DNA of 48,109 bases from Nitrospirota bacterium (lineage in GTDB: Bacteria > Nitrospirota > Thermodesulfovibrionia > Thermodesulfovibrionales > UBA6898): contig JAKAIZ010000001.1 of NCBI GenBank assembly GCA_021814065.1, forward strand, positions 18,692 to 66,800, given 5' to 3'. Shown one piece after another: positions 1-48,109 of this stretch; positions within the stretch are counted from its first letter, which is position 1; each line of letters starts with the position of its first letter. The notes below the pieces were generated by a model, which searched no databases, was not told the origin of the DNA, and was given only the letters and a program-made list of their open reading frames with translations. The translations under genes and the position numbers were made by a program.

Positions 1-594
1 CCGGCGAAGGATACCCGTCGGCCACATCGACCACACCGTTGGCATGGTTGCTCGTCGGGGCCGTCGTGTTGTTCGTCGCGGTTGCATGGCACTGACCGCA
101 ATCGGTCACTGCGTGAGAGGCATGGCTGCCGGTCGCGGGACCGGTTACGGTCAACGTGTTAGGAGCGGTATGGCAAGCAGCGCAGCCCGCAGCGGTGCCC
201 CAGACCGGGGTCGTAATCGTGCCTGTGCCGTACACATTGGAATGGCAGGAAGCCGTCGAGCACGTTCCGGTGTAAGACCCGGAGGTATGCTTGGTAACCG
301 GCGAAGGATACCCGTCGGCCACATCGACCACACCGTTGGCATGGTTGCTCGTCGGGGCCGTCGTGTTGTTCGTCGCGGTTGCATGGCACTGACCGCAATC
401 GGTCACTGCGTGAGAGGCATGGCTACCGGTCGCGGGACCGGTTGCGGTCAACGTGTTAGGAGCGGTATGGCAAGCGACGCAGCCCGCAGCGGTGCCCCAG
501 ACCGGTGTCGTCGTATATCCCGTACCGTAAACGTTTGCGTGGCAGCTTGCCGTCGAGCAGTTCCCGTAGCCGTTGCCAGGCGCACCAGCCGCCG
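1..594. repeat. 297-bp in-frame tandem duplication inside the giant cytochrome
   Basis: The sequence starting CCGGCGAAGGATACCCGTCG at 1 recurs at 298. The first ~200 bases of the two copies are almost identical and then drift apart. A period of 297 bp equals 99 codons, so each extra copy adds three heme sites without shifting frame. A third, clearly diverged copy follows above 595. Near-identity at DNA level points to recent duplication or gene conversion, and the array may continue past the left edge. Confidence 0.85.
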
Positions 595-2398
595 AGTAGG
601 TCAAGCCCGCTGCTACGTCTATCAATCCGTTTACGTGATTGGTAGAGCTGTAGGCCGTGCCGGTGCCCGCCCCCGTGTGGCAGCTTTCGCATATCACGGT
701 AGAGGCAAGGTGGTTGGTATGGCTTCCGGTAGCGATCTCGCCCAACGGGGCGCCGGTCGTAGTGGCGTGGCAGTTGCCGCAGACTACCGTCCCGCCCCAT
801 GTCGCGATCTGGTACACAGGCCCGGTGTTGCCGCCGTCCGCTGCCTGGCCTGAGCTATGGCAGTAAAGATTCGAGCAGGATTGATACGTGACGCTGGGGG
901 CCGCATTCGTTGTCGACCCGCTCGCGGCGTTATTGTATTTCCCGCCGTTCGTCCGGCTGTCGGCGGTACTGAAAGCCCAATCGACGGTGCCGTTTACGTG
1001 CTGTCCGGCCACCGTGTTGTGGCAAAGTATACAGCTGAAGGAATATCCTGCGGCGCTGCCGGTATGCTTGACGTGGCTGCCGAGCTGAGGCGGGTTGGCA
1101 GCATCCGCGCCGTGGCAGGTGCCGCATGCGCCGGTGCTTGCAACATTCCATGTGGGAGTGGTATTAGAGCCGCCGTTGGTCTGCATCGTAGCGCCGTGGC
1201 AGTACACGTTACTGCACTGTCCTGCTATGCCGCCGCCAGCGCCGTTTACGCCGCCCAGCACATAGCCGTTACTGTATGGAGCCATCTGGGTGTAGTTGGC
1301 GGTCGAAAAGCTCGTTGTGCCGAGGTTGAAGCCGATCTCGATTGTCTTATCTTCTACGACATTGCTGAGCATGCCGCCCTGGTGGCAATTGGCGCAAGTC
1401 AGGCCCTTGCTTACATGCGTGCTATGGGCGCCGGGGTTGGTACTGCCCGTCTGCTTCAACGGGTCGTTGCCGTTCGCCGAGCCATAGGCCATCGTTGCCG
1501 CCGAATTCGGCGGATAGCCGTGACAACCATCGCAACCCGAGCCTTTGAAGCCCTCGGCGTGAGTGTGGCACGTGGCGCAATCCTTTCCCGTGTTATGGGC
1601 AATGTCGCCGGAGCCCGTACTGTTATAATGAGAAGTCTGCGTGTGGCAGACATAACAGACACTGGTGCTCAGATTGGCCGAGTCTACAAGCCCGTTCGTG
1701 CCGACCGGCCTGAACAGTTTCACCGTGTTGCCGACCGTCACGTTGCCGGGATTGATGTAGCTTATCACCTCATTAATGTTCTTACCGTAAACAATCGCAT
1801 AGCCGCCAGTGTCCACAAATGCAGTATTGACCTGGCCCTTGACCGTCACAACGTTGGTATTAGTCGTCGTATCGGATTCGATCCTGTAAAAATAAGGATA
1901 ATTCCTATCGGGCATAAAATAATAGCCGAAATAGTTGGTAGTTGTCGGTAGGCTAGCGCTTAGGTTGATAGTCGAAGGCCCCCCCGTGGGAGCCGCTATA
2001 CTAACCGGTGGAGGCCCGAAATATGCATAACTTGCGGAGCCATACGCCCTCGTCTGCCTCTGCTGATGCGGGTTGTGACAGGTCACGCACTCCGTGGTCC
2101 AGCCGCTCCCGGGCCACTTTGTGCTACCTGTTGATGTCGTAGAGTGCGTCATGGCGACCGGGGCGCTGCCGCCGACATGGCAGACCCAGCATCTCCTGTT
2201 ATTGATTGTGTCGTCGGCAGCTGACGGAGAATAGGAGATCGACGTCCACGGAGCGGTTGTTGCGCTATTTATCCAGTGGCAGTTTCCGCACGTCTTGTCG
2301 TAACCCGGAACATTCGTGTGCGGAGCATCGTTCGCCCCTCCCAGAGCTGGGATCAGCAATGCGGCGATTGCAATTATAATGCTTAGTCTTCTTGCCAT
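1..2398 (-). CDS. Giant secreted multiheme c-type cytochrome (CxxCH / CX4CH repeats), 3' end off the left edge
   Basis: The frame is open from an ATG at 2398 to the window edge (about 799 codons, no stop); I checked five heme sites spread along it and all are in this one frame. The first ~24 residues are a signal peptide (MARRLSIIIAIAALLIPALG). I count 15 CxxCH sites (e.g. CGNCH, CWVCH, CVTCH, CYVCH, CATCH, CDGCH, CANCH, CILCH, CESCH) and four CX4CH sites (CSNVYCH, CSNLYCH, CSTASCH twice). This mix is typical of the Geobacter-type CxxxxCH/CxxCH family of secreted or outer-surface cytochromes. From about residue 600 the protein consists of ~99-residue repeats, each with one CX4CH and two CxxCH; the last two copies are nearly identical in DNA. 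A G-rich SD (GGGGGGAT) precedes the ATG, which lies 13 nt after the upstream gene. Probable role: extracellular electron transfer. The C-terminus is unseen, so total heme number and any anchor are unknown. Confidence 0.9.
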   Translation of the reverse strand, partial: MARRLSIIIAIAALLIPALGGANDAPHTNVPGYDKTCGNCHWINSATTAPWTSISYSPSAADDTINNRRCWVCHVGGSAPVAMTHSTTSTGSTKWPGSGWTTECVTCHNPHQQRQTRAYGSASYAYFGPPPVSIAAPTGGPSTINLSASLPTTTNYFGYYFMPDRNYPYFYRIESDTTTNTNVVTVKGQVNTAFVDTGGYAIVYGKNINEVISYINPGNVTVGNTVKLFRPVGTNGLVDSANLSTSVCYVCHTQTSHYNSTGSGDIAHNTGKDCATCHTHAEGFKGSGCDGCHGYPPNSAATMAYGSANGNDPLKQTGSTNPGAHSTHVSKGLTCANCHQGGMLSNVVEDKTIEIGFNLGTTSFSTANYTQMAPYSNGYVLGGVNGAGGGIAGQCSNVYCHGATMQTNGGSNTTPTWNVASTGACGTCHGADAANPPQLGSHVKHTGSAAGYSFSCILCHNTVAGQHVNGTVDWAFSTADSRTNGGKYNNAASGSTTNAAPSVTYQSCSNLYCHSSGQAADGGNTGPVYQIATWGGTVVCGNCHATTTGAPLGEIATGSHTNHLASTVICESCHTGAGTGTAYSSTNHVNGLIDVAAGLTYSAAGAPGNGYGNCSTASCHANVYGTGYTTTPVWGTAAGCVACHTAPNTLTATGPATGSHASHAVTDCGQCHATATNNTTAPTSNHANGVVDVADGYPSPVTKHTSGSYTGTCSTASCHSNVYGTGTITTPVWGTAAGCAACHTAPNTLTVTGPATGSHASHAVTDCGQCHATATNNTTAPTSNHANGVVDVADGYPSP

Positions 2399-2411
2399 TT
2401 GTACATCCCCC

Positions 2412-5126
2412 CTAATAGCCTAAATTGCCTACGGACACTCTTACGCCGTAACTTCTTGTCTGCAGTTGCATTGTCTTTATCAGCGTCCCTTTGGGGTCGA
2501 GTATCCAGAATTTATTGTCTCTGTCAGACGCAGCCCCGCCGAGTATGATTTCGGCTGAGCCGTCGAAATTGATGTCGCCCGCTGCAAGGGAGCCAACGGC
2601 CATCGTCGGCCGGAAGCTGCCGATCAGATTTCCGCTGCCGCTGAATTCCCGCACTTCCGTGCCCCTTCGGCCCCTGCAAAGCACGATAATGTCTGAGACG
2701 CCGTCTGCGTCCACATCAGCCGCAGCCAGGCCGGTGGCAGCAGGCGTGCTGCATGCCTTGAAGCGGCCGGTCATATCGGCCGTCCAGTGGCCGCTCCCTG
2801 CCGCCGTATTCACCTTGTAAATCTTCACTTCCGGAACAACGTCGCTGTCGGCCTGGAGCGCAATCAGTTCGGGTGCGCCGTCTCCGTCCACATCAGCTGC
2901 CGCGACGTTCACGCCCTGACCCAGGTCCTTGAACGGCTCTATATAGACGCCCGTATCGGCAACCGCGGACGCCGAGTACGAAAACACCCTGACCACGCTT
3001 GAGTCGGTCGCGTCGCCGGTAATGATATCGTCGTGGCCGTCGGCGTCGAAGTCGGCTGCGGCAAGGTTAACACCCCTCGCCCTGCTGTATGCGGAAAACT
3101 CAAGGCCCGGGATTGCAGCGCCGCCGCGGGTGAAGCCCTTAACAACCGAGGGAGCGCCGCCCACGATGATGTCGGCAGCCTTGTCGCCGTCGACATCGCC
3201 AACGGCGGTGCTCACTCCATACGCATACGGCATCGACGGCGTGAATGAAAAAGCACGGCTGACCGCGCCGCTTGCAGGGTCCATGCTGAAGATCTCCACT
3301 TCGTTCGACTCGCTCTTGTGCGACCCATGGCTTGCGACTATATTCAAGTTCTTTCTCAGATCGGCATAGTCACCGACAAATGCAGCGCTCTGTCCGACGT
3401 CTATCGTCTTGGTCTCGGAGGCGGGCGTCTTGAAGCCCGCTATATTCTCGTAGGTGACCGTGTAGGAACCGGGGGCAACGTCCGCCTGCGTGAAATTCAA
3501 ACCGGAATCGCTGACCGCGAATCCGGCCGGACCGCTGATCGTAAATTTGGCGTCCGCATTGTTCGTCGTCACGGTGATGTTGCTTGCCGCGATTACTTCG
3601 AGTGTTACGGGCACTGTCACCGGGCTGCCGTCAGCGCCGCCAAGAGTCACTGTGATGCTGCCGTTATATGAGCCTGCAGCTACAGCATCGGCGATCCTGA
3701 CCGCGGCGGCTGGAAGCGTGCTGGGGCCCTCGACCGGATTCACGCTGAGCCATCCGGCGTCGGGCGAGACGGACGCGCTCCACTTAAGCGTACCTCCGCT
3801 CACGTCATTGCCGATCGTAATGGTAATCGGAATCGGTGCAGTCGTTTCGCTCGACTTCCTCGAAATATTGATCGTCGCCGGGCTCACTGTCAGCGTGGCC
3901 GCCGGCGCGACCGTTACATTTACGGCGACGAGCTTTTCCCCGCCGGGCGTAGTGATGGTAATCGTACCCGCGGAGGGCGGTACTGCGCCAAATCCCGCAG
4001 TGCTCACTGCCACCGTAACGTCCTGGCCCGAATTCGCAGCAACCGTGCCGGTACTCTGGGAAATGGAAAGCCACGAAGCGCTCGCGGCATCGACAGTTGC
4101 ATTCCAGGTGAGCGGGGCGGTCCCGCTATTGGAGATGGTCAGTGTTTTCGACGGATCAGCCATGCCCTTCTGCCATGTAAAGTCGATAGGGTTAGGGGCG
4201 GCATCCAAGACGGTGTAAGCGCCGACTGCGTAAGCAGTTACGAAGTTGCCGGCAAGAGAAGCAAGATATAGCCTGTCATTGTTATAAGTAATGTTGGCCA
4301 TGTTATAGAGGGGATTTGCGGCATCGTAGATGGTTTTCAGAAAAACCCCGTTAGCGTCAAAGACCGCTATGATCGGCTGCAAGTTGTCGGAAATATAGAT
4401 CCTGCCGTCCTTATCGACCGCTATGCCGGAAGCAGAGCCTATCTTCCCTTCGGCCCCGTAGCCATAACTGGAAAAACTTCTGAGGGGAGCGCCGGCCAGG
4501 TCAAACGCCTGCACCCTCCATACTGGCGTATTTGCATAAGCACCCTCGGTCGCTGTTCCGCCCCTGTCGAGCACATAGAATTCGCCTTTTTGTTCGCTGA
4601 TAGCGATCGCCGAGGGATCGCGGAATATCGAGTATCCGCCGAACTCCATTACAACGTTCATCGCAGCGTCGAATTTCTTGACCTTGTAACCGTCAACCAG
4701 ATACATCTCTCCGGTGGAGAGAAAAGCCATGGCAGCCGGGCGCACCGCGTCCAACGTTCTTACGGACGCACCGGCAGAGTTGAATATGTCGATATAATAA
4801 TGACCGTTTTGCGCGTTTTCGCCGACATAGAGGAGGTTGCCGGGGGAGACTGCAATCGCAGTGGGGGTATATTTGAGGCTGATCGTCGTCTTTAATTCGC
4901 CCTTGTAATTGTATACCCGCACTTTATTATATAGTATGTCGGCAACATAAATGTTCCCTGCGGCGTCACTGGCGACCCTTGCTGAAAAGGTCTGCTTATT
5001 AATGGTAAGAAGCCTTGTTACATCGGGAGCTACAGCCCCCAGCAGAAGCTGCGGAGAGAGAAACATGACCGTCAGGACCAGCAGCAAGGATAGCTCAGTT
5101 TTCTTCCCCCTCAAAGTAGTAGCCAT
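2412..5126 (-). CDS. Secreted NHL-propeller / BACON / PEGA-like / FG-GAP surface protein
   Basis: The product is 904 aa. I chose the ATG at 5126 because AGGAGGAG lies 7 nt upstream and a signal peptide follows directly (MATTLRGKKTELS then a hydrophobic stretch); an in-frame ATG 39 nt earlier has neither. Domains in order: NHL-type beta-propeller blades (~35-315, e.g. SPGNLLYVGENA, DKDGRIYISDN); two Ig-like BACON-type domains (~315-500, with WLSISQSTGTV); a PEGA-like segment (~505-580, APGSYTVTYENIAGFKTP); then five FG-GAP/VCBS repeats (~590-900) with calcium-binding DxDxDG-type loops (DVDGDKAADII, DFDADGHDDII, DVDGDGAPELI, DVDADGVSDII). There are no heme sites. The protein is likely exported to the cell surface. 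It sits between a tetraheme cytochrome gene (44 nt upstream) and the giant cytochrome gene (13 nt downstream), probably in one transcript, suggesting a scaffold or adhesin working with them. The function is inferred from domains and context. Confidence 0.88.
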   Translation of the reverse strand: MATTLRGKKTELSLLLVLTVMFLSPQLLLGAVAPDVTRLLTINKQTFSARVASDAAGNIYVADILYNKVRVYNYKGELKTTISLKYTPTAIAVSPGNLLYVGENAQNGHYYIDIFNSAGASVRTLDAVRPAAMAFLSTGEMYLVDGYKVKKFDAAMNVVMEFGGYSIFRDPSAIAISEQKGEFYVLDRGGTATEGAYANTPVWRVQAFDLAGAPLRSFSSYGYGAEGKIGSASGIAVDKDGRIYISDNLQPIIAVFDANGVFLKTIYDAANPLYNMANITYNNDRLYLASLAGNFVTAYAVGAYTVLDAAPNPIDFTWQKGMADPSKTLTISNSGTAPLTWNATVDAASASWLSISQSTGTVAANSGQDVTVAVSTAGFGAVPPSAGTITITTPGGEKLVAVNVTVAPAATLTVSPATINISRKSSETTAPIPITITIGNDVSGGTLKWSASVSPDAGWLSVNPVEGPSTLPAAAVRIADAVAAGSYNGSITVTLGGADGSPVTVPVTLEVIAASNITVTTNNADAKFTISGPAGFAVSDSGLNFTQADVAPGSYTVTYENIAGFKTPASETKTIDVGQSAAFVGDYADLRKNLNIVASHGSHKSESNEVEIFSMDPASGAVSRAFSFTPSMPYAYGVSTAVGDVDGDKAADIIVGGAPSVVKGFTRGGAAIPGLEFSAYSRARGVNLAAADFDADGHDDIITGDATDSSVVRVFSYSASAVADTGVYIEPFKDLGQGVNVAAADVDGDGAPELIALQADSDVVPEVKIYKVNTAAGSGHWTADMTGRFKACSTPAATGLAAADVDADGVSDIIVLCRGRRGTEVREFSGSGNLIGSFRPTMAVGSLAAGDINFDGSAEIILGGAASDRDNKFWILDPKGTLIKTMQLQTRSYGVRVSVGNLGY

Positions 5127-5170
5127 TTTCGATCTCCTCCTATCTTCTTTTAAGCAAATCATCATATTCT

Positions 5171-5962
5171 TTATTTATTGTGGCAGGCAAGACACAACAA
5201 GCTGTTCTTATTATCAATAACCAGAAAATTGTTTTTCGTCGTAAGGTCGTTCGTGATATGCGGGTCGTGGCAGGTGTTGCATTCCATCCTGTGCTGGGTA
5301 ATGGCCATCCTGTCCAGCAGCGCCGTGTTAGTGATAATATTCAGTCCGTTCTGATTCGCCTGCTGGGCAGCGTCATAGTCGAAGCCTATCGGGTGATCGT
5401 TCTGGAGATTGCCTCCGGTGGTGCCGCAGTCGTCCCCGTTGCAGCTCGCATCGCCTATATTCAGGGCTGCCCATGAGGGGTCTCCTGTGGCGTCGCCGAA
5501 CTGGTCGGCTAACGGACCGATGACAGCCGGGATTGGAGTGTTATTCGGATAGTTCAGGAGCACGTTCATCGCGCCGACGCCGTCGTGACAGCTCAGACAG
5601 AGGAGAGACAGCGGACCGGGCTGGCCGCCGGCAAAGGTGCTGCTGGAATAGGGCGTAAAACTCGACGCGAGCGGCACCCTCCTGTTCCAGAGATAGCTGC
5701 CGCCAAGACTGCCCGCCGTGCCTGTCCCGGTGATCGGATTGCCTGAGTATGTCTGGTTGCTGTTGGCGTGGTGTGGCGTATGACAAAAGACGCATACGTC
5801 AGACTTGACACTATATGAGGCGAACCCGCCGATGCCACTGTTATTGGTCAGGTCGTGGTACCCGCCCCGAACGATGGATGCGGCATTTCGCACACTAACT
5901 GCGAAAAAAAACGCTGTCATTATGAGGACGATTAACCCTAAAATTATATATTTCTTGAACAC
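5171..5962 (-). CDS. Tetraheme c-type cytochrome, OmcE-like (candidate nanowire subunit), copy 1
   Basis: The product is 263 aa with a GTG start preceded by AGGAGGG 5 nt upstream. An N-terminal hydrophobic segment (MFKKYIILGLIVLIMTAFFF) serves as signal peptide or anchor. There are four CxxCH sites: CVFCHTPHH, CLSCHDG, CNTCHDPH and C-terminal CLACHNK. Four further conserved histidines sit in YHDL, TPHH, DHPIG and DPH, enough for bis-His ligation of all four hemes. The same plan recurs in the genes at 7530 and 18160. It matches, from memory, the OmcE tetraheme family of Geobacter whose members polymerise into extracellular filaments. A sigma-54 promoter lies ~60 nt upstream (6021-6036), and the gene heads a unit with the NHL/FG-GAP and giant cytochrome genes. 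The tetraheme call is secure; polymerisation is inference. An extra CNGDDCG pair at mid-protein could form a disulfide. Confidence 0.9.
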   Translation of the reverse strand: MFKKYIILGLIVLIMTAFFFAVSVRNAASIVRGGYHDLTNNSGIGGFASYSVKSDVCVFCHTPHHANSNQTYSGNPITGTGTAGSLGGSYLWNRRVPLASSFTPYSSSTFAGGQPGPLSLLCLSCHDGVGAMNVLLNYPNNTPIPAVIGPLADQFGDATGDPSWAALNIGDASCNGDDCGTTGGNLQNDHPIGFDYDAAQQANQNGLNIITNTALLDRMAITQHRMECNTCHDPHITNDLTTKNNFLVIDNKNSLLCLACHNK

Positions 5963-6020
5963 TTATCCCTCCTGTCCGGCATTATGTTCTTTGTTACATT
6001 TCATAGGTCATCTTAAAGAT

Positions 6021-6036
6021 TGCAATACCTGTGCCA
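6021..6036 (-). promoter_or_regulatory. Sigma-54 (RpoN) promoter for the tetraheme gene at 5171-5962
   Basis: On the minus strand the sequence reads TGGCACAGGTATTGCA. This matches the -24/-12 consensus TGGCAC-N5-TTGC exactly, with correct GG-to-GC spacing. The predicted start of transcription is near 6010, leaving a ~48-nt leader to the GTG at 5962. It differs from the element at 18899-18914 at only two of 16 positions, and that element lies before a homologous gene. Confidence 0.8.
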
Positions 6037-6308
6037 TTATTTGGGCTTCAGAATAACGACAGATCGCCCGCGGCGATTTTCGCAAGTTTACACGGATCCT
6101 CGCAAAAAATGATAGAGAAAATTTTGGTCCTTCGTAATAGAACTGAGACTGATAGATGGACAGTAGAGCCTGGATTCCCGCTCTACGAGTCGGAGACCTT
6201 CGCCGGAATTACGGAAAAACAGGCATTCCTAAGGTCATCCTCCGACTTGATCGGGGCACCCGAGTGCTGCCGGCAAAAAAAAGAAAAAAGAGAAGTTTCC
6301 CGATGGAG

Positions 6309-6332
6309 AAAAAGTCGAATCACGACCTTTTT
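6309..6332 (-). terminator. Probable Rho-independent terminator of the operon ending at 6401
   Basis: On the minus strand an AAAAAGGTCG / CGACTTTTT stem (one unpaired base, five-base loop TGATT) ends in a T-run, 69 nt after the stop codon of the seven-heme cytochrome gene. The A-tract/T-tract symmetry means it could also work on the other strand. It separates that operon from the sigma-54 unit beginning at 6036. Confidence 0.5.
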
Positions 6333-6400
6333 AAGGTGAAGGCGCGGAGAGGAGGCTGTCTTTTTACACAATATGAATTAGCGGGTTTCCGGGCCTTGCA

Positions 6401-7480
6401 TCAGGGCCAAATTTTAGACGAATAAAAGGCGTTGTCGTGCAGGACGTCCTTTCCGCCGATATGGCAACTAAGTAAGCAGACCGGTTTGCCGTCTACGCCG
6501 GGAACATATGTCGCCATTGGGCTTGAGGCCACAAAGGTCCTGTCAAAATCAATAAGATTGGGATCTCTCACCACGCCGTGGGGATTATGGCAGGCAGAAC
6601 AGGGTGTATGCAGATAAACTATATGCTCCTTATGCCGCTGGAAGCTCTGATTACCAAGGATGCTCTGGCGATTGTGACATTTGTAGCAGAGGGCATAAGC
6701 GGCAGGCCCTTCCGCCGTCTCGGTCCTGGTGTATTGGTCCGTCAGCATATGTTCCAGATTGGAGCCATGGGGACCCTTCGGCCCTGCCGGGTCGTCGTTT
6801 CCGTGGCAGTCCGAACACACTATCCGGCTGCTCACATCAAGCTTTCCGGTCAGGCTCGGCACTCGAATGTTCTTGCCGGCCGCCTCCACAGGGTGGAAAG
6901 ACGAATTAGTCGGTTCGAATTCGAGACTCACGTCTTTTGAGCCCGCCGGCAGGTTCATGCTGTCGGCGTGGCACTTATAACAGACCTCATACTCCTCGAC
7001 CGCCTCTTTTTCTACCTTTCTTCCTCTTTTGTGGCCGAACACCCCCTTCATTGGACTGCCGGATTCGGTCATATGAACGCTGTGGCAGTCCTCGCAGGCT
7101 ACGTGCCTCGGCATACCGGGGCTCCTCTCCGGAAGCGTTTCACCCTGGACATGATACATAGAGGTCTCTGCCACCGGGTGGCGGTAGCGTTTTCCGAATA
7201 CAGAGGAGATATCAGACCTGGTAAAAATACCCCTGCCCTGTCCGGCCAATCCATGACAGGAAAAACAGATGTCCTGTACCGACGAATTGAGCATCGGGGT
7301 TCCCTTCTGCCCATGGCCCTTATGACAGCCGGCGCAGCCTGAAGGGTTTTTTGTCTTGTCAAGGTGAGAGGGCTGTACTGCCGCCATCGACAAAACCGCC
7401 AATATAAGTACAGCCGCCAGGCCCCCAATAGTAACGGCAAAGGCCCTTCCCACCCGTGTAATCTCAAGCTTCGTATGCAT
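6401..7480 (-). CDS. Seven-heme c-type cytochrome with N-terminal membrane segment
   Basis: The product is 359 aa. I prefer the ATG at 7480 because AGAGG lies 7 nt upstream and a hydrophobic segment (~14-34) follows. Earlier in-frame ATGs would add a charged leader and reach the previous gene. There are seven CxxCH sites: CAGCH, CFSCH, CEDCH, CYKCH, CSDCH, CYKCH, CSACH. A C-terminal CLLSCH has one extra residue (CX3CH), so an eighth heme is uncertain. Several sites are paired (CxxCH followed by KGH, SVH or NPH), as in doubled-CXXCH cytochromes. The long basic N-region before the hydrophobic stretch suggests either a signal anchor in the inner membrane or a cleaved signal peptide. It lies 49 nt after a tetraheme cytochrome gene at the end of the beta-barrel/PPIase/NHL operon. 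A likely role is periplasmic relay of electrons from the inner membrane to the outer-membrane parts (inference). Confidence 0.88.
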   Translation of the reverse strand: MHTKLEITRVGRAFAVTIGGLAAVLILAVLSMAAVQPSHLDKTKNPSGCAGCHKGHGQKGTPMLNSSVQDICFSCHGLAGQGRGIFTRSDISSVFGKRYRHPVAETSMYHVQGETLPERSPGMPRHVACEDCHSVHMTESGSPMKGVFGHKRGRKVEKEAVEEYEVCYKCHADSMNLPAGSKDVSLEFEPTNSSFHPVEAAGKNIRVPSLTGKLDVSSRIVCSDCHGNDDPAGPKGPHGSNLEHMLTDQYTRTETAEGPAAYALCYKCHNRQSILGNQSFQRHKEHIVYLHTPCSACHNPHGVVRDPNLIDFDRTFVASSPMATYVPGVDGKPVCLLSCHIGGKDVLHDNAFYSSKIWP

Positions 7481-7529
7481 GGTATATCCTCTCATGCGGT
7501 ATTTGACCTCTTTGTGATCAAAACTGTTC

Positions 7530-8321
7530 TCATGGGCATGCAACATGGCATTTCAAACAAAGCGTGTCAGAATAAATGCGGTTGCCCCACGGGTCCGTAG
7601 GGGAGTCGGGCACCCTCAGGAACATCCAGTTCGGGGAATGGGCATCGTGGCATGAGGAGCATTGAACGCCTGTCCCCGGGTGGTCGGCGGTGGCGCAGGT
7701 ATATCCGATGGGCGGGGTATACCGGTTCGCCGTGGCCTTGAGATAATCCGGGTCGATCACGGCCTGCAGCTTCCATGCAATAGGCAGTGTCGGGCATTCC
7801 GTCGTCTTGTTGCTTCTCAGACAATCGCTTATCTCGATCGAGATGGGATGATGGCCGTCCAGAATGGACCCGAAACTGGTCGGACCGATAAGTTTGCCTC
7901 CGGACAGGTTCGTGCCTGTCATCGAGATGGTCGTTGCGAGGCCGCCAACGTTCTGGACCGCGCCGATCGGCTGGTCACCGTCATGGCAGCTGAGACAGAG
8001 CAGCGAGTCGCCGTCGGGCATATTGCCGGCGGGAAGAGGCGACAACAGCGTCGAAGTATGGTAAAGGGTATAGCTCTTTACGGTAGACATCGAGTGGTTC
8101 CAGAGCGGCCCGTTAGTGAGCGCCCTGTGCGGGGTGTGGCAAAATACGCAGACCTGCGTCTCCGTCGTCGCGTGGATGTTCTGAATCGGCGAACCGGCCC
8201 CGGTCGCCGAAAAGTTATGTTTAGTCTTGCGGATGTCGCCGGAGCCGGCGGAAAACACCAGACCACCAAAAGAGAAGATCCCGATACATACCGCTACAGC
8301 CAACAACAAGCCTCTCTTCAT
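7530..8321 (-). CDS. Tetraheme c-type cytochrome, OmcE-like (candidate nanowire subunit), copy 2
   Basis: The product is 263 aa with a clean signal peptide (MKRGLLLAVAVCIGIFSFGG...FSA) and GGGAGGAA 6 nt before the ATG. Heme sites are CVFCHTPHR, CLSCHDG, CSSCHDAH and CLKCH near the C-terminus. Conserved extra histidines lie in TKHNF, TPHR, HHPIS and DAH, giving the same 4+4 plan as the genes at 5171 and 18160. The C-terminal tail (VACP) is longer than the simple CxxCHNK ends of its paralogues. It has no promoter of its own: it follows the NHL lipoprotein gene by 42 nt and shares that operon with the beta-barrel and PPIase. It may be the filament subunit dedicated to that barrel, or a periplasmic or barrel-embedded relay. 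Cysteine pairs between the HPI and third heme motifs (CLRSNKTTEC, CATADHPGTGVQC) could form disulfides. Confidence 0.9.
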   Translation of the reverse strand: MKRGLLLAVAVCIGIFSFGGLVFSAGSGDIRKTKHNFSATGAGSPIQNIHATTETQVCVFCHTPHRALTNGPLWNHSMSTVKSYTLYHTSTLLSPLPAGNMPDGDSLLCLSCHDGDQPIGAVQNVGGLATTISMTGTNLSGGKLIGPTSFGSILDGHHPISIEISDCLRSNKTTECPTLPIAWKLQAVIDPDYLKATANRYTPPIGYTCATADHPGTGVQCSSCHDAHSPNWMFLRVPDSPTDPWGNRIYSDTLCLKCHVACP

Positions 8322-8363
8322 GCAATTCCTCCCGGCGCCGCAACAATACGTCGCTTCCGCATG

Positions 8364-9416
8364 CTAACTCCCTCCAAGGAACTGAAAGGCCTGTATCCTT
8401 CTGTTGAGCATATCGGCCACATAGATTACATTACTGTCATCGATAAAAATACCGGCCGGCAGATAGAAGTCGCCGTAGCGTTCGCCCTTTTCTCCGAAAA
8501 AGAGGAGCAGCCTCCCTTCCTGGTCGAAGATCTTGACCGTATTTCCTGCGCCATCGACGATATAGATATGTCCTTCGGTGTCTACCGCCACTCCCTTGGG
8601 TTTGTCGAGGGTGTCGTAAGAATCGCCGAGCCGCCCTATGGCATTCAGGAACTTCCCGTCCGGCGAGAACTTCTGCACCCTGAAGTTGAGAAAGTCGGTG
8701 ACATAGACATTTCCGTCCTTGTCGACGGCGGCATAGGTCGGGTAATAGAACTCGCCGGGACCCTCCCCCCTGCGCCCGATCGCTCCCCTTCTCTTGCCGT
8801 CAGTCCCGTAGATATAGACGGTATGGGCGTCCGTATCGACGACATACAGTACGCCTCTGCCCCTGTCTATGGCAAGCCCCTCGGGCCGCAGAAACCCGCC
8901 CTCGAAGTCGAGGAGGAACTTCCCGTCCGGCCGGTAGGCCATAACCTTCTTAAGCTCGGAGTCGGACAGATAGATGGTGCCCGATGAATCGGCCGCAACT
9001 CCCCTGGGATACGAAAGCGACTCCCCGCCGCCTGCCTCGGCTATCTGAAGGACATCCATCGTCTTTCTGTCGATTACGGTCAATCTGGCCGCCCCCGGGT
9101 CGGCGATATAGTAGCGTTTTTCATCAACGTAAATTCCCTGGGGACGCAGGAGCGTATCCGCCGTCTGGGGGTCGTTAGCCCCTCCACCGGCGATGATATC
9201 GAGATAATCGGTATTCCGCTCCCCCGAAGGCCCGGCGGCAACATTACTCAGACTCCAGAGGTACTTTATGCGCGGTTTTTCGGGCGAACCGGGCCATACG
9301 ATGCCGCCTGAAGCTGCGGCGTCAAGCTGCGCGCGGTATGCCGGGGCGCAGGAGACAAGCGCAGCGCCGATCGTGCCGGCAATGAGCAGAAGCTCAATAG
9401 ACCTCAATCTTCGCAT
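8364..9416 (-). CDS. NHL-repeat beta-propeller lipoprotein, copy 1
   Basis: The product is 350 aa. The signal sequence ends in a lipobox (ALVSC, Cys ~23), so this should be a lipid-anchored periplasmic or outer-membrane protein. After the conserved motif VWPGSPEKPRIKY come about six NHL blades (e.g. DKDGNVYVTDFLNFRVQKF, DTEGHIYIVDGAGNTVKIF, DDSNVIYVADMLNRRIQAF), the size of a complete six-bladed propeller. It has no heme or catalytic motif. The start overlaps the end of the PPIase gene by 23 bp, so the two are probably translationally coupled; the tetraheme cytochrome follows by 42 nt. Paralogues with the same WP..P..P[KR]I motif lie at 19089 and 41529. NHL proteins recur beside extracellular cytochrome genes in Geobacter (for example near omcS, from memory). 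A docking or assembly role is inference. Confidence 0.88.
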   Translation of the reverse strand: MRRLRSIELLLIAGTIGAALVSCAPAYRAQLDAAASGGIVWPGSPEKPRIKYLWSLSNVAAGPSGERNTDYLDIIAGGGANDPQTADTLLRPQGIYVDEKRYYIADPGAARLTVIDRKTMDVLQIAEAGGGESLSYPRGVAADSSGTIYLSDSELKKVMAYRPDGKFLLDFEGGFLRPEGLAIDRGRGVLYVVDTDAHTVYIYGTDGKRRGAIGRRGEGPGEFYYPTYAAVDKDGNVYVTDFLNFRVQKFSPDGKFLNAIGRLGDSYDTLDKPKGVAVDTEGHIYIVDGAGNTVKIFDQEGRLLLFFGEKGERYGDFYLPAGIFIDDSNVIYVADMLNRRIQAFQFLGGS

Positions 9417-10422
9417 TCTCCTTCAATCTCTTCAGAAGATCAGCCTCCCTTTCCTTGATCCGCTTCTCTTCGAGCTGTTTCCTCAGCTTATCCTTGACCT
9501 CGTCATAGGTCAGCTGGACAGGAGGGTTCTTCTCCACCACCTTCACGATATGGAACCCGTATAAAGTCTCTATCAGGCCGCAGATCTGCCCCGTCTCACA
9601 TTGAAAAGCCGCTTTTTCGAGCTCTGGGTCGAGCCTACCCTTATGGACAAGGCCGAGATCTCCGCCCTTTACGCTCCACGCGTCATTCGAGTGCTTGTAG
9701 GCAAGGTCCTCGAAATCCTCGCCGGCCTTTGCCCTTGCGAGGATATCGGCAGCCTCCTTTCGCTTCGCTTCCTTCTCCTCAGCGGTAGCGGCCGGATCGA
9801 CGCTGATCAGGATATGAAGCAGCTTTGCCGATTCGGGCCGCATATGGTCCTTCTTGTTCTTTTCGTAATTCTCCTTCACCTCTTGTTCGGACACCTTTGC
9901 CTTGTCGATGATCTCGCCTTCCATGAATTTGGTGACGATAAGGTTTCTCTCGATCCCGTCTTTCAGTGTGTCAAGGGTATAACCGGAAGAGGCAAGGGCC
10001 TTCGAAAAATCGGCTTCCGTCTTGAACCGCTTCCGCAGCCGATCGACAGCCTCGTCCACATCAGCGCTCTTCACCGCCACGCCGGTCCTCTTTGCCTCCT
10101 GGAAATAGAGCTCGGTCTTGATGAGCTCCTCGAGGGCCTTCGGCCTGAACTCGGCGCGCTTCTCCGGGGTGACCGTGCTGTGATAGATCGCCTTCGGCAA
10201 CATCGCGTCTATCATCTCTTCGAGCTTTTTTTCGGTAAGGACCTTCCCGTTGACGCGCGCGACCGGCTTCTCAGGCCCATTGCCGTCCCCCGCCTTCGCA
10301 CTGCTAACATGAAGAAAGACGAGCAGAATTGCGGCCGATGCCAGGACGAGGCCGATACGGACAGCTGAAGGCCTTCCCGTCGCTCTGTTTCCATTCTCCG
10401 GTATTATACGTCCACTTGTCAT
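9394..10422 (-). CDS. Periplasmic parvulin-type peptidyl-prolyl cis-trans isomerase (SurA/PpiC-like)
   Basis: The product is 342 aa. The ATG at 10422 has AAGGAG 6 nt upstream and forms a TGATG stop/start overlap with the beta-barrel gene. An N-terminal export signal (~22-45, VRIGLVLASAAILLVFLHV) precedes a SurA-like helical chaperone region (~50-175, starting VARVNGKVLTEKKLEEM) and one parvulin domain (~185-285) with the typical landmarks LLHILISV, KGGDLGLVHKGRLDPELEKA and YGFHIVKV. A charged helical tail (~290-340) completes it. The family isomerises X-Pro bonds and chaperones outer-membrane or secreted proteins. Its place between a large barrel and exported cytochromes suggests a dedicated folding factor for them; a PPIase also adjoins omcZ in Geobacter (from memory). 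Confidence 0.9.
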   Translation of the reverse strand: MTSGRIIPENGNRATGRPSAVRIGLVLASAAILLVFLHVSSAKAGDGNGPEKPVARVNGKVLTEKKLEEMIDAMLPKAIYHSTVTPEKRAEFRPKALEELIKTELYFQEAKRTGVAVKSADVDEAVDRLRKRFKTEADFSKALASSGYTLDTLKDGIERNLIVTKFMEGEIIDKAKVSEQEVKENYEKNKKDHMRPESAKLLHILISVDPAATAEEKEAKRKEAADILARAKAGEDFEDLAYKHSNDAWSVKGGDLGLVHKGRLDPELEKAAFQCETGQICGLIETLYGFHIVKVVEKNPPVQLTYDEVKDKLRKQLEEKRIKEREADLLKRLKENAKIEVY

Positions 10423-12866
10423 CAAAAACTCCTTTTAAACGTCCTCGTTACCCTCAGGTAGATGCGGTGTTCGGTATCTTCCTTCTCCGCGCCATCATTC
10501 TTAATTATCCTGCCCTCGTATTCCGCCGAGACAGCCACTTTCCCGTACTGCCAGGTGAACCTGGACCGCAGCCACTTTGAGGTGTGCGTATCGTCTCTAT
10601 CATAAGTCAGCCCGAGGGAAAAAGTCGAATTTCTGGTAATAACCGCGTTGTAGAAGAGGCTTCCGCTGTAGAAGGTGTTGTTCCCGTTTTCGATAAGGCC
10701 CGACTTATTTTTTTCGTAGTAGCCGCTCAGGGTAACGCGGTGCCAGCCGCTGAACCAGTTCACCACCCCGTCGACCCTGTCCGACTTGCTCATGCCCTCA
10801 TCAAGGCCGTTCTTCGACTCACGGTGCTCGAGGCCGGCCTGGGCTGACATATTCCCGGTGATCACTCCGGTGACTCTCAGTCTCAACACATGGGTCGGCG
10901 AGAGACCTCCGTCACTGCGGTTTATCGGCTCCGTCGAACGAAGCGGGACTACAGAACCGTCGACCATCATCTCGAAAAAATAGTCCCCGGTGATCGTCAG
11001 CCTGCGCCACTTCGTGGTGTTGAAGCTGATCCCAACCCCATACGGAATGTCGCTGTTCAGGAAACTGACGTGCGCCGCCCCGGTCAGGACAAGGCCCCTG
11101 ATCCCGCTGTAGGTCACGTTTTCGGCTAAGTTCACACCATAGGTCGACGACGGACCGGTCGTTGTCGTAAAGAGGCCTTCGTTGATGACCGCCGTCTGCT
11201 CCTCGGAGAAGTCGCTCTTTTGCGCTATAGCGGAGGCTGTGGATATGGAAAACAACGTTGGAGTCACATTTTTCCGCATCGTACCGGATGCGTTCAGGGC
11301 ATAGGTGCTGCTTCCCTGGTTGTGATTATAGTCGGCCCCGAACACGATGTCGTACGCAGTGTTATTTCCCTTCACGAAGTTCGCCTCCGCGTGGGAATTC
11401 ACGTGGAAGGCCGATGCGGAATCTAACAACGAGTATTCGACATTGCTGTCCACCTTGAACTTCCGGATGTAATTCGTGGCGTCAAGAGATATCCTTGTGT
11501 TCGTCTGGGTATCTGTCGCCCGGTACCCGCCGAGCGTATGCGTGTTTTCCGTTGATTCACGGTTATAGTAGAGGACATAGGAGTAGTTCCGCGAATCCAT
11601 CCTCGCCCGGGCATCGAGCGTGCCTCGTTCAATTTTCTCGGTGTCGGTCTCGTAAATATTTCTGTCATAGTCGACATTGATTAACGGGAAGGGCACCTTC
11701 AGCCCTGACCCGGCGGGATTCTGATTCTGATTCTGGTTCTGGTTCTGGTTCCGGTTACCATTCTCCTGGGGCAGGTAGTCGCTGTTGTTCTCACCGTTGC
11801 CATTGCCATTGCCATTGCCATTGCCATTGCCATTGCCATTGCCATTGCCATTGCCATTGCCATTGCCGTTGCCATTGCCGTTGCCATTGCCGTTGCCGTT
11901 TTGACCGTTGAGCTGCTGATTGAACTTCAGCCGGATCTGCTCCTCGAAAATGCTATGGACAGAGACAAACTTGCCGCCGGAAAAAAACCTGAAATAGACC
12001 GGCAGATAATACATTGCGCTTACGCCGTAGTTACTGGTCGTGAAATCGCTTCCCGAATACCTCGAAAACCTCAGGGAGATCGGATGCGGCATATAGGCGA
12101 GAAAAGCGAACTTCGGATTTGAGATCCTGCGGACGTCGTTAAGCAGGCTGAGCCCGATATCTAAACCCTTTACAGAGTATCCCTCGTCGTCGCCGGACCT
12201 CTTAAGAAAAGACCCCTGCACCGAGAAGGTCGCCAGCCTCGTATCGATGACCGGCCCTGTCAGGCCGAGCTGATAGTTCTGCGTGAAGAACGACCCGGCC
12301 TCCTCAGCCCCCCCCTGACCGGATATCCATCTCTTTTCGTACTCAAGGCCGATGACACCTGTAAGAACGTACCGATTGGACAACCCTCTATACGCAGCCC
12401 CGGCAGCCGGAGCGAAGAGCAGGCACAGAAACTGGACCATCACAAACGCCAGGGCGACCAATGCGATGCTCACAGGCGTCCTCTTCCCGCGCCTGTCATC
12501 GCGGTCTTCCTGCCTGCCGCCTGCTCCTTTGCGAACGCCGCTGAAAGGCTTCACTCCAGTACCGTTTTTTCTCCTTCCCTTCAGCTCGACGGCCTGTCCG
12601 CGGCTCTCGATAAGCGCAATGTCTCTTTTCAGGGTCGCAAGCGAGGTAAGAAGCAGCGCCGAGAGGTCTTCATAACTCAGGAGGCAGTCCTGCCGGCCGG
12701 CCTCGCGCGTCAACCTGAGGATCCTTTGCAGCCTCAATTCCCTGACGCCTCTTCTCGACAGCAAGTCCTGATCTTCAAGGCCGATAAGGGTAAGATGCAG
12801 GGTCCTGAAGGAAGTCTTTCCGTCCTTCTGACAGTCACACCTGTATTCCACCTTTCCGAACTCCAT
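10422..12866 (-). CDS. Large outer-membrane beta-barrel protein with an HTH-like N-terminal extension
   Basis: The product is 814 aa as one open frame. Residues ~15-115 resemble the HTH protein encoded just upstream (shared LxLRxxRxLRL...LTY/LSYxDLS..LLTS..TLKRD). Then comes a basic stretch (RRGKRT), a hydrophobic export signal (~132-158, VSIALVALAFVMVQFLCLLF...AGA), and about 650 residues of alternating beta-strands with many Tyr/Phe, ending in the outer-membrane signature TRTFKRSF. A long Asn-Gly / Asn-Gln simple-sequence insert lies at ~325-375. A GTG at 12473 with AAGAGGA 5 nt upstream sits exactly at the export signal and could start the barrel alone (683 aa); the ATG at 12866 has its own AAAGG. 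Both products may be made, since an HTH segment before a signal peptide makes little sense in one exported chain. The barrel opens the operon that continues into PPIase, NHL lipoprotein and cytochromes, fitting an outer-membrane conduit or filament exit port (inference). Confidence 0.82.
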   Translation of the reverse strand: MEFGKVEYRCDCQKDGKTSFRTLHLTLIGLEDQDLLSRRGVRELRLQRILRLTREAGRQDCLLSYEDLSALLLTSLATLKRDIALIESRGQAVELKGRRKNGTGVKPFSGVRKGAGGRQEDRDDRRGKRTPVSIALVALAFVMVQFLCLLFAPAAGAAYRGLSNRYVLTGVIGLEYEKRWISGQGGAEEAGSFFTQNYQLGLTGPVIDTRLATFSVQGSFLKRSGDDEGYSVKGLDIGLSLLNDVRRISNPKFAFLAYMPHPISLRFSRYSGSDFTTSNYGVSAMYYLPVYFRFFSGGKFVSVHSIFEEQIRLKFNQQLNGQNGNGNGNGNGNGNGNGNGNGNGNGNGNGNGNGNGNGENNSDYLPQENGNRNQNQNQNQNQNPAGSGLKVPFPLINVDYDRNIYETDTEKIERGTLDARARMDSRNYSYVLYYNRESTENTHTLGGYRATDTQTNTRISLDATNYIRKFKVDSNVEYSLLDSASAFHVNSHAEANFVKGNNTAYDIVFGADYNHNQGSSTYALNASGTMRKNVTPTLFSISTASAIAQKSDFSEEQTAVINEGLFTTTTGPSSTYGVNLAENVTYSGIRGLVLTGAAHVSFLNSDIPYGVGISFNTTKWRRLTITGDYFFEMMVDGSVVPLRSTEPINRSDGGLSPTHVLRLRVTGVITGNMSAQAGLEHRESKNGLDEGMSKSDRVDGVVNWFSGWHRVTLSGYYEKNKSGLIENGNNTFYSGSLFYNAVITRNSTFSLGLTYDRDDTHTSKWLRSRFTWQYGKVAVSAEYEGRIIKNDGAEKEDTEHRIYLRVTRTFKRSF
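11718..11753. repeat. Second hexanucleotide array encoding (Asn-Gln) repeats
   Basis: About six copies of [A/G]TTCTG (last one GTTCCG) encode alternating Asn-Gln in the same frame, ~40 bp from the Asn-Gly array. Both lie in the same presumed loop of the beta-barrel. Confidence 0.9.
11796..11897. repeat. Hexanucleotide array encoding (Asn-Gly)17 in the beta-barrel
   Basis: Seventeen tandem copies of [A/G]TTGCC (plus strand) encode alternating Asn-Gly. Most copies are ATTGCC, with GTTGCC variants towards the ends. Because the unit is six bases, slippage lengthens or shortens the loop without breaking frame. Position within a barrel suggests a length-variable surface loop. Confidence 0.95.
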
Positions 12867-12874
12867 ATCGGCCT

Positions 12875-13180
12875 TTACCGCTGCCCCCGCTCCCTCATGT
12901 CTCTTTTCAGCGTCGATCTGGAGGTGAGGAGGATAAGGCTAAGGTCACGGTAAGTTAGCCGGGCGCCCTGTTTCTCCGCCTCCTCCATCAACCTCAGCAT
13001 CCTATGCCTCCTGAGCTCCGCAAGCCCCGACCTGTTAAGTACTTCGATGTCGTTGTCGCAGCAGTAAGTCAACTTGAGGCTCTTCAACCTTTCGCTGCCT
13101 TCCCTCATCCAGTAAACCAGACTGCATTTCATCCTTCGAATATCCTCCGTTGTCGGCTTACGGTCCCTATGAAACCGCAT
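12875..13180 (-). CDS. Small HTH protein, DUF1670-like
   Basis: The product is 101 aa. Its C-terminal two thirds carry a helix-turn-helix-like pattern (LTYRDLSLILLTSRSTLKRD) close to the N-terminal region of the 814-aa ORF that starts 8 nt downstream. I relate both to the DUF1670-type HTH family; that name is tentative. The protein stops right after the recognition-helix region, so it is short for that family and may be a truncated or half-domain regulator. The ATG at 13180 has only a weak SD; an internal ATG at 13132 (MKCSLVYW) is an alternative. It is the first gene of the beta-barrel/cytochrome operon, so it could regulate it. Confidence 0.7.
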   Translation of the reverse strand: MRFHRDRKPTTEDIRRMKCSLVYWMREGSERLKSLKLTYCCDNDIEVLNRSGLAELRRHRMLRLMEEAEKQGARLTYRDLSLILLTSRSTLKRDMRERGQR

Positions 13181-13499
13181 ATATTACCATTACAGTAGGG
13201 CCATTTAACGCAAATAATGCGCTATTTGCCGCACGCGCGGTATCCCGCGCCTTTCAGTGCAAGCGGTTAATTTGTATTTAATCAAGCTCATTTGAGCCCT
13301 TATTTCAGATACACAAAAAAATTGCTGAACGTACTTCTTTCAATTACCATGCCACATAACGATTTTCTTGTTTCAAAAGATTTTTTATCTGCTGCAGAAG
13401 CCTGACCGATGCCCTGAGAAATGAAGGAAATGCTGCGGGCGGAAGCTCATATGACCCTGGTGCGGAAAGTGGACTTTTATATTTCTTTTGTATTTCTTC

Positions 13500-13528
13500 T
13501 TGACACGCGGCATGATCAGGGATAAAAT
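13500..13528 (+). promoter_or_regulatory. Sigma-70-type promoter for the FGE-fold protein / GT-C operon
   Basis: TTGACA (13500-13505) is followed after exactly 17 nt by TAAAAT (13523-13528). The -35 is perfect and the -10 has five of six bases. It faces the genes starting at 13721 and would give a leader of about 185 nt. Confidence 0.7.
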
Positions 13529-13577
13529 TCGAAACTTATATTTCAATTATCGTGCCCGCATGAGTGCCCCGCGTGAA

Positions 13578-13607
13578 GGCATCCATGTTTTCTTAAGAAT
13601 GGATGCC
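13578..13607 (+). other. Leader hairpin GGCATCCAT...ATGGATGCC
   Basis: A perfect 9-bp inverted repeat (13578-13586 with 13599-13607) has a 12-nt spacer that is itself partly palindromic (TTCTTAAGAA). It lies in the presumed leader between the promoter at 13500 and the gene at 13721. No T-run follows, so it is not an ordinary terminator; it may be a mobile repeat or an RNA control element. Confidence 0.5.
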
Positions 13608-13614
13608 CGAGAAA

Positions 13615-13650
13615 TTTTCTCTGTGCCTCTGTGGTAAATGACCTGCCTTT
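13615..13650 (+). repeat. Half-copy of a dispersed TCTCTGTG..CTCTGTGG repeat
   Basis: TTTTCTCTGTGCCTCTGTGG and the bases after it (to TGCCTTT) resemble the right arm of the inverted-repeat element at 44155-44312. Similar CCACAGAG-type motifs are common between genes in environmental bacterial genomes (from memory). Only one arm is present here. Confidence 0.55.
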
Positions 13651-13720
13651 ACTGGGTTCAGTAATGACAGAAATTCGAATTCCTTGCAGCAGGAAACGGA
13701 TTTCCTTTAGAATAATTCCG

Positions 13721-14629
13721 ATGCGCAAAAGTATTATCATGATCATGCTGTTTCTTTCATTCTCATGGCAGTCAATCAGCCGTGTGCAGGCCGGCACGGA
13801 CGCCGATCCTGACGTCAGCGGTCCTTCCGATGTGGCCCTTGTCCCGGCGGGGAGTTTTCTTATGGGCAGCCCAATTATAGAGAACAGGCCGCTCGAAGGC
13901 TATCCGGGGGCGGAAACCCCGCGGCATAAGGTATTCCTTGATTCGTTCTATATCGATAAATTCGAGGTGACGAACGGGCAGTTTGCGGCGTTCCTGAACT
14001 CCCTGAAGGACGAGAAAGGGTTCGACGAGAAAAGACCAAAGTGGGTCGTGATACGGGACGACCTCGATACGCCGGGAAAAAAGGATTGGTGGCCCACCGA
14101 GATTGCCCTTGAAGACGGCGTCTACAAGGCCCTGCCGGGATTCGAAAGATATCCGGTCATAAGCGTCAGCTGGTATGCAGCCGACGCATATTGCAGATGG
14201 GCCGGAGGGAGGCTGCCGACCGAAGCGGAGTGGGAAAAGGCGGCAAGGGGAGGCATTGCCGAGGCGGACTATCCCTGGGGAGACGAGCTGCCCACGAGCG
14301 GCATCGTCTTTAAGCAGAAATGGAGAAGCAACGCCTATCCCGCGCCGACGCAGGAGGTCGACAGCTATTACCCCAACGGATACGGACTCTACCATACGGC
14401 CGGCAATGCCTCTGAATGGTGCGCCGACTGGTACGCGCCCGACTACTACGGGAAATCGCCCGGCAAGGACCCCAATGGGCCGGATACGGGCAGGACGAAG
14501 GTGATTCGCGGCGGCTCCTGGGCGAGCGTCGCCGCAAATCTCCGCGTCGCCTACAGGAGTTTCAGCACCCCCGACGGGCTCAACAGCGGGGTCGGGTTCC
14601 GGTGCGCAAAAGATGCGGAACGGAAGTAG
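13721..14629 (+). CDS. Secreted FGE-sulfatase-fold protein lacking the catalytic cysteines
   Basis: The product is 302 aa. I chose the ATG at 13721 because it begins a signal peptide (MRKSIIMIMLFLSFSWQSIS, cleavage near VQAG); upstream in-frame codons give no export signal. The whole mature part is the formylglycine-generating-enzyme (SUMF1/PvdO) fold: VPAGSFLMGS, FYIDKFEVTNGQFAAFL, YPVISVSWYAADAYCRWAGG, LPTEAEWEKAARGG, GNASEWCADWY and the end VIRGGSWAS...GVGFRCA. In true FGEs two cysteines follow the GGS motif; here that stretch reads GGSWASVAANLRVAYRSF with none. Formylglycine formation is therefore unlikely, and the protein is probably a binding or structural member. It is first in a plus-strand operon with a GT-C/TPR protein, overlapping it by 17 bp. 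Confidence 0.87.
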   Translation: MRKSIIMIMLFLSFSWQSISRVQAGTDADPDVSGPSDVALVPAGSFLMGSPIIENRPLEGYPGAETPRHKVFLDSFYIDKFEVTNGQFAAFLNSLKDEKGFDEKRPKWVVIRDDLDTPGKKDWWPTEIALEDGVYKALPGFERYPVISVSWYAADAYCRWAGGRLPTEAEWEKAARGGIAEADYPWGDELPTSGIVFKQKWRSNAYPAPTQEVDSYYPNGYGLYHTAGNASEWCADWYAPDYYGKSPGKDPNGPDTGRTKVIRGGSWASVAANLRVAYRSFSTPDGLNSGVGFRCAKDAERK

Positions 14630-16580
14630 CATCTCTTGCCGTATAAAGCCGTTGTCAACCGGCTGGCGGAAAGACGCCTGGCCTTATGTCCTTTTTATCC
14701 TTGCGGCGCTGATCAGGCTCGCTTATCTTGCAGAAATGAGGAGCAGTCCTTTTTTCCAGGTCCCGCAACTGGATGCGGCGGTTTACGATCATTGGGCGTT
14801 AAGCATTGCCCGCGGAGATTGGCGCGGCGGCAGCGGCGTATTTTTCATCTCCCCGCTGTACGCATACTTTCTGGCACTCATCTATCGCCTGTTTGGACAT
14901 CATTACGATATCGTCAGGTGCGTGCAGATCGTTCTGGGTTCCTGCACCTGCGCGCTGATCTACCTGATAGCGCGGGACGTATTTGACAAAGGGACGGCCC
15001 TTTTTGCCTCATTTCTCGGGATTTTTTATGGTTACTCAATATTCCTCGATTCCGAGTTGCTGAAGAATTCGCTTGCCGAGTTTACCCTGACGGCCTCGCT
15101 ATATTCGGTCCTGCAGGCCGGAAAGAAGCGATCTCCCCTTCCCTGGCTTCTTACCGGGGTGTTCGCCGGTCTTACGGTCGTCAACCAGCCCAATGTCCTT
15201 TTGCTGTTGCCCATTTTTTCATTATACGCGTATGCCTCGGACCGACGGAGCAAGCCCCGGGGGGGGCTTGCTCATGCGGGCATGCTCATCCTCGGGGCCG
15301 CCGTCGTGATGGCCCCCGTTGCGATACGGAATTACGTGGTCGGGAACGACCTTGTCCTTGTCTCTTCAAACGGCGGCATCAATTTTTTCATCGGCAATAA
15401 CCGGGATTCCGACGGGGGCATCCTCACCAGCCGTGCATTGTCCGAGATGGACCCCCGGAAGCAGGAGAACCTGAGCAGGGCGATCGCGCAACGTGAAACA
15501 GATAGAAGACTGAAACCTTCCGCCATATCGGCATACTGGTTTTCACGGGGGATGGACTTCCTGCGTGAGGAGCCTGCCGCTTTTTTGAAGCTGGGGGTCA
15601 AGAAACTCTTCCTCTTTTGGAACCGTTATGAAGTGCCGGACAACCTGGATTACTATTACATAAAGCGTCTGTCGGCAGTACTCGGCCTGCCGCTCGTCAC
15701 ATTCGGCATTATAGGCCCCCTTGGCCTGACGGGGCTTATGCTGTCGGCCGGCGAATACCGGAAGCACCTGCTTTTCTACTCGGCAATAGCGGTGTTCATG
15801 TTTTCGGTGGTATTATTCATGGTTTTCGGCAGATACAGGATCCTCATTGCGCCTGTCCTTTGCGTATATGCGGGGCATGCCCTCCAAAGAATACTTCACT
15901 TTATGCGGGAAAGAGACGCCCGGAAACTGCTCCTTTCTTCGGTGCCGGCGGCGGCTCTGCTGCTGGCCTGCAATGTCAATATCCTTTCCTATCCTCCGGA
16001 GTATTCCCAGAAGATCCTGGGCGACATCTTCATGGAAAAGGGCCGATGTGAAGAGGCCATCGCCGAATATACGGACGCACTGAAAGCCCTCCCGTTGAAT
16101 CTTTCGCTGAGAAAGAACCTTGCCTCCGGCCTCGACAAATGCGGGCATACCGCGGAGGCCCTCAACGCTTACCGGCGACTGCTGCTGTTTCCATTGGGCC
16201 GGGAGGACAAGACCGCAGTGCGCCTGGAAATCGCCGGGATGCTTGCGGATAAAGGGGACAGGGACGGGGCAAAAAAGATCTACCGGGACGTCCTGGGGGA
16301 CGATGACGGCCAGGCGGAGGCCCTCAATAATCTTGCATGGCTTTTGTATCTGGACAACGAATATCCGGAGATGTCGAGAAAGTACGCCGAAAAGGCCCTT
16401 TCTCTGGAGCCGCGATCGCCCGAGTTTATGGATACGCTCGCTATGATCCTTCTAAAAGGAAATGACTACAAAAGGGCGTATGAGCTGCTCGCGACAGCGT
16501 CCTCCCTGAGCCCTGATTCGCCGGAAATAAATGCGCATCTCAAAGATGCTACGGTAGCGGCAGCCACCCGAAAGAGATGA
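14613..16580 (+). CDS. GT-C-type membrane glycosyltransferase (PMT/GT39-like) with C-terminal TPRs
   Basis: The product is 655 aa. About a dozen hydrophobic helices occupy residues ~20-460. The first outside loop carries acidic residues in a GT-C-like context (VPQLDAAVYDHWALSIARGD) followed by the PLY motif ISPLYAYFLALIYRLFG, as in ArnT/PMT-type enzymes that use polyprenyl-phosphate sugars. Residues ~480-640 form tetratricopeptide repeats (e.g. EAIAEYTDALKALPLNLSL, EALNNLAWLLYLDNEYPEMS). The start overlaps the preceding gene by 17 bp and the methyltransferase follows 3 nt after the stop. It probably transfers sugar to a protein or glycan in the envelope; donor and acceptor cannot be read from sequence. 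The gene at 21224 has a similar membrane + TPR plan. Confidence 0.8.
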   Translation: MRNGSSISCRIKPLSTGWRKDAWPYVLFILAALIRLAYLAEMRSSPFFQVPQLDAAVYDHWALSIARGDWRGGSGVFFISPLYAYFLALIYRLFGHHYDIVRCVQIVLGSCTCALIYLIARDVFDKGTALFASFLGIFYGYSIFLDSELLKNSLAEFTLTASLYSVLQAGKKRSPLPWLLTGVFAGLTVVNQPNVLLLLPIFSLYAYASDRRSKPRGGLAHAGMLILGAAVVMAPVAIRNYVVGNDLVLVSSNGGINFFIGNNRDSDGGILTSRALSEMDPRKQENLSRAIAQRETDRRLKPSAISAYWFSRGMDFLREEPAAFLKLGVKKLFLFWNRYEVPDNLDYYYIKRLSAVLGLPLVTFGIIGPLGLTGLMLSAGEYRKHLLFYSAIAVFMFSVVLFMVFGRYRILIAPVLCVYAGHALQRILHFMRERDARKLLLSSVPAAALLLACNVNILSYPPEYSQKILGDIFMEKGRCEEAIAEYTDALKALPLNLSLRKNLASGLDKCGHTAEALNAYRRLLLFPLGREDKTAVRLEIAGMLADKGDRDGAKKIYRDVLGDDDGQAEALNNLAWLLYLDNEYPEMSRKYAEKALSLEPRSPEFMDTLAMILLKGNDYKRAYELLATASSLSPDSPEINAHLKDATVAAATRKR

Positions 16581-16583
16581 GGA

Positions 16584-17378
16584 ATGGATCTGCAGGAATA
16601 CAGGACAGGGAATCGTGAGGCTGAAGCAAGGCATCCGTGGGAGCTGGCCCGTCTGGAGGTGATCACCGCCCTTATGAGGCAACACCTGATGGGGCCGTCC
16701 TCACGGGGATATGCCTTCCTGGATATCGGCGCGGGCGATCTTTTTCTGGGCAGGGAACTCTGCGGGAGATTTCCGGTTGCGCGCTATATTGCCGTCGACA
16801 CGGCATTTGACGAAGACGCTTCGGAGACTGAGGCACTGACTGCCGGGGACGCGCGCATCAGGACATTTCGCTCATGGCAAGAGACCATGCGGTCTGTCGA
16901 TTCCTCCTTCGACATGGTGCTGCTTCTCGATGTCCTCGAACATATTGAAGATGAAGCCGCGTTTCTGAAATCGCTGAGGGAGAGCTCCTCCGTGACCGGT
17001 GAGACCCTTTTTCTCATCACCGCCCCGGCATTCCAGTCTTTGTATTCCTCGCACGATTTATTTCTCGGTCATTACCGCAGGTATAACAACAGGATTCTTA
17101 AAGAACTTGTGTGCCGGGCCGGACTGAGCGCAATCGATGCGGGATACTTCTTTTTCACTCTCCTGCCCCCGCGGGCGCTCCGGGTGTTGTGCGAGAAGGC
17201 CGGTCTTCCGAGACGCCGGCAATTCAGGGGGGTAAGCGGATGGCGGCCTCATATACTGAGAGATTTTTTGCTGAAAGAGGTGTTGTCCCTGGATTTTGCA
17301 GCCTCATCCCTGGCGCGGAAACTGGGGATAAACCCCATCGGCCTGTCGAACTACCTGATATGCAAAAAAGCTGCATAG
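16584..17378 (+). CDS. SAM-dependent class I methyltransferase
   Basis: The product is 264 aa. SAM-binding motif I is FLDIGAGDLFLG (~47-58), with the acidic motif II at IAVDTAFDED and the motif IV-like stretch FDMVLLLDVLEHIEDEAAF; VLEHIE is typical of the Methyltransf_11/23 class. It starts 3 nt after the GT-C/TPR gene and overlaps the next glycosyltransferase by 19 bp, so it is part of one operon. The substrate is unknown; a sugar or lipid-linked intermediate of the same pathway is the natural guess. Confidence 0.85.
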   Translation: MDLQEYRTGNREAEARHPWELARLEVITALMRQHLMGPSSRGYAFLDIGAGDLFLGRELCGRFPVARYIAVDTAFDEDASETEALTAGDARIRTFRSWQETMRSVDSSFDMVLLLDVLEHIEDEAAFLKSLRESSSVTGETLFLITAPAFQSLYSSHDLFLGHYRRYNNRILKELVCRAGLSAIDAGYFFFTLLPPRALRVLCEKAGLPRRRQFRGVSGWRPHILRDFLLKEVLSLDFAASSLARKLGINPIGLSNYLICKKAA

Positions 17379-18100
17379 TAATTCCCTGCTATAATGAGGA
17401 AAAAAGGCTGCCCGTCGGGGAGATCGCCGCTTTTTTGAGAGAGAGCGATTCCGTTTCGCTGTATTTTGTCAATGACGGCAGCAAAGACGGAACCGCCCGG
17501 GTCCTCGACGATATTCGCATGCTGGGGCAGGACAGGGTGTCGGTCCTGGAACTCCCTGAGAACAGGGGAAAGGCCGAGGCGGTCAGGCTCGGGATCCTGG
17601 AGGCCCTTCACCGGCAATCGTTTCATATCGTAGGATATTTTGACGCCGACCTTTCCGCACCCCTGACAGAAATCAACCTGCTTCTTGAGTATATGGATCT
17701 CGGTCCCCCCTATGAGGTCGTGACCGGCTCGAGGATCAGGCGGCTCGGCGCCCGCATCGAAAGGCGGCCCTGTCGGCATTACGCCGGCAGGGTCTTTGCG
17801 ACCTGCGCGAGCCTCATCCTTGGCCTGCCGGTGTATGACACCCAGTGCGGCGCAAAGATCTTTCGGGCGGAGCTGGCAGAGCAGATATTCTGCAGACCCT
17901 TTTCTACGTCATGGCTCTTCGATGTCGAGATCTTCGCGCGCGCCGCGGCTGTCCTCGGCCCGGACGGGGCAATCGAAAAAATAGCAGAGGCGCCGCTCAG
18001 ACAGTGGGTCGGCAAGACGGGATCCAAGTTGCGGACACGCCATATCCTGACAGCGCCGCTTGAATTGGCGAGGATCTATCTTGAATACAGGAGGGGCTGA
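17360..18100 (+). CDS. GT2 glycosyltransferase, dolichyl-phosphate beta-glucosyltransferase type
   Basis: The product is 246 aa starting MQKSCIVIPCYNEEKRLP. Upstream in-frame codons only read through the methyltransferase gene in another frame. GT-A landmarks: VIPCYNEE, YFVNDGSKDGT and the metal-binding FDADLSAP; then TGSRI and CGAKIFR, as in ALG5/DPG-synthase-like enzymes that charge polyprenyl phosphate with a hexose. No C-terminal membrane helices are seen. It could make the lipid-linked donor for the GT-C enzyme in the same operon (inference). The SD is weak, consistent with translational coupling. Confidence 0.85.
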   Translation: MQKSCIVIPCYNEEKRLPVGEIAAFLRESDSVSLYFVNDGSKDGTARVLDDIRMLGQDRVSVLELPENRGKAEAVRLGILEALHRQSFHIVGYFDADLSAPLTEINLLLEYMDLGPPYEVVTGSRIRRLGARIERRPCRHYAGRVFATCASLILGLPVYDTQCGAKIFRAELAEQIFCRPFSTSWLFDVEIFARAAAVLGPDGAIEKIAEAPLRQWVGKTGSKLRTRHILTAPLELARIYLEYRRG

Positions 18101-18113
18101 GCAGCCGGAGGAA

Positions 18114-18144
18114 TTAGAGGGGGAGCTTTCGCGCCCCCCTCTAA
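18114..18144. terminator. Bidirectional hairpin between convergent genes
   Basis: TTAGAGGGGG (18114-18123) pairs with CCCCCTCTAA (18135-18144) around an 11-nt loop. It sits in the 59-bp gap between the convergent stops at 18100 (plus) and 18160 (minus). The stem is strong and symmetrical, but neither side has a good T-run. Confidence 0.65.
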
Positions 18145-18159
18145 GGATACGGAAACAAA

Positions 18160-18834
18160 CTACTTGTTTGAATGACAATCGGTGCAGATACTATTCAGAG
18201 TGTCTTTCAGGAACGGTGTCTTACCTGCGTCAGTCATATGCGGGTCATGGCATGAACCGCACTCGACCCTGCCTGTTGCATTACCGCCGCCGTAGATCCT
18301 CCAGTTCTTGTTGTTGATAGTAGATCCATCTGCTGCGATAGTGCTGTTCAGACCGGCCTTCGTCTTAGCGGTGTCATACACGACGCCGATAGGATGGGTC
18401 GTGGTAAGGTCCGTGCCGATGTAGCCTCCTCCACCGACGAGCTTGCCGGCTGAGATAACGAGAGTATTAGTGGCAGTGATTGTGTCACTCGGCCCATTAA
18501 GGACGTCGCCGAGATTCATCGTGCCGTCATGGCAGCTGAGGCAAGTCATGGAATTGGCTCCTGGCTGAGCGATAGTTGAACCCGACAGCGTATTACCACC
18601 GCTATTGCTAGCGTAAAGAGCATACGTCGCTGTCGAATTTGCCCTGTTCCAAAGCGGCGCAGCGACGCCGGCAGCTGCATGGTGAGGCGTGTGGCAGAAT
18701 TGGCAGGCAGATTTCGCTGCGGTGCTGGTGTAATAGACACTGGATGTAAGGTCATGCTTCGACCCCGCAATCTTGGCGAATGCCGCACTAGATACCAGGA
18801 GTACTATAACTACTAAAATAAGCGTTTTCTTCAT
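18160..18834 (-). CDS. Tetraheme c-type cytochrome, OmcE-like (candidate nanowire subunit), copy 3
   Basis: The product is 224 aa. The ATG at 18834 has a near-perfect SD (AAAGGAGGTG, 6 nt spacing) and a signal peptide ending SSAAFA before KIAGSKHDL; an upstream ATG at 18903 would read through the promoter. Heme sites are CQFCHTPHH, CLSCHDG, CGSCHDPH and CTDCHSNK. The other histidines are KHDL, TPHH, THPIG and DPH, so the protein holds exactly four CxxCH and four candidate distal ligands. Apart from the signal peptide it is nearly all family core with a PLWNRA motif as in OmcE-like proteins, making it the best nanowire-subunit candidate here. It is a single-gene unit with its own sigma-54 promoter and a terminator on both sides, as expected for a very abundant product. 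Confidence 0.92.
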   Translation of the reverse strand: MKKTLILVVIVLLVSSAAFAKIAGSKHDLTSSVYYTSTAAKSACQFCHTPHHAAAGVAAPLWNRANSTATYALYASNSGGNTLSGSTIAQPGANSMTCLSCHDGTMNLGDVLNGPSDTITATNTLVISAGKLVGGGGYIGTDLTTTHPIGVVYDTAKTKAGLNSTIAADGSTINNKNWRIYGGGNATGRVECGSCHDPHMTDAGKTPFLKDTLNSICTDCHSNK

Positions 18835-18898
18835 TAGTTTCACCTCCTTTCCTGATTGGATTCTATGAGCTAAGTAAAGCTCCAGTTTTAGATAAGCT

Positions 18899-18914
18899 TG
18901 CAATGCCTATGCCA
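18899..18914 (-). promoter_or_regulatory. Sigma-54 (RpoN) promoter for the tetraheme gene at 18160-18834
   Basis: The minus strand reads TGGCATAGGCATTGCA, with GG and GC at the exact -24/-12 spacing and one mismatch in TGGCAC. Predicted transcription starts near 18888, ~54 nt before the ATG. It is 14/16 identical to the element at 6021-6036 before the paralogue. Confidence 0.78.
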
Positions 18915-19012
18915 ATCGTCAATCTGCGGGTTATAACATCTTCCTCAGGAGGTTTCTCAAAAAAAAGGCTTGATTTCAATCAGTTGATAAAGAGGGGATG
19001 CACTGCGGAAAG

Positions 19013-19051
19013 GGCCGGAGTTACCGGCCGTGAGAGGCCGTTTCTCCGGCC
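19013..19051 (-). terminator. Nested hairpin terminating the NHL lipoprotein transcript
   Basis: GGCCGGAG (19013-19020) pairs with CTCCGGCC (19044-19051), enclosing a second stem CGGCC/GGCCG. It starts 38 nt beyond the NHL gene stop (19089) and about 100 bp before the sigma-54 promoter of the cytochrome. The downstream sequence is only moderately T-rich. Confidence 0.5.
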
Positions 19052-19088
19052 TGCGCTATTTAACGCTAACTATGGCAATTGCCGCGGA

Positions 19089-20144
19089 CTACTGGGCAGC
19101 CTGCCTCTGCTGCCACTTTTTCCCCATATACTGGAAGACCTGGACTCGGGCGGTAAACTGCTCGGTCACATAGACCCGGTCCTCGTTGTCGATGGCGATG
19201 CCGGCGGGGAGAAAGAACTGACCGGGGTCCGAGCCCTGCCCCCCGAAGAAAAGGAGGAGTTCTCCCTTTTTATTGAATACCTGGACGTTCTGGTACGCTG
19301 CGTCCACGACGTAGATGTTGCCATCGGAGTCCAGGGCGATCCCTTTGGGTCTGGCGAACTGGCCGACGGCATCGCCGAGCTCGCCGAACTTGCTCAGGAA
19401 CTTGCCTTCCGGGTCGAATATCTGCACCCTGAAGTTCTGGGTGTCGACGACATAGACGTCTCCGGCCTTGTCGACCGCAACGTGCGTCGGCGTATTGAAC
19501 TCGCCGTCGGCCTCACCCCGCTTGCCGAACGTAAAGAGCGGGTTGCCGTCGAGGCTGAAGACCTTCACCCGGCACTTTTTTGAGTCGACTGCATAGAGCC
19601 TCTGCCTTTCGTCGTCGACTGCGAGGCCCATGGGGTTTTCAAAATCGTCCTTCTGTCCGATCGTCCTCAGGAACGTGAAATTACTGTCGTACATCATGAT
19701 TAACTTCTTGTGGTTGTCGGCGACGTAGATCCTGCCGGTCCGGTCGGATACCGCCAATCCCGAGGACGAATCGAGGGCGCCCATGCCCCCGGCCCCGAGA
19801 AACCCCATCTTGTGGCCCTTCTTGTCGAATACAGCCACAAAGCCAGCGTCCGTGACAAAGACCCTGCCGTCTTTGTCCACGGCAACGCCATAGGGTTTCG
19901 TCAGCTTATATTCCGTGGTCTCTCCGAAGATCGTCTCTCCGATGGAACTCGCCTTTTCAACGTCTCTGTCGCTCTGAATGATCTCGACGTATTTGATCTT
20001 CGGAGGGTCGGGCGGAGACGGCCACGTCAGGTCCCAGACCTTCTCGGGCGGGGCTGCGCACCCCGCAAATAATGCGATGACTGCCACCAACATTATGTAG
20101 CGGACAGCCCGAAGGCCACCGGCATTGCCGACCACGCGTTTCAT
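19089..20144 (-). CDS. NHL-repeat beta-propeller lipoprotein, copy 2
   Basis: The product is 351 aa. The ATG at 20144 has AAGGAG 9 nt upstream and leads into a lipoprotein signal (RYIMLVAVIALFAGC, Cys ~27); in-frame ATGs further upstream run into the preceding gene. The family motif TWPSPPDPPKIKY is followed by six NHL blades (DKDGRVFVTDAGFVAVFDK, DKAGDVYVVDTQNFRVQIF, DSDGNIYVVDAAYQNVQVF, DNEDRVYVTEQFTARVQVF). It lies 52 nt after the 11-heme cytochrome gene, and the next gene is tetraheme copy 3. It is thus the counterpart of the gene at 8364, again between a multiheme carrier and a nanowire-like subunit. Confidence 0.9.
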   Translation of the reverse strand: MKRVVGNAGGLRAVRYIMLVAVIALFAGCAAPPEKVWDLTWPSPPDPPKIKYVEIIQSDRDVEKASSIGETIFGETTEYKLTKPYGVAVDKDGRVFVTDAGFVAVFDKKGHKMGFLGAGGMGALDSSSGLAVSDRTGRIYVADNHKKLIMMYDSNFTFLRTIGQKDDFENPMGLAVDDERQRLYAVDSKKCRVKVFSLDGNPLFTFGKRGEADGEFNTPTHVAVDKAGDVYVVDTQNFRVQIFDPEGKFLSKFGELGDAVGQFARPKGIALDSDGNIYVVDAAYQNVQVFNKKGELLLFFGGQGSDPGQFFLPAGIAIDNEDRVYVTEQFTARVQVFQYMGKKWQQRQAAQ

Positions 20145-20196
20145 ATCGATCATCTCCTTTTGCTGGGTAATCTTCGTCATAATTGCCGCACGTCCG

Positions 20197-21084
20197 TCAC
20201 ATCTTGTGGCAGGCGCTGCAGATGTCCATCGGCGTCCTCGCATCATACCTGAACAGACCGGATGAGTCTGAGCTGTGGGGGTTGTGGCAGCTGCCGCAGT
20301 AAAACCGCTTGCCCGGACGGGCGGGGTCTTCGAGGTACTTCTTATTCTTCTTCGCTATGCCGAGGGGGTGGCCGTAGGACTGGAATCCCGCGACCGCATG
20401 GGGGACCTTCCTGACGTTGGCGTGGCAGTCGAGACAGACGAAAGGCGGGTCCTTCCGCAAGAGCGCCATCTGCTCCGATGCATGCGGGGCATGACAGTCC
20501 AGGCATAGGCCGGCCGCAACCGGCGGGTGCACGTTTTTTTTCGTGAAGGCCGACTTGTCGTGGCAGGTGTAGCACAGACCGGGGGGAACGCTCACCAGCA
20601 GCTTTTCATTGTCGGACTGATGGGGGGAATGGCAGGACGTGCAGAGCCCGATGCCGACGGGGGCGTGGACCGTCTTGCCGGTGAATTTCTTTTTGTCGTG
20701 GCAGGTGTAGCAGAGGTCGGGCAGCTCGGCCTTCAGCAGCTTGGCGTTTTTGGAAGAATGCGGATTATGGCAGCTTGTGCAGCCCATGCCGACGGCGGCG
20801 TGAACGACCTTCTTCTTCAGTCTCATCTTATCGTGGCACCCGAAACAGAGCTCGGGCTGCTCAGCCGAAAGCCCCATGGGGACCTTGTTTGTCATCTTGT
20901 GCGGCACCTCGGCCGCGTCAACGGCCGTATGGCAGGAAGTACAGCCCATCTGGAGCGCGGGGTGGACCACCTTTTCTTTGGTCAGGGCCTCGTGGCAGAC
21001 CACGCAGTCAGGCCCGGCGGCATGCGCTGCGGAGACGCACAGGAAAAAAGAAAAAAACAAAATACAGAGTACCGAAGGTCTCAT
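20197..21084 (-). CDS. Eleven-heme periplasmic cytochrome of the doubled-CXXCH type
   Basis: The product is 295 aa with a signal peptide (MRPSVLCILFFSFFLCVSAAHA) and AAGGAG 9 nt upstream of the ATG. I count 11 CxxCH sites: CVVCH, CTSCH, CFGCH, CTSCH, CYTCH, CTSCH, CYTCH, CLDCH, CLDCH, CGSCH, CSACH. They alternate in ~45-residue units of the form LCxTCHDK...KxVHxPV..GxCxxCHxPH, i.e. tandem doubled-CXXCH modules. Dense heme packing and small size fit a linear periplasmic electron wire. No membrane anchor is seen. A TTGACA box lies at 21196-21201 on this strand, but its -10 is poor, so co-transcription with the gene at 21224 is possible. Confidence 0.92.
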   Translation of the reverse strand: MRPSVLCILFFSFFLCVSAAHAAGPDCVVCHEALTKEKVVHPALQMGCTSCHTAVDAAEVPHKMTNKVPMGLSAEQPELCFGCHDKMRLKKKVVHAAVGMGCTSCHNPHSSKNAKLLKAELPDLCYTCHDKKKFTGKTVHAPVGIGLCTSCHSPHQSDNEKLLVSVPPGLCYTCHDKSAFTKKNVHPPVAAGLCLDCHAPHASEQMALLRKDPPFVCLDCHANVRKVPHAVAGFQSYGHPLGIAKKNKKYLEDPARPGKRFYCGSCHNPHSSDSSGLFRYDARTPMDICSACHKM

Positions 21085-21223
21085 TTCAGGGTCGCTCCTT
21101 AAAAAAACTTTTGTTACATCCGGGCCCTTTCCCGCGCATCTGCATCAAAACACCTCGCTTACGCACCACTTAACATATCAAATCCCCGAAACCACTGTCA
21201 ATCGGGCCTGTCCGCACCACGCC

Positions 21224-23653
21224 TCACTGTGATGCGCCCAGTTCGGCGGCCGCCAGCCGTGAGTAATAGCCCCGCGGCTCTATCCGCAGATAATCCATCC
21301 AGTATTGCCTCGCCGCCGCCGGCTCGCCCCTCTTTTTGCAGATGAGCGCGAGGCCGTAGTAGGCATTGGCATAACGTGGGTCGACCTCGACCGCCTTCTG
21401 CTGATACCGGAGCGCCAGCCCGTAATCCCCCATATCGTAATAGAGATATCCGAGATTGGAGTACGCGGCAGCAATATCGGGGTTAAGCTCGATCGACTTC
21501 TCGAATTCCCGGGTCGCCTCATCGATCTTCCCGCTCTGGTACGCCCGCACGCCTTCCCTGAAGTGGCCCTCCCCCTCTATTATGCGTCTCGCCTTTCCGT
21601 ACCTGCCAGTTGCACCCTCCGCCTCTTCCTGCATCCCCGCCTCTTTGTACGCCTCGATCAGCACCGGATAGAGGTCGAGCCATTTGGGATTCATAGTCAG
21701 CGCCCTCTCCAGAAACTTTACCGCCTTTCCGGGCTCATTCTTGTCAAAATATGCATAGCCCATTACTGAGAGGGCTCCGCCGTCTTCGGCATTCTCCAGC
21801 GCTCTTTGACAGTATCTGATGGATTCATCATAGGAACCGGTCATAAGGTACGCATACGCCAGGCCGTCGAAGACCTCCGAAGCTGCGACCGGCGACCCCA
21901 AAGCCTTCTTATACATGGCGATAGACTCATCGTACCGCTGCTCCGAGCTAAGGAGGCCGCCCATCAGCAAGTAGGCCCTTGCCGAACCGGTCTCTTTTAT
22001 GTTTCGCTCCACTTCTTTCGCAACGTTCTCTGCGTAATCAGGCTCGCCGAGCCGAAGCGACAGTCCGTAGACGCCGTTTGCCGGCTTGACGAAACGGTAC
22101 TCGTCCTTCTGTATGACGGCATCGTACCTGCCGCCTTTTTTGAGATAAACAAGCGAGTTATCGTCCCAGTAGACGAGCGCCCATTCGGGATTTGACAATG
22201 CCAGGTCTGACCCCGGCCTCAGCGCGATGAGATCCTTGATATCGGAAGAAAGCGGAGGATAACTCACGAGGCAGCTGTCGAATCCGTATTTCATCTCCAG
22301 TTGGCTGAACACACTGTTTTGGGACAGGGCCAGCTGCATTTTTTCGAGAAGGTCCGGCGTAAGCTGGCCGCGCGGGTCTACGAACACCGTCCTTTTCGGA
22401 TAGTCCCTCCAAAGGATATAGCCCCCCCACTGAAACAGATTGAAGACCCTGCCGTCAATGCCCCGGCGGTCCATATACCGCAGCGCCCCCTCGGGTAAAT
22501 AAATGTAGTTTATTCCGAACCCGAAGTCTTTGGACCGATGCCCGAAAGGCTTGACCTGCGCCATGGCAAGCCCCGTATAAGCCACGATCGACACAGCCGC
22601 CGCAGCCCACGCCCCCCTGGCGGCGAGGTACCGTCCCCAGGACCTTGCGCCGGCAAAGGCCGAGAGGTTTCTCGCCAGGACCGGGCCGGCGACGATCCCG
22701 AAGAGGAAGATGAACCTGATCGCCGTAAACTGCAGCACCGCAAAGGGCACAACGAGCAGCGCGTCCGCAAACGACAGGCGTTTCCTGTTCAGGAGAAACG
22801 ACAGGGCAACAAGGGGCGTTGTCACGAAAGGCCACTTTGCCGTTTCCCAGGTCGGCGCCTGGAGTTCCATTATTTCCTGGTTCCACCAGCCCGAACGCAG
22901 CACGCCGGCCCCGGCGGTGTACTGGGACAAGGCACCCCCGAGAGGATGAGAGAACATCTCGGGAGTGACGAGGGTGGCTGCGGCGGAGAGCCCGAAGACG
23001 ACGGCGATGGTAACAAGCTGACGGGCGGTCGGCCCATCTTCGGAAATGCCGAGCCTCCTGCCGAAGAGTCTCTGTGCGGTCCCTCCCGCGAGGTACGCAA
23101 GAAAAGGCACGACCATCACCACGACGCTGCTATGCAGATTCACCCAGAGGATGTGCATGAGCGGAAGAAGATAGAGATATTTCCTGTTGTCGCGGACATA
23201 GGCGTTGAGGCTGAATATGCTGAATGCCAGAAATAGCATCAAAAACGTGTCCGGCCTCTCCACAAACCGGTCTCTCGTCATGGCGACCACCGCGGTCAGC
23301 ACGAGGACCGAGATAACGTAGTGCCGGTACGGCCTGAGAGAATCGAGGAGGAGCACGCAAAACGCAGCGGTAATCGTCGCGGCCTTAATGAGAATCACCC
23401 CGTAGAGGGAAAAGGCGCGCTCCGCCAGATAATAGATCAGCCCGAAGAGCCAAGTGCTGTACCCGAAGGGCTTGCCGAACTCGGGATATAAGTAGGGCTC
23501 GCTGAAGTGTATCGCCTTATGCTCCCATATCGCCTTGCCGAGGCTGAGGTGCATCCACGTGTCGGTATCGTCGATCTTGTTCAGCGCAAGCAGGAAAACG
23601 GAAAGGAGAAAGAGGGCCGCCAGTATCCGGTCGAGATGCCTGTTTTTGTCCAT
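21224..23653 (-). CDS. Multispanning membrane protein with C-terminal TPRs, GT-C-like
   Basis: The product is 809 aa. The ATG at 23653 (MDKNRHLDRILAALFLLSVF) is preferred because upstream codons overlap the next gene; the SD is weak (AAGGCG). About ten hydrophobic helices cover ~10-400, with the acidic loop DDTDTWMHLSLGKAIWEHKA after helix 1, reminiscent of GT-C enzymes. A soluble region (~400-530) precedes TPRs to the end (~535-805; e.g. RYDESIAMYKKALGSPV, GDYGLALRYQQKAVEVDPRYANAYYGLALI). The activity is unknown; glycan transfer or polymer handling at the membrane is the likeliest class. It links the cytochrome genes downstream with the glycosyltransferases upstream. Confidence 0.8.
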   Translation of the reverse strand: MDKNRHLDRILAALFLLSVFLLALNKIDDTDTWMHLSLGKAIWEHKAIHFSEPYLYPEFGKPFGYSTWLFGLIYYLAERAFSLYGVILIKAATITAAFCVLLLDSLRPYRHYVISVLVLTAVVAMTRDRFVERPDTFLMLFLAFSIFSLNAYVRDNRKYLYLLPLMHILWVNLHSSVVVMVVPFLAYLAGGTAQRLFGRRLGISEDGPTARQLVTIAVVFGLSAAATLVTPEMFSHPLGGALSQYTAGAGVLRSGWWNQEIMELQAPTWETAKWPFVTTPLVALSFLLNRKRLSFADALLVVPFAVLQFTAIRFIFLFGIVAGPVLARNLSAFAGARSWGRYLAARGAWAAAAVSIVAYTGLAMAQVKPFGHRSKDFGFGINYIYLPEGALRYMDRRGIDGRVFNLFQWGGYILWRDYPKRTVFVDPRGQLTPDLLEKMQLALSQNSVFSQLEMKYGFDSCLVSYPPLSSDIKDLIALRPGSDLALSNPEWALVYWDDNSLVYLKKGGRYDAVIQKDEYRFVKPANGVYGLSLRLGEPDYAENVAKEVERNIKETGSARAYLLMGGLLSSEQRYDESIAMYKKALGSPVAASEVFDGLAYAYLMTGSYDESIRYCQRALENAEDGGALSVMGYAYFDKNEPGKAVKFLERALTMNPKWLDLYPVLIEAYKEAGMQEEAEGATGRYGKARRIIEGEGHFREGVRAYQSGKIDEATREFEKSIELNPDIAAAYSNLGYLYYDMGDYGLALRYQQKAVEVDPRYANAYYGLALICKKRGEPAAARQYWMDYLRIEPRGYYSRLAAAELGASQ

Positions 23654-23720
23654 CGCCTTATTATATTTTGCCGGGGCCGGAGATTTCAAATAAACGATTG
23701 TCCCTGCCAGCCATACCCAT

Positions 23721-24851
23721 TTACGACCATTCCGGCCCGCCCCGGCCCAAGGCTGCATAAGCTGACAGAAGTCTTTCCTCCATGGTCTCAGCTCTCCATT
23801 TCAGCTCGAATTCGGCTTTCCCTTTCTTGCCCATTTCCCGCACGATATCCTGATTATTCCTGATATAGAGGATCGCCGTCTTCAGGTCTTCCCGAGAACC
23901 GTAGGGCACAGCTAAGCCGTTTCCGACTGCGGCGACCCTTCTGGCAGCCAGGGTACCTTCACCCACAATGATCGGCTTGCCCAGCGCCATGCTCTCAAAA
24001 AGCTTGTTGGGACTCACCCACCTATATGATTCGCTGTTACTGTCCATTACACAGACGAACAGATCGAAAGCGCTTTCCATTTCAATCACTTTTTCGTAGG
24101 GGACCCAGGGCACATACGTCACATTATCGTATCGGCCGGTATATTCCCGAATTAATTCCTGCAATGGGCCGAAGCCGCCGATGACAAGCTTTACCCCTTC
24201 CTTATTCAGCTCTCCGACCGCATCGATAATTGTGGTCAGGTTTCTTCCTTCCCCGAGCGAACCGATGTAGCCAACTACGAAACTCTTCTCTTTTCTTCCC
24301 GGAAAGCGCGACAAGTCCATCTGCGGCGAATTGGCAATCTCCACAACACGTTTCGGCCTGGCGCCTTCATGCTGCGGAATCCTGAGAAGGTCGGTTATAA
24401 CGAAAAAATCCGCGTGCGTTATGACAAGATTTTCGAGCCATTTTGCCACGCGAGCAAGAAACCTCGGCCAGTTCTTCGGCAGTGAAGCATAGTATGGGTC
24501 CAAACACTGATAGACAAATTGCTTGCCTCTCAATTTTGCGACACAGAGCCCGGTAAAACCGGTGTCCAGGTCTATCGCGTGAATGCAGTCAACCCCGGCA
24601 AACAGCAGCTTGGCAAAAAGCCATATCTCAAACAGGAACAACTTCAGAAAAGTGCTCAGATCAAAGAACCCTGCACGAATCCCGCATTTTATATAGCACA
24701 CATTCCCATTTGTCACGGCCGCCTGATAATCGCGCTGCCTGTCCCAAATATAACACTCGACAAAATATTTTCTGGAAAGCGTGTCGATGACCCTTCCCAG
24801 GGCGGCATCTTTCGGGTTTGATCTGAGTAGTGCTATTTTCTTCAAGACCAT
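23721..24851 (-). CDS. GT4 glycosyltransferase (GT-B fold)
   Basis: The product is 376 aa. The C-terminal half has the GT4 donor-site pattern: FVVGYIGSLGEGRNL, VKLVIGGFGPLQELI, VTYVPWVPYEKVIE, then PNKLFESMALGKPIIV (conserved acidic residue and GKP). The N-terminal half includes the hydrophobic stretch LFLFEIWLFAKLLFAG and a DLDTG motif, suggesting peripheral membrane association. Start and stop just meet the neighbouring GT2 gene (24851). Probably a sugar transferase of polysaccharide assembly; specificity unknown. Confidence 0.87.
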   Translation of the reverse strand: MVLKKIALLRSNPKDAALGRVIDTLSRKYFVECYIWDRQRDYQAAVTNGNVCYIKCGIRAGFFDLSTFLKLFLFEIWLFAKLLFAGVDCIHAIDLDTGFTGLCVAKLRGKQFVYQCLDPYYASLPKNWPRFLARVAKWLENLVITHADFFVITDLLRIPQHEGARPKRVVEIANSPQMDLSRFPGRKEKSFVVGYIGSLGEGRNLTTIIDAVGELNKEGVKLVIGGFGPLQELIREYTGRYDNVTYVPWVPYEKVIEMESAFDLFVCVMDSNSESYRWVSPNKLFESMALGKPIIVGEGTLAARRVAAVGNGLAVPYGSREDLKTAILYIRNNQDIVREMGKKGKAEFELKWRAETMEERLLSAYAALGRGGPEWS

Positions 24852-25750
24852 CAGAGTATCGGTTCACTCTCACTTGCGATGAACCTCCGTAAATACCATG
24901 ATCTCGCCTTATTCAATATTTTATTCCCGAACAGGATATTTATTATTTTTTCTAATGCAATTAATGTCATACTCTTGAAATAGAGGATGGAATAGAGCCA
25001 ATATTTCATGCTGAACAATCCGGAATATTTCTTAATTATTTTTCTATTTTCTCTCAGTGTCGACGGGAAATTAACCGCACTAAAACCACACACCCTGTAA
25101 TTAACTAGAAATTTCTCAACAGACACAAACGGGATTTCTTTCTTAAGCGCTTTCACCATAAAATCAAAATCTGCGGCAATTCTGTAGTTCAAATCATACT
25201 TGCCCGCCGTCTTATAAACATCTTTATGTACAAACATTGCCGGATGGCAGATGCCCATCCCAAGCCAATACCTGGTATGTGAATATGCTTTATAACGCAC
25301 ATTTAAGTCAACGTGAAGCATATAGGTATTCCCATATAATATCTGCGGGAAAGTGCCTGATAGGTACTTGTCGGCCACCGCCTGCAGAGCATCCGGTTCA
25401 TAATAGTCGTCCGAATTTATCAGGCCGATTAAATCGCCCCCCGCCAGTTCTATTCCCTTATTCATCGCGTCATAAATGCCATTGTCCGGTTCGCTGATCC
25501 AGTAGTCGATCCGGTCTTCATAGCGACTGACTATATCCAGCGTTTTGTCGGTGGAGCCGCCGTCTATGACTAAGTATTCAATATTCCTGTAAGTTTGGCC
25601 GAGGACACTCCTGATGGTTTGCTCCAGATGCCTATCGCCGTTGTAGACAACGGTGATAACGCTAACCAGTGGCATTTCGGGGGTTGCCCCCTTCAACTCC
25701 CCGCTGGTCCGCAGTCCCCCTTCAGTTTTATCTGCCTTCTTCATCGTCAT
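24851..25750 (-). CDS. GT2 glycosyltransferase (WcaA-like)
   Basis: The product is 299 aa from the ATG at 25750. The frame stays open upstream, but only by reading through the preceding gene. GT-A core: VSVITVVYNGDRHLEQTI, YLVIDGGSTDKTLDIV, ISEPDNGIYDAMNKGIE and the DxD-type site LINSDDYY. The ISEPDNGIYDAMNKG motif is typical of EPS/O-antigen GT2 enzymes. Residues ~225-290 hold a hydrophobic helix and basic tail. It sits among GT4 genes on both sides with almost no spacing. Confidence 0.88.
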   Translation of the reverse strand: MTMKKADKTEGGLRTSGELKGATPEMPLVSVITVVYNGDRHLEQTIRSVLGQTYRNIEYLVIDGGSTDKTLDIVSRYEDRIDYWISEPDNGIYDAMNKGIELAGGDLIGLINSDDYYEPDALQAVADKYLSGTFPQILYGNTYMLHVDLNVRYKAYSHTRYWLGMGICHPAMFVHKDVYKTAGKYDLNYRIAADFDFMVKALKKEIPFVSVEKFLVNYRVCGFSAVNFPSTLRENRKIIKKYSGLFSMKYWLYSILYFKSMTLIALEKIINILFGNKILNKARSWYLRRFIASESEPIL

Positions 25751-25769
25751 ACCGTCGTTGACATCGTGG

Positions 25770-26945
25770 TCATCTCTTTTTCCCAACCGTTTCGAGCACG
25801 ATCCGTTGCAATCCCTCGGCAAACAAACGCGTCCTCTCGCTGAGGTTGGCGGCGGCGTTTTTTTCGAGCTCGATGTCCATGCCGCTGCTTCCGCCGTTCC
25901 ACCTTTCCCAGAGTATCCCGGCCAGCTCTTCCGGGTCCCCGGGGTCGAAATAGAGCCCCCCCGGCGGGGCCTGCTCCCTATGAACATCGATCCCCGACAG
26001 GACCACGCTTTTCCCTATGCTCTTGGCTTCCTCCACTGTGGAGCTCCACCCCTCGAACAGTGACGGGTTTATGACCGACAGGCAGTTTCTCATCAGGTAG
26101 AGGACATCGCCGTAATCGACCATGCCCAGGAGCCTTATATTGTTTTGCAGCCCATGCGACCGCATAAAATTCACCAGTTCATCAACGCATTCTTTCCCCC
26201 TGGTGTCTTTCATATAGCCGGTGCAGAGCAGCAGGACGTCTCTGCCCTTTTCTTTTAGTATCCTGACCGCTTCGAAGACCACATGGTGGTTCTTGTGCCT
26301 CCAGAACTGATTGGGGAGGTAAAAAAAACGTCCGCTGAAGCCATATTTCTTTTCGATCTCTCCCTTGACTCCAGCAATATAAGCTGCGGAATCCGGCTGC
26401 GAGACAAATTGAAGCACCCGTGCCTTTGAGATGCGCTCAGGGGCGAATCTCTTGTAGTCCCCAAGGGCGTTGTAGCTGCTCAGGATAATTGTGTCGCTTT
26501 TTTCTATCATATTCCTGTGCAGTCTGTCCCTCTTTCTGACTTCCTTTATCGAAAACATGCTGGGCAGGTGAAGATGCTGAAAGTCCGGTATCCAGTTTAT
26601 GGTCTTGTAAGGCAGCCCCCGTCCCCAGATAAAAGAATGCGAGACCACTGCTATGCCGTTTTTCTCCATCAACCTGTTAAATGGCCAGCTGTTGCCTTTG
26701 GCAACGTGCGACACGCCGTGCACCAGCCAGGGCAGGGTCTTTCTGTCATATATAGCGGTCCTGAGGACCTCGGCATGCCGGCCCAGCATATCCAGTATCC
26801 CATCGTCCCTTTTCCCGCCTACCACAAGGACAGGCTCTATCTCCCTGTGTTTGAGGGTCGAAATTGCGTAGAGAAGGTTCTTCAGGTACGTCACGCCTCC
26901 CATCCAGTCTTTTGATCCGACTATAGTAAAGCCCACTCTAATCAT
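25770..26945 (-). CDS. GT4 glycosyltransferase
   Basis: The product is 391 aa. The ATG at 26945 makes a 4-bp ATGA overlap with the epimerase gene; this choice beats the longer frame, which overlaps more. The N-terminus MIRVGFTIVGSKDWMGGVTY is a GT-B acceptor-domain start. The donor domain shows FFYLPNQFWRHKNHHVV, VLLLCTGYMKD, IRLLGMVDYGDV and the EX7E-type motif SLFEGWSSTVEEAKSIGK. Similar proteins act as mannosyl- or rhamnosyl-transferases in O-antigen synthesis; sugar unknown. Confidence 0.88.
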   Translation of the reverse strand: MIRVGFTIVGSKDWMGGVTYLKNLLYAISTLKHREIEPVLVVGGKRDDGILDMLGRHAEVLRTAIYDRKTLPWLVHGVSHVAKGNSWPFNRLMEKNGIAVVSHSFIWGRGLPYKTINWIPDFQHLHLPSMFSIKEVRKRDRLHRNMIEKSDTIILSSYNALGDYKRFAPERISKARVLQFVSQPDSAAYIAGVKGEIEKKYGFSGRFFYLPNQFWRHKNHHVVFEAVRILKEKGRDVLLLCTGYMKDTRGKECVDELVNFMRSHGLQNNIRLLGMVDYGDVLYLMRNCLSVINPSLFEGWSSTVEEAKSIGKSVVLSGIDVHREQAPPGGLYFDPGDPEELAGILWERWNGGSSGMDIELEKNAAANLSERTRLFAEGLQRIVLETVGKKR

Positions 26946-27874
26946 GCCGCGCCGGCCTCTTTGAACCAATTGACGTAATCGCTTACCCCGTCTTTCAGCG
27001 ACACCAAAGGCCGCCACCCGCACCAGGCTGAACCGGAGAGATCGGCCAGGTAAAACCTGGGGTCGCCGTTCGGTATTTTGCCGTTGAACCTGACAGTCTG
27101 TCCCGGTCCGAATTCCGAGGCAAGGAGTTCAAGGACCTCCCGGTTCGTAACCCTGAGCCCGCTGCCGCCGTTGATGATGCTGAAACTTCCGCCGTATTCC
27201 GTCATTGCGGCTATGAGCCTCGCCGCATCGTTTATGTGCAGCCAGTCGCGGGTCTCTTCTCCGTCGCCGAAAAAGACCGACTCCCCGTTGCCCGACGAAA
27301 ACTTCTTGCAGGCATCCCAAAGGAGCTGTTTTCTGAGCCCCCTTCCATAAAGCGAGAAAAAACGGATGATCAGAGTCCGCAGGCCGAAGTTCTTCGAAAA
27401 AGATTTACACATTTCCTCGACCATATGCTTATGACAGCCGTATGGCGATATAGGGTCCGTCGGCGCGTCTTCCATTATGGGTGAATCGGCCCTGGCCCCG
27501 TAAACCGCCGCGCTCGAGGGATAGATAAGTGTTGCGGCCCCCTGCCTCAGCCTCATATATTCCAGTACCGCTGCAGTTGTGCCGACCGTCCTGGAGAAGT
27601 CTTCAAGCGGATGCGCCAACGAATATCTCACCGAGCCGCTTCCCGCGCAGTGCACGATAACGTCGAATTTCTCTTTGCCGAAACCTTCAAGCGCAGGCAG
27701 AGTGATGTCCGTCTCTATATATCTGTCGATCCCCCACAAGGCATGTTCTCCCGCGCCCCACGATCCGTGGCCCATACCGGTCACGCGGCATCCCTCTTTT
27801 TTGAACTCGAGGGCCGCGTGCCTACCAAGAAAACCATGGGCGCCGGTAATAAGGACTGATTTACTCACTCTCAA
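26942..27874 (-). CDS. NAD(P)-dependent sugar epimerase/dehydratase (extended SDR)
   Basis: The product is 310 aa. Rossmann motif VLITGAHGFLGRHAA (~7-21), an IVHCAGSGSV stretch, the catalytic YPSSAAVYG serine region and the YxxxK pair in SPYGCHKHMVEE (Tyr/Lys) mark an extended SDR acting on a nucleotide sugar. C-terminal DWLHINDAARLI is typical of the GalE/RmlD-like class. The start is TTG at 27874 or GTG at 27868; either overlaps the acyltransferase gene by 8-14 bp. It is coupled by ATGA to the next GT4 gene. The exact product sugar cannot be told. Confidence 0.87.
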   Translation of the reverse strand: MRVSKSVLITGAHGFLGRHAALEFKKEGCRVTGMGHGSWGAGEHALWGIDRYIETDITLPALEGFGKEKFDVIVHCAGSGSVRYSLAHPLEDFSRTVGTTAAVLEYMRLRQGAATLIYPSSAAVYGARADSPIMEDAPTDPISPYGCHKHMVEEMCKSFSKNFGLRTLIIRFFSLYGRGLRKQLLWDACKKFSSGNGESVFFGDGEETRDWLHINDAARLIAAMTEYGGSFSIINGGSGLRVTNREVLELLASEFGPGQTVRFNGKIPNGDPRFYLADLSGSAWCGWRPLVSLKDGVSDYVNWFKEAGAA

Positions 27875-28499
27875 GATTTCTTATAACCCTCGCTGGATTG
27901 CCAGCAACAACGGTCCACGGATCCACATCTCTTGTAACAACCGATCTGGCGCCCACAACCGCCCCCTCCCCGATAGTCACACCTTTTAATATCACTGCAT
28001 CGAAACCTACCCATGCCTTGTCGTTTATTACGATGGGTTTTGTGTCTACAGCAGACCAGTCCTTATTCAACACGTAATTATTTGAACTTTTATAGTCGGC
28101 TATTTGCTGGAAAATGTCTTTTCTTCTATTCGCCCACAACAATGAATGGGAATCGTGGTCATAGACGCAGCACCCCCACCCTACCCAGACGTCGTTGCCT
28201 ATGGTAATGCCTGTCCTCGCAATAAGCTTTGTAGCGGCTCCGATATATGTTCTGTCACCAACTTTTATTTCGCCACCCGTGGACTCAAAGATGAAATTAC
28301 AGCCTACCATCGAATCTTTCCCGATCACAACGCAAGGACTCGGAACATGTCCCGGCACGTCAAAACGGAAGTTTGCAGTCTCCAGTAATATCGCCCCCGG
28401 ATCTATGTTGAATTTGGACGGCATCCTTCGTATTGAAGCATAGGGCGAAGGGAAAACAAGCTTTTTCATCAGCGAATAAAATATATCTTTATATCTCAT
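27861..28499 (-). CDS. Left-handed beta-helix acyltransferase (hexapeptide repeat)
   Basis: The product is 212 aa from the ATG at 28499. Hexapeptide [LIV]GxxxxxG-type turns run from ~55 to ~200 (CVVIGKDSMVGCNFIF, IKVGDRTYIGAATKL, ITIGNDVWVGWGCC, KAWVGFDAVILKGVTIGEGAVVGARSVV), interrupted by a ~45-residue loop holding YDHDSHSL, with its paired histidines. It ends in the classic WTVVAGNPARVIR. WbbJ/VatD-type enzymes acetylate sugars using acetyl-CoA. Base composition is visibly more AT-rich than the flanking blocks. Confidence 0.9.
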   Translation of the reverse strand: MRYKDIFYSLMKKLVFPSPYASIRRMPSKFNIDPGAILLETANFRFDVPGHVPSPCVVIGKDSMVGCNFIFESTGGEIKVGDRTYIGAATKLIARTGITIGNDVWVGWGCCVYDHDSHSLLWANRRKDIFQQIADYKSSNNYVLNKDWSAVDTKPIVINDKAWVGFDAVILKGVTIGEGAVVGARSVVTRDVDPWTVVAGNPARVIRNLESE

Positions 28500-28666
28500 C
28501 AAGAAATCCTCATAATCTTCAGTGCACTCATATCTAGTTCTCTGACTAGGACTGTATATTTCATGATAAATTAGAGGTCAATCCCACCGGAATCAATTTC
28601 AGAATGAGGCTCGCAGACCTTCGCCAACACCCTATAATCATAAACCTCTTCCCCCGTCTGTATTCA

Positions 28667-29590
28667 TTAAAAATAGAACCTTCTTTGCCTGGGTTGCCGA
28701 TCTATAAAGAAAGATACCAGAAGCTCAGCAGAAGATACAAGACAAGATAATGGCGAGACGGTAAATGAATAGTATAGATTCTTTAAAGCAGTCGCTTTTT
28801 CACCGCTCTTAAAATAAATGACGAATAAATCGCGGTAATAAACAGCTATTTTTTTCTTAATAATAAAATTATATCTGTAATTAAAATAATGGTTAATGGT
28901 CATATATGCTTCCATTACATCCCTTATGTTTTGCGCTTGATTGCGCATAGACCAAGTACTTTCTGAATGATGCCTATGCCTTCCCATAACGTCATTGATA
29001 TATCCGATATAGCCGAACTGTGCGTTCAAGAGATGAAGAGTCCAGTCTCCGATTCCTAACGTGCAGTACCAGTGAGGAAAGTCCTGGAACAATCTGTTGC
29101 GAAACATCACCGAACACGAGGGGATAAAATTGCACTTGGATAACAAGTCTTCTAATTTCGAAATCTCTTTTTGGTCCTGAGAGCAATACAGCCAGAATGG
29201 CTGACCGCCTCCGTCATGAAACTCTTCGCAGTTATGAAAAGAAATCGCGCACTCGGGATGTGCATCCAAAAAATCGACCTGTTTCTGCAGCTTTAAAGTG
29301 TCTGTCCAATAATCATCACCTTCCAGATAGGCCATGTAATCACCACTGCAAGCCTTAAAGCTCTGCATAAAATTTGCGCAAGCGCCCAAGTTACTATCAT
29401 GAAGCAGCAGCTTGAATTTGTAAGGATATTTTTGTTGATACTCCAGAAGAATATTCCGGGTGTTGTCAGTTGAACAATCCTCTCCTACAATTATTTCATA
29501 ATCGAAATCCACCTCTTGCATCAATACGCTGTCCAGCGCCTGGGCAATATATTTTTCATGGTTATAGGTAACCATAAATACGCTTAACTT
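28667..29590 (-). CDS. GT2 glycosyltransferase
   Basis: The product is about 308 aa. The start MKLSVFMVTYNHEKYI overlaps the methyltransferase stop (ATGA). GT-A landmarks: VTYNHEKYIAQALDSVL, YEIIVGEDCSTDNTR and the LEGDDYWT metal site. The family often transfers GlcNAc, Gal or similar in O-antigen clusters. The C-terminal ~80 residues (many Tyr, Lys, Phe) look membrane-facing. The gene is strongly AT-rich for this window, suggesting acquisition by transfer. The 164 bp after it carry nothing I can recognise. Confidence 0.86.
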   Translation of the reverse strand, partial: KLSVFMVTYNHEKYIAQALDSVLMQEVDFDYEIIVGEDCSTDNTRNILLEYQQKYPYKFKLLLHDSNLGACANFMQSFKACSGDYMAYLEGDDYWTDTLKLQKQVDFLDAHPECAISFHNCEEFHDGGGQPFWLYCSQDQKEISKLEDLLSKCNFIPSCSVMFRNRLFQDFPHWYCTLGIGDWTLHLLNAQFGYIGYINDVMGRHRHHSESTWSMRNQAQNIRDVMEAYMTINHYFNYRYNFIIKKKIAVYYRDLFVIYFKSGEKATALKNLYYSFTVSPLSCLVSSAELLVSFFIDRQPRQRRFYF

Positions 29591-30342
29591 CATTTATTAT
29601 CACTGCCCTTTTCGCAAATCAGAAATATGCTGGAACACAGATCCGGATATTGCTGCCCCAGCTTATAGCACCCCTCCAGATATTCTTTAGAAATTATATC
29701 CGTCTGCAGCAGGCGGTCCCATTGGAAGTTTGCTAATGCCTTAAAAAAGATTCCTGATCTATGAATGACCTTCAGTCCCGCCGCCACAGCATCCCGCTCC
29801 AAGGTGTCCAAGGTATAAGTAATTCTGTGCCCATGTTCAGCTTCTGCCGGGGTAACTGCGGAATTATGGCTTATCAGGCCCATTTTAACCGCAATTTGTC
29901 TTGAAGGCGCATTTGCATTTGGACAAACCAAAAAGAAACGGCCGCCCCTATCAAGCCATTCCTTGTTGACGCGTTTCAGCACCAACACCGGATCGTCCAG
30001 ATGTTCCAATACGTGAGTCATCACGATGTTGTCAAATTGCTCGGGCAACATCACCTGCTCAAAAAGCGCGTTGACGAACTTTACTTTACGGCCGACCTTC
30101 TTTCTAGCTTCCCTGGTAGCTGCCTTTGAGGCTTCAACACACGTTATATCACTAAAATAGGGGAGGAATTTTTTCGTAAAGTCGCCTTTGAAGCTCCCAA
30201 GTTCCAGCAAACTCCCTTTAAGAAAAAATGGCTCAAATGATTTGATCATAAAAGGATGCATCACGTCAAAATCAAAGTTATAGGCATAATTGTGGGTGCT
30301 CGTATCTTTTATTTCGGCATCGTAATTCCGTCTACTATTCAT
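29590..30342 (-). CDS. SAM-dependent methyltransferase
   Basis: The product is 250 aa. Motif I is LLELGSFKGDFTKKFLPYF, followed by ITCVEASKAATREARKK and the hallmark NIVMTHVLEHLDDPVLVL (Methyltransf_23-like). The AEHGHRITYTLDTLERD segment is common in polysaccharide-cluster methyltransferases. It overlaps the GNAT gene by 8 bp and the GT2 gene by 4 bp. A sugar or capping methylation is likely; the acceptor is unknown. Confidence 0.87.
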   Translation of the reverse strand: MNSRRNYDAEIKDTSTHNYAYNFDFDVMHPFMIKSFEPFFLKGSLLELGSFKGDFTKKFLPYFSDITCVEASKAATREARKKVGRKVKFVNALFEQVMLPEQFDNIVMTHVLEHLDDPVLVLKRVNKEWLDRGGRFFLVCPNANAPSRQIAVKMGLISHNSAVTPAEAEHGHRITYTLDTLERDAVAAGLKVIHRSGIFFKALANFQWDRLLQTDIISKEYLEGCYKLGQQYPDLCSSIFLICEKGSDNK

Positions 30343-30805
30343 GTTCCGCCTCGGAGCCTGTCAACGATAAATGCATACAAACAAATGACGTATCCGACTT
30401 GCCAGCAACGAAACCGCTTTTTTCATACAACTTGATTGCGGGCTTGTTGTTAACTGCCACCTCCAGACTGATCTGCCGCATGTCCGCGGCTTTTGCGTAC
30501 TCAACGCATTGGTTCATCAACCGGTTAGAAATGCCTTTACCGACATAGTCTTGCAGTATGCTAACACTAGTGATGTAGGCAATGCGCGAGTCACGATCAT
30601 TGCAATATGCTGCTATCAGCCCGAGCAGCTTGTCGCCCGACCACGCTTCAAACCTAGTGGCTTTGTTCGCTATCTTCCTTGCATAATTGTCTATTTCAAC
30701 TCTACCACTCAAAGGCGGCACAAAATGGGCATCGCAACGCAACAGGTGCTCGGCAATCTCGGCTGAAGATGCCGTGTTTAATCGGTATTGGATCACTATG
30801 CTCAT
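30335..30805 (-). CDS. GNAT-family N-acetyltransferase
   Basis: The product is 156 aa. The acetyl-CoA loop is VGKGISNRLMNQCVEYA (Q/RxxGxG-like), preceded by IAYITSVSILQDY and followed by SLEVAVNNKPAIKLYEKSGF, the standard GNAT C-terminal motif. The start has a 4-bp overlap with the glycosidase-fold gene. Within this operon it probably acetylates an amino sugar made by the DegT aminotransferase at 33441 (inference). Confidence 0.87.
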   Translation of the reverse strand: MSIVIQYRLNTASSAEIAEHLLRCDAHFVPPLSGRVEIDNYARKIANKATRFEAWSGDKLLGLIAAYCNDRDSRIAYITSVSILQDYVGKGISNRLMNQCVEYAKAADMRQISLEVAVNNKPAIKLYEKSGFVAGKSDTSFVCMHLSLTGSEAEHE

Positions 30806-31761
30806 CGCTCTAACACCGCCAGACCGAAACCGGAGCGTCCGAACTCATTGCCATTATAAAGCAAGAACACCTCGCCTTCGTATTGGAACACATGCGGATA
30901 ACACACCATGTCAGAGTCCCAGTCATCCTGTGTGACGTCGAGCAGCGGATTCTCGTCGTCCCGCGCCCAATTCAGCAGATCGTCTGACCACGCATGGCCG
31001 ATGCGATAGGAGCGGCTGCTGTTTTCCCGAAAGTCGAAGGACTGTCGATAGCAGAAGAACATGTGATGCCGGCCATCAACTTCGATCACCGTCGGCAGTG
31101 CCTGACTCTCTTCAGGCCCCAATCTGTCCGAAATAATCTGTCTTGCTTCTTCCTTGATCCAGTTTATGCCGTTACTTGATGTCGCATGACCGATCTTGTA
31201 TATGCGATCGGGCGCAATTCCCGGCACAAAGCGCTTCCAGCCTTTGCCGAAGATGTACCACATATGGAATAAGTCGCCGATTACTCTCACAAAAGGGTCT
31301 CCGATCAGGCAGGGTTCGTGCAGCGATGCTGCCAGTACAGGACCGTCGCCGATTCGCCGGAAGGTGAGACCGTCGTCACAGCTGATGGCCAGCCCAATGG
31401 CCGTATCCACAGAAATCGATGTCCGGCGACTCCATCCACAGGTATACCCATACACGGCATTGCCGTAGCGCATAACGTTCATTGGAAAGATGCCATGCTC
31501 ATCGAAACAGCCGAGTCTGCCAAGCGGGATAACCGTCTTACTGGACACGCGAATAATATCATGCAGGTTCTTTTGCATTTCGACGAAGGCAATGTGGCTG
31601 AGATATTTGCCATTCTTCTTGTCCACTGCACGCGAAGAGAAGTAGATTCGCACAAAGTCATCAAACACCAGAGTTTGAGGAGATTGGGCAAATTGAACAC
31701 AGTTGTTCGGGAGCTTGTGCTTCGTCGGGTCGAATATCTTGCCTAGCTTCTTCCACTTCAT
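30802..31761 (-). CDS. Five-bladed glycosidase-fold protein (GH43/GH130-like), copy 1
   Basis: The product is 319 aa. The start MKWKKLGKIFDP and repeated motifs such as FAQSPQTLVFDDFVRIYFS, GIFPMNVMRYGNAVYGY, IGLAISCDDGLTFRR, IGHATSSNGINW and DMVCYPHVFQYEGEVFLLYN match the predicted glycosylases of the GH43/GH32/GH130 propeller fold. Such genes are common in O-antigen clusters, where real hydrolysis is unproven. It is a close paralogue of the next gene (31774). It could act as a phosphorylase or glycan-editing enzyme, or simply bind sugar. There is no signal peptide, so it acts in the cytoplasm. Confidence 0.82.
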   Translation of the reverse strand: MKWKKLGKIFDPTKHKLPNNCVQFAQSPQTLVFDDFVRIYFSSRAVDKKNGKYLSHIAFVEMQKNLHDIIRVSSKTVIPLGRLGCFDEHGIFPMNVMRYGNAVYGYTCGWSRRTSISVDTAIGLAISCDDGLTFRRIGDGPVLAASLHEPCLIGDPFVRVIGDLFHMWYIFGKGWKRFVPGIAPDRIYKIGHATSSNGINWIKEEARQIISDRLGPEESQALPTVIEVDGRHHMFFCYRQSFDFRENSSRSYRIGHAWSDDLLNWARDDENPLLDVTQDDWDSDMVCYPHVFQYEGEVFLLYNGNEFGRSGFGLAVLER

Positions 31762-31773
31762 CGCGCTTAGCCC

Positions 31774-32736
31774 TTATTCAAGTATTCCATCCAACACAGC
31801 AAGACCGAAGCCCTGCCTGCCGACCTGGTTGCCAAGATAAAACAGATAGGTTTTGCCATCCAGTTCAAAAACGTGCGGATAGCTTATCATTTCAGAATCC
31901 CATCCGTATTCTGAAACATCTATCCCAGCCTTAGCGTCGTTACGCACCCAGTCAATCAGGTTGGTGCTGGAAGCGTAGCCAATACGATAGCCGTTTTCCC
32001 TTCCGCGATAGTAGCTGCTGTACCGGTAGCAAAAGAACATGTGATATTTGCCACCAGCATAAAATACATCTGGGCTGGCTTGCGCCTCATCTTCTTCGAC
32101 TCTGCTTGCAATCAGATCCCGGTTTATCTTCGTCCAACAGATGCCGTCCGAAGAAAAAGCCATGCGGATCTTATAGACCGGCTCCGCCCTGCTATCCACC
32201 ATCTTCCACTTGCGTCCCGCGATGTACCACAGATACCATGTGTCATTGAAACGCCGGATCTTCGGACCGCTCAGCACGAAGGGCTCATCCGGTGAATACG
32301 ACAGCACCGGTCCATTGCCCTGTTTAGTAAAGGTTTCGCCCCCGTCTCGGCTGGTCGCCACACCGATGGCAACGTTGAAAGGCACAGATTCACAGCGCGT
32401 CCAGCCACCATAATAGGCACGCACTTCGTCGTGGTAGCGAATGACGGAGACGGGATAAGTGCCGAACTCGTCAAACTCACCCAGCCCGCCTAAACAAAGT
32501 ATGGGCAGTGCACCGACGCGCCGCACCTTAAATAGGTCGGTGCGATCCAGATCTACATAGCTTGAGTAGCTCACGTATTGACCGTTCTCATCCGCAGGAG
32601 GCCGGCAGGAGAAATAAACTCGCACAAAATCGTCAAACAACAGAGTCGCCGGTGCTTGTGCGAATTCCTTAAACCAACTTCGCCCTTTGACTTCCTGAGG
32701 CGTAAATACCTTTCCTAGTTTCTTCCACATGAACAT
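31774..32736 (-). CDS. Five-bladed glycosidase-fold protein (GH43/GH130-like), copy 2
   Basis: The product is 320 aa, a paralogue of the protein at 30802. Shared landmarks: MWKKLGKVF, FAQAPATLLFDDFVRVYFS, IGVATSRDGGETFTK, MAFSSDGICWTK, IGYASSTNLIDW, DSEMISYPHVFELDGKTYLFY and the end GNQVGRQGFGLAVLDG. The genes are 12 nt apart, so this is a tandem duplication that has diverged. There is no export signal. The start may be MFMWKK or the internal MWKK. Confidence 0.82.
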   Translation of the reverse strand: MFMWKKLGKVFTPQEVKGRSWFKEFAQAPATLLFDDFVRVYFSCRPPADENGQYVSYSSYVDLDRTDLFKVRRVGALPILCLGGLGEFDEFGTYPVSVIRYHDEVRAYYGGWTRCESVPFNVAIGVATSRDGGETFTKQGNGPVLSYSPDEPFVLSGPKIRRFNDTWYLWYIAGRKWKMVDSRAEPVYKIRMAFSSDGICWTKINRDLIASRVEEDEAQASPDVFYAGGKYHMFFCYRYSSYYRGRENGYRIGYASSTNLIDWVRNDAKAGIDVSEYGWDSEMISYPHVFELDGKTYLFYLGNQVGRQGFGLAVLDGILE

Positions 32737-32739
32737 GGT

Positions 32740-33438
32740 TCAGATCAATTCATAGTTAGTCGATATGCAGGTTCGGATTGCGTCGAGTGGGTTGAACATC
32801 ATCACGTCGACGATTGACAACCACGGTATGAACTCATTGCCGAACTGTTCATATACGAATGGTTTCGATTTGATAAATTTCAAGTCGATGCCCTTTGCCC
32901 GAAAAGTTTCTCTTGAATACAACTCCATGCCGCCTATAGCGTTCATATACGTAGTCGCACCGACCGATTCACACAAGGCTAGTACCTTGTCCTGACTCTT
33001 TAAGGAGTGGTCGATCGGAACGTTTGATGAAACCACTACTCTAGTTTCTATCTTCAAGTATTTACAAGTTCTGACAAGCGAGTTATATATAAACCTAAAC
33101 AAATTCGACTCTTCATATTGCACGATTTGTTCGACCAAGGAAAACGTCTGTACGAAATAGGGCGCTCGTCGGTAAGCTTCTCTTATCTGATTCAACAGCC
33201 TGTCTCTCTTAAATTCAGTGGAGATTTCTCTGTCCTTGATATCTAAGAAATCCGAGTCATTTTTTAGCGGAATTGAAAATGTAACATCTGTGCCATTTTG
33301 GAGAAAGCGATTCCTGTTGATCCAGCCTTTCTTTGTATACTGAATATTATCGTAAATAATAAATTGATCCACCGCGTGAATTAATTGAAAATAACCGATA
33401 TAGGGAAAGAAATATGGCTGCATTATCCCGATTTTCAC
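32740..33438 (-). CDS. WbqC-like family protein
   Basis: The product is 232 aa. The N-terminus MKIGIMQPYFFPYIGYFQLI and the following YDNIQYTKKGWINRNRFL are hallmarks of the WbqC family, found almost only in O-antigen and polysaccharide clusters. The biochemical role is not settled; members lie next to DegT aminotransferases, as here (2 nt from the gene at 33441). It may help modify an amino sugar or link it to glycine or another group (inference). Confidence 0.88.
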   Translation of the reverse strand: MKIGIMQPYFFPYIGYFQLIHAVDQFIIYDNIQYTKKGWINRNRFLQNGTDVTFSIPLKNDSDFLDIKDREISTEFKRDRLLNQIREAYRRAPYFVQTFSLVEQIVQYEESNLFRFIYNSLVRTCKYLKIETRVVVSSNVPIDHSLKSQDKVLALCESVGATTYMNAIGGMELYSRETFRAKGIDLKFIKSKPFVYEQFGNEFIPWLSIVDVMMFNPLDAIRTCISTNYELI

Positions 33439-33440
33439 GA

Positions 33441-34544
33441 TCAGTTACCTTTAATGATTGAAACTATCCTCTCAACCGATTCATTTTCCAAATTGGGGTA
33501 AATCGGTAAACAAAGCACCTTATCAGCCACGCCTCTGGCCACCGGCAGATTCTCCCGCGCGGCAGAAGGCAAGCCCCGATACATCGGAAACTCACTGATC
33601 AATGGGTAGAAATAGCGACGCGCATAAATCCCATGCTGACGAAGTTTATTATTAAGTTCATCTCTTGATCGCGGATATTCTTTTTGAATTAATATGGGGA
33701 AATATGAATAATTGTGGGTTGTGTCGGCAGGCAATGAAGGACAGGCAATGCCAAGAACCGATGATAGTTGCTCGCGATATTGCGCATCTATCTCACGTCG
33801 CCGCTCGATTGCTTTGTCTACATGCTTGAGTTGTAACAGTCCAAAAGCTGCCTGAAGCTCATTCATTTTGGCGTTTATGCCTGTCGAAACAACAGAAACT
33901 TCCCCCGCGTAACCGAAATTCTTCAGGTCATCGATTCGCTTTTTTATCTTTGCATCAGGGCATATGATAGCGCCACCCTCAAACGTAGTGAACACTTTTG
34001 TTGCATGGAAACTTAATATCGAAAGGTCTCCATACCTCAAAAGATTCTCGCCCTTATAATTGACACCAAAGGTGTGTGCTGCATCGTAAATGACCTTCAG
34101 GCCGTACGTATCGGCGATCTTCTGTATCTTGTACACATCACACGGGTTTCCATACACATGCACAGGCAGAATCGCGGTAGTGTGCGGTGTGATTGCCGCT
34201 TCGATTTTTTCCGGATCAAGATTGAATGTTTTGGGATCAATATCCACAAAAACAGGTTTTATGCCGTTCCAGAGCAAGGAATGAGCAGAGGCAACAAAAG
34301 AAAAAGGGGTGGTAATGACTTCGCCGGTAATCCGTAACGACTGAAGTGCCGTAACAAGGGCAAGAGTACCGTTGGCAAATAAGGCAATATGCTCAACACC
34401 AAGGTAGTCAGTAAGCTCTTTTTCAAGTTCCTGGTGAAATGGGCCGCCGTTAGTGAGCCATTTATTCTCCCATATTTGCTCAAGGTAGGGCAGAAATTCT
34501 GCCAAAGGCGGCATATATGGTTGAGTAACGTAGATGTTTTTCAT
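33441..34544 (-). CDS. DegT/DnrJ/EryC1/StrS family sugar aminotransferase
   Basis: The product is 367 aa. The PLP-binding lysine is in SFHATKVFTTFEGG (~188), with the preceding VIYDAAHTFGV aspartate and ITTPFSFVASAHSLLWNG typical of the fold. The family moves an amino group from glutamate to a 3- or 4-keto nucleotide sugar. With the GNAT enzyme downstream it would give an N-acylated amino sugar. The 55 bp upstream separate it from the Wzt gene. Confidence 0.9.
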   Translation of the reverse strand: MKNIYVTQPYMPPLAEFLPYLEQIWENKWLTNGGPFHQELEKELTDYLGVEHIALFANGTLALVTALQSLRITGEVITTPFSFVASAHSLLWNGIKPVFVDIDPKTFNLDPEKIEAAITPHTTAILPVHVYGNPCDVYKIQKIADTYGLKVIYDAAHTFGVNYKGENLLRYGDLSILSFHATKVFTTFEGGAIICPDAKIKKRIDDLKNFGYAGEVSVVSTGINAKMNELQAAFGLLQLKHVDKAIERRREIDAQYREQLSSVLGIACPSLPADTTHNYSYFPILIQKEYPRSRDELNNKLRQHGIYARRYFYPLISEFPMYRGLPSAARENLPVARGVADKVLCLPIYPNLENESVERIVSIIKGN

Positions 34545-34599
34545 TCTAATTCACCAGAACAACCTTGATTATTCATAAACTCCCTTTTCAATCATTCCG

Positions 34600-35868
34600 T
34601 TAAGGCTCAAGCTTACTGTCAAAAGAAAGATCCCACTCAAGCTTTGGTCTAATTACCCCCTCTTTTTGACCCGCCCACCCCAGTTGTCCTGTCCCAGGAC
34701 TGATTATATCAAACGTAAGTACATTTCTATGCTCATAAATAACATGGCCTCTGTCTTTGACTAATAGTAGTCTGCTGACAGTGTAAGACCCATCATTCAA
34801 CAAATTGCCCGGGACCCTGCACTTTGCCTTGAGAAGTCCCGGCCCGAATTTATCATTTTTGCTGAATCCGGTAGATGCCACATAAACTAAAATTCCGCGT
34901 TCGTCAATCAGATGATAAGTAACGTCCAGATTGTTTTCACCCGACAGCAAGTTAATAAACTGGAATTCAAACTCAAACGGCATATCCGACTGCAATGTTC
35001 CGGAAACTACGGTCAATGGTCTCACAAGTGCTTTTATAAACTTTGCCTTGTCATTACCCGGGGCCGTAGCCGGATCCTTCCATTCCTGACAGCTGGTGTA
35101 TATGGAAGATTGACTGAGATACTGATGAACTATTTCCCTTGTTTCCCCATACTCGGCCAATTGTCCGTTTTTCAATAATATGGCTTTTGAGCAAAGGTTA
35201 AGCAGCGACTCCATATTATGACTCACGAACAAAACGGTTCTTCCGCCCTTAGCAACTTCTCCCATCTTTCCCAGACACTTCTTCTGGAACTGGGCATCTC
35301 CTACTGCAAGCACTTCATCGACCACCAGTATCTCAGGCTCAAGGTGCGCTGCAACAGCAAAGGCGAGTCTTACATACATTCCGCTCGAGTACCTCTTCAC
35401 AGGGGTATCGAGAAATTTTTCTATCTCTGCAAAGGAAACGATCTCGTCGAACTTTTTCCGTACTTCTTCTTTCCTCATGCCAAGGATGACGCCGTTGAGA
35501 AATATGTTTTCTCTTCCTGTCAGCTCGGGATGAAAGCCCGTACCGACCTCAAGCAGGCTGCCGACCCTGCCCTTTAACCTGGCCTCTCCTTCTGTCGGCT
35601 CCGTTATCCGGCTCAGTATCTTCAGAAGAGTGCTTTTGCCTGCGCCGTTCCTGCCGATAATACCTACGACCTCGCCCACATTTACCTCGAATGATACATC
35701 CTTCAGTGCCCATATGGTATCGTCCGCCGTCTTTGACCTCCCGGTGAACAAATGAACGGGGGCCTTCGCAGCCTTGACCAATGCCTCACGGAACGTCTTG
35801 TACGGAGCAATGGCCTTGCCGATGCGGTATTGTTTCGAGAGTCCTTCCACTTTAATTACCGCTGCCAT
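34600..35868 (-). CDS. wzt: O-antigen/polysaccharide ABC exporter, ATP-binding subunit with C-terminal substrate domain
   Basis: The product is 422 aa. Walker A is GIIGRNGAGKSTLLKILS (~71), the signature YSSGMYVRLAFAVA, Walker B PEILVVDEVLAVGD and the H-loop FVSHNMESL. After ~residue 260 comes a C-terminal domain of ~150 residues rich in beta-strands (e.g. FEFEFQFINLL, VTYHLIDERGILVYV), as in Wzt proteins that recognise a capped glycan end. The ATG directly follows the permease stop (TAA ATG). The methyltransferase in the cluster could make the cap that this domain reads (inference). ABC-type export implies the glycan is finished in the cytoplasm. Confidence 0.92.
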   Translation of the reverse strand: MAAVIKVEGLSKQYRIGKAIAPYKTFREALVKAAKAPVHLFTGRSKTADDTIWALKDVSFEVNVGEVVGIIGRNGAGKSTLLKILSRITEPTEGEARLKGRVGSLLEVGTGFHPELTGRENIFLNGVILGMRKEEVRKKFDEIVSFAEIEKFLDTPVKRYSSGMYVRLAFAVAAHLEPEILVVDEVLAVGDAQFQKKCLGKMGEVAKGGRTVLFVSHNMESLLNLCSKAILLKNGQLAEYGETREIVHQYLSQSSIYTSCQEWKDPATAPGNDKAKFIKALVRPLTVVSGTLQSDMPFEFEFQFINLLSGENNLDVTYHLIDERGILVYVASTGFSKNDKFGPGLLKAKCRVPGNLLNDGSYTVSRLLLVKDRGHVIYEHRNVLTFDIISPGTGQLGWAGQKEGVIRPKLEWDLSFDSKLEP

Positions 35869-36693
35869 TTATATAACATCCGCAAAAGACTTTTCGACAC
35901 TTCTGAAATAAAAAAGTCCGGAGAAGAATAGCAGAAACGCGACGGCTGAAGATATGCAAAGCTGTTCCCATCTGATCACGGTTCCGCCGAGCAGGGCAGC
36001 CCTGAAGGCCTCGATTATGCCGCCCATAGGGTTAAGAGCCAAAAATATGCGATATTGTTCCGGGACCATCGTAGCCGGATATATTACTGGCGTCGCGAAC
36101 AACCATATCTGGATCAGGAACGGTATCACGTATTGGAAGTCTCTGTATTCTACATTCAGGGCCGAGAGCCAGAGACCGGAACCCACGGCAATTATGAAGA
36201 TCAGGCCTACTAGAGCCGGCAGCAGGATGATGCCGGTAAGGCTGGGGGTAAAGTTGTAGTAGATCATCATGCCGCCCAGGATTACAGAGGCGATCAGGAA
36301 ATCGAGAAGAACTGCAAGCGCCGAACTCGCAGGAATGATCAGCCTGGGGAAATAGACCTTTGAAATAAGATTCGAACTCGCAACAAGGCTGTTGCTGGCA
36401 CTGCCCATCGTAGACGAAAAATAATTCCAGGGAAGGAGGCCGGCATATACGAATATCGGATACGGTATGCCGTCTGAAGGCACCTTGGCCAGTGTGCCGA
36501 AAAGTATCGAAAACACGACCATGGTAAATAACGGCTGAAGTATCGCCCAGGCGATTCCGAGGCCGGTCTGCTTGTATTTCACCTTGATGTCACGCCAGGC
36601 GAGAAAATATAGCAGGTCGCGATATGCCCATATCTCCCTGAAGTTGATAGGGATCCATCCCCGCTGTTTTCTTATGATTGTTTCATATTCCAT
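35869..36693 (-). CDS. wzm: O-antigen/polysaccharide ABC exporter, permease subunit
   Basis: The product is 274 aa, ABC-2 type, with six predicted helices. An amphipathic start (INFREIWAYRDLLYFLAWRDIKVKYKQ) precedes ILQPLFTMVVFSILFG, then LPWNYFSSTMGSASNSLV and the conserved LNPMGGIIEAFRAALLG near the end. It pairs with the ATPase gene that starts immediately after its stop. It moves the undecaprenyl-linked polysaccharide across the inner membrane. Confidence 0.92.
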   Translation of the reverse strand: MEYETIIRKQRGWIPINFREIWAYRDLLYFLAWRDIKVKYKQTGLGIAWAILQPLFTMVVFSILFGTLAKVPSDGIPYPIFVYAGLLPWNYFSSTMGSASNSLVASSNLISKVYFPRLIIPASSALAVLLDFLIASVILGGMMIYYNFTPSLTGIILLPALVGLIFIIAVGSGLWLSALNVEYRDFQYVIPFLIQIWLFATPVIYPATMVPEQYRIFLALNPMGGIIEAFRAALLGGTVIRWEQLCISSAVAFLLFFSGLFYFRSVEKSFADVI

Positions 36694-36729
36694 AAATCCT
36701 TATCCGGTCATACCTATCGAATTTATAAC

Positions 36730-37344
36730 TCAAAAATAGACCCTAATGCCTTTTTCATCGACCCCGTTACGCAAGAGTTCGTCGTACACTTTTTCCCTTT
36801 CGAGGTACCTTGTTACGATGACACAGTCATATTTCATCCCTTCGATTGCACTGAGCGGCTTCACCTTCTGCCCGAAAAACTTTTTTTCCGAAACCTCGGT
36901 ATCCACCACTCCGACCAGCTTCATAGCGGTCTCCTGAAGAGTGATATAGGCGATCTCGGCCACCTCGCCCGTGCCGGCGAAGACGACCCGTTTGATGCCG
37001 CTTTCGTCCATCTCCCTGAAGAGCGTCTTGAGGTTGCTCCTTGCCCCGCGGTAGAGGTTTGTGAAGTTCTGAAGATGGTGGTAGGTGAGGCGGGTCTTTT
37101 CGGCAAAACCCTTCGGCGTGACAAAATAGGCAAAGCGTTTCGCCGGCACCGACTTCACCGTGATGTAGCCCTTCGATACGAGGTTTTTAACATAGGAGTT
37201 GACCAGCCCAAGGGCGATGTTCAGCCTTTTGCTCAGGTCGCGCTGCGAAAGCGGCTCCCCCTTTGATATCTCGTCGAGAAGAAGGAGAGACCGGTACGTG
37301 TCGTGATTCGGCTGCTCGCGGTCGTTCATGTCATGAACGTTCAT
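36730..37344 (-). CDS. EPS-associated MarR-type winged-helix regulator with C-terminal nucleotide-fold domain
   Basis: The product is 204 aa. Residues ~17-75 form a winged HTH (LSQRDLSKRLNIALGLVNSYVKNLVSKGYI). Residues ~110-204 look like a Rossmann/CoA-binding-type fold (IKRVVFAGTGEVAEIAYITLQE, LVGVVDTE, YDCVIVTRYLEREKV). This combination matches the MarR-family regulators found at EPS loci. It is the first gene of the polysaccharide block, 36 nt before the ABC permease. A perfect palindrome overlaps its start codon, suggesting autoregulation. No SD is visible; translation may be leaderless or start at the second Met (MNDREQ). Confidence 0.85.
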   Translation of the reverse strand: MNVHDMNDREQPNHDTYRSLLLLDEISKGEPLSQRDLSKRLNIALGLVNSYVKNLVSKGYITVKSVPAKRFAYFVTPKGFAEKTRLTYHHLQNFTNLYRGARSNLKTLFREMDESGIKRVVFAGTGEVAEIAYITLQETAMKLVGVVDTEVSEKKFFGQKVKPLSAIEGMKYDCVIVTRYLEREKVYDELLRNGVDEKGIRVYF

Positions 37345-37346
37345 GA
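37331..37346. promoter_or_regulatory. 16-bp perfect palindrome at the start codon of the EPS regulator
   Basis: TCATGAACGTTCATGA is its own reverse complement and spans the ATG at 37344. Related half-sites (TTCATG at 37325, TTGAAC at 37348) flank it. It is the obvious candidate operator for the regulator encoded there. Confidence 0.6.
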
Positions 37347-37464
37347 ATTGAACGATACCATGGGAAAAGGGATTCTGTCAATAGCCGACAGGCTACAACT
37401 GGAGCGAAGACAGGGAGGGCAGTTTATCAATGCGAGGCGTGAGGTGTGACAGGGAACCCGGGTC

Positions 37465-38484
37465 TCAGTCCTTCAAAATAAGTTCCGAGACCGAGATGCG
37501 ATAGCGGGAAAGGAGCCGGGCGAATTCCCCGCCGGAAAGCCTCTTTTTGATCGCCCGCCTCTTGCCGATCATACGCGGCAGCCCTTTCAGTGCCATACAG
37601 TATGCCTTTAATCCGGTGAGGCCATAGTCCGCCGCGGAAAGGGACCGGCTGTAGCCGGCCGCGCTTCCCCTTCCTGTCGCCGCGCCGTACAGCTGGAGCG
37701 CGTACCTCACGAGGGAATAAAAGGGAGCCAGGAAGAGCCAGGAGAGGGGGAAGTTCTTCACCGCCACCCAGATCCTGTTCCTCTCGAGATGGAGGGCCTT
37801 GAAGGACGAATATCTTCCGGCAGTGACCGAATACTTGTGGTATACAACGGCGCCCGGAGCATAGACCGATCCCCACCCTGCACGCCTAGCCCGCAGGCCT
37901 ATGTCCGTGTCCTCGGCGTATGCGAAGAAATCCTCATCGAAAAGCCCAATCTCATTCAGCATCGCCTTCCGGTAAAGGGCCGCGGCAGCGTGGGCGAAGA
38001 GCACCTCTTCTTCATTGTCGTATTGTCCCCGATCGATCTCACCCCGTCCCCTCTGCCTCCCGATGCCGTCGGGGTAGATCAGCATGCCGACAGAATCGAT
38101 CTCACGGGTTTCCGAGTCGAGAAGTATCTTTGAGGAGACCATCCCCACACGACCGTCCTTTTCCGCGGCGCGCCGGAGCTCCTCCAACCAACCCGGCTCC
38201 GCTTCGGTATCATTGTTCAGCAGCGCGACAAATCTTGCCTTCGATTCGGTAATGCCGACGTTGCAGGCATGGGCAAAACCGGTGTTCTCCGGAAGCTTGA
38301 CGAGCCTGACCCAGGGGAAGCCGCCTTCGATGAGCGCAACGGAGCCGTCGGTCGAGCCGTTGTCGACGACGATCGCTTCGAAAGAACGAATTGTCTGCCT
38401 GCCGAGGGATGAAAGGCATTGAGCAAGGAACTTTTCTCCGTTAAGGTTCGGAATCACCACGGATACGGCAGGCAATTCAACCAT
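37465..38484 (-). CDS. GT2 glycosyltransferase, rhamnosyltransferase-like
   Basis: The product is 339 aa. GT-A core: VSVVIPNLNGEKFLAQCL, AIVVDNGSTDGSVAL, FVALLNNDTEAEPGW (DxD-type NNDTE) and GLFDEDFFAYAEDTDIGLRA (catalytic ED motif). This is the WcaE/RfbF-like class of rhamnosyl- or related transferases. A C-terminal hydrophobic helix (FPLSWLFLAPFYSLVRYAL) and basic tail suggest membrane association. GC-rich composition contrasts with the AT-rich genes at 28-34 kb. The 120 bp after its stop (37345-37464) hold only the regulator's upstream region. Confidence 0.88.
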   Translation of the reverse strand: MVELPAVSVVIPNLNGEKFLAQCLSSLGRQTIRSFEAIVVDNGSTDGSVALIEGGFPWVRLVKLPENTGFAHACNVGITESKARFVALLNNDTEAEPGWLEELRRAAEKDGRVGMVSSKILLDSETREIDSVGMLIYPDGIGRQRGRGEIDRGQYDNEEEVLFAHAAAALYRKAMLNEIGLFDEDFFAYAEDTDIGLRARRAGWGSVYAPGAVVYHKYSVTAGRYSSFKALHLERNRIWVAVKNFPLSWLFLAPFYSLVRYALQLYGAATGRGSAAGYSRSLSAADYGLTGLKAYCMALKGLPRMIGKRRAIKKRLSGGEFARLLSRYRISVSELILKD

Positions 38485-38516
38485 GGCAGCTTTTCCGCGC
38501 TTCCAGGCGCAACGGC

Positions 38517-39464
38517 TCAGTCAACCCGCTTCTTACCTTCCGGGGTAAACAGCTCTTCCCTCAGGTTCTGAAGCCTGTGATCGACCTCCTGAAAGCGGCG
38601 GGCTACAGTATGAAGTATCAAACCCACAAACCCTACAAGAAGTCCCGAAAGAATCAGGCCGACGGCAAGGACAGCGGAAGGCAAATGGTAGATAAGACCC
38701 GTCAGGAGAAATTCGTCGATAACTACCGTGCCGGGTATGAACCCTGCGGCCATGAGTAAGAGGCCTACAACGCCAAAGGCGGTCATCGGCTTGTAGTCTC
38801 TGAAGAGGGCGAAGATCGTCTCGACAATAAGGAAACCGTCCCTGAGAATCTTGATCTTCGACTCACTCCCCGGAGGTCGCGCAGAGAGGTCGATCGGCAC
38901 TTCTTCCACTCTGAAGCCCCGGTCGAGGCTTTTAATGGTCAGTTCCGTCTCGATCTCGAACCCGGTACTCAACAGCGGCAGGCTCTTGACGATATTCCGG
39001 TTAAAGGCCCGATACCCCGACAGCAGGTCCGTCACCCTCACCTTGAAGATCGAGTTGAGCATAGAAAGAAATATCCGGTTCCCGAACCGGTTCATGGGCT
39101 TGAACTGGCTTTCGGACATCCGGTGAAGTCGTGAGCCGATCACCATATCTGCCTCGTCCTTGGTGATCGGAGCCAGAAGGTCATGGACCCTCTCGGCGGG
39201 ATACGTGCCGTCGCCGTCCACCATCACGTAGATGTCCGCATCCACCGTCTTGAACATCGTCCGCATAACGTTACCCTTACCCTGTCGTTTCTCGCTCCGG
39301 ACGATAGCGCCGGCCGACAGCGCCTCCGCGACGGTACCGTCCTCCGAATTGTTGTCGTACACGTAAATGTCCGCGTCAGGCAGCTGACGCCGAAAATCCC
39401 GCACAACGCCCGCAATCGTCTTTTCTTCATTAAAGCAGGGGATGAGAACGGCTATTCTTTCCAT
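38517..39464 (-). CDS. GT2 polyprenyl-phosphate glycosyltransferase with two C-terminal membrane helices
   Basis: The product is 315 aa. DPM1/GtrB-like: VLIPCFNEEKTIAGVV, IYVYDNNSEDGT, MVDGDGTYPAE (metal site), MVIGSRLHRM, LLSGYRAFNRNIVKSLP. Two membrane segments at ~228-290 (AFGVVGLLLMAAGF; YHLPSAVLAVGLILSGLL) place it at the inner membrane. It would charge undecaprenyl phosphate with a sugar for use outside by a GT-C enzyme. It starts 80 nt after the lipoprotein gene at 39545. Confidence 0.9.
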   Translation of the reverse strand: MERIAVLIPCFNEEKTIAGVVRDFRRQLPDADIYVYDNNSEDGTVAEALSAGAIVRSEKRQGKGNVMRTMFKTVDADIYVMVDGDGTYPAERVHDLLAPITKDEADMVIGSRLHRMSESQFKPMNRFGNRIFLSMLNSIFKVRVTDLLSGYRAFNRNIVKSLPLLSTGFEIETELTIKSLDRGFRVEEVPIDLSARPPGSESKIKILRDGFLIVETIFALFRDYKPMTAFGVVGLLLMAAGFIPGTVVIDEFLLTGLIYHLPSAVLAVGLILSGLLVGFVGLILHTVARRFQEVDHRLQNLREELFTPEGKKRVD

Positions 39465-39544
39465 AGGGTAATCGTCATCTGCGTCCGCCCGAAATTTTTC
39501 CTACATTACCGGAAGGGCCGCCCATTGTCAAGTGAAGAGGCCCC

Positions 39545-40555
39545 TTACGGCGCGCCTTCCGGAAAGGCGATGTTCCTGATCCTGGGGATGATCTCCTGGT
39601 TCCCGACGACATTGCCCTGTATGTTTGCGGACAGTTTGGAGATATTGATCGTCCCATCGGAGTTCAGCATGTCCGAGGCGACGCCTGAACTGACGTCCGC
39701 GGGAGATATGGCGGTGATCTCCGGAACGAGGAACACCCTGTCATCGCTGAACGACTGCTCGATATCCTTGAAGAAGTCCTCAATGCAACGGCCGACGAAC
39801 CCTCCGCCTATCAGCACCTCTTTAGCTTTGATCTCATAGAGGAATTTCAGCAGCTTCCTCTTGTCTCTTTCGGCGAGAGTTCCCCTGTTCGATTTTCTGG
39901 AATACAGGTAGAGCACCGATTCTGATTCATTCGTCGCCTCGTTGATGTAGAGCTTGTACTCGTCCCTGGATTGCCTGAACCGGTATGCCGGAAATTCCTC
40001 GTATTTCCTAGGAAGGATGAGAATCACCAGCTTTTTCTCCGTAGACATATATTCCAGAAAATCCCTCAGGCGCTTCTCCTGCGCCTTCATGAGCGTCATT
40101 TTGGGCGAGTAGGATGCCTCGGAAAGGAAGCTCTCCATCGCATCCTGGCCGGTAAATTCCGGGGCAGGCCCGGGGAAAGCGCCGTCGCTGTTGAAAAAGG
40201 TATAGTAAGCAGGATGCACTATGATATAGACCGCGCCGCCGTCAAGGTAACGGGCATATTTTTCGTAGTCTCCTTCGTCCAGGGAAGTCAGGCGTTTGAT
40301 CATGAACTGCTCGTATGCCTTTGTTTTCCACTCGGGGTTGCTCTCCACCTTGAAGTTCCTCTCCTCGATGGCCTTGATCACTGTCTTGATATGCAGCTTC
40401 GCCTCTTCTTTGGCGGCCTCATCGGCCTTATATGGGGAGGAGATCTTCGTCGATATCCGGGAGGCGCATCCCGACGCAGAGAGGGAAATGACTATGAGAA
40501 GCAATCCCGCCGCTACCGCGGCACCCCGTAGGCGTTCCTCGGACGGCCGGATCAT
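39545..40555 (-). CDS. Lipoprotein of unknown function
   Basis: The product is 336 aa. The signal ends with the lipobox SASGC (Cys ~30). I do not recognise the family. The mature part is mixed alpha/beta: a charged helical start (~40-75), hydrophobic strands GAVYIIVHPAYYTFF (~107-121) and KKLVILILPR (~175-184), and EVLIGGGFVGRCIEDFF (~255-271). A Ser/Asn-rich tail follows. The core could be a Rossmann-like alpha/beta fold, but I see no catalytic motif. It overlaps the TPR gene by 4 bp (ATGA) and belongs to the operon NHL lipoprotein - TPR - this protein - GT2. Confidence 0.75.
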   Translation of the reverse strand: MIRPSEERLRGAAVAAGLLLIVISLSASGCASRISTKISSPYKADEAAKEEAKLHIKTVIKAIEERNFKVESNPEWKTKAYEQFMIKRLTSLDEGDYEKYARYLDGGAVYIIVHPAYYTFFNSDGAFPGPAPEFTGQDAMESFLSEASYSPKMTLMKAQEKRLRDFLEYMSTEKKLVILILPRKYEEFPAYRFRQSRDEYKLYINEATNESESVLYLYSRKSNRGTLAERDKRKLLKFLYEIKAKEVLIGGGFVGRCIEDFFKDIEQSFSDDRVFLVPEITAISPADVSSGVASDMLNSDGTINISKLSANIQGNVVGNQEIIPRIRNIAFPEGAP

Positions 40556-41523
40556 CTCGTGATCTTACCTGCGGGCGGCTTCACCGGCGGATTGTTTCTC
40601 AAATACGCCTCGAGCTGTTCGATCTCGCCCTCCACCGAATCCATGGAGGCCACGAAATCAAACACGGCCGGGCTGCCGTCCTTCAGGTAGAGTCTGAACT
40701 CGGCAATCGCCTCTTTTACCATGTCTTTTCTCAAATATGTCCTCGCCATATTGTAATGCGCCTTCGCAAAGGTCGGGTCGAGTTCCAGCGCTTTTTTATA
40801 CGCAAGAAACGCCTCGTCTATCTTCTCCTGGTGGGTGTAGGCGTTTCCCAGGTTGTAATAATATCCGGCGTTGTCCGGAATAAGCTCGATCGCCCTCAGG
40901 TAATGCTCCACGGCGTACTGGTAAAAATGCCGCTCCTTGAAGCTGTAGCCGAGGTTGTTCTGTGCCTGGGCATAGAGCGGGGCGGCCTGGACCGCCCTGC
41001 CGTATGCCTTCGAGGCGTCCTCGAACCTCTCCTGTATCTCGCAGACCAGCCCCATATAAAACCACCCTCTCCCATAATCGGGGTCCGCCGCAACCGCCTT
41101 TTCGAAGTACGGCAACGCGGCGCTGCCGTTTCCGTAGAAATTCACGATGCCCATCGCCATATAGACCCTGGCAGCCTCCCTGCCCTGCGGCTTCATTGCG
41201 TCGAGGTCCCGCATCGCGCCAGCACGATCGCCTTTCCCCGCCTTTACAAGCGCGACAACGACGGCGGCATCGGCATTACCCCGCAGTTGCGGGCGCAACG
41301 CCGTCTCTTCGGCAGCGTCGAGGTCGCCGGAGTAATAATACGCCTCGGCAACCCTGCTCAGCGCCCCTGTAGAAGCATAATCCGCAGTGTGTGCGCGATA
41401 TTCCGCAATCACTCTTTGCCAGTCTCCCAGATCATAATAATAAAAAAGCTCTTTTGGGGCCGTCTGCCCCGCATACGCTACTGCCGCGAGCACAAACCCT
41501 GCAAGAAGGGCAGCAAGTTTCAT
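40552..41523 (-). CDS. Secreted tetratricopeptide-repeat protein
   Basis: The product is 323 aa. The ATG at 41523 has GAAGGAG 8 nt upstream and a signal peptide (MKLAALLAGFVLAAVAYAG). Some seven to eight TPR units follow, most clearly DYGRGWFYMGLVCEIQERF, YAQAQNNLGYSFKERHFYQ, NAGYYYNLGNAYTHQEKID and FAKAHYNMARTYLRKDMV, ending in a Pro/Lys-rich tail (NNPPVKPPAGK). It is a periplasmic scaffold, 5 nt after the NHL lipoprotein gene. TPR proteins next to polysaccharide genes often organise export complexes (inference). Confidence 0.85.
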   Translation of the reverse strand: MKLAALLAGFVLAAVAYAGQTAPKELFYYYDLGDWQRVIAEYRAHTADYASTGALSRVAEAYYYSGDLDAAEETALRPQLRGNADAAVVVALVKAGKGDRAGAMRDLDAMKPQGREAARVYMAMGIVNFYGNGSAALPYFEKAVAADPDYGRGWFYMGLVCEIQERFEDASKAYGRAVQAAPLYAQAQNNLGYSFKERHFYQYAVEHYLRAIELIPDNAGYYYNLGNAYTHQEKIDEAFLAYKKALELDPTFAKAHYNMARTYLRKDMVKEAIAEFRLYLKDGSPAVFDFVASMDSVEGEIEQLEAYLRNNPPVKPPAGKITR

Positions 41524-41528
41524 GCCCC

Positions 41529-42518
41529 TTACTCCTTCAAGTACTGAAAGATCTGGACCCGCTTGTTTATCTGGTCGACCACATAGATCCCGTCGTTTTC
41601 GTCGATACATATCGAAGAAGGCAGGACAAACTCCGCCGGCCCGGCCCCGGTGTTCCCGACCGCAAGAAGCGCCCCCCCCTCGGAGTCAAAGATCTGAAAG
41701 TTGCCGAAGGCGGAGTCGAGCACATAGATATGCCCGTCGGAATCGACCGCCACCCCCTTCGGCCGGGCAAACATGCCTGCGGACGTCCCGACCTTTCCCA
41801 GCGATTTTAGAAACTTCCCGTTTTCATCGAATATCTCCACCCGGAAATTCATCGAATCGACGACATATATCCTCCCCTGCCGGTCGACCGCTATCCCGTA
41901 TGGGACATTGAACTCTCCCGGTTCCACGCCCCTCTTTCCGAATTGCGAAAGCAGCCGGCCGTCAAGCCCATATATGAACACCTTATTTTTTTTAGAGTCA
42001 GACACGATGACCTTCTTCCTCTGCTCGTCAACGGCAATCCCGGCGGGAATTCCGATCTCGCCCCTGCCGAATTCGAGGACCCTTTTCCCTTCCCTGTCGA
42101 AGACAGATATGGTCCTGCGGCCCGCATCGCCCACATATATCCTCTCGCGCGTCGCCGCAATCCCGATAGGCATCTTCAGGTCGCCCGCACCGATGATTTT
42201 GAACGAGGCGTTTTTCAGGTCGAACACCAGCACGGCGCCAACGTCCGTTACATAAACCGTCTGGTCACTGACGGCCACTCCGAAGGGCTTCACGAACCGC
42301 GTATCCGCCTCTTTGCCGAAGAGGATGGACTTCAGCTTGTTGGCCTTGATATTGACATCGGCGCTACCGAGAATGATGTTGACGAACCTGATGCGGGGCT
42401 TCTCGGGCGGCAGCGGCCAGACCATATCGGGCGGCTTTTCGACCACTGGCTGCGAAGCACAAGCGAATAAAAAAAGGACGGAAAGAATAACAAGGGCCGA
42501 CAATTTGAATACGCGCAC
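41529..42518 (-). CDS. NHL-repeat beta-propeller lipoprotein, copy 3
   Basis: The product is 329 aa with a GTG start. The lipoprotein signal is LVILSVLFLFACAS (Cys ~20). The family motif MVWPLPPEKPRIRF is followed by six NHL blades (e.g. DEQRKKVIVSDSKKNKVFI, DRQGRIYVVDSMNFRVEIF, DSDGHIYVLDSAFGNFQIF, DENDGIYVVDQINKRVQIF). It is the third paralogue of the lipoproteins at 8364 and 19089, but here its partners are a TPR protein, an unknown lipoprotein and GT2 enzymes, with no cytochrome. A sigma-54-like element lies just upstream. That context argues for a general scaffold rather than a redox role. Confidence 0.9.
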   Translation of the reverse strand: MRVFKLSALVILSVLFLFACASQPVVEKPPDMVWPLPPEKPRIRFVNIILGSADVNIKANKLKSILFGKEADTRFVKPFGVAVSDQTVYVTDVGAVLVFDLKNASFKIIGAGDLKMPIGIAATRERIYVGDAGRRTISVFDREGKRVLEFGRGEIGIPAGIAVDEQRKKVIVSDSKKNKVFIYGLDGRLLSQFGKRGVEPGEFNVPYGIAVDRQGRIYVVDSMNFRVEIFDENGKFLKSLGKVGTSAGMFARPKGVAVDSDGHIYVLDSAFGNFQIFDSEGGALLAVGNTGAGPAEFVLPSSICIDENDGIYVVDQINKRVQIFQYLKE

Positions 42519-42548
42519 CGTTTATTTTAACAAAAAAAGTCTGTGTGC

Positions 42549-42563
42549 GCAAGACAAAGGCCG
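42549..42563 (-). promoter_or_regulatory. Possible sigma-54 promoter of the third NHL operon
   Basis: The minus strand reads CGGCCTTTGTCTTGC. The GG/GC spacing and TTGC are correct, but the -24 box matches TGGCAC only in GGC. The predicted start near 42537 would leave a leader of ~20 nt. It is weaker than the elements at 6021 and 18899. Confidence 0.4.
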
Positions 42564-42617
42564 TGTTGCTGCCGGTCTTCGGGCCGACGAGAGATCAGGA
42601 TGCGCGCTGCGGCCCCT

Positions 42618-42647
42618 TTGAAGAATTTGATCCGTTGCGTATATACT
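42618..42647 (+). promoter_or_regulatory. Possible sigma-70 promoter for the P-loop protein gene
   Basis: TTGAAG (42618-42623), an 18-nt spacer and TATACT (42642-42647) face the gene at 42670. The -10 is good and the -35 fair. The leader would be very short (~16 nt), with no clear SD. Confidence 0.45.
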
Positions 42648-42669
42648 GATATCATGTTGGTGTCCGGTG

Positions 42670-43209
42670 ATGGCGAATAGAGAACGAAGCGACTGCGAGA
42701 ATATCCCCCTCACAGAGGACAGTGCCGAGAACATACGCAATGTTGTCGGCTGTTACAAAAACGTTCTGGTCTGCGGGGTGAAGGGAGTCGGCAAGATCAC
42801 AAACACCGTCCAGGCGGTAAGGGACAGACGCAACGTTTATTATGTCGGCAACCCTGTCGATTACGAGGGCAAAAAGCGGCCCGGAAGCTATGATAAGTAT
42901 ATCACCTACATCCTTTCTTTGAAGAGCGATTTAAATATCGTCGAAGACATGGAAGCGCTCTTCTCTGTCTCGGAGGAAATCATCCTCATCATCGACGAAA
43001 TCTACGGCAGAAGCGATGCTGAGCTGGCCCGGATCAGCAGGCTGCTCGACATGCCGAACATAAGGGTCATCCAGATCGTCGGCTGCATGAAATATATGGC
43101 CGGCCTGATTGAAAAGATAGACGCCATCGTGGAACTGCACCTCGACGCCGCCTTTATGATCGATAAGGAACTCGGCAAGGCGATCTGCGAGATCCTGGGG
43201 AAGAAATAG
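42670..43209 (+). CDS. Small P-loop NTPase-like protein of unknown role
   Basis: The product is 179 aa from the ATG at 42670 (a GTG directly before it is the alternative). A P-loop-like [17 protein letters not shown] (GxxGxGKxT, ~34-50) and a Walker B-like [12 protein letters not shown] (~106) are arranged as in AAA/STAND ATPases. Between them lie ~55 residues, and the C-terminal part ([20 protein letters not shown]) resembles a sensor strand and helix. I do not recognise a named family. Its small size means the lid domain is missing. The neighbours are the divergent NHL operon and, downstream, a peptide ORF and a GT2 gene. Confidence 0.75.
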
Positions 43210-43230
43210 GAAGCATTTCCTGGAGGAGCC

Positions 43231-43335
43231 ATGAAGCGTCTACTTGCTGCAGTTTTGCTGGTCTCGACCGCGACATCCCTGAGCTGTTCGGGAAACAGGG
43301 ACGGGACAACTCGAATTCTTATCGTAGCAAAGTAG
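43231..43335 (+). CDS. 34-residue lipoprotein-like peptide ORF
   Basis: ATG at 43231 has an excellent SD (TGGAGGAGCC) 21 nt after the P-loop gene. The peptide starts [19 protein letters not shown] and ends [10 protein letters not shown]. The N-terminus looks like an export signal with a cysteine at 19, but the lipobox (SLSC) is poor. It may be a true small lipoprotein, or the front remnant of a longer lipoprotein gene cut by a stop; nothing clearly homologous continues in the other frames before the GT2 start at 43341. Confidence 0.5.
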
Positions 43336-43340
43336 AAAAC

Positions 43341-44111
43341 ATGCTTCGCAATAATAAAATAATCGTCGTCATGCCCGCATACAATGCTTCAAAGACCCTT
43401 GAAATGACGTATGACGAGATCCCGAAGGACATTGTCGACGAGGTCATCCTGGTAGACGACGCCAGCAGGGACGACACTGCAAAAAAGGCGAATACACTTG
43501 GAATTCATACGATCATCCACGCCCGGAATCTGGGGTACGGCGGCAATCAAAAGAGCTGTTACCGGACAGCTCTCGCAAAAGGCGCTGATGTGATTGTAAT
43601 GCTCCATCCGGATTATCAGTATTCGCCGCGCTTGATCACTGCTATGGCGTCGATGGTGATATCCGGGCATTACGATGTAGTCCTGGGTTCGCGGATATTA
43701 GGAGGGGGCGCGCTGAAAGGCGGCATGCCTGTTTATAAGTATATCGCAAATAGATTCCTGACACTCATCGAAAACCTCGCCCTCGACGTAAAGCTTTCGG
43801 AATACCATACCGGCTACAGGGCCTTTCACAGGAAGGTATTGGAGTCGCTTCCGCTCGAAGAAAACTCGGACGACTTCGTTTTTGATAACGAGATGCTCGC
43901 CCAGGCGGTCTATTTCGGCTTCAGAATAGGCGAGATCAGCTGCCCTACGAAATACTTCGAGGACGCCTCATCGATAAACTTCAGGAGAAGCTTAAAATAT
44001 GGACTCGGGGTTCTTTCCACATCCGGCAAGTATCTGCTTCAAAAAACCGGGATAGGGCATTTCAGGATATTCGACAGGACCAGGAAAAAGCTGGGGCAGC
44101 ATGAGCAATAG
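43341..44111 (+). CDS. GT2 glycosyltransferase, polyprenyl-phosphate mannosyltransferase-like
   Basis: The product is 256 aa. GT-A core: [50 protein letters not shown] and [15 protein letters not shown], with [18 protein letters not shown] as in DPM1-like enzymes. The metal site reads HPDYQ rather than DxD, as in one branch of this family. There are no membrane helices. It starts 5 nt after the peptide ORF, so is probably co-transcribed with it and the P-loop gene. Confidence 0.88.
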
Positions 44112-44154
44112 CTTTCTTCACAAAGACCGGAACTCGTCAACCACCTATCAACCT

Positions 44155-44312
44155 AAAAAAGGCAGATCCTTTACCACAGAGGCACGAAGACACAGAGAAA
44201 ACAACGGCTTGCCGGAAAATGTCGGGGCACTATCGAGGTGATTGGCACATTCAGGAGTTTTCTCTTTTTTTTCAACTCTGTGTCTCTGAGTCTCTGTGGT
44301 TAACTGCTTTTT
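44155..44312. repeat. MITE-like inverted repeat between convergent genes
   Basis: Left arm AAAAAAGGCAG...ACCACAGAGGCACGAAG and right arm ...TCTCTGTGGTTAACTGCTTTTT are imperfect inverted copies of about 50 nt, around a ~60-bp centre. The element fills the gap between the convergent genes ending at 44111 and 44382 and would fold into a long hairpin, so it may also act as a terminator. No ORF lies inside. A half-copy is at 13615-13650. Confidence 0.65.
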
Positions 44313-44381
44313 CCAGGATCAATTCACAGGAGCATGCTGCACCGTAACTTCATGCGCTATCCGGCAGGCCTTAGTCGGACG

Positions 44382-46859
44382 TCAGACGTTCTCCGTCATC
44401 TCCCAGACGCCGCAGGGGCAGACGCCGGCGCAGAAGCCGCAGCCGATGCATTTCTCGTCATCCACCACGTATTCGTAGGCGCCGCCGGGATGCTCTATCC
44501 GGGAGATCGCGCCCCAGTAGCAGGTCGCCTCGCACATGTGGCAGTCTCGGCAGGTGGCGCAGGACATGCATTTGTTAGCCTCGGCCTCGGGGGTGAAGTC
44601 CCCGGAGCAGGCGTCATAGTACTCTTTCTTGATCTTTTCGTAGGCGATCACCTGCTTGATCTCCGGCCAGCGCGGCGCATGCGCCATCTGGTGGTGGATA
44701 TATTCGGCAGCGAGCCTGCCGTGGCCGATCGCATGAGTCACGAGACCGAGACCGGTGACGTCGCCGATGGCGTAGACCTTCACGTCCGATGTCTGGTATG
44801 CGTCGTTCACCTTGACCCAGCCCCGCTCGTTATGGATCGAGGCAGGAAGGAAGTCGAGCTTCGGAACGTCGCCGACCGACATGACCACTACGTCTGCGTC
44901 GACGGATGAGCCGTCCTTGAAGAAGAGCTTCCTTTCCTTCTTGTCGTATCTTTCGGTCAGCTTCGGCCACAGGACCTGCGTGCCCTTCGCCCTGGCGATC
45001 TCCATCTCCGGGCCGAAGGCGGCCGGTTTTTGGATATCCACGGCGGTAACCGAAGAAGCGCCCATGTTGAAGGCCTCCGAGGCCACGTCCATTCCGACGT
45101 TTCCTGCGCCGATCACGACGACCTTTTTGCCCTTCAGGTCATGGCGCTTGCCGGCGTTGATCTCCCTGAGGAAATCATAGGCCGCGATCACGTCTTCGGA
45201 GCCCGGGAATGCGATCTTCCTCGGTTCGTGCGCGCCGATTGCGATGATCACCACTTCATACTTCTTGTAGATTTCTTCGAACTTCTCCTTTGTCACCTTT
45301 GCATTCAGATGAATACCTACGCCGAGTTCCCTGAACCGCGACACCTCTTTTTCGAGGATCTGGTGCGGGAGCCGCTCCCTCGGGATGCAGTATTCGATCT
45401 TGCCGCCGAGTTGGTCGCCCGCCTCGAAGATATCGACCGTATGGCCCTTGAGCGCCAGCTGCCATGCCGCGGACATGCCGGCGGGGCCGCCGCCGATCAC
45501 CGCGACGGTATGTCCTGTCGCAGCCTCCTTCTTCGGCGCCGGGAGGTCCAGGGCGAGTCCGCCCAGCTTGTCGATCGCCAGGGGCGCATCGATCATGCCG
45601 CGCGTGCAGCTCTGCATGCAGAGGTTCGGGCATATCTGGCCGCAGACCGTGGCCGGAAGCGGGCTGTACCTGAGCACAAGTTCGAGGGAGTCCTGGAGCC
45701 GTCCCTGTCTGATCAGCATGGCCCTCTTATGAGACGGGATCTGCGTAGGGCATGCGTACGCACAGGGCGGCGCATATTTTTCGTTCGACCAGACCGGCTT
45801 GTTTCTCCGTTCCGGCCCGGTGGTGATATAGGGAAGGAGCGTAAGGTCGTGGTCGAGATATTCGGCGAAGATGCCTCCCTTTCCGACCGCCTCTTCCCAG
45901 TTCTTCTTCCGGAACTCGGAGGTCGACATCTTGAACCACTTGCGCTGCCGCTTCTCCTGCGGCGTATACGCCATCAGCTTTTTCCAGTCACCGGCCGACT
46001 TCGTCAATTCCCTGTAATAGGACGCACGGTCGATCGCCTCGAGATAAGGCTTCATGTTCGTCTTCAGCCATTCCCAGTCCTGCTCGGTCAGGTCGAGGAG
46101 CTTCACGTCCTTCTCGCTGTATCCCTGGATCGGGCCCCGGAAATAGATCATGCCGCCGACCATGCCGACACAGGGCCGGTAGCCGAGGACGTTCTCGGGG
46201 TTCCTCGAATCGACGCCGCAGACCACCGCGATACCGCCGGCCTTGAACTCGGCAAACGAATCTCCGACGTTCCTGAAATACCAGGACTGGGGCGGATCGA
46301 AACGAGGGTTATGTTTGGTCATCGTGTCGCAGCGCGCACCGCCGCTGCCCTGCACATAGAGGACGCCTTGGGCCGCCGCGTTCCATGCACCGTTCGTCAC
46401 ATCGCCCATAACGGTAATCTTCGCGCCGCAGTTCACCCAGCCGACGTCGTCCGAGACGCTGTTTTTCACCAATATCTCGGTACCGTCCATGCCCATGCTG
46501 CCGAGCCGCTGGCCGACCGGCCCTTCGACCGTGATCCTCACCGTCTCGCCGCGCGGCCAGATCCTGCCGCCTATGCCGTGCTGGCCGTCGGCGACCACAT
46601 GGATCTCGCGGGCGCCGTCCTGCACCGCCTGCTGGATATGCTCTTCGAGTATCCTCGAAGGAACGCGGCTGCCCTGCACGCTGCCGCGCAGGAGCGCCTT
46701 CACCCCTTTGAGATCGAGGATTTTCTCAGCCGCTGCCGCGGCAGGTAAGGGGTTAGGAGTGAGGCGCTCTTTTGCGCTGCGTCCGCCTTTGGTCTTCACC
46801 TTTGCCTTCCGTACGGGCGGGGTCACCCCGCCCCTACCTATATTTTTTTTAGCAGGCAT
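44382..46859 (-). CDS. Glutamate synthase small-subunit-type oxidoreductase with N-terminal GXGXG domain and C-terminal ferredoxin
   Basis: The product is 825 aa from the ATG at 46859, overlapping the upstream gene by 11 bp. Residues ~45-250 form the GXGXG beta-helix normally at the end of the large subunit (GQRLGSMGMDGTEILV, VMGDVTNGAWNAAAQGVLYV). Next comes a GltD-like unit: cysteine-rich CAYACPTQIPSHK and CGQICPNLCMQSC for Fe-S, FAD motif VAVIGGGPAGMSAAW and NAD(P) motif VVVIGAGNVGMDVAS. The C-terminus carries ferredoxin-type cysteines (CMSCATCRDCHMCEATC; CIGCGFCAGVCPCG). It should feed electrons to the FMN subunit encoded just upstream, for glutamate formation. The extra ferredoxin domain suggests that ferredoxin as well as NAD(P)H may be used (inference). 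A Lys/Arg-rich linker (~15-40) precedes the first domain. Confidence 0.9.
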   Translation of the reverse strand: MPAKKNIGRGGVTPPVRKAKVKTKGGRSAKERLTPNPLPAAAAAEKILDLKGVKALLRGSVQGSRVPSRILEEHIQQAVQDGAREIHVVADGQHGIGGRIWPRGETVRITVEGPVGQRLGSMGMDGTEILVKNSVSDDVGWVNCGAKITVMGDVTNGAWNAAAQGVLYVQGSGGARCDTMTKHNPRFDPPQSWYFRNVGDSFAEFKAGGIAVVCGVDSRNPENVLGYRPCVGMVGGMIYFRGPIQGYSEKDVKLLDLTEQDWEWLKTNMKPYLEAIDRASYYRELTKSAGDWKKLMAYTPQEKRQRKWFKMSTSEFRKKNWEEAVGKGGIFAEYLDHDLTLLPYITTGPERRNKPVWSNEKYAPPCAYACPTQIPSHKRAMLIRQGRLQDSLELVLRYSPLPATVCGQICPNLCMQSCTRGMIDAPLAIDKLGGLALDLPAPKKEAATGHTVAVIGGGPAGMSAAWQLALKGHTVDIFEAGDQLGGKIEYCIPRERLPHQILEKEVSRFRELGVGIHLNAKVTKEKFEEIYKKYEVVIIAIGAHEPRKIAFPGSEDVIAAYDFLREINAGKRHDLKGKKVVVIGAGNVGMDVASEAFNMGASSVTAVDIQKPAAFGPEMEIARAKGTQVLWPKLTERYDKKERKLFFKDGSSVDADVVVMSVGDVPKLDFLPASIHNERGWVKVNDAYQTSDVKVYAIGDVTGLGLVTHAIGHGRLAAEYIHHQMAHAPRWPEIKQVIAYEKIKKEYYDACSGDFTPEAEANKCMSCATCRDCHMCEATCYWGAISRIEHPGGAYEYVVDDEKCIGCGFCAGVCPCGVWEMTENV

Positions 46860-48109
46860 AGCTGATTCCCAGCCTCTCTGCAATCGCCTTGTCGTCGATG
46901 CTCAGACCGTCGGACATGCCGATCGGGATTTCGGTAGACCTTCCCATCGGGGCGAATATCTTTCTCAGCTCGACATCCGCGGCTTTGAACACCTCCACGA
47001 CCCTCTCGGCAACCTTGTCGGAATCAAGCCTGCGGTAAAGCTTCGGGTCCTGCGTCGTGATACCCCGCGGGCACTTGCCGGTATTGCAGAGGTTGCACCT
47101 GTTGTATTCGTCCCCGAAGCAGTCCGCGGCAGTCTGCATAATGTACTTGCCGACCGCTACGGCTGATGCGCCGAGCATGATGAGCGCAGCCGCGTTAGCC
47201 GCCAGATTGCCCCTCTTGCCGATGCCGCCCGCCGCGATAAGCGGAAGCTCGTTTTGCTTGCCCTGCTTGACGAGGTCGAGGTAACACTCGCGCAGGTTCG
47301 ACGCGATCGGATGTCCCATCTTGTCCATAGAGACGTTATATGCAGCACCGGTGCCGCCGTCTTCGCCGTCGATGGACAGCGCAGCGGCGTAAGGGTTTCT
47401 CGCAAGGTTGTTCAGCACCGCCTTGGCAGTCTTCGTCCCGGAGATCTTCGGATAGACCGGCACGCGGAAACCCCAGGCCATCGACATGGACTGGATCATC
47501 TTAGCCACCGCCTCCTCGATCGAGTATTTTGTCTGGTGAGTAGGCGGCGAGGCGAGGTCCACGAACTGCGGCACCCCGCGGATCTTGGCGATCAGCTTCA
47601 GCACCTTCTGGGCCATCAGCAGGCCGCCGTCGCCGGGCTTCGCGCCCTGGCCGTATTTGATCTCTATCGCCGCAGGGTCTTCGACCATGTGCGGGATCGA
47701 GCGGACGATCTCGTCCCATCCGAAATAGCCAGAGGCGATCTGGATGATGAAGTATTTAAGATATTTCGACCTCAGAAGCCGCGGCGGCATTCCGCCTTCG
47801 CCCGAGCACATGACGACCGGGATGTTCTCGACCTCATTGAGATATGCGACTCCCATGGCAAGGCCTTCCCACATCGGCGGAGAGAGCGCGCCGATCGACA
47901 TACTGCCGATCATGATCGGGAAGATCTCCCGCACAGGCGGGATAAACTTTCCGGAGGACTTGTCGACGACCAGTCTGCCGTTTTCGACCGTAAGCGGGAG
48001 TTCCTCCGGAGGGAGTATCCTGCCGAGAAGCGAACGCACCCTGAACTCGTGCCTGCCTGCGTCCAGGGCCGGGTCGGTCAGCATCGAGATCCTCGTGAAC
48101 TTCAGTCTG
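46849..48109 (-). CDS. Glutamate synthase FMN/Fe-S domain protein (archaeal-type GltB), 5' end probably off the right edge
   Basis: The visible part is ~420 aa. The frame is still open at the window edge; an ATG at 48084 exists, but the codons before it read LKFTRIS, which looks like continuing protein, so the true start is probably outside. The core is the FMN-binding barrel of glutamate synthase: FPIMIGSMSIGALS, MCSGEGGMPPRLLRSKY, EIKYGQGAKPGDGGLL, DGEDGGTGAAYNVSMD, PLIAAGGIGKRGNLA and the Fe-S cysteines CNLCNTGKCPRGI. The glutaminase and GXGXG domains are absent; the latter is on the next gene. A separate glutaminase gene would be expected upstream, beyond the window. Confidence 0.9.
   Translation of the reverse strand, partial: RLKFTRISMLTDPALDAGRHEFRVRSLLGRILPPEELPLTVENGRLVVDKSSGKFIPPVREIFPIMIGSMSIGALSPPMWEGLAMGVAYLNEVENIPVVMCSGEGGMPPRLLRSKYLKYFIIQIASGYFGWDEIVRSIPHMVEDPAAIEIKYGQGAKPGDGGLLMAQKVLKLIAKIRGVPQFVDLASPPTHQTKYSIEEAVAKMIQSMSMAWGFRVPVYPKISGTKTAKAVLNNLARNPYAAALSIDGEDGGTGAAYNVSMDKMGHPIASNLRECYLDLVKQGKQNELPLIAAGGIGKRGNLAANAAALIMLGASAVAVGKYIMQTAADCFGDEYNRCNLCNTGKCPRGITTQDPKLYRRLDSDKVAERVVEVFKAADVELRKIFAPMGRSTEIPIGMSDGLSIDDKAIAERLGISYAC

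Follow-up and report, generated by a model that had tools for sequence, protein, structure and literature searches.

A tetraheme cytochrome of Nitrospirota as a proposed major subunit of extracellular filaments of the OmcE type

Our analysis suggests that a small tetraheme cytochrome, encoded in the MAG of an uncultured Nitrospirota bacterium near Thermodesulfovibrio, is the major subunit of an extracellular cytochrome filament of the OmcE type, a reading that draws on sequence and on a structural model and to which we assign a probability of roughly two in three. The gene (copy 3) is one of three for OmcE-like tetraheme cytochromes, each representing a conserved class, in the 48,109-nt stretch of DNA analysed here (the window). 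The initial annotation had proposed an abundant filament subunit; homology, predicted fold and the class-wide combination of size, sigma-54 site and Shine-Dalgarno (SD) strength favour this, whereas codon usage does not, and the histidines and the sigma-54 site proved not to be discriminating.

Protein, predicted fold and heme ligands

The copy 3 locus comprises the following features.

18160..18834, minus strand: copy 3, OmcE-like tetraheme cytochrome of 224 aa, predicted to be secreted and proposed as the major filament subunit
18841..18850, minus strand: SD of copy 3, AAAGGAGGTG, exact
18899..18914, minus strand: predicted sigma-54 -24/-12 site of copy 3, TGGCATAGGCATTGCA, 12/12 to the consensus, 80 nt before the ATG
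18119..18146, no strand: GC-rich hairpin in the gap where copy 3 and a GT2 gene converge, terminator-like, without a long T run

Translation of 18160–18834 bears out the minus-strand gene, the length of 224 aa and the four CxxCH motifs originally described. The N terminus, MKKTLILVVIVLLVSSAAFA, reads as a signal peptide and is followed by KIAGSKHDL and then by the CxxCH motifs. The layout also agrees with the description of copy 3 as a solo unit, with a convergent gene on its 3′ side, a strong hairpin in the gap between them and 254 nt separating copy 3 from its upstream gene.

In a PDB sequence search, copy 3 matches OmcE of Geobacter sulfurreducens (GSU0618, PDB 7TFS) over residues 5–222 (E 9e-24). 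Its best match, nearly full length, is 9YUQ (E 7e-30), a putative multiheme cytochrome c of 16 chains with 218 aa and the same ligand pattern; our literature search found no paper naming this entry. An AlphaFold2 model of moderate confidence, built from a 58-row alignment (pLDDT 65, pTM 0.64), has 7TFS as its sole significant PDB match (E 9.6e-8, TM 0.55/0.60), and this was again the only PDB match of an earlier, weak model (28 rows, pLDDT 52.7). The likeness to OmcE noticed in the original reading is therefore supported by both homology and predicted fold, and extends to length (224 aa against 232 aa), the four CxxCH motifs, the aligned distal histidines and similarity over the full length. 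However, identity in the structure match is only ∼31%, the two proteins come from different phyla, and copy 3, known from sequence and model, is accompanied by two further OmcE-like classes. Matches to 7TFS exist for copies 1 and 2 too, but their best stretches cover part of the protein only.

Four histidines outside the CxxCH motifs had been reported, in the motifs KHDL, TPHH, HPIG and DPH. All four motifs are present but the count is five (H27, H51, H52, H147 and H199), since TPHH holds two. In an alignment of 55 OmcE-like proteins, consisting of the three window copies, their relatives and the stretches of 7TFS and 9YUQ matched in the PDB sequence search, H27, H51, H147, H199 and the four CxxCH histidines are invariant (55/55), and the four distal histidines align with those of OmcE. 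H52, the second histidine of TPHH, is variable (histidine in 9/55), which leaves exactly 4 + 4 useful ligands, the number found in OmcE. Loss of distal histidines in orthologues, which had been named as grounds for rejecting the proposal, was looked for in this alignment and was not seen. The same conservation across all three classes rules out the distal histidines as a marker of the filament copy.

In filaments of OmcE and of OmcS, a histidine from the adjacent subunit serves as ligand to one of the hemes (PMC9473688), and copy 3 may polymerise in the same manner, through one such heme per subunit; the continuous heme chain of the filament would then carry respiratory electrons outward. It counts against the filament reading that the ligand set is common to classes that may not polymerise. 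Alternatively, copy 3 could be an abundant, soluble tetraheme shuttle of the periplasm or the extracellular space that does not polymerise, a role to which a signal peptide and four hemes would be equally suited; relatives of the copy 2 type carry the same ligands and are fused to other heme domains, and thus the fold does not force polymerisation. We consider the shuttle unlikely, as the nearest solved relative of described function is a filament subunit and genes for secretion and assembly lie in the neighbourhood.

Expression signals and the three classes

The other two copies, described in the initial annotation as longer and as members of multigene units, are indeed both (263 aa each).

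5171..5962, minus strand: copy 1, 263-aa OmcE-like tetraheme cytochrome, class 1 (7TFS match, tree)
2412..5165, minus strand: 917-aa NHL/BACON/FG-GAP protein adjoining copy 1 (domain search)
6021..6036, minus strand: perfect sigma-54 site before copy 1 (consensus scan)
7530..8321, minus strand: copy 2, 263-aa OmcE-like tetraheme cytochrome, class 2, without a sigma-54 site (tree)
6401..7546, minus strand: heptaheme cytochrome with seven CxxCH and one CxxxCH, overlapping copy 2; in other lineages part of one chain with an OmcE-like domain

In the phylogenetic tree, class 2 is separate (support 100/99) and class 1 is supported at 86/81, with class 3 and OmcE forming a polytomy. The tree did not place OmcE with class 3, and AU tests on three placements of OmcE rejected none (p 0.35, 0.28 and 0.22). 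In one single-contig genome (G012, 91% complete), only a class-2 gene was seen; this, like the tree, weighs against the filament reading.

The SD of copy 3, described at first as near-perfect, is exactly AAAGGAGGTG at 18850–18841, and its predicted pairing with the anti-SD is the strongest among the 39 genes of the window (-22.2 kcal/mol; next -14.7). This is a property of the class, with a median of -21.0 kcal/mol for class 3 against -11.2 for class 1 and -10.4 for class 2; the start codons of the relatives were picked partly by SD strength, by one rule across all classes, and the associated p-values (0.001 and 0.0002) are optimistic because related genomes are not independent. Codon usage carries no mark of high expression (CAI 0.599 for copy 3 against 0.68–0.72 for ribosomal genes, in a genome where this contrast is weak overall), and codon bias therefore lends no support to abundance.

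The sigma-54 unit attributed to copy 3 corresponds to a predicted 12/12 site whose form agrees with the Geobacter RpoN consensus TTGGCACGGTTTTTGCT (PMC2725144), and an rpoN gene was found in the same genome. Sites of at least 11/12 precede 17/19 class-3, 8/9 class-1 and 0/14 class-2 genes, with a background of 1.9% in random 420-nt windows, which were drawn from loci rich in these cytochrome clusters. The implied contrast with the other copies thus holds against copy 2 but not against copy 1, whose own site is perfect and conserved, and a sigma-54 site unique to copy 3 is ruled out. It is highly improbable that the strong signals reflect chance or general features of the genome. Consensus matches in a single genome are weak evidence, and the window holds five sites with at most one mismatch where 1.3 are expected; however, only seven perfect sites, that of copy 3 among them, occur in the whole 3.33-Mb genome, the signals are conserved across related genomes, and class 2 provides an internal negative control.

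A further perfect site of this genome, at locus L054 (G000:C10:29500-33000), lies in front of an NHL-like gene, behind which come a 466-aa hexaheme cytochrome gene and a similar second one (395–3500); the hexaheme count is that of OmcS, by count alone. The other perfect sites (L055–L058) precede response-regulator genes, an lpxC-like gene and a polysaccharide-export-like gene, or other genes.

Among the three conserved classes, class 3 alone unites small size, a sigma-54 site and a very strong SD. In relative terms it is well supported from these sequence features that copy 3 is the likely shaft, since no other class is as small or carries the two expression signals together; sigma-54 control combined with the extreme SD would yield many copy 3 molecules on demand. 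That copy 1 is instead the major subunit, or that both co-polymerise, seems to us decidedly unlikely: its conserved sigma-54 site, identical ligand set and 7TFS match are consistent with such a role, but class-1 proteins are longer (median 265 aa), their SD is ordinary, and their genes accompany a large FG-GAP/NHL gene and in most cases a large multiheme one as well, as would befit a specialised or minor subunit.

Neighbouring genes and possible assembly of the filament

Copy 3 has the following neighbours, among them candidates for a part in its export and assembly.

8364..9416, minus strand: NHL beta-propeller protein (domain search)
9394..10425, minus strand: SurA/PpiC-type prolyl isomerase, which in several relatives directly follows copy 3
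10422..12866, minus strand: DUF1670 part continuing in frame into a signal peptide and then a predicted outer-membrane barrel (the latter read from sequence)
12875..13180, minus strand: DUF1670 protein at the start of the barrel operon (domain search)
19089..20246, minus strand: NHL beta-propeller protein, a conserved neighbour on the upstream side of copy 3 (relatives' loci)
20197..21084, minus strand: 11-heme cytochrome, a conserved neighbour (relatives' loci)

In relatives whose surroundings were read, the recurring order is a 9–13-heme cytochrome, an NHL propeller, copy 3 behind its sigma-54 site, a divergent SUMF1-like gene, the DUF1670 genes, the barrel, the prolyl isomerase, an NHL propeller, copy 2, the heptaheme cytochrome, copy 1 behind its sigma-54 site, a large FG-GAP/NHL protein and a large multiheme protein. 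In nine genomes (G003, G007, G009, G014, G018, G020, G026, G031 and G043), copy 3 is followed, as the next gene listed, by one for a prolyl isomerase, an arrangement that links copy 3 with the assembly genes. More widely, scanning of bacterial and archaeal genomes gave at least 530 OmcE-like stretches; 69 of 176 genomes of the window's own order have a match, a count that mixes all OmcE-like classes, and an NHL gene lies within the fetched ∼6 kb flanks in 75/80 loci from many phyla.

Once exported, copy 3 would mature in the periplasm with the aid of the prolyl isomerase and may pass outward through the outer-membrane barrel, with companion parts contributed by the other units: copy 1 with the large propeller protein, and copy 2 with the heptaheme cytochrome. 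By domain type, the prolyl isomerase, barrel and propellers are plausible counterparts of members of the osc (OmcS companion) cluster of G. sulfurreducens, in which we take OscH to be a prolyl isomerase and OscD to be propeller-like. That cluster differs in that its filament is built of the hexaheme OmcS, whereas the window genes are proposed to serve the tetraheme copy 3. Roles proposed for the OmcS filament are folding for OscH, secretion for OscE/F/G and morphology for OscD (PMC13194489).

In the 10422–12866 product, a search against Pfam gave no barrel match, and the barrel part contains a long GN repeat. The DUF1670 (DNA-binding-like) and barrel parts are two genes in several relatives, and an internal start, a real fusion or an assembly error are possible. 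At 13631–14629 lies a conserved SUMF1-like secreted protein (formylglycine-generating-enzyme fold), divergent beside copy 3 in several relatives. At 2–2398 (minus strand), the FG-GAP gene is followed downstream by that of a large multiheme cytochrome, which contains internal repeats that are nearly identical and extends past the edge of the window, and large multiheme genes occupy the equivalent position in relatives.

The regions flanking copy 3 (14613–18100 and 21224–38484) hold many glycosyltransferase and polysaccharide-export genes, including large TPR membrane proteins. Filament glycosylation or exopolysaccharide are possible roles of these genes, and the nearby sugar transferases would fit, by analogy, with the glycosylation reported for OmcE (PMC9473688).

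A possible division of labour among the copies

The overlapping copy 2 and heptaheme genes (6401–8321) are separate here, and in many lineages (L022, L025, L070–L144) they correspond to one 11-heme chain. In 56 proteins, an OmcE-like domain and a heptaheme match are found in a single chain in the same order as the window genes; these come mostly from other lineages, with one (G010) from the same family, and the heptaheme match is weak or short in about half. Profile scoring did not discriminate the class of the fused OmcE domains (class 2 scored best in 18 and class 3 in 38). The heptaheme protein of the window carries at its end a CxxxCH motif (CLLSCH), a possible binding site for an eighth heme.

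From the fusion and the adjacency alone, the sequences suggest that copy 2 and the heptaheme protein form an adaptor. We tentatively propose, as a possibility we hold to be doubtful, a divided system in which copy 3, produced in quantity, would form the shaft, copy 2 and the heptaheme protein together a membrane adaptor, and copy 1 with the large propeller protein a specialised component, such as a tip or surface-contact subunit. The adaptor would offer an OmcE-shaped docking subunit by which the wire is anchored and fed.

OmcE-type cytochromes and their wide spread are already known from published work; the proposed division of labour between whole classes and the fused candidate for an adaptor are newer. 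OmcE-like genes, together with likely assembly genes, are here extended to Nitrospirota. The anchoring, electron feeding and secretion of cytochrome nanowires have been described as unresolved (PMC12307469). Conservation of a free OmcE-like protein with strong signals for expression on the one hand, and of an OmcE-like domain linked to a heptaheme cytochrome on the other, provides a concrete candidate for the anchor and, if the divided system is true, it would explain how OmcE-type wires join the cell.
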